From the NCBI GenBank assembly GCA_023078555.1, contig CM041197.1:5229810-5293809 (forward strand): a DNA stretch of 64,000 bases, read 5' to 3'. The position numbers and the translations under genes are program-made. The stretch is from Ulva prolifera. Its lineage: Eukaryota; Chlorophyta; Ulvophyceae; Ulvales; Ulvaceae. Below are positions 1 through 64,000 of this stretch, piece after piece; position 1 is the first letter of the stretch; each line of letters begins with the position of its first letter. The notes beneath the pieces were generated by a model. That model was not told the DNA's origin. It made no database searches and saw nothing but the letters and a program-made list of their open reading frames with translations.

Positions 1-3000
1 GCTACGCACACCGGAATGTATACGGGGGACCAGCGCGCACAAGTACATGTAAGGTGACCCTGCAATCGAGGGGAGCATCATAATTGACCGTCAGAATGCA
101 CTCCATCACAAGATTCGGCAGCGCCACTCGCGTTATCTTACGCCAGACAAATCTTGCATACTGCGGCACGTCGCATGCCTTCAAGATCTATCGCGCAAAA
201 ACAAAATGCACACACAGCGCGCCAATGTCTGCAACGCATGTCGTCAAGAGGACGACAATTCTAGTCTCGAGAGGCCCAGGGAAAGCATTTGCCATGAATC
301 ACCCCTGGTGGCGTGGCGCGATCGCATGACATGCATGCATGAGATGATTGACGGCAGTGTGAATTCGAACAGCAGGCTCTGAAACACCGCTATGGCTCTG
401 GAGATTGCCGGACGATGTCGGGCGGTCCTGAGATGTCACCCGGAGCGCACCGTGCGTATAAGGTGATTTGTCGAAGCATCAACGTCGTGTGCAGTGATCG
501 ATGTCTAGAAATGCAGATGCGCATGCTAGCCGCGCTTGTACATGACTGGCCATGCATGCAGCGGCACTCATGCCCATGCAATGCCCCACATTGGCCCACC
601 ACCGAGTCAAACTTGACCGCGAAGTCTATCATCTCTCGCCACACCTACGCAGACGGTACAACGCTCCTCACACACGCTATGGTGACAAGGACCAAGGGGC
701 TGCGTTCTAGCGCAGCGGCGAACGTGTGGACATTGTTGGAACAGTCAAGCGAATTAATCACCAGCGCGAACCCGGGCCGTACGCATGGGTTGCCTTCGAA
801 TGACTCCAGGTGCGTCCGAGTCTAGAGTGGTCGCAGATGCTCCGAAGTATTTGTCTGGTGCTCCTACATTGTATGACTGTGCGAGCACGATTGCTGCGCC
901 AAGCGCGAGACACGTGGCTGAAGGCGTATGTACTTGTGCGACGAACATGTGCAGTAGTAGTATCTGTGCGGCATCAGCTACAACGGGTGGTCAGCGCGGT
1001 GGCCTCGCAACGTGGCTGCTGCCTTGTGTTGTTGTTAAAATGAATCGCGCCTCGGGTGCTTGCGTGACAGCAGATCGTGATATGGGAAGTGAACACAGAC
1101 CAACATTCGCCCTCGTCAAGATCAATCACCATCACGGTGATCCATGCCCAGCCTGAAGTCACTCATCAAAGTCAAGGTGATCAATGTTCAGCCTGATATC
1201 AATATGTAATGTTTTGCCATCGCTACACATCTCGGCCCGGCAGTGCAAAGTCTTGCTTGCCGTGGTGCGTCCCACAGCAAGGGCTCATCAACGGCTGAGC
1301 CCTCGCGCGAACGTTTGTGACCATAATATTAACACGAGTCTAGAGCTCTCTCTGCTCTGGAGCCGTTTGGACAACGCTAGTGCTGCAGCTTGCAATCTGC
1401 CTGCACCAGACACTCAGCCAACCAGCTGCATCGATACAGATTTGTACAGTATGAGACGTGTGGTCGCTCAACCTCGCCATCATCGTCACACAGGACATCG
1501 GAGTCCTGCAGTTGGTGGCATAGCCCACCACAAAATATCCTCGAAAACAGACAATGTGATCGATTTGCCAATCAATCACCTGGTCTATGGAAGTATCAGG
1601 GTCAATCACATTCGCTGTTGCTGCTGGGGCACAGACCAGTCATGGCAACAACATCCGGCACCTGCCACAGCAGAATTGCACGTCTGCTGTGCAATCTCTT
1701 ACAATCGAAGATGCAGACCGGATTATTTGCCAGTGCTAGCCACGGCAGCCATGCCCACGGGCAACAGCCATGCCATGCTCCCAGCTGCCCGTACCACCAC
1801 GGGTGCAGCATGGCTACTATGCTACGCCCACAGGCGGCTGCCACGGACATCATTTCTTACGACATACGTTTGGAAAACAAAAGAGCATACTACGTAGCGC
1901 CACATGCTGCCTGTGCCGACGCTGTCGGGGCCACTTGTGCCTCGCATGACAGAACACTGACGGCGGACAGGACAGGCCGGGCATCGCCTGCAAAGCTGCA
2001 GCCACCCCCACGGCACTGCCAAACTGCGGTGCAGCCACCCCCACGGCACTGCCACTGCACTGCCACGCTGGGCGCGGCGCTTCTACTCCTCATCTGCAGC
2101 CCGTGCTGCAGTTCACAGCATGCGTGGCCACCCCAGCGTGCGTGGCAGCTTCCAGTGAGCGCCACCCCTGCTAGCCCTGCTGATGTGGCGATCGCCTTGG
2201 TGAGTTGGCGATGAGTCAGCAGCAGCAGCAGCCCGGAATGAACGGCCCATTGTACTGTGATTCGCCAGCCGAGCCACCGCCACACCGTGGCCAACTGGGA
2301 GGGCGCTGACGGCGCAGCTGTGCCGCTGTGGACGCTGCTAGCCACCCGGCAGGCAGAGCAGCACGACATCCTCAGGGAATGTTCCGCATGTGCTGTGGCT
2401 CCGGCGCGCACAAGATCGCAACTCGCTGCGGCACCCAGTCGCCGGACAGGGTGCTGGCGGGCGGGCGACATGCATGCCACAATCCCTGCAGCGCGTGCAG
2501 TACACTCCTGGGATGGTGCACTGGAGGTCACTTCAGCGAGTCGCGCTGGGAGATGCCGGCTGCGCGAGGGCGGACCCTGCAGAATGCCCATCGCAAACAC
2601 GACCGTCCACTTCAGCTCGGAGCGGTCTGTCGTGCAGCGGGGGGGGGGGAGGGGGGTCCTCAACCCCGGGGCGGCCCAACCTCACACTGCCAGAGGCTGG
2701 CGCAGTCGGGCCCACCCCTCCACAGCACCACCCTCTAAACAGATGCTGGAGCAGCGCAGGTGTCTGCGCCTCGCAGCCCTCAGCAGGCTGCCAGCGGCTA
2801 CGGCGCATCTACGCCCGCTTCAGTGTGCAGCCGTCCCACAGCCGCCTCCCCGACCCCGTCCTGCAACGCAACGCCCGTCCATCGGTGGCAGGTCACTGCG
2901 TGGCCTCAGCAACCCTGGCAGCGGCGCAGAACGCTGGGCCTCGCAGCGCACGCAGCACGCAGCACGCGCGCAGCAGACTAGCGGCAGATGTCGGTCTCGG

Positions 3001-3103
3001 GTGGTACATTCGTGTGTCGCATTGGGGATGCGCCGACGAGCACTCCGGCGCGCGCCCGCACTTATGCGCGGGGCTCACCAGGCGGCTCCGCTGCGACGTT
3101 GGG
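1..3103. other. Spacer with no supported gene
   Basis: No reading frame here shows protein-family motifs or consistent splice junctions. The left 2 kb has mixed composition. From about 2000 to 3100 it is GC-rich and open in several frames on both strands, which is what composition alone would give. It holds a short tandem repeat near 2000, a near-duplicate of about 20 bases at 1137-1195, and a G-rich tract at about 2640-2656. The right end is the 3' flank of the minus-strand kinase gene. Confidence 0.5.
1997..2053. repeat. Two-copy direct repeat, 24-base unit, 33-base spacing
   Basis: A 24-base unit beginning TGCAGCCACCCCCACGGCAC occurs at 1997-2020 and again at 2030-2053, with a partial third echo just downstream. 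No gene is attached to it. Confidence 0.75.
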
Positions 3104-6100
3104 CTACGCCGGCATGTGCTCTACGGCGGCGGCGGCTGCGGGGGGAGGGTCCGCCATGAGGGGCCCCGGGAGGATGTTGCCGCAGGCGACGCGGAGGATG
3201 CCCTTCTCGAGGCGCGGCCAGATGTACATCGAGTTGGAGGACTTCCACTGCGAGACGTACGGGTGGGCCGCCTGCGTCGCCTGCACGCCCTTCAGCGGCT
3301 GCGTCCAGTCCAGCATCGCCACCTGCACGCTGCCACAAGTGGCTCGAGTGGCCATGCAGGGGCGGTCGAACCTAGCCTTGCGCAGCTCGCTGTTGACGCA
3401 GTGCTACCTGCCGCGTCGCCGTGGTCATTGTAGCACACACAACCACAAGCGGGGCCGCACCGTGCACCCACCTCGCCCGCAGTCTGCGTTTCAGGTGGTT
3501 CGGCGTTTGGGCGCGTGCTCATAGTGTTGCATGATTGATTGCTGCGTTGCTAGCAGATAAGGCGAAAGCCTCGCACCTCTAAAGAGGCATGGTGGGTGAT
3601 GGTCGCGGGTGAAGCGTGCAGGTGAGACGGGCTGTGGCGGCCGTGAAGGGGCTCGGTGAGAAGAAAGCAGTGCCAATGGGGGGTACCGGCAGACACAAGG
3701 TAGGCGCCCCGGCATGCCACGCGCAGTGTCGGACACAGTTCCGCGCGGCCGATGCCTTCGACTGGCACGCCAACATACGCCGACACGCCAGCCACAAGCA
3801 GCGCGCATGCTCACAGCCACTGCCACTCTCACCATTTTTGGGCGCCACTCTCACATCGCGAAGCGACATTCGTTCAAGCAGTCACCTTGATACAAAGACA
3901 CGCGTAGTTACGGGGGTTGGGGGTGAAGAAGCGCGCCTGGCCCGACCGCGAGCCCGCTACCACGCGGCGGCCACAGGGGCTCGCCGCACAGCCCAGCACC
4001 TTGTCCGCAAGCTGCGCCACCGTCCACAGCACGCCCGTCGAGCGCACGTCCCAGAGGTACAGCCGCCCGCGCTTGCTGCCGAGGAGCAGCTGGCTCGGCA
4101 GGCCGGCGCCGGGCGCTGCGGGCACGTGTGAGACGCAGTAGATGACGTCAGCGTGGTCGTGGCCGGGGCCGGTGCTGCGCGGGGGCAGGTCGCACGTCAT
4201 CACGGCCGCGATGTTGTGGGGGGCCTGGCGGCAGTCCCACAGCTGCACGAGCTGCGGCGAGGGGCACGCGACGGCGACCATGTTGGACCTGCAGCGCACG
4301 CGCCGCCGCCGTCAGAGCGCCGGGTACAAGCGGAGTTGGCGTATGCATGCGTGTGCATGTGTATGCATGGCTAGTGCGCCGATCGCCACACTGCGTGTGC
4401 TTTAGAGACTGCTGAGGCGGAAGGCTGGAGGCTGCACGAGCAGGGCCCCGGCACCACCCCCGGCTACCACCCAGAACTGTGCGCGCGCTCGGCCAGGAGT
4501 GTGCCAGTCGTAGCATCAGAGACAGTGGTCAAGGGAGATATGCCGAGAACAGGTTATAGCCTCAGTGTGTTATCGGGTGCTTGAATAGAGTATATGTAAA
4601 CATGATGCGGGGTTTCGTGACGTGCTGCCATGCGACGGCCAGAGCTCATGAGGTCCGACAAACCAGCCGCAGCAGCAAGGCTGCAAGCCGGTTGGGGAGG
4701 CCGTTGAAGAATACACCAAGAAGAGCTCGAGGCATGGCAGGGAAACACACCAACGCAGCCTCAAACGCATCGCAACGGCCAGCACTGAGCGCGCTGTGCG
4801 TGCCCGCGGAGGGCGTCACACCACGAATCACCACGCGCACCCACGATGGCCACGGAAGCACAGTACGCCGCATCGCAGCCTGGACCAATGCAGTGACCCA
4901 GAGAGCGCACCCAGGGAGGGCGTTGCAGGAGTAGATCGAGCCCGCGGTCGCCTTGGCGCAGAAGATCTCCTGCCAGGTGGAGGTGTCCCAGAGCACGAGG
5001 TTGCCGAGGCTGCTCGCGGCCGCCACCCACCGGCCCCCCGCGTCCTCGCCCCAGCGCGGCTGCAGCGCGAGGTCGTACATGCGGTTGCTCTCAGAGTTCG
5101 TCGCGGCGGGCCGCCCGATGTCGCTCGACACGTGCGTCACCGCCACGCACTGCGGCGCCACCTGCGCGCACCGCGGCCTGTCTTGCCTGAGGCAGGCCGG
5201 CAGAGACCTTGGGCCGGACACATGCAAGCCGTGGCTGCGCAACAGGTTCGCCGTGCTGCACCCGCCGCGGTGGCGGGGGAGATGGGGGTCAGGACAACCT
5301 GCGGTGATGTGGCGACACTGGCAGTTCTGGTGGATGGCCTCCACATGGACGTGGCTGCACGCATGTGCGGCGAGCTCTGTGCGGACCGCCGAGCAGGTAC
5401 CGTGGAGAGGCGGAAGCAGCGCCGACGACGACGGTGGCCATGCATATGGGCTGCCGTGCAAACCGCGAGGCGCGCTGTGCCGTTCCCATGCATTGCATCG
5501 CACCTCGTCTGCCGCCGCCCGGCCCTCGTTTGCATCGATCCACGACGTCCCGCCGTCCGGGAACTGCCACACGATCAGCGCCGCGCGGTCCGTGCCGACG
5601 GTCACGAAGCGGTCGTTCGCCACGACCGAGCGGCCGACGACGCCCGGGGGCACCGCGGCCGCCGCGAGCGACGACATGCCGCTGACGCGGCCCTGGCACA
5701 GGTCCCACCACGTCAGTTTGCCGTCCGCGGACACGCTGACGGCCTCGCGGAGCCCCGGGGACCCCTGCCGCTGGATCGGCACGACCCCCGTCATCTGCTT
5801 CGAGTCGTACGGGTTCGCGAGCAGCCGCGTGCAGCTCCGGAACATCGCCTTGATGCCGAGGCAGCCGTTTGCGCCGGCGGTGATGACTATCGGCTCGATC
5901 TCGCCGTTGTGCGCGGAGGCGCGGTGCGAGGGGGGCGCCGGGGGGGCGCCTGTCGCGGCCTGGGGGGCCGCGATTGACCCGTTCGGTGAGTCTGCGGCGC
6001 CATTGAGGCCGCGGTGGGCCGCGGGGGTGGGTTGGATGGCAAGGGTGTCGAGGGACAGGAGATCGACCTCGCCGGGGGCGGACTGCGCTGCCGTTGGGGA

Positions 6101-7396
6101 GGCGCGGCGGTGCGCGGGTACGGCATTGGTCGGCGCGGACGCGACACCGGAGCCGGGGGCGCTAGTTGGACCCGCGGCGGCCGGGGCGGCTGCGGAGGTG
6201 CGCGGGGTGACGCGCGGGAGCACGGCCCCCGCTGGGGCGGACACAGATGGTGAGGCCGCGCGGAGGGGGGCTGCGACAGAGGCGGTGGGGGTCATGCCGG
6301 GGAGGGACGGGGTGGACTGCGCGGAGGGGGTGGAGGTGGTGGGGATGATGTCTGCACTGTGGAGCACGCTCGTGGGCACGGACGGGGTGCCCCCGGACTC
6401 AATGCGGAGGACTTCGTTGAGAGAGGAGAGCGCGTGCCGCATCGCGAGGACATCCTGGCGGGTGATGGGGGAGACGACGAAGGAGCGTGAGAGGATGTGC
6501 GCCAGCCGGGGCTCGAGGGATGCTGGTACGGCCGGGCCAGTGCCGGTCATGAGCATGTTGAGGACCTTCATGACCGGCATGTCGGCATAAGGCGGCGAGC
6601 CCGTTGCGAGCTCGAGGATGGTGGCTGCAAGGCCCCAGGAGTCCGCTGCGAAGCCGATGCCGCCGGGTTTGTTGACGACCTGCTCAGGGGACATGTAGTT
6701 GGTGGATCCGTACGCGTCGTGCGGGAGCGGGACGGAGCTCGCGTTGACCGGGACCTCGTGCGCGATGGAGAAGTCGCATAGGTAGCAGTTGCCCGAGGCG
6801 TCGAGGAGCACATTGTCTGGCTTGATGTCGAAGTGAGCGATGCGCGCGTTCTTGTGCAGCATACGCACGGCTTCCGCGAGCTGCTTTGCGATGGCCACGA
6901 TCTCTCGCAGATGGAGCTTCTTCCTGCCTGAATGTTGTAGGTCGTTTTTGCAGCCATCGCATGGCTGGTGCTCGGATGTGCAACGTAGAGTTCGAGACAC
7001 GTTCGCAGGACCATTGCCCACTGGAGGGATCGTGTGCACCGAGGGCAACGCGGAAAAGGGCAGGCATGATGAGGACACACCGCCACGTTCTTCTATGTAC
7101 TTTTTGAGACTTTTCTCGTAGAGATGGAGCACCATGCACACTTGGCCATCCTTGACGCAGTATCCCAATGGACGACATACGTACAGGCACTTCTCCAGTG
7201 CCTTTCTGAGCAGTAGAAACTCATGAGGAGGCTGTTCTGTGACTGCTGTTCCTTCCAAGACCTTCACGGCGACCGTCCGCTTCCCTGACTTGTCGCGGAG
7301 GGTGCCCTTGTAGACCTGTCCTGCCCCACCAGTCCCTAAAACTTGACCTTTGTGCAACGTCAAATCCCCAGGCGGTATGGCATATTTATCGGTCAT
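3104..7396 (-). CDS. Protein kinase with a C-terminal WD40 propeller
   Basis: Five-exon gene of about 870 residues. Exons: 7396 to about 7080, about 6923-5504, 5161-4911, 4288-3886 and 3322-3104; the last three junctions agree in phase, and the first intron boundary is good to a few codons. It starts at an ATG (MTDKYAIPPG). The kinase domain covers roughly residues 15-320: glycine loop GTGGAGQV, lysine 45 in VAVKVL, catalytic loop HFDIKPDN, metal motif DFS in place of DFG, and SPE in place of APE. A linker of about 170 residues rich in Ala, Pro, Ser and Thr follows. The rest is WD-type blades: LTWWDLC, IVWQF, NLVLWDTS, LVQLWDC, RLYLWDV. The catalytic Asp and Lys are present, so activity is possible, but the altered HRD and DFG motifs make it divergent. 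Substrate and role are unknown. I know no standard family with this order of domains. Confidence 0.85.
3398..3440 (+). repeat. Dispersed TTGTAACACA-type repeat, diverged copy
   Basis: GCAGTGCTACCTGCCGCG, then GTGGTCATTGTAGCACACAC. It lies in the last intron of the kinase gene, in the opposite orientation to the gene. Confidence 0.5.
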
Positions 7397-9123
7397 TCTA
7401 AATATCCATGCCCGCGTGTGCTAGCGCACGACGACAGGCGACTGGCAAGTCCTGCCAGCGCACCGGCTGAGGCACACTCAACGCAGCTATAGCATGACGA
7501 TAGGTGTTACAGGTAGGCACTGTGACGGCACATGGCCGCGTATTTGAGGTAGCAGCGTATTTCAAAGACTTTGCAGCACGTAAGCAACTCTGCCTGGCAC
7601 CGCTAGCAAACCCGCAGACAGGATGTATGCTTGATAGCATGAAGCACAAAACGATGTCAGGTGTACGTTTGTGTGCACTTCTGTTTTGTACGTTGTCGTG
7701 CAGTGCTGACTTCACATCGGCCTATGCATCTGCACCCACGCTACTCGCCCTCTATCTCGAGATACATGCCGCCTTCGCCGGACGGATGGTTTCTCTTCCT
7801 ATCACCAAACGGTAGATCTGTGCAAATGATCACCGAATTGATTTCGACAATCTACGCTGCTTAGTACCTGTTGTTATCGTTCATCCCAGGCGAAATACTT
7901 CATGCTAGCATCTCAGATCACACAGCAGAACTGCGGATACACACTGTTGATCACGGCACACCCACAACCAAAAACAGCACGCAATGAAACTCTGTCGACA
8001 GCTGTCATCCCTCCAGAAGGACCAGTTACACCCTGCTGAAAGAAGCAATGGTGCCAACACCTGTCCAGATGCAGGGCACACGGGACACGACAGTGTGTAT
8101 AAGAACCAGATCTGCATTGGGTACCTTGCCAGTCACCACGTTTCTCTGACAAGTTCCAGCACAGTACAACTCGAATATATCACCACCAAAGAAGCAGGCC
8201 ACAAGTAGGAGCAACCGACGGTATGCACAGAACATCGGTGCTGGAACTGGCCATAGCAAAACGAATTCTCTACATTCGGTGAACCCGCGAGAAGCCTATC
8301 GAGACTGGCACCCGACGCGCAGTCATCAGTTGTGAGGTCGGCAGCGCGGGGACGGGTCAGGTTGTTGCATTTTCCTACACACACTCTGCTGATGCCAGTC
8401 AAGCGCATCCCCAACGCCACACTTCTGCCCCGGCCTTCCTGCACACACATCTAAGGCCCCCACGGTGTGGTATGCTCAGCCCGAGGCAGCAGCAGAGCCG
8501 CACATCCAGCGGGGACACACACAAACACACACACGCATCTCTGACCATACAGGCGCTTCCATGGCCTCCAGGGCGGATCACTCATGCCAGCGCCCCCCTT
8601 AGCCACATGCGACACTGCCACACTGCGCCATACTGGCTGCTAGCAACGGCTGCTTCCCATGCTGAAGTCACCCGGCCTCACACACGCGCCGTTCGCCACC
8701 GTGTTCCTGCCACCTCGCATTCCGCCACTGGTGCGGCAGCGGTAGCACCGGCCACCATGGATGCCCCCCTGGCGTGCGCCCGGATTCACATGCATGCTGC
8801 TGCTCCGGCACTGACCTGAGGTCCATGTACAGCTGCGCGACGCAGAGCCCCCATAACATGTTTCACGTGGACCTCTCTGGCACATCGGGCTGCACGTTTT
8901 CCCGCCAATGCCGCGCAAGACCCTGCGCAGCGCCATCCGCAGGTCTGCTCCGGGGGACCAGATGCCACATATGCACGCCGCAGGGTACGCGCACTCCGCG
9001 ATCGGCAAGTCACAAAGCGTGACCTAGTTCTGTGGGTCCGTGGCACACCCGCAGCCGGTTTGCGCCGTGCCGCCGGCCGCTGCGTGGCGTGATCCTCTGC
9101 CTCCCGCAGCGCGCGCAGCGCGC
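7397..9123. other. Spacer between the kinase 5' end and the SecY 3' end
   Basis: The part next to 7396 should hold the kinase promoter and the part next to 9124 the 3' flank of secY. No coding exon is supported. CA-rich stretches occur near 8510-8540. Nothing else recognisable. Confidence 0.4.
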
Positions 9124-12089
9124 CTACAGCTTATCGTACAGGCTGTCGACGTCGCCGTACTTGGCCATCTGCTTCTCGGCGCGGATGCGGCGCACGGTGT
9201 CTGTCGCAACACCGACGATGATGAGCACGGACGTGCCCGCGAAGCCGCGCAGCGCGGGCACGTTGGTCAGCGCCTCGGTGAGCGCCGGCGCGGCGGCGAG
9301 CACGCCGAGGAACACCGAGCCGAGCACCGACATGTACGTCAGGCGGTCCGTGACGAACTCCGCGGTCGCACGCCCGGGCCGCACCCCCGGCACCGAGGCC
9401 CCCTGCACCGCCACACGCTCGCCGTGACCAACACACGCACGCATGCATGTGCACTGCTTGCGTGCACTCTCGGCAATCGAGTGCCCGTGTGCAGTTTGCG
9501 CCGGCACGGCTGCACATGCATCCCACATCCCGATGCGTGATCAGGATCAGACCAGACATCAGTCACCCGGACGTGCAGCACCGCCGCGGCAGGAGACAGC
9601 GCTGGTCGCCTTGCAGCTTTTCCAGATCTGACATCCAGTAACCCAAGACCCGGTGTCTGCAATGTGTATGTGATCGGGGCCGGCGACCCGGCGCTGGTGC
9701 GCGTAGGGCTGCGGCGCGCACCTGCCGCTTGAGCTGGTCCGACACGTCGTTCGGGTCGAGCTGCAGGAAGGTGTAGTAGTAGTTGATGCCGATGATGAAG
9801 AGGACGTTGGCGGGGAGGTAGAGGGGCCCCCCCGGCGCGAGCGCCGTCGCGGCGGGCTGCAGCGCCTCGACGCCTGAGAAGCGCGCGACGGCGCCCGGCA
9901 CCGCGAGCAGCGAGGACGCAAAGATGACGGGCATGACGCCGGTGGCGTTGACCTTGAAGGGGAGGTACGAGGCGCGCGCGAGGTCGCCGGAGGAGCGGTA
10001 GCGCGATGCGTAGTTGATCGGCACGCGCCGCTCCGCGCCCTGCACACACGCACGCGTGACCACGTGGGGTACCTAGAGCCGCCAGGGCATGAACGCACAG
10101 GTGTGAGCGCACTGGCCGCGTGCGTGTGTGCATGCGTGTGCATGGGGTTGACTGCACCCAGGCCCCAGGCACCCCGCGGACCAGTGATGTGGACTATTGG
10201 TGCCAGAGACTCCACTCTTCTCGTTCGGGAAAAGGCGCATGGGTTTGCCGCGGTCCCAGAAGTCGACGCGAGGAACACCTCCGCCGCCACAGAACGAGCA
10301 CAGACGCCATCGGCAGACTACCGAAATGCGTGCTGCCCAGAATGCGTTCATTGACAGGCCTTTATTTGTTTCAATTGTATTGCGCGCGGGGTGAGCACCT
10401 GCACGCAGACGATGCCGAAGGTGGTCAGCACGAAGGCGACCATGTAGATGGCGATCGAGCTCGAGCCGGATTCGCCGGCCTGCGCAAAGGCGGCGCCGAT
10501 TGAGGAGGGGAGGTAGGAGGCGATGTTGGCGAAGATGAGGATGGAGGTGCCGTTGCCGAGCTTGAGCTCCGTGATGTAGTCCGCGACCTGGTTCACGATC
10601 ATCGCGCCCGCCACGAGCGCGAGCTCGTTGCTCAGCAGCCACTCCGCGCTCCAGTCGCTCACGTACGGCCTGCACGTGGGGCGTGTGTGGATGCGAGTGA
10701 GTGGCACGGTGTGCGTGAGCGCGGGGAAGTGTGTGGCAGAACAAACTGATAGGCGTTACGGCATCGGAACGGCGTGCGCTCGATCTCAACGTGCATGTGT
10801 ACATATATGGGTGGATCGATGGATGCTGACGTGCTAGAGTACGCAGCGAAGTGGAGCAGAGCGTGCTGTGACATCGTCCCTGCTGACGAGTCCAGGTGAA
10901 CAGTGCAGCAGAGAGCACTACAGTCAGATAGACTTTCTTTTTGTAAGTGCAGGCCTGGCTGGGGACGATCTCTGTGGGATGGAACGCCCCTGATGCATCC
11001 GGCACCAAACAGGCGATCAACACACGACATGATAGGGGCGAGGTGTCATGAGTACGACGCACTTGAGGGCAGAGAGCTGGCCAAAGGCTTGCACCGAGGC
11101 AAAGGCGAGGGCAGCAAGCTTCGTGTACAGCTGGTAGCGGGCTCGCCCCTGCGGGCCATCCTCCCGCTGCATCTTCTTCAGCGACGGAAACGTGATGCTC
11201 ATGATCTGGAGGAAGATGGAGGCATTGATGGCGGGGATGATGCCCAGGGAGAACACCCCCACGTTGGAGATGGAGCCTCCGGTGATGTTGTCGATGTATC
11301 CCAGCAGGCCATTGCTAGAGACAGCTGCAGAGAACTTCTCGATGTCGACGCCTGGAAGGCGATCGTACACGCCTACGCGAGATACAGCGATGAGGGCGAT
11401 GAGGGCGATGAGCTTGTTTCGGAGGGGCGCGGGGAGGAGTGATGAAGGTGTGGCTGAGGCGCCACGAGAGAGAGCTGTGATGGAGGATGTGGTACGAGGG
11501 GTGGTTTGAGCAGGAGATGAGCTTTTGGACAGCACTGGAGGCGTCTCAGGCTCGCTGGCAGAGCCATTTGAAGGCGTGGAGGGAGTCTTGGGGCTGGAGT
11601 CGGGCTGTGTTGCATGCACAGGTGGAGCTCTACCTGCAGTGTTCAGCAAACAAGCTGAAAGAGGCGTTTAGATAAGATAAGGTCTTTTTGATGGTGATGT
11701 AGAACGCACAGCTCGCCGCAGAGCCGCGTGTGAGCATGTGCTGGCGGGACATGGCAGCAGTCATGGTCTACCGCAACAATGCCTACGCTGCCCGCGACGT
11801 GATCGAAGCCTGGACTGATGGTACTCTTCAAGGCGCAAATCTGCTACAGCAATGCGAAGACCCAGCAATTATCCCACAGTTTGCGAGCGCTGTTGTTCTG
11901 GCATGCAACACACATTCGTACAATCCCCAAAGCAAGCACGATACCTCTGCATCGTATATGGCGTGCTTGTGGTATGTCTGCAAAGCGCGGATATTGAGAG
12001 ATAGGCACACCTGCAGGCCGGCCAGAAGGCACAAGGCCCACTGGAGCGCGAGGCGCGCATGCCGTGCGGGCTCTGACGAGCCCAAACAT
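9124..12089 (-). CDS. SECY: Plastid SecY, preprotein translocase channel (nuclear-encoded)
   Basis: SecY forms the channel of the thylakoid Sec translocase, working with SecE and SecA. Exons: 12089-11945, 11633-11063, 10669-10399, 10039-9722 and 9402-9124, all phase-compatible, giving 527 residues. Family motifs appear in order: SRVGVYDRLPGVD, GGSISNVGVFSLGI, FPSLKKMQREDGPQGRA, LKLGNGTS, VPINYASRY, GINYYYTF, RPGRATAEF. The pattern is plastid/cyanobacterial, not Sec61 alpha. The mature-protein exons are secure. The first exon (from the ATG at 12089, beginning MFGLVRARTACAPRAP) is inferred: the second exon has no in-frame ATG, and this upstream exon has the right phase and a transit-peptide composition rich in Ala, Arg and Pro. 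An S/T/P-rich stretch of about 70 residues precedes the first membrane segment. It is divergent from the methyltransferase gene. Confidence 0.9.
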
Positions 12090-12837
12090 GGCTCAATGCA
12101 CTCGCAAACAAAGCCGAGACACGCTCCGTTTCAGCGGCACTGTACCCCGTCCGACAGCTGCTTAGTGTGCAAAGACAATTTCAGGGTGGCGCAAGCCTCT
12201 TCTCAGCGTTGCGCAATGTAGACAGACGAGTTCATGAAGCAGAGTCCACGTGGACAAAGTAGTAGATTTGACGAGAGCACTGCATGCAAAGAGCAGCGCC
12301 GTGCAGGACCAGCGGTCGTTTGCCATAGACTCGATGGTCGCAAATTTGTGGCCACAGCGACACTCAAGCCACTTGAAGCCAGGTCCCTGCAGCTGACGTG
12401 CACGCTCGACGGAGCTCAAGGTCGAGATCCCCGAAACTAGACGAAATTCCTGGTGAAATGTCATGAATTTGGTCCGGTCACAGTGCCGCCTTCCGCCCTG
12501 TCAGTGGATCAGGCCCTGGAGTCAACGCTGTTCCTCCAGTTGCATGCTCACGCATGAAGCCTCCCATATGTGGAAGTGATTTTGTGACCGCCAATGGCCC
12601 GCGGTGAAATGTGGGGCTCTCGGTTGCAAGGGCGCAATGTGTGCACAAGTGTTGACCGTCGGTAGACCTCGCCATCGGAACGACACAGCTATCTGTCTAG
12701 CGCCAGCAGCTTTATATCCTCAATCTGCTCACCTCACGAATAGTGTATACAACTGCTAGATGTCCCGGTGTCGAGCGACCTCTGGTAGTAGCGCCTGAAC
12801 TCGCCAGTTGCGTGCAGACCCGGCAAGTCCTCCGACA
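12090..12837. promoter_or_regulatory. Divergent promoter region, secY / methyltransferase
   Basis: About 750 bases lie between the inferred start of secY (minus) and the earliest ATG of the methyltransferase gene (plus). No conserved box could be named with confidence. The assignment rests only on head-to-head gene order. Confidence 0.4.
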
Positions 12838-15800
12838 ATGCCCCGCACTAACGCACGGAGGAGGCCACCCAATACCACGGGCTTCGCCGACCGTCAAGAT
12901 GTTGCCATGCCTCGACATGGAATGATTAGCGATGAAGAATTTCTAGCACTGGGCAGGTGCGTTGTTCCGGGCGTTGGCACTGTCACGCAACTCGCTCGGA
13001 GCCTCCGCAGTGTTGGAGATCGCCGTTTGTGACTGCTACCTGACAGGCACTCCCAATATGCAGAATATCCCACGCTATGCTACAATATCGGGCTTTCGCT
13101 GGCCAGCAAGTGGCACATTGGGCCAGGAATTTCTCCACGATGCCAGAATCGCAGCAGCGCTTGCTGCCGGGCTTCCAGCAGAAGCTGGACCGGGCGCAGG
13201 CTGCGCTCGACGTCAACTCGCAGCTTCTGACTAAAATTATACTGTCTGGAGAGAAGTCTGGTATGATTGGACCGTGCCTAAGCGCAGCCCGGTACCACTC
13301 CTCCAAGCCCAACGCGACCGTCAGCCCGTTGGATGCTAGCAAGGTGCGCTCGTTGACCATCTGCCTCTGGCGTCCAAACATCAGCTTTTGTGTGTTGCCC
13401 TTCAATGTCACCGGCAAACCAGAGATGCGGACGCGGGAAAACTCGAGCGTTGCATGAGCACTGTTCTTGTAAGCTTACCACCCGAGCTTGTGGTGCCCGC
13501 CTGAGCGAAGAATGCTGATTCACGCACCGAAGACGATTCCTCGGAAGCGTCCGTCTCCACACTTCTGTGCGGAATATTTCGTGTGCGACTCCTTCGAACG
13601 CAGCTGTCCGTGTTGGTGAACCTTGCATGGGCCCTGCTGACACAGCAACCACAGATGGCCATCTTGCCACTCTGCCTGCAGCGAAAGCCCACGCCATCGA
13701 CGCACCACAGCATGTGCGTAGGACTCACCACGCTGCATGCACCCGCGGCGGAGCCTGTGCAGACCCAGGCCAAAGATTATTGCCCTCTGGAACATGCATA
13801 TGATTGTTCTCCAGGGAGTAGTCACTGGTTTCGTCCATGATGCGGGTTAGGCCAAAAAGCTCAGGAACGAGTGCATCCTCCTCCAGCTCCGCTCATGTAC
13901 AAGCCAAAACTGTCATCGACTCTTCATCACCATCAGCATCTGGTAGCAAATACACCTCCACCGCTGTATGCCTATATTCTGGAACCGTGGTGACCCCGGG
14001 CTAGGACTCACCATGAGCATCCTGCTGCATATGAATCATCAGCACTTCGTACCCCCGACGTGTCTCGTCACTCCAAGCCAGGGCCACCACACTCACACAG
14101 CGCCACACTCATCAGCCCACGCAGCGCAGCCAGGCATGACACTCACACACGCAGGCCGGGTTCGATGTAGGTCTGCATTCCCTATTGTCGGTGGCGTTGG
14201 CGTTGGCGTGCACACGCACACGGGCGGGCGGGCGGGCGGGTTGGTGTGCGAGGGCTGGGCTTGGGGGGTTGTGCTGGGGGAGGCCGGGGCCTCCCCGGGT
14301 TGAGGGTTTTTGTTGCGGTCTCGCTGTTTGTTTGCTGGGCGGCCGTGGCTGCTTGTGCTTCCGGGTCTCGTGCGCCTGGCTGGTGGGCGGGGTTCGGATG
14401 GGGGTGGGCGTGTGGGTGTGGGCGTGTGTGTGGCTGTGTGGCTGTGTCCGGCGCGAGTGCTGCCGTTGCGTGGGTGTGTTGGTGTGAGCTTCGTGTGGCT
14501 TGCTGCGTGGTGTGCGGTTCCCCTGGTTCTTGCTTGCGGTACTACCTGCCTCGCTTGCTTTGTCCTTGTAACACACACGCACACGCACACACGCAGATGT
14601 CCCTGCACAACGCCCCCCGCCCACGCATCCCCCTGACACGCAATTCTCCGGGAGACGCGCGCATGGGTGCATCAGCTACGCGTGCTGTTGAAACTGATGC
14701 CGCTTATGGCCACGCTGGCAGCCCAGATCCCCGCTCGCCCGCACGCCCAGAAAGATCTTGTTCTGCCTGTCTCTCTGTCGTCCACGTCTTCCAGGAAGCA
14801 CGTCTAGCGTTCTGTGGCACCATTCATAATCAGAGTGCTGCTGGGCCTCGGCCCCCTCCCACTGCACCCCCACCATTGCCACCCCCAGTTCGCTGTGCCA
14901 CCCCACCACGCACTGCCTTACACACGTATGCACGTGTCCTGGCGCTGATTGCTGTTCCTGCGATGCTGCCTGCCTCTCCGACGCTGGCCCTGTCCATGCA
15001 TGCACGTCTCCACACCCATGCCGGCTCATGGAAACTGGGAGCACGACATCCCCCGCCTGCCTGCAGGTGAGGTATCTGCTGAAGAATCTGATGCGTGACT
15101 GGAGCTCCGAGGGTGCCGCGGAGCGCGCGCAGTCCTACGCGTGGCTCGTGGACAAGGCTCGGCAGTACGTTCCGGCTCCGGCCGCGCCCGCGGAGCCCCC
15201 CCGCATCCTCGTGCCGGGCTGCGGCCTCGCGCGCCTGCCCTGCGACCTCGCGGCTGCGGGCTACCACGCCACCGGCAGCGAGTTCAGCTTCTACATGCTC
15301 GTCGTGGCGAGCTTCATGCTCAACGACACCTCGGAGCCGGAGGAGCTACCCCTGCACCCCTGGTGCGGCCCCCCGTCCCTGCCTCCCTGCGCGGTCGTGC
15401 TTACACCCTACCCCTGACATATCTGGTGATGGATGCCATTGTGCTTTTCTGTTGTGCCCCGTGCCCCTGCACCTTCCGCACTCCCCCCGCCTCGCAAGCT
15501 GCAGACCCGATGGTGTGGTTTGTTTGAGCAAGAATCTCCATACATGCTCCTGGGGCACCCCGCTGCTGGCAGCTGCGCTGAACCACCTCACATCGCAAGA
15601 GTGCCGCGCCATCACCGCGCTCACACACCCACACCTGACACAGGACACTCACAGGGCTGCTGTGATGGGATGACTCGGTGCTGCACATGCATGCGCATTG
15701 CCTGCGGTGCTGCCTCCCTCTTCGGCCCTGTCTTCGTATCACAGCACGCACAGCATGCACAGCATGCACAGCGCGCAGCACGTCTGCAGGGTGACGTCGT

Positions 15801-17256
15801 CGTGCAACCAGCGCACGGACGACGAGCAGCTGCGGGAGGTGCGGGTGCCGGACGTGCCGCCGCGGCAGCTCATCCTCGGCGCGGGCGGCAACATCGACAT
15901 GGTGACCGGCGACTTTGTGGCGGTGTTTGACAGCGCGGAGTTCAAGGACGCGTACGACGCGGTCGCCTCCAGCTTCTTCCTGGACACCGCCCACAACATC
16001 ATCGAGTACCTCCAGGCGCGCCCGCCCTCTAGTAGGATGCATAGTCATGTTCACTGTTGAAGTATATGTAAGCCGCCGCCAGGCCTGCTCTCTGTGGTGT
16101 AGAATGCATGGAGTGCCTCCAGGCGTGGTCCCCTGGCGCCGCGTGTGCCCCCCCTCCAAGGCTGTTGCTGGCTGCCGTGAATGTGTAGTCTGCTGTGGTG
16201 TTTGGCCATGCAGCGGCCCGAGCGGGGTTGTTTTCCCTTGCGCTCACGCTCACCTATATTCAACGCAGTGACACGCAACGCATAAAGCAGGCCTCCAGTG
16301 CTGTCTAGAAACCTTGCCAAAACGCAGATCGCAGGACTGATGGGCCATATGTCCATGTACTGGTATTTGCTGCTGCCACGCTGTTGGTAATGGCCTCGCT
16401 ACTGATGCTTCTTCAGTGGTGCCTGTCCGTGCAAACACACGTGATCCGGCCTCTGCTACTACCACTGTTGGTGAAGCCGCAATCGCATGGTTGCTGGCAC
16501 CATGGCCTGGGTTGGTGGCCACCTCCAGCACGACTAGTCGCGTTCCGGGCTGAGCGTGTGTAACTTGCCATGTTTCTGCACTCGCGTGCGAATCGTCATG
16601 CACTGACTCGGCGTGGCGTCGCGTGCCATGTCTCTGTGCTCTCGCGCAGATCATCGCGCACTGGCGGTGTTCTTCAAGCCACACGATACAACCACTGCAT
16701 AGCTCATCACTTGCTTCCAACACACTCGCGAAAGCACATGCCGGGATGATTGTACCACATGCATGCACACACGCCGTGCTGCTGCGGCGGCTCATGCCGC
16801 GGCTGATCGCATGCATGTGTGGCGCAGGTGCTGCACCACATCATCAAGCCGGGGGGCTACCTCCTCAACGCCGGGCCGCTGCTGTACCACTGGGCGCAGG
16901 CCGACGACGACGCGGCCGCCTCCAACGTTGCGGAGGTGTCGATCGAGCTCAGCCTCGGGGACGTCCGCGCGGCGGCCTGCGGCCTCGGCTTCACCGTGCT
17001 CGAGGAGTCGGAGGCGCAGATGCAGTACCTCGCGGACCGGCACGGCCTCTACCAGACGACGTACACGGGGGTGCGCTGGGTGATGCGGAAGGACGCCGCC
17101 CCGGCGGCGGCGGGCAAGGCGCCGGACGGTGACACCGACCGCGCGGCGGCGGCGGCGGAGAAGGACGACAAGGCGGCGGCGGCCGGCGAGGGCGACGTGA
17201 CGCCGGAGGCTGCGGTGACGGAGATGGAGGCGGACGGCGAGAAAGGCGGCTCTTGA
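12838..17256 (+). CDS. CARNMT1: Carnosine N-methyltransferase-like protein (N2227 family)
   Basis: An S-adenosylmethionine methyltransferase of the N2227 family; the animal member methylates the imidazole of carnosine, and the algal substrate is unknown. Exons seen: 12838-12956, 13064-13260, 15067-15362, 15790-16015 and 16828-17256. The N-terminal helices match the family (MLQYRAF, FQQKLDRAQAALDVNSQLL). The catalytic part has LMRDWSSEG, the SAM loop LVPGCGLARL, GSEFSFYML, MVTGDF, DTAHNIIEYL and KPGGYLLNAGPLLYHW. The intron after 16015 starts with GC: joining EYLQ to VLHHIIKPGG aligns with the family without a gap. A segment of roughly 20-50 residues between 13260 and 15067 is not located; an acidic stretch near 13506-13560 is a candidate. 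The tail is an Ala/Asp/Glu/Lys-rich extension of about 50 residues. ATGs at 12907 and 12922 are alternative starts. Confidence 0.9.
14512..14578 (+). repeat. Dispersed TTGTAACACA-type repeat, full copy
   Basis: About 65 bases from GTGCGGTTCCCCTGGTT through GCGGTACTACCTGCC and TTTGTCCTTGTAACACACAC. It is in the long intron of the methyltransferase gene, in the sense orientation. It aligns along its whole length with the copy at 24893. Confidence 0.75.
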
Positions 17257-18278
17257 GCTGGGAGGGTGAGAGGGGCTGCGGTGACGGCCTTTTTCGGCGG
17301 GTGAATGTTGTTCTACTGAACGCAGTGGCGGCCGCTGGCGTGGGAAAGGATGATGGTGAGGGCTTCGGGGCGGGTGTGGCGGGTGACAAGTGTACGGCTG
17401 GTAGCGTGTGCCGCGGCGGCCTCGGGTGTAGAAGTCTCGCTTGTGACACACTTTTTATCTCTTTGGAGTGGAGGGGAGCTGTAGGAGAACGGAAGGAGGG
17501 GGCAGGGGCGACACGCGCCCGGCAGCCTCTCCCACCGGCTGCTGCCGGTGCGGGCACACTGTACCGGCGGGAGGGTGTTGGGCGCCTCCGGCGTGTGTGC
17601 GGCTACAGGTGGTTCCACTGTGGTGGCTGCGTATATATACCCAGTACAGTTCCAGGCAACGAGTCGGAGGTGTGAGTGCTTAGACGGGCGGGCGTACTGT
17701 GCCCGGTGTTTGAGCAAGAGGTGTGGCGCTCAGAGGCCGCACCGTGGCTGTGGTGTTGCGAGGTGTATCTGCTGTGTGCCGAGGGCCACATGTACACTCG
17801 ATGATCTATGACATAGTTCGACTGAGTATACTAGTCGCTTTGCAAGACCTGGATCACAATTGCACTGCAAGCTTCTGCTTCGTTCCGCGGCCCACGGCCA
17901 GCACAGCAAAATCCCAGAGTTGTCCAATGGCGTATCCGGAAGTGAAATGCATGTCACAAACGCAACCATATCCAAAACGGGTACATGTTACCGTCTGTCT
18001 TCTTCAGGGGGTAGCCCAACATGACGAACAAAAATATTGACGGCCAGAAACAATCGCTTCTGTGTGAGCGTAATGCAGCAGGTTCGCCCAGCGGCACAAG
18101 CCCCTGACGCGCAGCCCCGCCAGCATTCCCTTGCACGTCGCCAGACCACCAGGCTACATGCAGCCGCATCACTGGAGGCAGCGCATGCATTACACGCACG
18201 TCTTCACGCAGGTAGTCCAGCCTCCGGCTGCCTTCACGCGAGCGAGTGGGGCTCGAGTGTTTGAATCAGCGTCACCCC
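17257..18278. other. Convergent 3' spacer
   Basis: It lies between the stop of the methyltransferase gene (plus) and the stop of the unrecognised minus-strand gene, so it should hold both 3' untranslated regions. No coding exon is supported. Confidence 0.4.
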
Positions 18279-20514
18279 TCACTGCGACGACAGCAGGCTG
18301 ATGGGGCCCTGGCCGCTGAGCTGCGCCTGCGCCACGCCGCGCAGCGCGCCCTGCGCGTCGGAGTAGCAGGAGCAGAGGCTGGAGCAGAAGAGGCGCGTGC
18401 GGAAGACCGACACCGTGCGGCGGTTCTTGAGGCCCTTCGCCAGCCCCTGCAGCACCGCAGGTGCCGTCATGCATGCATGCATGCGCACAGCACACGCCTA
18501 CCGCGGTTTGTGAGGTCCACCATCGCACGGTGGCACAGCCGTCGTGGCTTGCACCGCCATGGTGTTTGAAGCTCCAACCAGGGCTTGCGTTGCGGCTGGA
18601 GTTGTTGATGTCACAGTGGATACAGCTGTGGATAGTTCGGAGATGTTTTGGTGCAAACGCTGTATGAGGTGGAAAGGCCACTGGGTCATGCTATGGGCTC
18701 ACGTTGCTCCACAGGCGCACATACCAAGTGAGTAGATTCTGCCTCGTCAGCTTGCATTAGTCTATCCATCGATACTGCATGGGACAATCCCTATGCCGGA
18801 AGCGGGCATGGCGACCACATAGACCTCCACAACGGACCACTACAACAGCTGCAGCATACAGATCGTGTTCTACATGGTTGTGACGGTCACTGTGACCTCA
18901 TGCAAGCGCAGGGAGGGCAGGAGGGGGGGCACCTCGAGCAGGGGCACGACGGTGCGGGTGATGGTGTCTGTCGGGCACTGACCACGGCGCGCCGCCTCAA
19001 GCTGCGCCGCCACGGCCGGCTCCACCAGCATGTGCACAAACTCCGCGGTCGAGAGGACCTCCCAGCCGAAGGGAACCTCGTCGCCGGGTGGCGTCATCGT
19101 GCGCAGCATGTCGCGCCACCCCGGCAGCTTCTCAATCACCGGGAGTACCGGCACCGCCGAGACGTCGTCCAGCTCGACTTTCTGCACAGGCCGTGGGGGC
19201 GCATTCATTCGCTGACGGGGTGAGCTGCTTCGTTCCAATGCTAGCATGACAATCTGATGCGAATGGGTTGCTCAGTGTGGGGGAGTAGGGGGCAATGAGA
19301 GAGAGCTGGTGGGACGGGGCGTAGGGGACCTTGCATGGCCTGCTGAGCAGTGCATGCATCTGCTGCATGCATACACATCGTGCGGAGCGAGGCCTCAACT
19401 GTAATGCAACTGACGCTGCGCCGGCGCACCATCGTAGCGGGTGCAGAGGCGTGGGCAGCGAGCGCACCTCCTCCCCGCCATGCATGGCCTCCAGCGACAC
19501 CATCGCGAGCGCCTGGCGCAGCATGCCGCAGCGCGCGTTACCGCCGAGGCTGCGGCAGATGCGCACCAGCGCCTGGGAGCTCGGCAGCGCGGTCCGCAGG
19601 TCATGCACCGCGGCGACGTACAGCCGGCCCCACGCGGCGTCGTCGCCCGGGGCATGCATGCTGAGGTATGATGCGACCGCCGCGGCGGCATCGGCGCGGG
19701 ATCTGGGCAGCGTGGCGTCGACGGCGGTGCGGCACAGCATGGCGGCGAGCGCCGGGTCGGCGCCAAACGGCGGCGGCGGGGCCGCGGCGGGCTCCGGGTG
19801 CTGCTGCAAGCACGTGTGCAGACAGTCAGGGGGGGAACAGCGTCAGTGGTCAGCCTGATGCATGATCGCAGAGCGCGAATTGTAGTGTGTGCAGCATGCG
19901 AATGTGCATGGCTTGTGACTGATGAATGATAGTTCCAGGAGCTGGCTCCACCCCAGGCTCGCACACAGCAGCGACATGCGCGCCCACATACAGAAGCCTG
20001 GTCGCTACATCGAGCGAATATATCGCCGCGGCTGCCAATGGCCAGCACCCCTTTGCAGCGGTGCCACAGGCGACACAGCCATCGGCCTCAACCTGGTTCT
20101 CCATGTAAAGTCTATATAGATCTTTCAATTTGTGCAGCAGGCCAAGCAGCAGGCAGGCGGCGGGCAGCGGCGCACCGCGTGGTACGCCGTCTCCAGCAGC
20201 GTCATCATGCGGCAGAGGCGGCGCACGCGGCAGGCCCATGCGTGCCGCGGCGGCCGCGTGAACGCCGCGGGCCGGCAGAACACCTCCGCGGGGGCCGCCT
20301 CGTGCGTGTTGACGACGCGGATGCTGTTGCCGCGGTCCGTCGTGAGGCTCATGGCGGCGCCGTCGGTGCCGCCGCGCGGAAGGGTGCCGGGGGGCACGTA
20401 TCCCAGTGCCTCCAGCGCCTGCATGCATGCATCCGCGTCGGCAGGGCAGCGCCTGCACGCGCGCCGGTGTGGTGACGGCTGGCCCGCCGCTGTGCGTTTG
20501 AGCGCGGGGAGCAT
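18279..20514 (-). CDS. Unrecognised 375-residue protein, four exons
   Basis: Exons 20514-20176, 19803-19468, 19181-18897 and 18446-18279 all join in phase 0 and use AG acceptors; the first two donors are GTGCGC and the third is GTCACA. The first exon opens with an ATG (MLPALKRTAAGQPSP). GC-rich exons against mixed introns argue for real coding. Exon 2 is Ala-rich and mostly helical in character (LRTALPSSQALVRICRSL). Exon 3 has a Pro/Val-rich segment with PGWRDMLRTMTPPGDEVPFG. Exon 4 is basic and Cys-containing (NRRTVSVFRTRLFCSSLCS) and ends at TGA. No membrane segment, catalytic motif or known domain is visible. I do not recognise the family. The start could be further upstream, but an in-frame ATG with a following open frame makes 20514 reasonable. 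Confidence 0.6.
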
Positions 20515-21009
20515 GCACTGCGGACCAGAGGTTTGCGGCGGCTTGCGCTGCCCTGACCGAAGCCCTCATAGATGGCAAGAGATTGAACGTTGAGACGATG
20601 TTGAACGCTGGAGCACGTAAAGCACAGCAGATTTGGGTGGTGTGTCCCAGCGAGCAGGCGTTGGCTGTGGCCTAGGACGATAGATACGAACACGGGCGAT
20701 TGCATAAAATAGCAACTTCACGAAACTACCAGAATAGCCTTCAGAGCAGCAGCAGACTGAAATTCTCATGCTCTGGCCACATGTTGCTGCCTGCGTCAGA
20801 CGGTCACGTCAGGCCGGCAGGCAGCCCCGCCATGCCAGGCAGTGGCGGGGAGGAGCGCTCGTTGGATGTGCATGATTGGCGGACGTTGGCACGTTTCGTG
20901 AGCCTAGTGTGTCATATCTCTGGGACGGTCGATTGTGCAGCTATACTTCGCCCCTCCCGCAAGAGCGCATGCGCGGGAGCACCTGTGGGAGATCGGTGTT
21001 GAGCAATAA
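20515..21009. other. Spacer between two minus-strand genes
   Basis: Holds the 5' flank of the 375-residue gene and the 3' flank of the SLF2-like gene. No exon is supported. Confidence 0.35.
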
Positions 21010-22364
21010 TTAACGAATTAATGATAAAGCGATCACCGAGCGGACTGGTGACGCCGCTGCAAGTGCAGCGTGCATGACGCCTGGGGACAACTGCTCGCTG
21101 TTGCACTGATACGCAATGCCAACTGCTGGATGAAGACGAGCGATTGTGCATTTAATGGCTTTGTAAGTGGGGACGAGGTTGCACCATGATGGGCACTGGT
21201 AGGTGGCAGACTGGAAGCACTGGAACTGCCATTGCGAATTTCGAGCATATGGAGCACTGCTCTTGTACAATCCTCCGCTGCGAATCATTTGACCACCAGA
21301 GCTGCAGGTGTAGTCAGTCACCAATAGTACCATGCAGCAGCCACATGGTCACCAGTCTGTCCTGAGGCAGCCAGTAGTGCGGGATTGCCATGGGATACTG
21401 CTAGATGTGATTGAGTCAGTTGTTGCTTGCAGCTTGGTAGATGTGCAGCAGGCTGCGGAGGCACACCTTGGACCAGAATTCATCTGGCGGAAACCACTGC
21501 ATGCCACACGCGATGCCCGTTCTCGCTGGTGCCTGCGACTGCGCCAGCATGCTCAGCCTGTCCCCAAACGTCATGTCCACCGGATTGTGTATCAGATGTT
21601 GCAGAAGACTCCAGGCTGCATCGCTGGTTGCAGGTTCCCCATAGACTGCAAGCTCAAAAATCAACTTGCACACTGGCGTGGGAATGACCTGATCCCTGCA
21701 GGGGTTTCCTCTCTCAGCTCAAGGCAGCGACTGTTCAGCAGCAGCAGATTATCGCAGCAAGGTGCTCACACATCTGCGGCACCAGCAGCAGGCTGCAGCT
21801 GCTGTTCAGTTGTGAATGGACGTACTGGAGGCAGAGATCATGGGAATCGTTTGCGATGTGATTGAAACCATCGAGAGGACTCGGTGCGTCTCTCAAGAAG
21901 TCAACGAGGTCGGGGGCAGCGGCGCTGGCTTCGTCTGCTTCGATCCACTCACTCAAGCGTTTCTCTGTATCCTTGCGTGAAGGTTCGAACTGCAATCACA
22001 TCAATATCAGGTACAATAAAGTGTTTCAGTTGTGTGTGAAGTACTCAGAGCGAGCTCAGGTACAGACCTGGCACTCGAAGCAATTGAATTCAGACTCTGG
22101 CTCGACCTCGTCCATATCAGCTCGGAAGGCGGAGGAGTCAACGATCAAAGGCGCCTCTTTCATCACAACATCTAGGTCCTCTTGCGCCTGTTTGAGGCGA
22201 AGCAGCCTTTCATCTTTCTTCGCCTGGGAATCGCGCTCCCGCTTCTTGTTCTTGTCCCTGCGCCTTTGCCTGGTATTCAAAAGCTTCATGACAGCCTCGG
22301 CATCCTCCTTTCTGCAGAATACGTATTCATTTGAAGCGTGAGTGATCATCATCGTTGCCATCAT
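21010..22364 (-). CDS. Possible SLF2/FAM178-like protein, N-terminus incomplete
   Basis: Exons 22364-22068, 21989 to about 21800 (end not settled), 21688-21467 and 21225-21010, all compatible with phase 0. The first holds a strongly basic coiled-coil stretch (RQRRRDKNKKRERDSQAKKD) followed by an acidic segment. The second is acidic (DEASAAAPDLVDFLRDA). The third reads PVCKLIFELAV, then SDAAWSLLQHLI, then FPPDEFWSKV. The fourth has NLVPTYKAIKCTIARLHP and LSPGVMHAALAAA. The order, a short acidic region, then an LF.L helix, then W.P..F, recalls the SLF2 (FAM178) domain that binds SMC5/6, but the likeness is weak and from memory. The ATG at 22364 is the first in frame; upstream exons are likely because SLF2 proteins are longer. 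Codon composition is less GC-rich than in neighbouring genes. Confidence 0.5.
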
Positions 22365-22762
22365 CACGCCCGCAAGTCTTCCGGAGCGGAAGGGCGCAGC
22401 GAGACCGCGGGACCGCGGGGACGGGGAGTTTGAAAATTGGACATCGCAGCAGTCTAGACACAATACATGCTTGATGCTGAGGGCATCTTACGCTGTCTTC
22501 ACCGCATTTGGTCGCTGTGGTGAAATCGGCACCAGCATCTCCTCTTGCACCACGCCCGTCGTCATTGATTCGTCCTGGTCACCTATTTCCTAAACTACGA
22601 ATACTGGGAACCTGAACATTTGTACTTTTGGCTGTACACGTGCGGCAGTCATCAAATTTCAGTTACATGACCGCCTGCAAGCACTAGCCTGGTGCCGTTT
22701 GATGTCAAGAGTTTCTGCATGTAAACACGGTAGGTCCAATAGCACGCAAAACTGTGCCTCAC

Positions 22763-23025
22763 CATGATTCTTGCATCATCTTCGCCCACGCAGGTCTCGA
22801 GCTGCGCACTGGCACGGCTCTGGTGTTACGCCTCGTCGGACGTCCAGCTGATCTGTGAGATAGCGCGGCAGCGAGGATGCAGGCTTTGCGGTAACCGATA
22901 ATGACCTCCGAGTTCAAGTGCATCATGTAACACTGACGCGTTCTAGGAGGCTTGTTGGAGATACGGGTGAATGTTTTGGATGAATCGCTGCCCTGCTCCG
23001 TCAGCAGGCGGTTCCCATGTGCCAT
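22763..23025 (-). CDS. Possible first exon of an unassigned gene
   Basis: An ATG-started frame of 87 codons (MAHGNRLLTEQGSDSSK onward, basic, ending KMMQES) runs to a possible donor ATG|GTGAGG. It lies just upstream of the SLF2-like gene on the same strand, but joining at that donor to the nearest acceptor would create a stop, so the link is not established. It may be an upstream exon with another donor, or chance. Confidence 0.25.
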
Positions 23026-23439
23026 GGATCAGATGATGGGCTGTTCTTAGATCAGTTGCATATCGTTTCCTGTGATCCTAACATGAAACATCCTTGAGGG
23101 GCATTCTTGATTACATTTCCTGTATTGGGGGGGGGCAAGCAGTTCGTCGATCACCGTTCCCGGATCTCCGTTCCAGATGTTGCACCATCTCGCGGCTGTG
23201 CCACGGTTCACGCTCTACAGTGAGCCGCGCGCAAAACGGCGCGTGATGCAGTATGTGTGATCCTGCTGTCCATGATGGCGTCGGGGCGCCTTGTATCTGC
23301 CGCATGTGTGCCAGCACTGTGACAACAAGCTCAACCGCAGGCTACAGGTGCATATCACCCAAGTCAGCTGTTGAACCTCCCTGGAATCAATGTCTTCCTG
23401 GATGTCGCTTTTCGGGTGTGATTCTAGGTAACATGATGC

Positions 23440-25221
23440 ATGCTTCTGGCTTCAGCGGTCGTATGGCCTGGACTGCAATCGCCATTCATCGGTGCAGCAT
23501 GTCCTCACTCCAAGTCAGCTGAGACAAGAGCATGTCTTCTGCAGGGGAAGTCGGAATTGCTTGTGCCACATGCTTCTATTCCTGCTGTGTACTGCATCGA
23601 GTGGCAGAATCTTGCTGCGCTCGGCTTCAAGGGATGTGTGCTGGACAAGGACAACACTTTGACCAAGCCATACAGCATGCACCTCGAGCCTGGAGTGCAG
23701 CAGAGCCTGGCGATGTGCTCGAGGGCCTTTGAAGGCAACATGGTGCTGCTGAGTAACTCTGCTGGTGCGCTCACCAAACCTGTCCCGTTGCCCACAGGCC
23801 AAGGTGGCTGCAATGCACCAACAACAATCCACAAGAGGAAGAACGCTTCAGCGGCCTGGCCTCCGAGGGCTGGCACTTGACAATGCCGCTGGATCTCTAA
23901 TGTACCTGATGTAAGGCTCTGTGCCGAAGCAAAATCCCCAGCTGATCATATTCCTGCAAATGATCAGACACCTCCCATCGTCTTGCCCGTCAGCGGGCTG
24001 TCTGGCCAGCATCTCACCAAGAAACATGGGATTCAGGGACTCTCCTCCGCCCTGCACCTCCCTGTTGCACATGCATGCAGCGGAACTGTGTGTTACAAGG
24101 ATAAATGCGGCGAGGTGGGCAGCACCGCGCAAGAAGCAAGCAGAGCAAGCACAAACCGAGACACCCATGCAACACACACACGCGCATGCACCGGAACTGT
24201 GTGCATGCAGCCTGCCTGTTGCACATGCATGCACCGGAACTGTGTGCATGCAGCCTGCCACGCAGCAAGGCTCGCCCACGCACACCCCAACCCGACGCTC
24301 CCACCCCGCCTCGCACCCCCCTTCACTCCGACAGCATGCGAATGTAGTCGTACATACACACGCACATGCATGCAGCAGCCGCCGCCCTGCAGGCCTGAAG
24401 GGCTTCGACCGGGACTTCTCAAAGGCGGCGACCGTCGAGACGGCGCTCGGGGTGCCGGTGCTGCGCCACAGCAGCAAGAAGCCCGCGGGCGGCACGGCCG
24501 AGCTGCAGGCGCGCTTCGGCTGCGCGGCCCACGAGATCGTCTGCGTCGGTGACCGCGGCTTGACGGACATCGTGTTCGGCAACCTCAACGGCCTCCTCAC
24601 CCTCCAGGTGTGGCCTATGGGCCAATGGCTATGGCGTGTATACGTGTGACCGGGGCAGGCGCGCAAGCTGGAGGGCGGCGTGGCTGCGCAGAAGCACATC
24701 TGGAGAGGCCATGCGCGAGTGTTGCGTCGGCATGCAGCGTTTCTAGAGCTCCCATCTACCAATCAGATCTAGACATCCAGAAATTTTCGATGTGATCGGG
24801 TCTACTGTGTTTCGCAACTGCACATGCGGAGGGTTTCGTCTCGACTCTGACACACTCGCATCCATTCTCCACACACCAGATTCCAGACTTGCGTGCGATT
24901 CCCCTGGTTGTTGCTCGCGGTGCTACGTGCCTTGCTTGCTTTGTCCATGTAAAACACACCAGTTTCCAGAGTTCTGGCGCGCCTTCCACGATCCAGCCAG
25001 GCACATCTCCATCCACCACGCGCATGCCGAAGGTGCCCAGCATGCTGCAGGTGGACCCGTTTGACACGGAGCCGGAGTCGGGGGCGGTGCGGTGGGCACG
25101 GCGGCGGGAGGCGCTCCTGCTGGCGGACGCCCGCGCCGCCGGCATCGAGCCGCTGCCGCACCCCCTCGCGTCGCCGGAGCAGCTGCGGCGGGCGCTCGGC
25201 CGCGCGATGCGGCCGCACTGA
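23440..25221 (+). CDS. Phosphatidylglycerophosphate phosphatase, HAD class (GEP4/PGPP1 type)
   Basis: It dephosphorylates phosphatidylglycerophosphate to phosphatidylglycerol, the last step before cardiolipin in mitochondria and a main lipid route in plastids. Exons 23440-23764, 24393-24607 and 25051-25221 are phase-consistent and give 236 residues. Motifs in order: LLVPH, GFKGCVLDKDNTLTKPY with the DxDxT nucleophile motif, VLLSNSAG, a Lys-Lys motif SSKKPAGG, and the acidic motif VGDRGLTDIVFGNLNGLLT. The third exon gives the usual short basic C-terminus (RWARRREALLL). The leader from the ATG at 23440 (MLLASAVVWPGLQSP) looks like an organelle targeting peptide and is in frame without an intron. 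An ATG at 23435 is in another frame. The yeast and plant proteins are the closest family matches from memory. Confidence 0.9.
24062..24260 (+). repeat. Intron tandem repeat with TGCATGCA cores
   Basis: In intron 1 of the phosphatase gene, a unit containing GCATGCACCGGAACTGTGTG is present at 24184 and 24227 (43-base period), with a diverged copy at 24062-24092. Confidence 0.7.
24088..24143 (-). repeat. Dispersed TTGTAACACA-type repeat, antisense copy
   Basis: Its reverse complement reads GCGGTGCTGCCCACCTCG, then TTTATCCTTGTAACACACAG. It is in intron 1 of the phosphatase gene. Confidence 0.65.
24893..24959 (+). repeat. Dispersed TTGTAACACA-type repeat, full copy
   Basis: GTGCGATTCCCCTGGTT, then GCGGTGCTACGTGCC, then TTTGTCCATGTAAAACACAC. 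It is in intron 2 of the phosphatase gene. It is the closest partner of the copy at 14512. Confidence 0.75.
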
Positions 25222-26376
25222 GGTCACGCCCGATCGAGCGTGGTTCTTCGCGCCGGCTGTGCCGGTGTGGCCTGGCCGGCACTTCCGGTATGCCGCGGGA
25301 GAGTCTTTTAGAAATGCGGTGTGCCGCAATGGTGATCAGAGCATTAAAGCAGAAGTTTTTCCTGATAGCCCATCGTCAGTACATAAGCGAGGCTGAGGGG
25401 GTCGGAATCCCCAGGCTGCGTCGTTTGTGACGCCTGGCATGTAACTGCTGGACCCGCCCAGGGTGTCCAGGTGCTACAAGGCCCCCAAATCATCAAGTAT
25501 TGCAACACCGCTGATGTGCTCTGTCTCTGTAGGTGGCAGGTGTGCATGGCCACGCTCATGAATGGCCACGCTCAGCCTGCAGTGGTTGTGGTTCAGTTTC
25601 AGGTGGAATCGCAGTTTGCGTCACGGTGTGTGGTAGCCTTGTGGCGTGTCCGTCATTCGACACAGAGCTATGTTGACCCCGAGGCTGAGACGATCGCGTA
25701 CATTATTGTATGCACCAGTGTGCTTGGCGCCCGGGCTGTAGTTTTAGGTGCAAGGCCGTCATCTGTTGGTTTACATGCATGTGCAATGAACAGAAGTGGT
25801 TCGAGCAACATAAGAGCAACCACTGTTCCCCCTTTGTGCATGCTGTGGTCAATTTTCTGCCAAGTTCACTGCAGGCAGGTCCTCGAATTTAACGCCTCGC
25901 CAAAAGCACATGGCTGTGGGATCATGTGCACATGTACAATGACTCTCGCAGGCTCTGCCGCAGTCGCGAAGCTGTATCATGCACGGGGGCCTCAAACAAT
26001 ACCTAAGCTCTAGCTTGGGATCACCATGTAGCACAAAGGGGGGTGTCCTGCTGGTCAGGTAGGTGCACACTTGCGTACTGTCGCATGACGGTGCTGTCTC
26101 CGAACAACTTGCATTTTACAAAGTGTTCGCCCTAGCATAGTCCTGGTCCGATCCCAACATCATGACGTGCCTATGCATAGGCTGCCAGCTGTTGTGCGCA
26201 AGCCAATTGCATGTACGGCGTTGCCCTGCAGGCAGTTTCGCCGAGGGACAGGTGTTACAAGGATAATTGCAGGTCCCGGTATTGGATAGATAGCGCCGCA
26301 GGCAGAGCGCAGTGAGGCAAACTGCAGCCCAATCACATGAGCACTCCCCTCAGACACAGCACCAGGTACAGGTGTG
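25222..26376. other. Convergent 3' spacer
   Basis: It lies between the stops of the phosphatase (plus) and the Ycf49-like gene (minus). A TGTAA, the usual chlorophyte polyadenylation signal, occurs at about 25439. No exon is supported. A short piece like the dispersed TTGTAACAC repeat occurs on the minus strand near 26250-26268. Confidence 0.4.
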
Positions 26377-28104
26377 TCAGCTAGCTTCAGTGGACTGCGC
26401 TTGGCTTTGCTTGAAGACGTGGTACGCCCCCCACCACAGCCCGATGTTGCCTATCACCGTGAACGCCGCCTGAAGCGCCACCAGCCACTGCATGCACGCG
26501 AATCCGTCAAGGCTGTTGTCTGCAACACCGCCATGTCGTGCCATCACTTCGCTGGACAGTTCCTACCCAATGAGACTGCATTGCGATAAGTAAATAGAAA
26601 CAAAAAATTTACACAACTGGACTGGCGGGCAGGTCCTCTGCATGTCAGATGCAGCTTTACACAACAGCATCCAGCATACGCCTCAAAGCCATTGCAGTGT
26701 GTTACAGAAGCGTCAACGGGCATAGACAAACACAGCACAACCGTTTCAGCCAACTTTTTTTAAATGACAGGTCATCGTGCCCTGCCCGATGTGTGCTTGT
26801 GATGTACGAGCTCACATCACCCGAGCTGCCAGGCAGGTGGGTGAGCATTGGCTACACGAGAGCGACAGGCATGGAGGGAGCAGCACCTCGAGCTGTGGAG
26901 CATTGTAGAAGAAGTGCCACGTGCAGGCGCACATCGCGCTCACCAGGGACGGCAGCTGCACAACACACAATGCCTGTCAGCTGCACAGTAAGTAAAGCAT
27001 TTGAACAGCAAACACCATGTATGGCGTTGCCGCCTGACCAGCCTGAGTCCCAGGCTCTGGCAGACGGAGACGCAGCCGCAGCATGCCATAAGGCCAGCGC
27101 ATACACTGGATGTGCACTCCAAGTCTTCAGAAACGGTTGTGAAGCACTTATAACCGCTTGCTGTAGGCGGCATGGAGGCATATGCAGCAATTACTGGCGG
27201 TCAGAGCTGTTGTACAAGGCAGCGCATGATGCCATGTGGCATGTGTAGGAACACAAACCATAGGCTGGGCCGCACCATTGCCCAGCTCATGGCCTTCCAG
27301 TATGGCCGTTCAGACACCTCTGCGAACGTCCACATCAGCAGCATCCCTGTGATCCTGCATGAGGCTGTCTGGCGGTCAGAGCAACAACGTTGTTGAAGTA
27401 ATCTGAGTACCAAGGCCCAGCATCAGTCACGCAGCCATGTCCATACACTGAAGATGCGAGATGTGCGCTTCTAAAGCGCAGATGCTGATCGGGCGTCTCT
27501 TTGCGGGCAGTTCTCTGACGAGCAGGTACTGAGAGGTGGTTGTGAGATTCCAGGACCACCACATCCATAAACAAGGTCGCGAGAATGACAGAACTAACTT
27601 TCAATCTCGTGTCGTGGAGGCTCGACAGTTTTGCTTTCGTGCTCCAGTCTCGCTTGCTCAGGTGAATCGCAGGCAGTCCACGAACATGCCAGGCAGTTAT
27701 ACGCACCATTCCACCACACTGCTGATGTGAATCATCCAGGTTGGCAGCGACAGTGCATTGGCGGGTTCCTCTCTTACCATCAATGCCAGTGCAGGAGATG
27801 CCACAAGCCATGCCAGCGCTGCTGTGCATGAGCCATTCAAGACACGTCTGTCATCGAAGCGATTCGCATTGGCACAAACTCGCGCGTGAGAATGAGGAAA
27901 TCGAATTAGGCACTTTGAATTCGAAAGACCTGCTTGCCGGGTGCACTGTTGCGCGTGCTGACTGTAAAGCTGCGCCATTCCGACCAAGGCATGCACCGCA
28001 GAGGCAACTCTGCTACAACTATGGCTTGCGGATGACAGTCCAGCAATGTTATGTGTGCCTACATGCTTCCTGTGTTGAATATTACGGTTGAACTTGAAGA
28101 CCAT
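26377..28104 (-). CDS. Ycf49-like plastid membrane protein (DUF2499)
   Basis: Four exons, 28104-27707, 27354-27276, 26955-26887 and 26487-26377, join in phases 2, 0 and 0 to give 218 residues. The conserved part reads ALSLPTWMIHISSVVEW, then MLLMWTFAEVSERPYWKAM, then CACTWHFFYNAPQLE, then LVALQAAFTVIGNIGLWWGA. This is the DUF2499 pattern of cyanobacterial, algal and plant Ycf49-like proteins, with three hydrophobic segments. The function is not known; the plant and cyanobacterial members are thought to be photosynthetic membrane proteins. The first exon carries a leader of about 100 residues with Arg/Ser-rich and Cys-containing stretches, then a hydrophobic segment ending SPALALM that resembles a thylakoid signal or transit cleavage region. 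The start at 28104 is the first ATG; a later ATG, 42 codons further on (MAQLYSQH), is possible. It is head-to-head with the aldo/keto reductase. Confidence 0.9.
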
Positions 28105-28468
28105 GCGCGTTCTAGATCACGAGCTCTCCGTGTGGCGAGGGGTCCACTTGTGGCCAGATGCGATCGCAGCATCGAATGCGCTGCCGTGGCGTCGTGATCG
28201 TGGCTGATGCTCCACAATCACAAACAGGCTCCACAGGCATGCCTGCTGCTGTAACGACGTATTTGGTGTGGTGATCGTCTCTTTGGCGGGCAGTTTTCAA
28301 GCGTTGCATGTGATCTTCGGCCAGAGTCCAGCATGAACTGCTCTATGTGGCAATTGTAGAAATGGCTGCAGCAGCGACTCTTTACATTAATTAGATATCT
28401 TCTTCAGAGGTAGCTATGTCGACTGCGTGTATATATTCGGGCTCACGGGGAGAGATGCGATCCCAGGT
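28105..28468. promoter_or_regulatory. Compact divergent promoter, Ycf49-like / aldo-keto reductase
   Basis: Only 364 bases separate the two start codons of two head-to-head genes whose products are both predicted for the plastid. A shared regulatory region is inferred from the order. No specific box is claimed. Confidence 0.45.
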
Positions 28469-31400
28469 ATGGGCACTTCCGTTTGCTTCCGAAAGGCTCT
28501 GCACAGCATATGCGTGAACACACTCTTTGAATCACCTCGTCCAATAACTGTCGGGGTCATACGTGTGTTGAGGTGCAGCGTGGGGTGCTGGTCAGAAGAC
28601 CGGAATGGACTAGTGGATGCGTATCGAGGCGTACAGCCTCATCCGCGTTCCTGAAGCGCTTGCAGGAAGCATTCAATCGCAGCAGCCCAACTCCAATAAG
28701 TCAGGTGCAAACAGTCAGCATCGGATCTTTGGACAAGGTGTCCAAAATGGGGCTCGGTGCGCTGTCCATCATCCTCTTTGTGATGTACGTCACATTCCTT
28801 CGGACACACTCCGCCGCTATCCCTGGCGAACTCTATGCACCACACACCCCGACTAGCACGGAAAGCACAGCGTCCTAATGCTGACATTCCCATCTATCCA
28901 GAAACATCACTGCCACTGCACATCTTGGCATGGCCCTAGCTGTGTCAAAGAAGCCCCCCGTTTGCTGCGTTATTCAAAGGTTTAGATTGTTCAATAATAT
29001 ACCTAGCGATGGGAATATGATGGTATCTCTGTATAAGCCGATGAATCAATACTTCTCGCACAACTTGGCCACCAAGTGGAACGAATTGATTTTGCTTGAC
29101 TTCAAAGAAATTGCAAATCGGCACCAATGACTCACGCTGCGGGCGCCGCAGGCACGTGGGCGTGGGGCAACAAGTTCCTGTGGGGCTACGACACCTCGAT
29201 GGACCCCGAGCTGCAGCAGATCTTCGACTACGCGCTCGCCCGCGGCGTCAACCTCTTCGACACCGCCGACTCGTACGGCACCGGCGCCCTCAACGGCCGC
29301 TCCGAGGAGCTCCTCGGCCGCTTCGTGCGTGAGAACGCCGACATCCGCGCGGGCGCGCCCGTGCACATCGCGACGAAGCTCGCCGGGTACCCCTGGCGCG
29401 TCACGCCGTGGAACATGACGGCGGCGTGCAAGTGCGCGACGACCCTCTGCGGGGCCTGTGCAGCGTGGGCGCATGCATGACATGGCGTGCAGTGTGGGTG
29501 CTGTCTTGCATGCGTGCTGCGGTGTGCAGAGCGTGTGCTATGCCGCATGCTTTCCATGGTGTGCAGTGCCGGTGCTGTGTTGCATGCATGGTCTGTGCTC
29601 GGCACGGGAATGTCTGCCGCTATCTGATGCTATCGTGCTTGTTGACGGTGTTCGCAGCTATGCATGCAGCGCAGGTGCGCGCGCGGCCATCGCGATCCTT
29701 GTAGCCACGTTGATTCGGCACACCCCCTCGCCTTTGCAGCTGTGTTGTAAATCCTGCCCAACAGAGCACACGTCTGCGTGCTTCTTTCGGAATTGCAGTA
29801 AAATTAAACCAGGCTTTGAGGCGGCCCGGCGGGTGTCTGCAGGGGCTCGCTGCGGCGGCTTCAGGCGGAGGATCTGGCGATCGGGCAGCTGCACTGGTCG
29901 GCCGCGAAGTATGCGCCGCTGCAGGAGTGGGCGATGGTGAACGGCATCGCGGACTGTGCGGAGCAGGGCCTCGTGCGGGAGGTGGGCGTCAGCAACTACG
30001 GCCCGAAGCAGCTCCGCAAGGTGCGCCCGCCGGCACGTGCCCGCTCGCAGCGCTTTTTCACATTCATTTTCTAGTTTGACTGCAGAGGGAGGCGCCGGGC
30101 GTGTTCGCCTCTGTGGCAGTATCACGGTAACTGCGCCCATGTGGTGTCCACATGCGTGCGTGTATGTGGGGAGAGGGGTAACTGCGCCTGTAAATGGCGG
30201 CACCGTTCCAGAACATGCTGTTTGCGGTTGCATGTGTGCATGCGATTTTGTGAAGGTGAAATTGCCGGAGTCGATCACTCGATTGCACCTTGCCCGAGCC
30301 AGTGCGGGCAGTGGTGAGAGGCAGCCGATGGCATGCATGGCAGTGGCGCCTCGCTGCATCCCTGCCCACCAGCTCGGCGAGAGTCGACGGCGATACAGAT
30401 GTCAACGTACATGGGGACAATATCTGGCGCGGTGTGGCCTGGATGCGCAGGATCCCGCCGCCGCCGAACAGCTCAACACAGGTCAATGACGCTAGCGTGT
30501 GTACAGGTGCACAAGCAGCTCGCGGAGCGCGGCGTGCGGCTCGCGTCGGCGCAGGTGCAGCTCTCGCTGCTCTCCTGGGGCCCGCAGCAGCAGGAGCTCG
30601 TGGCCGTCGCGGAGGAGCTCGGCATCACCGTCATCGCCTACAGCCCCCTCGGCCTCGGCATGCTCACCGGTGCGCGCCCCGTGCTGCGCATGCTACGTAC
30701 GCTGTGCTCATGCTGCGCTCATGCCGTGCGTTCTGTATTTGATCCTGCGTGCAGCTGCTGTGATGTAGCTCTGCGGGGCATGCTGCGCGTGCTGTGCGTG
30801 CCGTGCACGTAATCAGCAGGAAAGCATGGCGCGCTGTGCTGGGCATCGCGAGGCTGCGAGGCGCTGTGCTGGGCATCGCGAGGCCGCGAGGCGCTGTGCT
30901 GGGCATCGCGAGGCTGCGAGGCGCTGTGCTGGGCATCGCGAGGCCGCGAGGCGCTGTGCTGGGCATCGCGAGGCTGCGAGGCGCTGTGCTGGGCATCGCG
31001 AGGCTGCGAGGCGCTGTGCTGGGCATCGCGAGGCTGCGAGGCGGTGTGCAGGGAAGTACTCGGTGGACGCGGACGGCGGGGCAGAGCTGCCGCAGGGGCC
31101 GCGGGGGCAGCTCTTCCGGCAGATCATGCCGGAGTCCCGCGGCGTGCGGGAGGCGCTGAGGGACATCGCGGAAGCACGCGGCGTCAGTGAGAGCCAGGTG
31201 CGGTGCCCATGTGGCCACCGGGAAGATCCTGTCGGGACGTTCGCCGGGCGGGGAACCTTCTGTTTTGTTCATTCGGGGTCCAGACTGGTGTTGCCCAAGC
31301 CCTTGGCGTGCATGAAACGGTGGCAGTGGTGCAGGTGGCGATCAACTGGTGCATCAGCAAGGGCTGCGTGCCGATCCCCGGCGCCAAGACGCTAGCGATG

Positions 31401-31520
31401 GCGCAGGACAACATCGCGGCGCTGGACTGGCGGCTCTCGGCGGCGGAAGAGGCCGCGCTGGACACAGCCGCTGCCGGCATCGGCAAGGGCATGGTACAGA
31501 ACATCTTCCAGACTGCATGA
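28469..31520 (+). CDS. Plastid aldo/keto reductase (At1g06690-like)
   Basis: An NADPH-dependent aldo/keto reductase of the plant chloroplast type; the natural substrate is uncertain. Seven exons, 28469-28572, 28683-28756, 29152-29431, 29843-30020, 30507-30669, 31052-31197 and 31335-31520, are in phase throughout and give 376 residues, about the length of the plant protein. Motifs: KMGLGTWAWGNKFLWGYD, NLFDTADSYGTG with the catalytic Asp and Tyr, HIATKLAGYPW with the catalytic Lys, IGQLHWS with the active-site His, GVSNYG, AQVQLSLLSWG, YSPLGLGMLTGKY, VPIPGAKT and MVQNIFQT at the end. The last five exons are secure. The first two are inferred from phase and a short basic transit-like leader (MGTSVCFRKALHSICVN). 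The intron before 31052 is filled by a 30-base minisatellite up to its acceptor. Donors are nearly all GTGCGC. Confidence 0.93.
30830..31051 (+). repeat. 30-base minisatellite ending at a 3' splice site
   Basis: Seven near-identical units (GGGCATCGCGAGGCTGCGAG plus GCGCTGTGCT) fill the end of the intron before exon 6 of the aldo/keto reductase. Some units differ by a single C/T. The last unit reads GCGGTGTGCA instead of GCGCTGTGCT, and that change supplies the CAG acceptor. Because 30 is a multiple of three, the array is open in several frames, but it is not coding. Confidence 0.9.
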
Positions 31521-32293
31521 CAAGCCCAACTCCGACGATGGACCCCCCCTACCCGCCTCCTAGACCCCACCTGAACACCGGATCTCTACTGGTGGACCTC
31601 ATGCCCGCCGTCCACTGGTGGGCAAACGTGCCTCTGTAGCCGCTCCACGCCAACGCCGCGGCAGTCGCTGCGTGGCCACTCTCGGCCCTCTCAAGCTGTA
31701 CCCAAGCAACGTCCACCCGCCGCACTTTGGTGAGGCATGTGTGAGATGAAGGCGAGCTGTGAGTTACTGCAGTTGCCTGTAGCTGGTCAGTACACGGCCC
31801 ATCACTGATAGGCTATCAGCGTAGTTCAGATCAACAACAAGCCGCGTCATGCCGATCTGCCGCGCAGCATGCCCAGCATGGCGCAGCGCGGCGGGGGTGC
31901 GCGCTGTGTGTGGCCAGTTCGCGGTGCAGTCCAATGGCGCACTGCGGGTGCAGGAATGTGCGCTGTTGTGTGCTTCATGCTGGGTAGTTCTGTGGCCAGA
32001 GGTGACCTGCTCAACCCGTTTGTAAACTGTTGCTACGCGGCAGTGGATGTTGTGATCAGCCTGCGGAGGGGTCGGCGCGAGTGTGGCGAGAACTGTGAGT
32101 GTCCGATCAGCGGTCGCGTACATGCACATGCATACACTCCTGCAGCCACACACATGCATGTGCATACACACCTGTGCATCATGACTCACACAGGGATCAC
32201 TCGTTGTGACTCTTGGGTTCGGGCGGATTCGCGGTGGCTGGTGCTCGCCTGGCGCGTGTGCTTTGCGTTGTTCGTGTGCTTCCTCGTCGTCCT

Positions 32294-32335
32294 GGCGGTG
32301 CTGCCGGCCCCTCCGGCTTTGTCCTTGTAACACAG
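32294..32335 (+). repeat. Dispersed TTGTAACACA-type repeat
   Basis: GGCGGTGCTGCCGGCC, then CCGGCTTTGTCCTTGTAACA. It is intergenic. Confidence 0.65.
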
Positions 32336-32771
32336 GGATCACCACCCCCGGCCGTGCTATGCCATGCTGAGCATGCTGCGCCGCTGTGGCTGCGTTTACA
32401 TGTGTTGGGCCAGCCACACAACCATACACGGGCCCCACCGCATGCACACACGCATTCTGTTACAAACACGTGCGCACATCTCTGTAGGTATCGATACACT
32501 TCACTTCCGGTGCAAATTCGACCCTGGCACATCGTCACAGGTCATGAGAATGACATCATACGATAATACCGAAACATGGCCAGACCCCTCAACCACCCAT
32601 GCGAGCCCGAGCGCATGCTGCGTAGCAACGCGTACGCTTGCATGCGCTGCGTGCTGTGGCATGGAGCGGGGTTCTGGCGCGGAACGCGGCCGGGGACGCC
32701 CCCGGCCGTGTTGTGGTGCTCGGAGGCTGACCGTGCCGCCGTCACCATGGCGGCGTGCATGGCGCACATGC

Positions 32772-32891
32772 ATAGGACACCATTGCCAGGATCGGATTCA
32801 GGGTTTGCGTGCGACTCCCTCGCACTGACTCAGGCCTGCAGAGGCCGGGCCAACCCGAATCCGGTCCCGCAATTGCAATGGCATCCTATAG
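32772..32891. repeat. 120-base foldback element with imperfect inverted ends
   Basis: The left end (ATAGGACACCATTGCC then GGATTCAGGGTT) is the imperfect reverse complement of the right end (AACCCGAATCC then GCAATGGCATCCTATAGG). The ends span about 32 bases each. The interior has no coding capacity. It looks like a small non-autonomous DNA element or a foldback; target duplications were not clear. Confidence 0.55.
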
Positions 32892-33305
32892 GATAGCTGG
32901 CTGGCGCAATGGAGCTGCATGGTGACAAGCGGAACTATGATCAGCACAAGCAGCCGCAACATCATCACAAAACACAACTCGAGACGTGGTTGTGCTTCAT
33001 CCGCACATGGATGCGGCCGACGGGCCACATGTGCATGCATAATGCACATGCATGTGATGGCACCTGTGGCAGACGGGCCACGTGTACCGTATCAACTCCT
33101 TCATGTAAGCACACACACGCAAACCGACATCAACAGCAGCACCATCACAGCGTCATGAGCACCATGAACACCTCTGGGAAGCGTTGTGGTCCTTCACATC
33201 GCGTCCTTGCCACCGCGGCTGCCCAAGACATCCCTTAAGCTTGCTGGCCCAGCAGTACCTGAGGCCGAGCCCATGTCTGTGGGCACAGCTCCAGCAAAAA
33301 CATCC

Positions 33306-36300
33306 CTAGCCGTCCCTGGTGCCGTCTCCAGACCCTGGCTCCTCTGCCCGAGGCTCCAGCAGGTCAGGGTCCGGGAACCCCTGCGCCACCAGGTCCTCAG
33401 TGATCAGCTCATAGTCATCCTCATCATTCATCAAGTCCTCAAGAAACTTCATTGTGCCGTCCCAGGATGGCACGTGCGGCATCCCGGCGCCAGAGTTGAA
33501 CGGCGACGGCGGCCGCGGCGGCGAATTCTGAGTTCCGGAAGGCACATCCAACACGTGGCCGCGTGCAGTGGCCTGGGAGAAGTGCTCATAAACGGTTTCA
33601 GGTGGTCGCTGTTGCACACTCACACGCGGGGAGTCCGGCGGCATTCCGAGCCACGGAGCTGGACACGGCAACGCTTCAAACTCCGGCCGCAGATAAGGAA
33701 TGTCCGGGGCAAATGTGCCGTTGCCACTCTGGCTACCTGGGCTGCCCGTGTTCTGATGGCCGTGGACAACCGGCGCACGAACCGCACGGTAGGCATGCTG
33801 CGCACGCTGTGCGGAAGCCATGGAGGCGTCGGCGCATGCCCTCGGCGGCGGATCGCTGTGCACACGGGACAGCACCCTGCTGTGCTGTGCTGCGCTGTGC
33901 AGGCCGTGGCCTGTGTGGTCGGCTTCAGATGTCAGGTATGTAGGGGGCCACGCTGACAGGGACTGCGACAGGGGTGCGGGCCCATGCATGCTTGGCGGCG
34001 GTGGGCCTGCGCCCGGAGGTAGCAGTAGCGCTGGGGCGGGCCCTGCCGTTGCGTGGGCAGGGTGCATCATCTGCAGAGAGCTCTGCGAAGGAGCAGGCGG
34101 AGACGAGAGCTTGCCATACAGTCGGATTAGTGTCGCTCGATGTGAGAGCGGAAGGGGCGCCACAGCGCCGGGAGCGTCCGATGGCACCTGCAGCCGCTGT
34201 TTGCTCATCGAGGTCCACATCGGGCCGCGGCCTTTGACTGTAGCTAGCCGGGCTACAAACACTCGTTGTTTGACAGTCACATGAATTCCCCTCACAGCGT
34301 AACACGATGGCTGAGCAACTGCGAGCAGACGAACAACTCCGTGTCCGCCTGAGCTATACTTATGACATAAGCTTTCATCGTGATACACCATAAAGTGTAA
34401 CAGGCCCGTGTCGGAGAAGAGGCTTGCCTGGAGTAGTGTGCCTTCCTCATGCGTGCCTGGGCCAGCAACACCGCCCGTGGGCATGTCCGGGGAGGCCTCG
34501 TACGCAGCTGCAGCGCAGTCTTGTTTCACCAAGGCCGGAGCTCCAGGGCTAGCTAGCGTTTGAGGGCCGTCCAATGGCAGCCGTGTCGGCTCCCACTGCG
34601 GCGGGAGCGGCTGGCCCCACCCGGCAACCTCCTCCGGCAGGGGCTGCAGTGCGTCTCCCAGTGCACTCCACCGCTGCAGCTCCGCCTGCAGCAAGCACCA
34701 GTGTGACGCAACATGACACACCGGGTATTCAATATGGTATTATATCAACATATGCACCTAGGTAGCTCAGAGGATTAATATTAACCCTCCCTGAGGCAGC
34801 GCAGGTGTGCAGCATCATCTCTGAGCACGCGTCTCACGCATCGGCTGCAGCGTGCATGCGGACTAATCCATACGTATGACGTACGTGCGATCTGCCGGCT
34901 GGTACGATTTCCTTCCCCGCCTCAGACAGATTTTTGAGTATATTGCAAAAGAGTCAACGGGAGAAGACAAACACCACAAAAGAATCTCGTCTGAAACAAT
35001 AGCAACATACTTTTAATGTCACCTAGGGTATACAAGCACGCATGATGACAGCTGCAGCATGCCATCGTGTGCGTGCACAGCCTATTGCTGCGTGGTGAGA
35101 CGACGATGGTCATGGCGTTTGTCCTACTATCGCGTGTGTGGTCGTCATCTAAACAGGCCACATGGGGTGTCCACAGGTTTGTCGGATTTGACGCTGCTCG
35201 AACCGTGCGAACATCCGCAGTACAACCTCCACTACCACTCGAGCTAGCAGCGCATGTACTGTATTTGTGGCCATCGCATGCCGTCACACGTCCGATATTT
35301 ACCTCAATAGTGCGTGCTGCATGCATGTAGTACATGCATCACACCGGGACGCACCTGCAGCAGCGCCTTCAGGCACTCAACCTCCTGCACGGAAAACTCG
35401 AAAGTGATGCGCCGCTGGCTTTTGGGTGCCGAGTCGGCCGCGACGACAACGCCATCCAGCTCCGCGGCCGCCCGCTTCAGCCGCACCGGCGCGCTGCGCT
35501 GCCTGCTGATCGTGCGGCGCAGCCGGCCCTGCAGGTCGCGCGCTCTGCCGCCCATCTCTGGCAGGCTGCGGCTGTGGTGGCCCTCCATGTGCGCCCTCTC
35601 GGCGCCATGCACGTCCATGTCAGCATCCATGGGGCCCTGGGCACCGCCGGCCGGGCCGGGGCAGCCGCCTGGGTGTGGGCCTGCCGCACAGCACACCTCG
35701 TGATCATGCATGAGATGCATGCATTAGCAAAGCGCAGGATGCGGTGTAGGTTGCATATGGACAGCAGAAAGCAGAAGTCTGTGTGACTGGTGGAACGAGA
35801 GGCATGATGTACATGGCAATGCATGAATGCCATGCATTTCGCCCCAGATGTTGGCTGAGCACGCCCGTGCGGCGCTTCCGGCCGGTCAATGCTATTCCAC
35901 GTGAAGCGGACCTCCTCTCCTCACCTTTTTTTATGTCGGCACTTATCTTCCAGAAGCAACAGGTGTGTACACAACAGGATTCATGGGAGTTCACTGATGA
36001 GCAGATCCGCTAGCTATAGTCTAGACATTGTCATGGCAGCTTGATCAGGTGTGTGGAGCGGCATGTACATGGCTCTACACCTGCAGGACGTGACAGCGTG
36101 GGTTTGTCTGCTGCCACACCATGATCTGTCGTGGCTACAGGTGCGATCGCCGCCGTTAGTTCTGTCGCCCCCGCAGCCACTCTCTCCGGGCGGACTTCCG
36201 CGCCGGCTCGAGCACGCTGCGCGCTGACCGGCGGAACGCCAGCTTCAGGATCATCTCCAATGTCCGCCGCCGCATGAATACATATGCCCTCTGCTGCAGC

Positions 36301-38465
36301 AGTGTGTGGGCTACCCCGCAGCTCGCCCGTGCTAATGGCCTCACTCGCCGGCAGCTCCAGCTGTTGCAGCTCGCGCTCGAATCGCACATCGCCGGGCAGC
36401 GGTATATCCTCATCGGAGGGCTGCTCCCACCGTGCATGCTCCACCTGCTGAGCCTGCTGCTGTTGCTCGTCGGAGACTGGAGAGGGAGGCGCAGCGGCGG
36501 CCGCGGCTGCGATCGACTGTGCGTGGCGCTCGTAGAAGTCGTGCATTTGCAGCATCGTCTCCAGCTCGAGTGTCGGGAGGGCGGACAAGCCGTCAGGATG
36601 GTGCTGGATGCGAAGCAGGAATGCCGCAGAGAGGCTTGCCGCCACGATGGTGACAGAGATTGCGTGCTTGGGGTCGTCTATGTCGCACAGCGCGCCAGGT
36701 AGCTGCAGCGGCGCTTGCGCGGGGTCGGAATGCCACCGCCCGATGGGGGGCATGGTCCGTGGGAATGTCACGGATCCACTCAGGGTGAACCTCTCGGCGG
36801 CGGCCACGCGCGGGAACAGTGTCCTCACCAGAACCCTGAAGCTATCGGCAGTGTCCTCGGTCATCTTCACCTGGTACTCGTTCTTCGGCGTCGTGCTTGT
36901 CGCTTTCCGATGCGGGAAGAACGCATCTGCAGCACATGCCTCTGTCTCGACAAATACTAAAGTACGGCCCCGCACCGCGCCCATCGGACCCGTGCAACAC
37001 ATCACACGGCTGCGTGCACACTGTTGGCATCGCAGCTGCAGCCCAGCAAGGATTGATCGCCCGATTGCGCAGTCGACCACGGCCTATGCACTTGCCACAG
37101 AGATGCTGGACAGCCGTACACGGTGATTGCTGCAGCGCTTCTGCTATGCTGCCAAACACAGCGTGGATGAAGCTGTGGAAGACTGTCCCGGGAGGGCACT
37201 TGAGGCAGTGCGTGAGGGCCGCCAGCAGCACCGGCATGCCCGTCGTCTTCCCGATGCCTGTGCTCCCGTACTGCCGCGAAGATCTGGGCAGCCCCTCGGG
37301 CCCCCTGCACCGCGTCCGCCATGCTTGTGCAGCCCCGGCTTGTGTTGAAGTGACGGCATGGGGGAGGGAGGAAGGTCCAGCGCCTAGCAATTGCGTACAG
37401 CATGGGGACACAGCAGACCCGGGCCACAGCCGCCAGGTCATATGCATGCATGATGAGCGCTGGGAGCGTGGCACGCCCCCACTCCCACTGCCGCCGTCCG
37501 CGGCCGGGACAAAAACGAATGCACACACCCACTCCCGCGCGCATAAGCGCTCACGTGCACACACTCACACACAGGCACGCCCGGCGAGCCTGTCTTTGTC
37601 AGTTCAGCGCCCAGGAAGGAACACCTCGCAAACACAACGTCATTCGCTCAACGGCGGGTGTGCTGTCAAAGCCCGAGAGGCAGGTAGTACGTCATGCATG
37701 CCTGATATGGGCCTGGGGTTTCGAGGCCGGGGCCAAGGTAATTGTGTTTGTCAGCGAGGCTACGGGTGCATCCGGTGGATGTATGCGTGGCATGCAGCCG
37801 CTCTTCGCCCGCGGCAGCGGCCGCAGCCTGCCTCCAGATCACAGCAATAGTGGCTGCCCGCACACGCAAAACAAGCCGAACAGTTGTCGATGTATACGGC
37901 TTTCGCTGGCCTTCTGAAGAACAAATTATTTGCTGGCATGTGTACGTGTGCACAATCATAGGTCCGTCCCACTGGTAGGTCCGAGCCTGCGCGCCGGGAC
38001 TGTAGTGCGTCTACAGCTCGCAGTGCTACACGGGCAAGGTTGGGCCGGCAGGTAGCACCACCAGGTCAGCGCCAGCGCACAGGCACAGGAACACCAACGC
38101 CACCGCCATGGCGGTGGCCCGCCAACAGCTTGCAGTGTCACTGGATATGTGGTGCCGAGGAAGCAGTCCTGTCACACGTGCAGCGTTGCACAGCGTCGAA
38201 TATGACATGATTATGCCCTCTTCACGTCGTTTTCCGAACACGTGGATCTCTCTCGCTCGGACAGTCCGACGACGGTGAGAGTGTGGAATGCGGTGAAGTG
38301 TGGATGCAAGCACAGGCCAGCTAGTCTAGCATACCTGTACTTGACGACAGCTTTCCTGACGGACTCGAAGATTTTAGGGCCCAGCAGTGTTTGCATTGCA
38401 TCTCTGGCCTCCACAACCGCGCGCACTGTGGCTCGCGATCGTCTCGAGCCCTCGGCCATCATCAT
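33306..38465 (-). CDS. Family member P1: uncharacterised protein, six exons
   Basis: Exons 38465-38335, 37304-37120, 36926-36081, 35680-35355, 34685-34428 and 34187-33306 are in phase and give about 875 residues. Exon 1 (MMMAEGSRRSR) has ARDAMQTLLGPKIFESVRK. Exon 3 starts AFFPHRKA and has KHAISVTIVAASLSAAFLLR, then poly-Ala and Gln-rich tracts. Exon 4 is basic, ending in a helical stretch (VQEVECLKALLQ) that continues into exon 5 (AELQRWSALGDAL). Exon 6 is Pro/Ser-rich and ends in an acidic hydrophobic tail (FLEDLMNDEDDYELITEDL), like a transcription activation region, but no DNA-binding domain is recognised. The donor after 34428 is GC (CAG|GCAAGC) unless a GT 39 bases downstream is used. 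P2 and P3 share the phases of introns 1 and 2 and several motifs. The GSTGIGKT in exon 2 is not conserved in them, so it is probably not a P-loop. Confidence 0.65.
37665..37690 (-). repeat. Dispersed TTGTAACACA-type repeat, partial
   Basis: The reverse complement reads GTACTACCTGCC, then CGGGCTTTGAC. It matches the middle of the full copies and lies in intron 1 of P1, in the gene's own orientation. Confidence 0.4.
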
Positions 38466-40402
38466 CTGCTACATGCTTCCTGGCATGTACAAAAAATGTT
38501 ATGACATTGATGGTGCCTGATGATCTTAGTATCCTGGATATCTGAGGCTGTTCAATGCGTTTGGCCCACAGGACCGCCCCGGATTCGACCATGGCATGGC
38601 CAAAGCGCAAGCTGTGGATGCTGTCATTCACAAGAGCCGTATACCTGTCACCTGTTGCAGTGGGAGACAATTGTTGCGTACCAGATTACAGCATAGCTGG
38701 CCTGCTTTGGCCTGCTGTTCCCAGGAGTCCACATCGCAGGCCATACCAAGGCGATTGGCTGTGCTGTGATCGACCTTGTTTGTAGAAATTTGTGTGAGGC
38801 ACACTGACTGAACTCAGATGGACAGGACAAGGTACGGTGTCAGGCCAGCATCCAGGGCTGCCCCGACTCAACTCCCTCCCTACTGCTCCCTCCAGCGGAT
38901 GGGGAATGAGAAGAATTGCTGTTCTCATACCTTCAGTATGGTGTCTCGCTTGCGTGAGCTTCGAGAACTTCCAGGCCTGCTCTGCTCTCAGCAGCCAACA
39001 GCAATTACAAGACAAGCAAGTTGGATTACCTCGGTTGAGGTAACATCTCTGCAATTTGGGTGGCAGATTAATTCGGAATTCCAACATGAAAGATCAGAGC
39101 ATGTGCGGGCACATGCGCATGTGGCATGGCTGGCCATGAACGTGGTTAGTCTGGGACACAGGCAGACAACACAGGCAGACAAACTGCTCAGCTCTGGTTG
39201 CATTTTGATACAATATTGGTTTGGGTGGGACGGGTAGTGGCAAGCAAACGGCGCACTCACTGAGGCGAACAGGCCAATGAGGCAAGACAAGCCATTGCCA
39301 GATGGTGCAGTTGCAGGTGCTGAAGGTGAGTTGTCAACCGACTGCAGAGCTTTTTTTTTGGTTTGAAATCAATGTCAAACAGGAATGAATACAGGCAAAA
39401 AAAGTTCTGCACTGTCTGCTTGTGATAGTTGTTCTTGTCAAGTTGTGGCCGCGGCATACGCCGCCGGATTGTGGAATCGTTGTCGAATCTCGCACGACAG
39501 TGGATCTGAAGGTGGTTCTGAAGGTGGTCTATCAACAGGCACGCCAGGGCAGGTGCCTTCAGTACCACACCCTTGAACGTGTGTCTATTAAGGCACCGCA
39601 GGTCCCTTATCGACAGTATTCGATGACACAAATTACGTCAGGATCTTCGCTTCACCTTGGCTATAGCGTTCCTGATGGTCTTTATGGGTGCTGCAGGTGC
39701 AGGTACAGATCTGGGCTCTGTGCATGATCCAATCCAAATCAAACCATGCAGAGACGTGCCGAGGCTCCAGATCATCACGCTGATCATGCAGCCTAAGCCG
39801 CGGCGCACTGCTTCGTCTCAAAGACAGTTGCTTCCTAGACGAAATCCAGGATACAGCATGTGCCGTGGCGATGCCACAAAGACGATTCTACGTCCGCAAC
39901 AGGACGGAAGCGAACGGTCATTGTCTGTCTGCATCATGCATATCAGAATTGCAGCAATCTTTGCAAAGCAATGTCAGGGACGTCGTGTCGTACACAAACA
40001 CATTATCGAGGTGGCACGGCATGTGAACTGCTGTCCAGTTCCGTCACGGCCTGATCAACACTCCCTACGGGGTGATTGGTCTTGCATTGTACATTGAAAC
40101 TGATGCCTGTCATATCATTTGCGACCCCAGCGCAGCCCACGGCATGCACATGAACTAGCGATGTGGCTAGAGGTAGATCCAACTGCTCCAGGGGCTGTGC
40201 AAGCAGCTGCGAGAGGATATCTGCCTGCCACGACAAACAAAAGCACTTTTTGAAGGACCAGACGTTCATGTAAGATGATGGTTCTTATCGTACACCACAC
40301 GCATCGAGTATTCAGTGCAGCGTTGCCTGATGATTGCATGATTGCCTGATGCCATCACAGCTAGCATTTTGCTCGCGCTTGAAGCCGGGTGGATTGAGAT
40401 GA

Positions 40403-40513
40403 TTAGGCATTATCATTGGAGAGTGTTCGTGCAAGTCCTACGGCCTGCGGCACGGTTGCCCGACGCACGGGCCGCGAGGATCTCCAGGCGGATGTGAAAA
40501 TGGCTGACTGCAT
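40403..40513 (-). other. Short frame resembling a mitochondrial presequence
   Basis: An ATG-started frame of 36 codons (MQSAIFTSAWRSSRPVRRAT and on to RTLSNDN) has the Arg/Ser/Ala composition and the RTLS end of a mitochondrial targeting peptide. No donor site and no following exon were found, so it may be chance or a stranded first exon. Confidence 0.2.
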
Positions 40514-43107
40514 CGCTATCGTGTTGGAACTGTCGAAAGTATCAATTGATGTGGTCCTCACGCGTACAGGTTTGCAAAGGTGATCTCGGTGCAGGAACGG
40601 TGTTGCAGCTCGGCAGAGGGATCGTGCGTCATGTGGCACTTCAGACTGTTCAGTATCACTTACAAATTGCGATGATCACTGGACTGCCCTGCTTGCAAGC
40701 AATATTGAGTGCCCGGTGGCAGTGGTGCTTGCTGGCATTTTTCACCAATTCTTATGTCAGAACGACGGTCTTTGTGTCTGTGTAGTCAACACAAGCAGCT
40801 AAATCTTCCACGGTGGATCTAACAAACATCTAACGCTGATGTCTATGTTTGGAACCTGCTCAGGAAAACCTTGACTGGGTTTGTGTTGGGCTGACATGCT
40901 GTGTGCCCCATACTCCTGCAGCATCCTGAACTTGCATGTGTCAATGCCCCTGCACCTTTGGTCAGGGTCGATACCTCTGCAGCTTTGGTCGACATGAGGC
41001 ACTCCAAGTCTGATGATGATGGGTTACAGCTGCCAGTGTTCCCCTGCCTGGATCCATGGCTGTGGTCAAACAAGTGAAGCTGTGCCGTCATGCCTCTGAA
41101 CCAACCCCAAAAATTCCATGAACACGTGCTGGGCCAGGAAGCTGCATGCCGCAGTGTGCTGAGGTGGCAAGCTGCATACAAGCATGAGGCATAGGAAACA
41201 GCATTACACGGTGACTGCTGCACACATGTCATGGCCCCTGCTGTCAGGCCACAGCTGCGCCATCACAAGTCACTCACCACAACACTTCTCTAAAGCCATA
41301 AGATTCAGTTACACGTGGATACAATGGACCAATGTAGGATGAAACAAGTCTGCACTTTCGGTATACAAGCCGATGGGCACCAATTTTATTCGGAACGCGG
41401 TCAGATAGCGTACAAGGCTTGTGGCTTGAGAACAGCATGTGCTGTCGGTGACACCAGTAGCCACATCGCACAGGCAGAATGCTCGGGAGACAAATGTCAT
41501 ACGAGTTGGCGGCGCCAATGCCGTGGTGAGAGTTTTCAGCTTCTCCTGGCGTTTATTTTCAACTGTACAGGTGATGCTGTGCTGGATGTTGCGCGTAGAA
41601 GCTAGTTGCAGCTCCTTGGAAGTGTTGTATTCTTGCACAGAAGGCATGCCTCATTTCGTTCGCCAGACTGCAGCCTGTTGTAGCGCTAGCGTTGAAGCTG
41701 TAGAAGACTTGATGGCAGGGACGTCTTGGTCGACACCACAGCATGACGTGGCGGAACAGGCACGTAGCAAGCAAGGACAAGTGCCACAGACATGCAAGAA
41801 GGTTATAACTTCGATTGATAGCAACCTCGGTGATACGGCATATGACATGCACAGAGCTTCCAAGGTGTGAATGTCTGATGCCTTGCATTGTCATGCTCAC
41901 AGTACAGTCAATTTCTTCGCCGTCGACATCCACACAATGATGATGACTGCGTGGAAATGTCCCACATGCTGAGCCAGAATCACTTCCGGTTCCGTTGAGT
42001 TGCGGTCATTTGTAAAGCCTGCGATTTCATCACTGGTGCACGTGCTGTGCTGGTAGACACCACGCCCTCTTTGTCGCTCCCCTCCTGTGCTGTTACTCCT
42101 CCTAGGACAGCTGTGCTGCTGTGTCGTAGACAATTGATTAAACATCACAGCAACACGTGCTCACTGAGGATCTGCCGGCATGGTTGTGAGCCTCTGACAT
42201 GTGCAGTGCAGCTAGCGTACAGCATCCGATGAGTCATGTGCTTGCAATTGTGGCATCGGTGACAGCATCCCTGCTGGTTATTCGATATCATGCTGTTCCA
42301 AGGCCTTGCTCTGTTTGTCTGCCTGCCTGCGTCTCCCGAAACCGCGCTGTATGGTGATTTCTCAGTCCGGAATCTGTATCTGTTTTCTGACTGAGCAGCA
42401 CGGCTCCGGAGTCCTGCAAAGGTCAGACAAAGGAGCGAATCTGATTAGCGAATCTGTGCACTGCGACCTTTTATCTATAGGCATGCTTGTGGTGTTGGCA
42501 AATTGGAGCATGAAATTGTTGATCGCATGCAATTCGTCTCCAGCTTTTCTCTAGCTCTGTCACCTGCTTTTGCAAACAGTGCATGTTGGCCCATTGAAGA
42601 AATGCATGCATGCGTTGTTCTCACCGCTACTGCAGATGCCATGTGCCCCATGCCGGCTGGTGCGCAATCAGACAACAGGGTTACAAATTGATCATCAAAT
42701 ATCGATCTTTCAACGACAGGAACCGGGCAATCCTCTGTACGTGCTTGTAGCCGCACGCAACCAAGAGCACGCACCGGTACCCTGCCGTGGTGGTGCCTTG
42801 GACAGAGAATTGCTGAATGCAGGCCAATTAACTAGTTCAAACCCTCTACGTACATGGCACTCGATGCAGCCGTTGCCGGCGCAGCGTCCTGCGAGGGGCG
42901 CTCGCGCCACAGCACGCAGCACGCAGCGTGCAGCATGTGCGTCGTCCCACGCGCTCAACCACACGGCGTGGCCCACAAAACAAACACAATACTAGTAGTA
43001 TAGAGCCGGCGGAGAGGATCATGCATTTGCCAGCTGCAGGCCTGGGCCATGTATAGGCGTTCTACCTCACACAGACCCATCCGGATGGCCTGCACTGACA
43101 CGGTCTC

Positions 43108-43149
43108 ATATTGGGCGAGCATCGCATGCATGCGATGCACCCCCAATAT
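43108..43149. repeat. 42-base near-perfect hairpin
   Basis: ATATTGGG, three bases, then the 20-base palindrome GCATCGCATGCATGCGATGC, then CCCAATAT. The arms pair almost completely. Confidence 0.8.
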
Positions 43150-43489
43150 GCGACAGGTCCCGGACCGTAGACCCAATGCATGACATCCTCCACGGATCCA
43201 GCTCAGCGGCAGTGAGGGAGTGCATATGCATGCGCGGTTGCAGCGCTGTGCTGTGACTGTGAGCACGCACATGCACTCCCGCTTATTCTCTTGATAACCC
43301 CCTCATCCCATGCGCTCTGATTTCCCGTACTCCCTGACTGTTAACCACCCCCTGAGCTCTTCTGCGCGAAAGTTCTGTGCATGTGCATGTGCATGCTGAG
43401 CCTGTAGCTATAGGCAGCACTGCTTCTCGCAGAGCACGCAGCGATTCTGCCAGAATATCTGATATCAGCCATGCACATGTGCATCTCAC

Positions 43490-43795
43490 CCCCGCTCATG
43501 CATGCAGACAGACTCCGCAGCAGCGCGGCGCCCCCCCGTGTACTGTGCAGTAGTAGCCTGCGTATCCAGGCGCCGATGCGCCACACCCTTCCGTATCTGG
43601 CTTGACGCCGCCGGCGTGAGAGGCGCCGCGGACTGCCGGCATGGTGGGCATTGGGTACCCTGCCAGTGGAAGCTTAAGCAACCCGAACGCAAGGCGCGGC
43701 GCCTGCCGCAGCGCCCAAGACGGTGGGCCAAGGACCTCACAATCTGCAGTCGAGTTGTCAAGCGCAGCTGCATCGTCTTCCGCTGAGCCGGTCAC
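43490..43795 (-). other. Possible C-terminal exon related to P2
   Basis: An open stretch reads EDDAAALDNSTADCEV and then a Pro/Leu-rich segment. Its start resembles the acidic start of P3's last exon (DADDSDAAATL), and a 15-base piece (GTTGTCAAGCGCAGC on the plus strand) recurs at about 44599-44613. It may be the last exon of P2 or a duplicated remnant. Confidence 0.25.
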
Positions 43796-44369
43796 ACTCT
43801 AGTCCACAGGCACCTTAAGCGTGCAGATGCTTCTGACCTAACACGGCAATCGCGAGGTCCTCGCGATTGAGCGTCTGGCCGGCATTCACACACCTTCCAT
43901 TCTCACTCACATTCTACCAACTCCATGCATGCCTTGCATGCTTGGTTCATCACAGCGAATGGGCGTCTCCGCGCTCAAGACGGACGCCTGCATGCACTGC
44001 CTGGATCAGACGCAGCTATGATGTCGATGGTACGATAGTATGCACGAAGGTCGCGCTATAGCTATATAGCTATATATGTGCCAAACAACTGGCTGACTGT
44101 GCTGTGCCATAGCTACCGGCAACACGCGCCGGTCTGTGCTGATGCACACATGGAGCTCAATACGCATGGTGAAAAGGGGCAAGCAGATTCACGCTCAGCC
44201 TGCTGCAGGGCCCGCACCGTGCCTGATGCAGCGTATCGTATGCTGGCGGGATACCAGGGTGTGATGGCTCGTGCGCCCAAGGAGCTTGCATCTGAAGGGC
44301 ACCGGCTGGCCCTGGCGGCCCCGGTGGCCACTGCATGCGGCGGACGAAAGTGACCGGGGGGGGCCTGAC

Positions 44370-47300
44370 CCGGAGCATGGACGCCTGCGCAACGAAGCGC
44401 CGTGCCATCGCCGCCCGGCTGCGGAGTGGGTACGTTCATGAATGAGCCCGCGAATTCGTAGTCCTGAGCAGGACACTGCCTTTGCTCTTGAGGGACTGGT
44501 CGATGGCCTGCCACGGGGCACCACTGCGCTGGGCCTGCCGCTGCTTTGCGGAGCGGCGGCAATGTTGGCATTTTGCCGCGGCGCATGTGCTTACTGGAGT
44601 TGTCAAGCGCAGCAGCCATTGCAGGCCCGCTTGTGAAGGTGGCGTGGGGACGCTTCTCAGCACGCGGGTATGCGTGGTGTTCTGGCGTCAAATTTGGTTT
44701 GCCGGCGACGGATGTGCCTGCATCTCGCTGCGGCTGGATGAGGGCTCCATGATCACCCTGGATGTCATCACCATGCATCTGATGCAGTGCAAAAGCTCTC
44801 TGGCAGTGCTTCATGTCGGTGAGAGTGGTCATGCTTGACAGGCCCGACATGGTGCGCTCCGCCGTTCCAGCGCCTGTAGCGTGGCAGCCTGCACCTGTAG
44901 CCATAGCGTGCCAGCCTGCACCTGCACATCGGCACTCCCCCCCATCAGCTGGCTTCCCACACAATCGTCTCGAGACCGGTCGCATTGATAAGCGCAACAA
45001 TGGCCATGAGAGTTGCTGTTGGATGGGGTGCGGTAGCGCGGGCAGTGGAGGGGCGTGCAGGCTCAAGTGGTGTGCACACCGTGGCAATATGGGCAGCACT
45101 CACGCCTGCAGCTGAGGCCATTGTCGTCGGCAGTCCAGCTGGCCATGGGCCAATCACCTTGGCACGGGCCTGAGGGTAGCATGCCCTCCACCTCCAGACG
45201 CAAATCCGGAGGCGGCACGTGCGGATTCTCGATTCCGAAGTGGCCGTAGATCTCGCAGCCTGTCAGCATGCTGTGCATGTGACCGTCCGCCGGCTGCTGA
45301 GAGCGATCGTTGTCTCTGTCCTCAGCGAGCGTCGCATGCATGTTGGAATCAGCCACACATGAAGACACGGCATGGCTTGCAGGGGGGGAAGGCAGGGCAG
45401 GTCCGCCATGCTGTGCGGCATGCTGTACGGCATGCTGTGGCTGTGGGTGATCTTCATGCGTGTTGATATCGATGCCCCGCGCCAGCGGCGGGCGTGCGCC
45501 ATCCCCCGCGCCCGCGCCAGTGCCCCAGCGCAGGCGGTTTTCAACGCGTAGGCGCGGGCAGCTCTCGGTGGTCTTCCGGAGCTTAATCGCCGCCGCAGTG
45601 AGGGCCATCGCGACGCTGATGGAGCCCTCATGCCGGCTGCTCTGGAAGATGCGGCGCCCGGGCGTTTCGATGTCCCCCGGCATCATGATCTGGGCATGCA
45701 TGCGGCGGCCTGCCTGCCGGAGCTGCTCCAGGTGTGCCGGGTACATCATCACCTGCCCATGAGAGTCGTCGGTGAGAGGCGCCCGCAGGAAGTCTGCATG
45801 CACGCGCGCTCATGAGGAACGGCCTGTCATTGTGGCGGCGCACCCGCACGGAACAAAGTCAGGTATGCCGCGACGGCAGCAACTTCCGGTGCTGGATCGG
45901 CGTGCCTGTAGCCCCTAGCAGAGAAAACCGGACGGCAGTCGAAACCTGGTATGTATATACTTCGGTGCAGCGGAAAGGCATACATGCAGGAATGTTGAAT
46001 GGCCAGGATCCTTGTCTGGATGCGTAGACACCGCAGTGCACTGACAGTGCCGAACGGGCCTGCGACTATCTGGAACAAGCCTAGGCCTAGGTGTACGCGT
46101 GTGGCCTAGGTGTGCGCGTGAGAAACGTATGCGCGATGTGGATGTGCGCACTGCGCGCTTGCTCAAAGTGCGCCACAGCATTCCATAAGGCAGCAGTGCC
46201 TGCCGCTCCTGGTAAAGGCTTACTTTGGTCTGCTTGCAGCTGCGCACGCAGGGCGGTCAAGCTGCCGTGCCAGGCGCGGCCCTCCGGCGAATCGGGGTCA
46301 GCCTCCATCAGCTCATGCAGCAGCTGTGTTGCCAGCCGTACAACGGACGAGAGCGACGGCCTGCACGTGCAACCGCACTTTGTATGTAAACGCACTTTGT
46401 ATGTAAACGCCGTCTCGGCCTGCTAGGAACCCATGGCATGCTTCTGCTGTTGCATACGCTTCTGCTGTTGCATACTGCGGAGGGGAGGAGGCGGGAGGAC
46501 ATGTACAGAAGACGCCATGGCGCCATGGATGCATGTGCATATGCCAGGCCACCATGCATGTGGCAGTCCATGCAGCCCAGGTGCTGGGCCAGGTGCTGAT
46601 AGCGATACCAGTGCTGGTACCAGTGCGCATCTTTCAAAGTTGGCACTTTCATGTTCCTCGAGGTTCTGCCTGCCTCACCTTGGTCCTTGAAACGCACAGC
46701 CAGCACCTTGTCAAGCATGCACCACGTTGCAGCATATTGCTCACATTGCATAAAGCCGGCCACTCCGGCTATGTCCTGGTAACACACATCGCATCATTCG
46801 TTCCCAAGCTGGGCCGAGGTCAAGGCATGCCTACGCGTTTTGCGTAATGGCACGTTTCATGCGTACGGTCCCAGGCTCACCTTGACTGTGATGACGACAA
46901 GATAGTCAGTGCGCACCGTCATGCGCCTGTGATCATCGTGTGACGGCAATACAGACGCATCAACTGCGTGCTCGGCGCAGGAATCTGGTCGGCCCATGAC
47001 GGTGCACGTCGCATTATATGCATGCATGCGAAGTATCGCTAGCTGCTGGAACGAGGCGTGGGCGCTGCTGCAGTGTGGCCGTTGATGGGTGTGTGCGGCT
47101 GTTGATTCGGCAGAGATCATTTTGGCGTGTTTGGCTGTTCCTAGCCAATGTTGTGTGAAGAATTCGCTAGCTGCTGCATGCCGCGATCGATCGCGAATTG
47201 TCGGAGCGCACCTCAGATTTATTGCCGTGCATTTGGTGGCGCAAGAGGCCTGCAGTACTAGTCTGCGAAAGTGCGCCGGGGTTTCCAGTAGCTCGATATC

Positions 47301-47411
47301 GGCTCTGACCTCGTGGGCAATGCGTAAGCAATTCCGTGGCGCCTCAGGATGTGCGTTGCAGATGAGGCAACTTGGTCGTTGATAGCATCGACGCTCCCGC
47401 GTCGCGCACAT
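44370..47411 (-). CDS. Family member P2: uncharacterised protein, 3' end unsettled
   Basis: Exons 47411-47212, 46360-46224 and 45793-45158 are phase-consistent; a fourth begins at 44873, and its end is not resolved. Exon 1 (MCATRERRCYQRPSCLIC) has VRADIELLETPAHFRRLVLQ. Exon 2 opens with RPSLSSVVRLATQLLHELME followed by an acidic ADPDSPEG. Exon 3 opens NFLRAPLTDDSH and has RHEGSISVAMALTAAAIKLR, then His/Gln-rich sequence. Exon 4 has CQRAFALHQMHGDDIQ, matching CQKAF in P3. The phases of introns 1 and 2 (2, then 1) equal those of P1 and P3. The C-terminus may lie near 44400 (a stretch with QDYEFAGSFMNVP) or include the exon-like piece at 43.5-43.8 kb. Function is unknown. A cytosolic or nuclear protein is likely, since no signal or membrane segment is clear. 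Confidence 0.55.
46663..46698 (+). repeat. Dispersed TTGTAACACA-type repeat, diverged
   Basis: TTCTGCCTGCCTCACCTTGG, then TCCTTGAAACGCACA. It is in intron 1 of P2, antisense to it. Confidence 0.45.
46755..46788 (+). repeat. Dispersed TTGTAACACA-type repeat
   Basis: GCCGGCCACTCCGGCTATG, then TCCTGGTAACACACA. It is close to the copy at 32294 and 57 bases after another copy, in intron 1 of P2. Confidence 0.55.
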
Positions 47412-48499
47412 ATGTCAAATCTGTTTGAATTCACATAAACCTGGCCAGGATTTGAGTAAAATAGTGGAGGCCCGAAGGGCCAACTGCACCTGGCAATGCT
47501 CCGCGCCAAGGTGTTTGTATCTCGAGATACCCCGATCGACAGCCGTGGTTTGCAATTGGAGCCGACGATCGAGTCGCTCATGCATGTACGCCATGACCCT
47601 GGCCAACAGCGGATCTGCATACCTGTCGCAGTTCCATTTCGGACCCTGCCTGCACCTGGTAGAATGACACACGGAAACCTCTGGCAGCTGCTCTCTGCTG
47701 CAGTGTGTGTTACCATCCATGCTGATCTATGCTGTGGGCAGTTCAGTGGCATGCACTCGTGTTCATATTCATTAAACTTGTACAACGTGATAACGAATGC
47801 ATTCTCATGAGCATGTGTTTGAAAGACCACTCAGACAAGATTCTCTTGCGGACCAGCTTCCACAAACACCTCAACACTGCAGCAGCATACATACACACGT
47901 ACACGCGATCACGGGCATAGAGTTTTGGATGTTCCTGCTTGCTCAAATTCTTGCATGCCTTCACGAAGCATGCGGGGGCTTCTGTGCAAATGTGGCCGTT
48001 GCAATTGCATGTATCGGGGGATACAGAGCAGTTCTAGTGGTGGGCAAAAGCCTTCACATGTCAGGTGTGATGTGTGGCTGTGATCACCACAGCCGCAGCC
48101 AGGGTCAGCTCTAGCCGCAGCCAGAGTCAGCTCTTGGGATTCCACCTGGCAACGCTCGCGAGTCAGTTCTTAGGATTCTTAATGCCTGCAAACACAGTCG
48201 TGCTTGTGATTTTGATGGTACTACACCTCCATGTGGTGGTGATGCTGGGGTTTTCCGGGTGTTGCAATTTGCTGTCCCCTCCCACTGGTGTGCCCATCAA
48301 GCTCAAGTACTAGCTAGTGCTATAGTGCCTTAAGGCTTGATCAATTGATCAAGGCTTGTAGGCCTGCAGAACGGGGCAGCTGCTTGGGAACTGCATGTTC
48401 AAATATGTCTCGAGGTGCATGACACCTGACGCCTCAATTTGCAATCGAGTCAATACCACCCTGAATTGTATGCTGTTGGTACGGACAGGGGATACATGG

Positions 48500-49109
48500 G
48501 CATCAATGGACTCAACCTGTGCCCAGACGCCGGGTTGCGGCCATGGAGCCAGGCTCCATCCACTGAGGCTGGCTCAGCAGCTGATTCTGTAGCCGCAGGC
48601 GATCGTTGCAAACCTACCTCGTTCGCAGAAAGCCTGCATCTTCGAAGAAGTGGCACACCGCGTTGCCCCGGTGCACAGTGAGCTGGCCACAGCTGGGGGT
48701 TGTGGTGGTGTGCATAGCTACGCAGAGGTCTTTGCTGCACGTCTGCACTGACTGTTCCCGCATTGGACGCCCGACCACGTAGCCACGTAGCCACGCGTGG
48801 CCACGGTGCTCACGGTGCTCAAACACATCCAGGGGAGAGCATCCTGCATGCTGTGACTAGAGGTGGCTGGCGTTGGGTACCCTGATCTGCAGGGATCCGG
48901 AGATGCGAGAGAGCTTCTGTGTATTTGACGAGACCTCTGGCGTCCACCCAGGAGATGGCAGCTTGATACATAGATTCCTGGATCCTGCGACAGGCACACT
49001 GCAGCTTAGCGCCTTCTGCACGGGTTGAACGTGTGTCCACGAACGGTTTTTCCGCTGTCTCCTTGAAGTACGGCAGCTGCGATTCAAGTAGCCCACAGTC
49101 TTGCCGCAT
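48500..49109 (-). CDS. Weakly supported coding exons, unrecognised
   Basis: An ATG-started frame at 49109 reads MRQDCGLLESQLPYFKETAE, then a helical stretch (CRRIQESMYQAAISWVDARG). Downstream, two short pieces fit together: one ending RRCRLSANE before a GTAGGT donor near 48617, and one reading NQLLSQPQWMEPGSMAATRR from a TACAG acceptor to a GTTGAG donor near 48508. The composition is protein-like, but no family is recognised and the junctions are not all settled. Confidence 0.25.
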
Positions 49110-51329
49110 TCCGTATACCTACGTAGGTGAGGAGCAGGGCGACCGGCACCACACCGTCCTTTGCTGCACCATACGTGCAGAGCTGCAAGTCACCGATCCG
49201 AGTGCGCCACTTCACTTCAGCTGACACAAGCGCCATGAGCTGCTCGGACAGATTAGCCGAAGGTCTTATACCTTTACAGTGGATAGGTGCTCTGACCTGT
49301 GCGCTGGCTGGAGCTCATAGGCGATCGCACCTTAATTCGGAAGGTGAGCCGTGTGACGCTGCCTCTGGTCTGCCGCGACCCTCCGCGAAACCATGTGGAT
49401 GCGTGCGTATGTGCGTGCATGCCGCATCTTGGAAGCCTTGATCAACAAGTCTGCCGTGGTTTGCTGAGAAATGTTATCGTGCCGTCGTGACGCGGGCGCA
49501 GCTGGTTGTAATCCGCGCAGCGGTTGCAGACGCAGCGAAGCCTTCTCCGAATGCAATATTCATAGTCAAGGCAGATTTCAACGCACACTGAGTCTGCTCA
49601 GAGTTTGTTCCTGGATGTCTGTGCTTCTGCACACAGCGGTTGCAAACCATGCGCTGAGCTGTGCATGGCTCGAGCCGCTTCGTTGTCGCCCAGGCGATGA
49701 CCCGAATTGACCCCGCCTATCCTCGTGATGCAGCCACAGTATCCTCTTATGTGATGGGTGTCTAGCAGCCGCATGGGTCCTTCCCTCTGTGCTGTTCGGC
49801 TGGTCCTGAGGTTGCATCTGAGCGTCACTTCGCAGAGGTGCAGCATGGTAGACGCGTCCGGGATGAATGAGCGTGACGCCATGGCTCAGAGAGACATTTG
49901 AGCCATGTCATCACGCCATCACCAGCACCTGGGATTCAGCTGTGGACCTGGTAGTCTGGTTCTGTATAGTCTGACCATCTACTTACAGCGCAGACTCAAT
50001 ATAAGATCTGAATGACATATGATTATCTAAACTTTCTGTGCGCTTCCTCCCTGGCTTGGTCTGCAGGCCCCAGCAGACTCAGCCATGCTATTTGGGAGAT
50101 ATGATGGCACTGTTGACACACAGCATGTGATCACAGACAGGTGTTAGTGAGCTTGTCGCTATGATTTATTGTTGCAGAACATGTTCCACCTGCAAGCAAG
50201 CCCATGCCATGATGCAGATCAACACACATGCCATTGCCCAGCTGCAGGCAACTGCCAGTGATGTGTGCTTTCATCCTGTCACTGTGCCGAAAGTTTGCAT
50301 CAGTCGTTCAAAGATATGCTGCTGCAGGCAGGCCAATGCTCTGGCAAGAGTGATCGCACCATCCCAGCCCAGGTCACGACATGACCAGGCAAATCTGCCC
50401 TTCTGCCTTTCCTGTGCCTCCTAGCAATCACAGCTATAGTCACGAAACGCACAAAGGATCATTCCTTCGCAGGAGATGTGAGATGGGCGAGTGGTCATTG
50501 CAAGCTGCGAGGTGGGAGACAAATTGGGGCTGCGTACAACGCGTGGTGCTTCCACAACGCAAATCTTTCACCATCTGCACTTGTTCTTACCAATCGGATA
50601 GATGCGGTGCGTAGCGCGACCACGAGCACTGCTCTGGATCACTGTTGTGGAGAACTCGACAGCTCTGATGTGGCAGCCAGAGCCAAGTGCTAGTTAGCAT
50701 ACACCTTGTGGCAACCTGAGCACGCACCAATCCAATAGGTTTTGTAGACTACCCATCCGCAGACTCCGTCTACCAACGCCAGGCCACTTGGCAAGATGCA
50801 GCACCTGTGGATTTAATGCATGCTGCGGGTGCAACATGCCTCCGACATTTGACTGTGGCGTATCCGCTGGGCACTGTATGTGCCGTGGCACGATGCCTTG
50901 TTTACGATGCCTTGTTCTGGACTGTGGATCTGTAGAGATCTAGCTGGACGTTGCCCTCATTTATGCTGCCCTCATTTATGCGGCCCAACATCAGATGAAT
51001 TTGTGTGGCATCACATATTACGAGAAATCGAACCAGCCGTGCGTGACGACCTTGCTTAGCACAGGAGGAGGCCCTGTGATTTGCGTTCGAGTGTCTGAGG
51101 GGGTTTCCAGGGAGTTCACCCCATCGCGATCTGGTCCCGTCCCCTCAGGATATGGCTAAGAAAATTCACATGTACCTTTACAGTAAGTTTACTTTACCCA
51201 CTGAGTCATGCACACTATGTCCAAAACATGAGCGCGGTCACAGAATGATGCCAGGCATACATTTCAGGCCTAGGCTCCGAGTCCACGGCAGAGGGCAAGC
51301 CCCAGCATATCGCCTGGGCCTCAAATGAA

Positions 51330-51348
51330 CCCCCCCCCCCCCCCCCCC
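51330..51348. repeat. 19-base C run between short direct repeats
   Basis: A run of 19 C bases is flanked by GGGCCTCA on both sides (about 51317 and 51348). Confidence 0.9.
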
Positions 51349-51649
51349 GGGCCTCAGGACGTGTAGCAATCACCGCCGTATGTACTATACTCGAGTATAG
51401 AGCTCTCAGCTTTCTGTCACAGGGCCCTTAAGCTTGTTGTGCAAGCGCAGTGGCATCCACATGAGCTGCGCGGTTGCTACATACATAGCTGGGCGAAACC
51501 GGCGAAAGCTTCACGGCCGCGGCGTCATCATCACCTCCCACAGCGGCGCTGACTGCGCGGTCGCCAGCAGCTCAACTTGGCCAAAAACGAACACTCGCTT
51601 TTCAATTGTGCCTGGCATTAAGCTTGCGCTGCGGAAAACATTTGTCCGA

Positions 51650-54600
51650 CTAGGAAGCGAGCAGCATGGCCAGCTGCTCGACCTCGTCACCACTGACCTT
51701 GTGTGCCGAAACTGGGCTCCCACTGGCAAGGGGCAGCGGCGCCGTGCCTGCATCGGGTGGCGCTGCGTGCTCATGCACTGCTCGCGGCGGTTGCAACGCG
51801 CGGAGCGTCGCCGCTGCATCCGAGTCGTCCGCATCCTGCAGAAGTGTGCAGAGTGAGCGTGCAGAGCCTTGCGGCCGTAGATAGTGTCCGCATCATGATG
51901 TGGTGCATTGGTGTGGATGATGGCGCTTGCAAATGTGAATAAGTGCGTCTAGACTCTATGCCTCGGCACCGTACGCCATCAGCATCAGCATGATACAGTC
52001 ACAACTCAGATCTCCGAGTCAGAACTGATAGACAAGGTCGAGGGGCGTGATGGCCGCTAGTCGACGTGCCATGTTACACTGAAACCCACGACTTCGTTTG
52101 TGGGCCTGGTCCTCCATAGCGGTAATGCCCGTGCGCGGTCGGCGGGGCCTGAACGGGGCAGCACCTGCGGAAAGGGTGCCTCGGACATGTGTTTCCCGCC
52201 CCCGTAGACACGCCTGATTTCCATGCGCATGCACTCCAGCTGGGCCTCCAGGTCATAGATGTGTTTAGCTGCAGCCTCCAGCACTCCCGCGTAATCTTCG
52301 ACCCAGTCCCGGAACGCCTTCTGGCAACAGCAAGCCCCGGCGCCACCTGCGTGGCCGGGGGCTGTGCCGTGATTGTTCGCGGATGGGACGTGCGCTTCTG
52401 CGTCGTTCGAGAGGAGGCTCGCGCTTGCATCTGCAGGAGTCTGCTGGTCGGGTCCTGCACGCGTCTGTGCACTGCCGGTGTGCTGCAGCGGCAGCAGAAG
52501 GCAGAAGGAAGCCTTCATGAGGACAGTAGGAAATCAAATTGTTGCATGCGCACTGGTACTGGTGCATCATGGCAGTATGCACCTCGCGTTTGATAACGTG
52601 GGGAAACTCACCGTTGACGCACGCGTTGCACAAAGTCTCATGGTGCACATTGGACTCCAAAGGGCCGAAGGTCTAGATCAGTCCGCCCAGCTTGGCAACA
52701 AATGCGTTGAGCTGAATCAGTGATGCAAGCAGTTGGCACACCAGGACCCGCGTCATGATCAGCATGTTGCGATTGCATGTCCCGCTCCTGCACGCCTCCG
52801 TGCCCTTCGATGCTCATACCCATGTAACCAGGGCTGCCGGGCAGCAGGGGGCTGGTCTCGCTCCCACACCCGTGCTTGCATATGCGATCAAACTCGTCCG
52901 CGTCAGGGGCCGGAACATGCATGCCGCTGATGCTGCCCCCTGCTCCAGTCGCCAGACGCTGCATCAGGTCGGCCGCCGGCTGCAGAACAGCGGCGACCGC
53001 TGTGGCCGTATGGTTCACCGGGTCCTCGACACAGTTTTGGCCATGGGGTGGCGGTGCAGGACCCTCGGCCACTGCCTCTTCAGGACCCTCGGCCACTGCC
53101 TCTTCAGAACCCTCGGCAACTACCTCTTCGGGAACCTCGGCCACTGCCTCTTCAGGACCCTCGGCCACTGCCTCTTCAGGACCCTCGGCCACTGCCTCTT
53201 CAGGACCTTCGTCCACTGTCAATGCCTCTTCCAGCAACAGCGGCGTAAGAACGCATGCATCGCCGTCTGCGCCAGGCTGGTGGCCGTAGTGGCGAACGAG
53301 AAACATGCTGGAAAGAATCGCAATCACCATGCTGATGCTGCGTGCATGCCGGCCACTGGAGATGTGGCCGATGGTGTCGGCAGCGAGCGCGCGCAGCTGT
53401 GCCGCGGTGACGTCGCCATACGATTCCATGTCTTCAATGGCGGGCCAGGCAGCTCCCGACGGCAGTGTGTGGCATGCTTCGAGGTCGCCGTGCATTGCTT
53501 TCACGCCCATCATGAAGCGGTCGCCCGGGCGTGTGTCTGTGTCTCCCTTCAGCTGATACTTTGGCATGATTGGTGGCAGCAGGAAAGCTGCACATGCATG
53601 AGCAGTACACAGCCATTGCAACTGGTATATCTCACTGACGTTACAGTTGGTAGCGGCTCCGTAAGGCCCCGTAAGCATCATGTTTCGTAGGAACGTGCAG
53701 GGACTGGCTTGGGTCGGCGACCCCTACGCAGCCCTGTAGCCACCACAAGTTGATGCACCAAGTACACATGACGCCACCGACCTACTACGGCAGGCACGGC
53801 ATTTGCCGGTGCCATGTCGGCACCGTATCGACAAGACCAATTGCATGTGCTAGCACATATCAGCCCTGCTCGCACAGGCGGTCGGACTGTCTGGTAGGCA
53901 GGCGCAGTAATTCTACTAATGAATTCAAAAGTAGTGAATTGAAAGCGACACCTGAGTCGCGGCCGAGGCGGGTCTCGAGGCGGCCCAGCAGGACTCCCAG
54001 GAACTCCCTCTCGGCGCTGCCGTCAGCACCCGCAAACACGTGGTCACGTGCCGCGACCACCAGGCGCATCGTCCAGACCCATGCTTTGAGAGGCGCTCCG
54101 TCGTCGTCGTGGCCGTAGGCACGGGTCCCGCCGTCCACCTCTCCAGCCGCCGGCGCCACCGCCACGACCAGTTGATCCTGGGGTCTGCAGGGCCCGGACG
54201 CTGTTTTGAGATCTTGATCATGCACGCTCGCTGTCAGTGCTAGTGGTGGTACTGCCATGGCAACATCAATTGCAATGAACATCAAGTGCATGTTCGCTGT
54301 TGTTACAGGTCAAGAAGAGAGACTGTGCGAAAACTACGTTCAACTATTGACTTTTGCAGTCACAGGTTTAGGTTGTGTTCACACTGTTGGCAACAACTTG
54401 AAGGCCCCTTTAGAGATCTCACTGTGACGATTGAGCATCCACACTTATAAGGCTCACACATGTACATGTGTGTGGTTGCACACACGGCTCTGAGATCAGG
54501 AGGCCCCCGTGATTGGATCACTGATGGCAGACAGTGGGACATATCTGCTCAACTTGAAGCTCGATTGGATCGGATAAAGCTTTCTATAGCTAGAATCAGG

Positions 54601-54933
54601 CCCTGGGCCACTGGCTATGACAGCAGGGCACATCCAAGTTGAGCTGCTGGACCGCATGCATATGGCTGCTTGTGTGGAAAGGGCCAGAACTGCTCTCTGG
54701 AGGTGCTCTCAGAGCACAGACTCTCTCAGTGGAGCGGACAGAAGCAGGAGATGCGCCACATGCATGCTGGCACAAGCATGCGCCATTTAGCGGGCTCAGA
54801 CAAACAGTGCTCGAGCGCAGGCGCACCTGAGCTCCTGCAACACGGCGAGGAGTCTGTCGAAGAAGTCGTGGCGCTGAATGCGTTTGACGTCGTTCCTGAA
54901 CTGCTTGCAGAAGTCCACAGCAAAGCGGGTCAT
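51650..54933 (-). CDS. Family member P3: uncharacterised protein with octapeptide repeats
   Basis: Exons 54933-54827, 54184-53952, 53587-52820, 52454-52165 (a later acceptor at 52430 is also in phase) and 51835-51650 give 527 residues. Exon 1 starts at an ATG (MTRFAVDFCKQF) and has FRNDVKRIQRHDFFDRL. Exon 2 begins RPQDQLVVAVAPAAGEVDGG and ends in a Leu-rich helix (LGVLLGRLETRL). Exon 3 opens AFLLPPIMPKYQLKGDTD, has RHARSISMVIAILSSMFLVR, then seven units of EEAVAEGP. Exon 4 has CQKAFRDWVEDYAGVLEA and a coiled coil (HIYDLEAQLECMRMEIRR). Exon 5 starts DADDSDAAATLRAL and ends EVEQLAMLLAS. The 20-residue SIS segment is hydrophobic enough to be a membrane helix but is flanked by Arg. No known domain was recognised. 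It is downstream of exportin-4 on the same strand. Confidence 0.65.
53059..53226 (-). repeat. Seven 24-base units coding for EEAVAEGP
   Basis: An in-frame array inside exon 3 of P3. Units differ by a few substitutions (for example EEVVAEGS and EEAVAEVP), and the last is more diverged. P1 and P2 lack it. Confidence 0.85.
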
Positions 54934-56406
54934 GATGCCAGAGGTACAACCACAATTCAATTCTAAGTTGGTGACAGGAGTATACTTGTTATTCTTGCGG
55001 ACTTGCTTGCGGACTCACCCTGCTGGTGCCCGTATGTGAAGGCGAGGCTGTTGCGCCTCGCGCTTTTACAGGCCTCGCCTAGCTGATGCCAGCGTCAGCG
55101 TTGCCGCCCGCCCGCCGTAACTGCAGCGAATTTTCGAGACTTCATAGGACCAGGTTCTGGATTGGACGCGTGCATGCATGCGGATGGGACGGCGCGCTGG
55201 TCCGTCATGATTTGCGCTCACCCTGAAGAGGCTAGCAGAGGCACTGCTCATCTGGGGTCAGCTGCAGCTGGTGCAGCTGGCAGAGGCGCAGTGCAGTTGG
55301 CAATCTGGCCTGACCACACTCTCTGTGTGACAGAGACAAAGCCGGAACGACAAGTATACTATAGTAGCGCTCTGTGTGCTTGAGCATAGGACAGGCATTG
55401 CATCCGGCATGTGCTTGGGTCCACTGTGAACATGCATCGCCTGAAGCCTTGCCGAGACTCTGCAGTGGCTACAGGGGTTCTAGGTGATGTTGTGGTGCCT
55501 GTGGGAGCAGGGGTGCCTCTGCAGCTCTGTCACTCTCGCCAGCAGCCACAGCAATCACCAGATGAGGACCCCATTGCATGAGATCGACCGACTACAGCTG
55601 CATGGCATGTCAACAGCTGTGCAATTCGACGACTCTCACAGTGGTGCTGGCCACACGCGATCTGGTTGACATCCTCTGAAGGTTCACTGTGTATGGTCAA
55701 TCAAGGGCGCAGAGATGGAGGGTGGAGATGAGGATGGCACCTCCCACGGGACACAACTTGAACCTGTCACAGGGGTCGACAAGCCTTGAGAAGCACCATG
55801 CATGCCAACACGATGAACACATCACTGCGAAGTGTGCAGATCACCGCCCGCACAAGTGATGATTGCAACAGCCAGGGCATGCCCAGGCCCTGTATTGCTA
55901 CGGCCCAACTGTGCAGCTGTTCAGTCTTAGCCAGGTGCCACACCCATCATCCACATCATCCACATGCTGACCTTCGCAAGTGCACTCACATCTGACAGGC
56001 GATGTTACAAGGTCACGCCAGATACGGACGACAGACAGACATCTATGAACTGCGATGCCTAGGTGGCGGCACAGGATGTCGCTAGGGACTTTAGAAAGTG
56101 AGACAGCATGGATGGACTGGGCATCTCAGCTGACCTGGTTTAACACCAGGCGACAGGCGACCACATCCTGGCGTGATAGACTACAGCAAGGGAGGCCGAC
56201 ACCACACCTCCTGGGCCAGGAGTCCTGGCCCATCGAAAGATCGTGTGCAGATTTACAGGTGACTCTCATAGAACGCGAGATCGTCAGGAGATGTAGGTGT
56301 CTAAATGCCCAAATCCAAAACAACGCCCAAATCCATTGGACCCCCGGCCCAGCAAAGCTGCCCCGGTGCCTCAGAGCGCAGAAGAGCGCATGGGCGGTGG
56401 TGGTGC
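54934..56406. other. Spacer between exportin-4 and P3
   Basis: It contains the 3' flank of exportin-4 and the promoter side of P3. No exon is supported. A diverged piece of the dispersed repeat (GACAAAGCCGGAACGACAAG, minus orientation) is at about 55336-55355. Confidence 0.4.
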
Positions 56407-59400
56407 CTACTTGCGGTGAATGGCCCCCCGCAGCAGCCCGACAAACTCGGCGAATGCGGCCTCAAACGCCCGCATCGGCGCGCCGCGGTCGGCCGCGGCG
56501 GCGCGCAGCTGCGCCACCGCCGCCGCAGCCGCCGCCTGCAGCTCCGTCGTCCATGCATCAGGCGGCAGCAGCTGCGAGACGGTGGCGCCGAATGCATCCG
56601 GCGCGGTGGCTAGCAGCGGGCGCAGCGCCTCGGCGGCCGCGGTGAGCACGTCCGCCGGGCGGAAGTGATGGAGAATCGACAGCACGGCGGCCATGATGTG
56701 TGGCACGAGTGGCTTGGAATCTGCACAGCATGACTACGCCGCTGTTTCACGGCGTCCGAGAAAGCCCAGGATCGCGCCCTGGGCATGCACTGAACCCTGC
56801 CGCGGCAGCTGCTGCACTGTTGCTGCTTTGTTGATGGCTCAGCTGACGGCAAGAGTAGTGCGAACTTTGCTGAAGCGAAAAGCCGCGAAGGCCAATCCGA
56901 ACAGCAGCAGCTTACACCAGCAACACCGCTCCGCAGAACCAATTCGTGCCATACCATATTGTGCAGCATTTTGAGGAATAGTGGTCCATCATTATCGTGG
57001 TCTCAACATGCACTGGTGACACAATATGCCAGCTGTGGGCCAGCAGAAGCACATGCGGCGAGAAGCCGACCGCGGGCAGGGACCAGCGGGTTCACACAAG
57101 GGGGCCGCACCAGCTGCGGTCCTGTTGCCGAGGCCCGGCATCCCGGCATCCACTTCTTCCTGGTGCTGCCCCGCAAGCTCCCCCAGCGCGCGCAGCACGA
57201 GGTTCACGGTGTGAACGCTCGGCTGGCGCAGGCCCCACAGCAGGACGTCGAGGAGCGCCGCGAAGTGGTCCGGCGGCAGCCGCAGCACGCGCGCAGCGTG
57301 CACCTCGCAGATGCGCAGCACGGCCAGCGCGCACGCGTCGGCGACGGCGGGGTAGCCCAGCACAGCACGCGGCACGGCCGTCAGCACAGCATGGCAGCCC
57401 TGGAAGATGCTCTGCACTGCGGTCGCTGCCGTCTGGGCTGGCGGCGGAGCAGGTAGAACTCCAGACGATCTGTGAAGGGCGTCGGGCGATGACCCACACA
57501 TATGCATACGGCCCATGCATACGGCCGACGAAAGCTCCTCCCGGCGCATGTGTGTGAGCTGAGCGTGCAAGCAGTCGGTGCGCACAGAGCCCACGGCACA
57601 GGTAGTCAAGCAACCGTGGCAGAGCTGCTGCTGTCGGGCGCCAGGGGCACCAGGAACAGCAGCAGAACGATAAAATATGCAGAGTGAATCGGGCAAGGGG
57701 CCGGGCACAGCTATCGCTGATGGCGCGATGTTTAATGCATGTACAGGGAATGGGCCCGTGCAGCAATGCAGGTACCACGGACCCGCCCCTGTGCATGCGG
57801 GGTGGCCCAGCTGCCTGCGACTATGGCATGCATGGGGGGTGGCCCAGCTGCCTGCGACTATGGCATGCATGGGGTGGGGGCATGCCTCGAGGACGACGTC
57901 GGACGCGACGTGGTCGAGCAGCTCGGTGAGAAAGAGCAGCAGCTCGAAGGCGGCCTCGAAGAGGGCCGCGCGCTCCGCCTCCGCCTCCTCCACCGCCGCT
58001 GCCGCCTGCGCACCGCGCTCTGCCGCGGCCGCGCGCTGTGACGCCGAAAAGTCCGTCAGCAGCTGCAGGCTCCACCGCGCCAGCTCCTGCAAACGCACGT
58101 GCTGACGTGTGGGTGCTACGGCAGGAACCATCAGGCGGGGACGCATGCCGTGCATGCTGTGCAAACAAATGATCACGAGAGCAGCAGCGGCATTCAAAAG
58201 TAGGGCTGGCGCATGCTGCAGAAGCACATGAGCACAGCCCTCCTGTCTGACAAGAAATGCCTGCTTTCAGTGGGGAACAAAGTTTCAGTGGTGGTGGATG
58301 TGTCCTGGACTTCATAAAGGATCATGGCTAGCAGCAGTGCAGATGGTTGAACTCCACAGGGGACAGCCCTGAGGCATCCCCGAGGCATACAAGTTGTTGT
58401 CTGTTGCTAGCATGTTGTGTGACCTGTCCAATGCAGCAAATTACATCCTGATATTCACCAGTCTATCTTTGTGTGCTGCCAGCATACGGCTAGTGCATTT
58501 ATAGCAATTCCTGTCCAACTACAGCAGCAGCCAGCGTCGCAGTGGTAGCAGCAGGCACAGCAGGCGGAGCGGGGCGGCACCTCGGCGGCGTCATGGTGGA
58601 GCGTGCCGGAGTGCGAGCCCGCGAGCGCCGTCGCGAGCTGCAGCAGGAGCTGCTGCAGCAGGGGCTGCGCCGCAAAGAGGCGGCGCACGTGCAGCAGCGC
58701 GGGCAGGCACGGCATGACCGCCGCGTACACGGCGCAGGCCGCCGCGAGGTTCGCGCCCTCCACCGCCCCCCGCAGCCGCTCCAGCGCGATCGCCATCTTC
58801 TCCACCTGCGCCGCCATGCCCAGCCGTCACTGTGTGCCGATGCCTGCGGCCACTGAGTCACTCTGGATGCGGACAACCTTGTGGTTGGGCCATGTCCTCA
58901 AGAGCCCCCGCGTGTGCACCAAGAGGGCCCGCCTGTGCACCAAGAGCCCCCGCGTGTGCACCAAGAGGGCTCGCCTGTGCACCAAGAGCCCCCGCGTGTG
59001 CACCAAGAGGGCCCGCCTGTGCGCTAAGACCTGCCTATGCACACGCCGCTCGAAGATGTTGCGGAGGTGCTTGAGCACTACGTTGGTTGTTTGTCGCCTC
59101 GTATACGAGGAGAACGAACAGGAAATCTCTCAGGACGGTACACATGCACAGTGAATTCGCACTGTTGGGCTGGCCGTGGCCATACATGCATGCAGTGCAT
59201 GTGCATGAGCATCATACCCCGGCTCCCCCACTGAAACAGGATGCGAGACACAAACAGCCCCGGCGAAGTAGCCATAACTGCGGACACAGATTAGCGGAGG
59301 GGAGCGCACGTTCGGGGCCAGCGCAGCGGCGGCGCGAGCCTTGCCGCCGTCCGCGGCCGCCTCGTACTGCGCGACCTCGGCCAGGGTCGACTGCAGGAGG

Positions 59401-62400
59401 TGCTGCAGCATGTCGAGCGTGCCGGAGCGGTCGAGCGCGCGGAAGCCGGTGGCGTGGGAGCACACGGCGGCGGCGAGCGGCCGGTGCAGGCCGCTGTGCA
59501 GCCCCGCAAACGCGCCCGGCAGCGGCGCGGCCGCAAAGGCCTGCAGCAGCTCGCGCCACGCCGGCACCTGCACCGTAGCAGGCGACTTGATGCGCTGACG
59601 CCCCCGCCAGATGCTCGCGCCGCCATGGCAAGGAGACCCTCCAGGAGACCCTTGGTGCATGTGAGGTCAAGCTGTGAGTGTCCTGCTTGATGTACAGGAC
59701 AGATGCCGGCACGCGCTCCCCCTGGGGGCTCCTTGGATCTCATACAAACAAATATGAGATGGAAATGTCCTAGACGCGCCGTCGATGCGAAGTCGTTCAA
59801 TGGACCAGCCCCTCAGGTGTGGCATGCTCTAGGCCATGGGGCAAACAATGCGCATGCAAAACTTGGAGCGCGGTCAGCGACTCTGCCCGTGTGCATGCAT
59901 GGTGAGGACGCGACGTCGCCGCACCTGCTGCAGGTGGCCGGAGCGGCCCGGCCGGCAGACGACGGCATGCAGCAGCCGCTCCACCGCGACCGTGTGCAGC
60001 GCCGTCTCGCCAGGGTACTGCGTCACCGCGGCCACGGCGGCGCCGAGCGCCTGCGCCGCCGCGGCCGCGACGTCCGGCGGCGCGAGCAGCCACGCCGCGT
60101 CGGACGGCGGCTCCGGCGGGGGGCCCTCCTCGACCTCGAGGGGGCCGGCGCCGGCGGTGGCGTAGCCGTAGGTGTCGGTCCAGCGGGCGAGGGCCCACAG
60201 CGCAGCCTCCATCAGGCGGGGGCTCGCGAGCGCCTTGTTGGGGCCGGTCGGCAGCGAGGCGACCTGCGCGGCACACATGCTTTGGTTCATGCATGCAATG
60301 ACGCACACTGTGTTTAATTGCATTGCCAGGTGGTATGATCTGGTGCTTTATCATGCAATGGTCCGAGTTCTTGTAATTTGTCGCTGTGGCAGTGAATTGC
60401 ACTCTGATCCTCATGCTATCAAGCACTACATCACAACTCGCAGGTGCAGCACTCAGGTTCATCCTCCCCGGTCCATCCACCATCATCTCTCTCTTGTGGA
60501 CACCTCCCATGCTACCGCAATCAGCTCTGAAGCGGCCCAGATGGAGGCGGACCTCGGTGATGATCTTCCCGATCTCCGGCAGAAGTTCCGCAGCCGGGTC
60601 GTGCGCAGCGCACAGCATGTCGACCTCGACGGGGATCAGCGGCGTCTCCCCGGCCGCGTCATCCGCCGCCACCGCCGCCACCACCCGCAGTAGCCACCAC
60701 AGCTGCTCCAGCGGCACGGCCGCGGCGGCGCCGGAGGAGGCGGAGGCGAGGAGTGCGGCGGCAGTGGCGGAGAGGGCGGCGTGGAGGGCGCGGAGGGAGG
60801 AGGGCAGGCAGGAGCGCGCGAGCGCAGCCGCCTGGTCGAGGGAGAGCGCCTCCCATTCCTCTGCGGCTTCCTACATGCATGAACGTCTGTGAGGCTGGCA
60901 GCAATGCGAGTGGTGCGGGGGGGGGGCGTCAAGCGCCGTTGGGGTGCAATACCGGTGTGACAGATCTGCCGCGGTGTGAGGCCTATTTGATGGCATGAGA
61001 GGCTGTGGCGGGGCAGCCTCCATGCAGGTGGGGGGATGGCTGGGAGGATGCCGCGGCTGGGCTTGAGCATTCAGCGTCCGAGCCAGAAACAGCTTGATCA
61101 GATGTACGGGCTACACGGGACTAGGATCGTCAAGCAGGTGCGGCCTGTGGGCGGGCGCGTGCCAGCGAATGGAGTCGCATTGCGGGCTTCACATGATGTT
61201 ATAAGTATGTGTGCATGACAAGTTGTGGTGGGATGCTTGAGGGGGCCTCGCACCGCGGCACCGTCGTCCACGGCCTCCGCGTCCGCGCCCGCCGCGTACT
61301 CTGCCAGCTGCGCCTTGAGCAGCTCGGCAAAGACCTCGCGCGCGCAGTCGCGCACCGCGCCGTCCACGCGCTCCGACGCGCTGCCGCCGTCCTGCGCGGC
61401 GCGGAACTGCATCTGCGACAGCAGCCGCGTCCACACGTCCAGCAGCAGCCCTGCAGGCAGCCGCCGCCCTCGCGCACTCGCCGCATGCCAATCTGTCAGT
61501 GAGACACAGCATGCCACACGCCTGCAATGCATGCATGCCGTCCAGGCAAATAATGCAAAGGGTGGACGCGTTTGAAGCAGCGCAACGAGACAGCACCTGT
61601 GGATACTCCCTGCCAGTCGGTGGCAAAGTCCACAGAGGCGCCGCCGCGGGCGAGCAGGTCGGCGGTTACACGCGCGAGGTGGCTCCAGAGGCGCAGGAGG
61701 GCCTCCCCACCTACGGCCTCCTCCGCGCGCACGCCGGACACCATGCGGAAGAGGGCCGCGGCGGCCTTGGCGGCGTCCCGCACGACGTCCTCGTCGCCGC
61801 ATTGCTCCGCCGTCGCCACAAAGGCGTCCCCAGGCTGTAGCACCTGTAGCCACAGCGAGAAGGTCGCATGGGTTTCGGCATGAGAGGTGCAGCTTGGTGG
61901 TGACCGAGGCATACGGAGGACTGCATGGCAAGCGGGCCGGGGAGATTTCTGCTTCTTCCCAATTTGTCTCTCCTTCTGCTTCTTCTTCTTCTCATTTCCT
62001 CTTTCTTTCTTTTGTAATGCTCGAGATGGCAGCGTTGTGTGACTTCTGAAGAACGAGGCCAGAGGCAATGCTCTCGTTGTGATAGCTGCCACAGTACGGC
62101 GGTGAACAAAGCGATCGCATGGAGGTGACGGTGGATGCAGGATCTTTCCGCATGCAGCAGGAGGATGTGCCCTGAGGAACACACCTCCAGGAGGCCATGC
62201 ACGCCCACCTCAGCCACCTCCTTGCTGCCGCCCCCCCTCGCATCCCACGGCCCCAGTAGACACATCTGAATAAGCAGATGCCGCAGCCGCGACGCGAGGA
62301 CGCTCCCTCCGCCACCCCGCCGTGCACCGGCCGCCGCAGACGCATGCACGCCAAGCGCGCCGACCAGCCACTGCCGCAACGGCGCGGCGTGCACGGCCGC

Positions 62401-63914
62401 GAGCCAGTGGTCGGGCGCCCGCGCGGCAATGAGGTCAGCGGCCGGGTCGGCGCCGCTGAGGGCCGCGCGGCCCGCGAACTGCTCGGCGCTGAGCGTGCGC
62501 GTGGCCGTGCTGCGAGGCCGCTGGAAGCCCCACGCCAGCGCGGCGCTCATGAGGCCGACCGCATCTGCAGCGGCACCCCCCTGACGTCCCATGAGTTGCA
62601 CACATGTTGAACAAAAAGAGATGTTGAACGCAGAACGCAGAACGCATAGTGGCAAATGGACGGATGGCTGTCAATTCAGAACTTCTTGGCAAGACCCAAC
62701 AAATGTGCACACTTTGTGAGTCCTCCGGCCGGCGGCGCCCAGCAGTCTCCGCCCCCAACATGTGCGCAGTGACACGCAAAAATCTGAAATCAATTTTGCA
62801 GCTATTGCTGCATACGCGTGCTGCAGAGAGCGAATGCAGGGCTCACATGCATGCCGCACCCGGCCGCACAGGCACCCCCCTCCCTGCCGGCACACGCATC
62901 GGGCTGCGGGGACAGCACAGGTCTGCGCATAGTCTCACAATCCACTCCAAAAATTACATCTCATAGTATAAGATCGACGGTCGGAGGCGCACCGGAGAGG
63001 TGGGGGGGTGCGGCCGCGTCGAGCGGCGCCGCCATGGCCATGCCGGAGCCGCAGCGGAACACCGGCTCAAGCAGCGCGGCCTCGAACTGCTGCCGGCAGC
63101 GCTCGTGCGCGGCCCACGACAGGCCGGTGGCCGTCGCGGAGGCGGGGTTGAATTCGACGACGACGGCCGCAAGGGCCCGCAGCAGCGGCGCCGCCGCCTC
63201 TGGCTGCCGCTCGGCCTGGCCGCACAGCTCCTGCAGGGCCATGCGGGGTGCTCAGGGCCGGTGCCAGCGATTCCTCCTCCCGTTACGAGTCAGGGTGGGC
63301 CCTATCGATGGCTCTGTGATAGTACAGCGTGATACACAGCAGCATGTAGACCTTGTGTGTGGGGGGGGGGGGGGCATTTGGCCTGTGTGGGTGGAAGAAG
63401 ATCGCGGGCTCGGGCTGGGTCTTCATACATGCACCGGTTGCCACATGTTTCAGGCACATGTAGGCTCGTGAGATGTTTGCAGGCGCACTTCCAGGTCAAC
63501 ATGCTGGAGGAAGATAACATGCATGCAGACATCAGCACACGGTCGTTCTGATGTTCGCAGTGGTGGTGATCGGACCTGGATGAACGCACGGGACTGCTCT
63601 TGCGGGATTTCGAGCCACAGGAGCTTCACGACCATCGCGTGCACCTCCATGATGGTCTGCAGCACCGGTGCCATTGGCCCATGGCCTCCGCCTCTGCCAT
63701 GGTGCACGATGAACTGCAGCACCCACACCCGCAGCTCCAGCCTACTGGGCTGCGCCAACTTCGCCCAGCCACTGCCGATGCATGCCTTTCGAAGGGCCAC
63801 AGCGGCCTGGAACATGGCGCCCACGTCCTGGGACTTCTGTAGGACGTGCAGGCATGCTGGGATGGGGTCAGCTGCGTTGTGGAAGTCAAGGATGACCCGC
63901 TCCGCCTCTGGATT
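56407..63914 (-). CDS. XPO4: Exportin-4, 5' end beyond the window
   Basis: A RanGTP-dependent importin-beta-family carrier; animal exportin-4 exports eIF5A and Smad3. Twelve exons are visible: 63914-63576, 63230-62991, 62580-62185, 61843-61597, 61450-61254, 60870 to about 60516, 60263-59925, 59567-59310, 58805-58581, 58086-57886, 57411-57111 and 56720-56407, about 1,135 residues against roughly 1,150 in the human protein. HEAT-type helices run throughout. Family landmarks: AERVILDFHNAADPIPAC near the N-terminus, FQAAVALRKA, VVVEFNP then GLSWAAHERCRQQFE, the highly conserved ADDAAGETPLIPVEV, ALWALARWTDTY, and the C-terminal FVGLLRGAI. Only about 20-30 N-terminal residues are missing. The junction 60516/60263 is unsettled in phase. 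The donors at 57886 (GAG|GCATGC) and 62991 (GGT|GCGCCT) are best read as GC, although weak GT sites lie nearby. The exons are Ala-rich. Confidence 0.95.
57801..57874. repeat. 37-base tandem duplication in an exportin-4 intron
   Basis: GGTGGCCCAGCTGCCTGCGA and the following bases through GGCATGCATGG occur twice in a row, just downstream (minus strand) of the exon ending at 57886. Confidence 0.85.
58900..59025. repeat. Two-type 21-base minisatellite in an exportin-4 intron
   Basis: Six 21-base units alternate between AAGAGCCCCCGCGTGTGCAC(C) and AAGAGGGCCCGCCTGTGCAC(C), so a 42-base unit is repeated three times. One unit has a C-to-T change and the last ends in GCGCT. It lies in the intron between 59310 and 58805. 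Confidence 0.9.
63361..63374. repeat. 14-base G run
   Basis: A homopolymer in the intron between the first two visible exons of exportin-4. Confidence 0.85.
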
Positions 63915-64000
63915 CTACAGCATCGGATCCACATTAACAGAAACAAACTAATGACATCACTGTTTCCTGTCATGGTGGCTCTGCCGGTTTTGGGCTGCCG

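Follow-up and report, generated by a model that had tools for sequence, protein, structure and literature searches.

Can three neighbouring genes whose predicted proteins look very different, here called P1, P2 and P3, nevertheless be copies of one ancestor? The window, a stretch of 64,000 nucleotides (C2:5229810-5293809) of the 88.9-Mb, 44-contig genome of Ulva prolifera, holds them as three loci, all on the minus strand, just as a preliminary description had stated, extending from the P1 stop, which ends at 33306, to the P3 ATG, which starts at 54933. That description took the three to share intron phases, to descend from a single ancestor by tandem spread, and to fit no named family.

The gene models are listed in Table 1 together with the neighbouring frames that Pfam recognises. 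None of the six minus-strand frames past 56 kb has a Pfam match, and Rfam gives no match at gathering score. The window also carries a 30-bp repeat unit in 7.4 copies (96% match) at 30831-31053, next to the aldo/keto reductase frames, and a 42-bp (2 x 21) repeat in 3.1 copies (95% match) at 58899-59029. Across the whole window TGCATGCA-based palindromes exceed the dinucleotide expectation: TGCATGCA itself occurs 36 times vs 7.6 expected, and CATGCATG 53 times vs 7.1. The LHC domain, PF00504, has 38 matches in the genome, and one of these frames matches the chlorophyll a-b binding proteins of the PDB, which marks the genome as one of the green lineage.

Table 1. Predicted genes and other features of the locus, in window positions; GC1-3 is the GC content at codon positions 1, 2 and 3.
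Feature	Position	Strand	Basis or remark
Protein kinase frame	4646-7420		Pfam
SecY frames	9566-10072 and 10351-10755		Pfam
Carnosine methyltransferase frames	14830-15414 and 16807-17253		Pfam
PGP phosphatase frame	23915-24646		Pfam
Aldo/keto reductase frames	29100-29477 and 30318-30809		Pfam
P1 gene model	38465-33306	-	five exons, 948 aa
P1 exon 1, encodes a helix, phase-2 donor	38335-38465	-	GC1-3 0.58/0.47/0.67
P1 exon 2, acceptor gcccag/ATC (exon from ATC), donor phase 1	37120-37283	-	aligns with P3 exon 2
P1 exon 3, core followed by low-complexity sequence, tentative 3' end	36081-36926	-	P3 alignment
P1 exon 4, start tentative	35355-35680	-	open frame, GC1-3 0.77/0.54/0.86
P1 exon 5 up to the stop codon, encodes an acidic C-terminus, further intron possible inside	33306-34685	-	codon-position composition
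P2 gene model	47411-44113	-	four exons, 611 aa
P2 exon 1, as implied by the preliminary motif, doubtful	47212-47411	-	little coding periodicity
P2 exon 2	46224-46360	-	GC1-3 0.78/0.49/0.76; match to P1+P3
P2 exon 3, with a shorter core than P1 or P3, tentative 3' end	45104-45793	-	GC1-3 0.69/0.52/0.75; block match
P2 exon 4, contains CQRAF, doubtful	44113-44921	-	without coding periodicity
P3 gene model	54933-51650	-	five exons, 519 aa
P3 exon 1, encodes a helix, phase-2 donor	54827-54933	-	GC1-3 0.57/0.26/0.86
P3 exon 2, donor phase 1	53952-54184	-	P1 alignment, codon-position composition
P3 exon 3, core followed by the region of 24-bp repeats, tentative 3' end	52820-53587	-	P1 alignment
24-bp tandem repeat, 6.8 copies, EEAVAEGP-type in P3 translation	53057-53218	-	
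P3 exon 4, CQKAF and by-eye leucine-rich helix, start tentative	52165-52430	-	codon-position composition
P3 exon 5 to stop	51650-51835	-	codon-position composition

All of these gene models are predictions, with GT-AG introns and internal stops absent, for which we picked the splice sites by hand from the sequence. With the sites so chosen the proposed exon layout is recovered: in each of P1, P2 and P3 the first intron falls in phase 2 and the second in phase 1, exon 2 begins with RP in P2 and P3 (RS in P1), and exon 3 begins with YAFF, NFL and AFL in the three genes. Going beyond the preliminary claims, a phase-1 intron 3 can be placed in P1, P2 and P3, and the series of phases 2, 1, 1, 0 in both P1 and P3. 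Since the sites were chosen knowing what to look for, the agreement of phases alone is weak evidence. Codon-position composition is independent of such prior knowledge, and GC is lowest at codon position 2 in all ten exons of P1 and P3 and in exons 2 and 3 of P2. As a control, 130 overlapping stop-free intergenic windows gave a mean GC3-GC2 difference of 0.013 (sd 0.09), with 3% reaching 0.2; in exons 3 and 5 of P1 and P3 the difference falls between -0.18 and 0.18, with a size of 0.11-0.18, which lies within two sd of these windows.

Comparison of the predicted proteins gives good support to the view that P1 and P3 are tandem paralogs of one ancestor. Over exons 2-3 they align with a local score of 80, where shuffled sequences average 30 (z = 10) and none of 1000 shuffles does as well. 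The two exons 3 are reciprocal best matches with a score of 67, the best unrelated frames among 3,944 open frames taken from 164 kb reaching 49 and 55; identity amounts to 27 of 95 aligned residues in exon 3 and 8 of 35 in exon 2. When matched in place, exon 2 ranks 3 of 128,076, and exon 1 only 789 of 186,885. For exon 3 the sense frame gives z = 8.6 and the other five frames between -0.4 and 5.6, the top one being antisense. A z-score by itself is not decisive, because the best picks of a genome-wide search include unrelated frames: in our single-protein queries such frames reached 48-86 in local score and 5-12 in z, resembling none of the genes but the query. The P1-P3 pair was not picked from the genome; the case is carried by nearness, reciprocity and exon order. 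These comparisons support well a homology between the predicted exon 2-3 regions of P1 and P3, with which exon 1 and the intron places are compatible.

Not all of the motifs by which the family had been described fare equally well. The H..S(I/V)... block ending in Arg is present as 19 ungapped residues in P1, P2 and P3. In the six-frame open frames of 164 kb, H..S[IV] followed by 13 residues and R occurs four times, three of them being P1, P2 and P3; with a hydrophobic interior added it occurs in those three only, the pattern having been fitted to them. The exon-1 pattern R.D..(I/L)....F..(L/V), on the other hand, matches none of the three genes as written, while a relaxed version fitted to P1-P3 picks out 12 of 3,944 frames, namely the three and nine others. 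The CQ(K/R)AF motif that was to link P2 with P3 is near chance, its score of 26 being reached in 14 of 200 shuffles, and a third copy (CQRAF) sits in an unrelated plus-strand frame.

What, then, of P2? We consider it a probable, more distant member of the family, judging from short predicted segments. Its 26-residue H..S(I/V)..R segment takes rank 1 among 178,996 windows against P1+P3, with a score of 58 where the next is 40. Its exon 2 ranks 18 of 128,075 against P1+P3 (110 of 128,076 against P3 alone), and, when anchored at the exon 2/3 junction, gives p = 0.0027 against P1 and p = 0.0007 against P3 in 20,000 shuffles; the exon-1 helix ranks 263 of 198,716 against P1+P3. The predicted P2 gene thus retains the exon-3 block and the exon-2 match in the correct order. 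It could be argued instead that only P1 and P3 are true tandem paralogs, and that P2 is either unrelated or else a decayed copy, and its likeness comes from a chance helix and chosen splice sites. We regard this as unlikely, though far from negligible. Similarity above shuffled controls, which had been expected among all three, stands firm for P1-P3 and is weaker for the other pairs, whose local scores were matched in 40 of 1000 (P1-P2) and 24 of 1000 (P2-P3) shuffles. A P1+P3 profile run over 164 kb scores the P2 exon 3 frame at no more than 2.4 bits (E = 24) and leaves the exon 2 frame out of its list, and in a whole-exon-3 comparison P2 ranks 24 and 41 among 3,944 frames. P2 exon 1 is nearly flat in GC1-3 (0.59/0.53/0.59) and exon 4 (0.66/0.63/0.61) does not have its minimum at the second position, indicating little or no coding periodicity; among 32 phase-2 exon-1 candidates upstream, the one bearing the motif takes 12th place when scores are anchored at the junction and 2nd place in local score. 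Against these points stand the anchored ranks of the block and of exon 2, the correct exon order and strand, and the coding periodicity of exons 2-3. The claim of a single ancestor is well supported for P1 and P3 and moderately for P2, for which the anchored ranks speak and against which the profile and the whole-exon ranks speak.

Are there further members, or relatives elsewhere? The same P1+P3 profile revealed no clear fourth copy in 164 kb, the best other frames having E of 0.05 and 0.08. In the whole genome, one part-of-gene query at E 0.001 found its own gene alone, and three such queries at E 10 found their own gene and seven matches with E no lower than 0.12. We tried these seven as members and rejected them, since none has the H..S(I/V) block and their z to the other two genes is 1.5 at most. 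A query with P3 exons 4-5 returned itself and four matches, none better than E 0.24. P3 was missed by the P1 query and P1 by the P3 query, and a mixed P1/P3 query found both of these and missed P2, so that three members must be read as a lower bound. The earlier statement that no named family fits holds for Pfam, NCBIfam, PDB sequences and, in the case of P1 and P3, PHROGs: a Pfam search with 12 pieces of the P1-P3 proteins stayed empty up to E = 10, NCBIfam gave no family match, PHROGs a single match at E = 0.41, and the PDB none below E = 2.

A tandem, fast-changing array that matches no library might owe its origin to a mobile or viral element and not to duplication of a host gene. We find such an origin very improbable: viral contigs gave 12 and 6 pattern matches and prokaryote genomes another 40, none of which was confirmed as a relative, the PHROGs result is as weak as just described, and introns and coding periodicity are present. 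A Walker A-like GSTGIGKT pattern occurs once, in P1 exon 2 (37244-37267, minus strand), and one could accordingly take the same paralogs to carry an ATP-binding or enzymatic module; the pattern is absent from P2 and P3 and lies upstream of the part in which P1 and P3 align, and, no Pfam match being found either, we think it scarcely credible that the module is of this kind.

The idea that P1-P3 are a diverged cluster of SAND-domain (VARL/RegA-like) transcription regulators is attractive because volvocine regA-like genes also cluster in tandem and show little conservation beyond their domain, in the passages of PMC10137558 that deal with them. By eye, moreover, VTAAQLRALAA...RHARSISMV in P3 resembles TPxEFExxAG...KxWKxSIR of SAND. 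However, hmmscan of P1-P3 gave no SAND match, and P1-P3 are not among the four SAND matches in the genome, which lie on C5 and C6 and two of which are above the cut-off. A five-segment SAND profile did not place P1-P3 among its 2,401 rows, and hhalign gave a probability of 0.03%. Pairwise z between P1-P3 and three genome SAND segments is -0.7 to 1.5, while among those three it is 14.6-21.0, and the SAND Trp is missing from P1, P2 and P3. A SAND domain with a K.WK motif was thus sought in P1-P3 by hmmscan, profile, hhalign and pairwise scores and rejected, which makes a SAND cluster a highly improbable explanation. As for the genome's own SAND matches, three share a strand and a span of about 4 kb at C6:6383466-6387587, one of them over the Pfam cut-off, and one open frame of this group has, by eye, a PHD-like Cys/His stretch; the fourth is the one on C5.

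The preliminary description had read the fast divergence and repeat growth as relaxed or diversifying selection. For the core this reading finds no support: in exon 3, P1-P3 identity at codon positions 1-3 is 0.421, 0.495 and 0.411, position 2 being the best conserved, where composition predicts 0.275, 0.257 and 0.313, and the predicted exon 2-3 core looks constrained rather than relaxed. Between the tails of P1 and P2, and between those of P1 and P3, no alignment stands out (46 and 189 of 300 shuffles as good), and the similarity of the P2-P3 tails is marginal (6 of 300); the predicted P1 tail has nothing measurable in common with that of P2 or P3. By eye the P1 C-terminus is acidic, with many leucine and aromatic residues. 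P3, an acidic protein with a pI of 4.7, contains an octapeptide repeat of 6.8 copies and, in exon 4, what looks by eye like a leucine-rich helix.

Returning to common descent, we tentatively favour, at something short of an even chance, the reading that P1 and P3, probably together with P2, arose long ago as tandem duplicates and act as regulators or scaffolds through a helical module and tails. Given the tandem order on one strand, the copies would have arisen by unequal crossing-over. Exons 1-3 may form a mostly alpha-helical folded module that binds a partner, and the long disordered tails would make contacts of their own for each copy, through an acidic, leucine/aromatic-rich tail in P1 and an acidic octapeptide repeat and likely coiled coil in P3. 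Such proteins could act as regulators of transcription or chromatin in the nucleus, or as scaffolds. Because a known domain is absent, the regulator role is read from composition by eye; a nuclear role in transcription or chromatin is accordingly a guess, more apt to fail than to hold, and the paralogy of P1 and P3 is much firmer. It is likewise doubtful, if conceivable, that exons 1-3 constitute an undescribed domain of tandem algal regulators, the domain being kept while the tails change by repeat growth. All told, the array is most likely a small tandem family that diverges fast, its members being perhaps nuclear regulators. If confirmed, it would add one more small unnamed gene family of green algae and a case in which exon layout outlasts most of the protein sequence, so that exon phases could aid in finding further members; the family by itself leaves long-standing open questions untouched.

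How does such a family compare with known systems? Lineage-restricted tandem families are clustered on the same strand, have diverged tails with repeat growth and lack library matches, and nothing yet sets P1-P3 apart from such families in general. With the KIX proteins of Mediator MED15 they have long disordered tails in common, and P3 exon 1 resembles by eye helix 1 of a plant KIX sequence, which Pfam recognises as KIX_2. In a ranked comparison with KIX, P3 exon 1 comes 30th of 178,998, and none of the three exon-2 pieces is placed higher than 9,748 of 128,077. KIX_2 was found neither in four exon pieces of P1-P3 nor in the genome, the latter in an exon-by-exon search that could miss a split domain, and we rejected this candidate. 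In the volvocine algae the VARL/regA cluster comprises, in the account of it in PMC10137558, 4-5 tandem paralogs with one short domain, conserved introns and very low conservation outside the domain. That cluster is defined by its VARL (SAND) domain, which was looked for in P1-P3 and not found. What they do have in common with it is that, in a green alga, paralogs stand in tandem and show low conservation outside one domain, a trait that is not specific to VARL/SAND.
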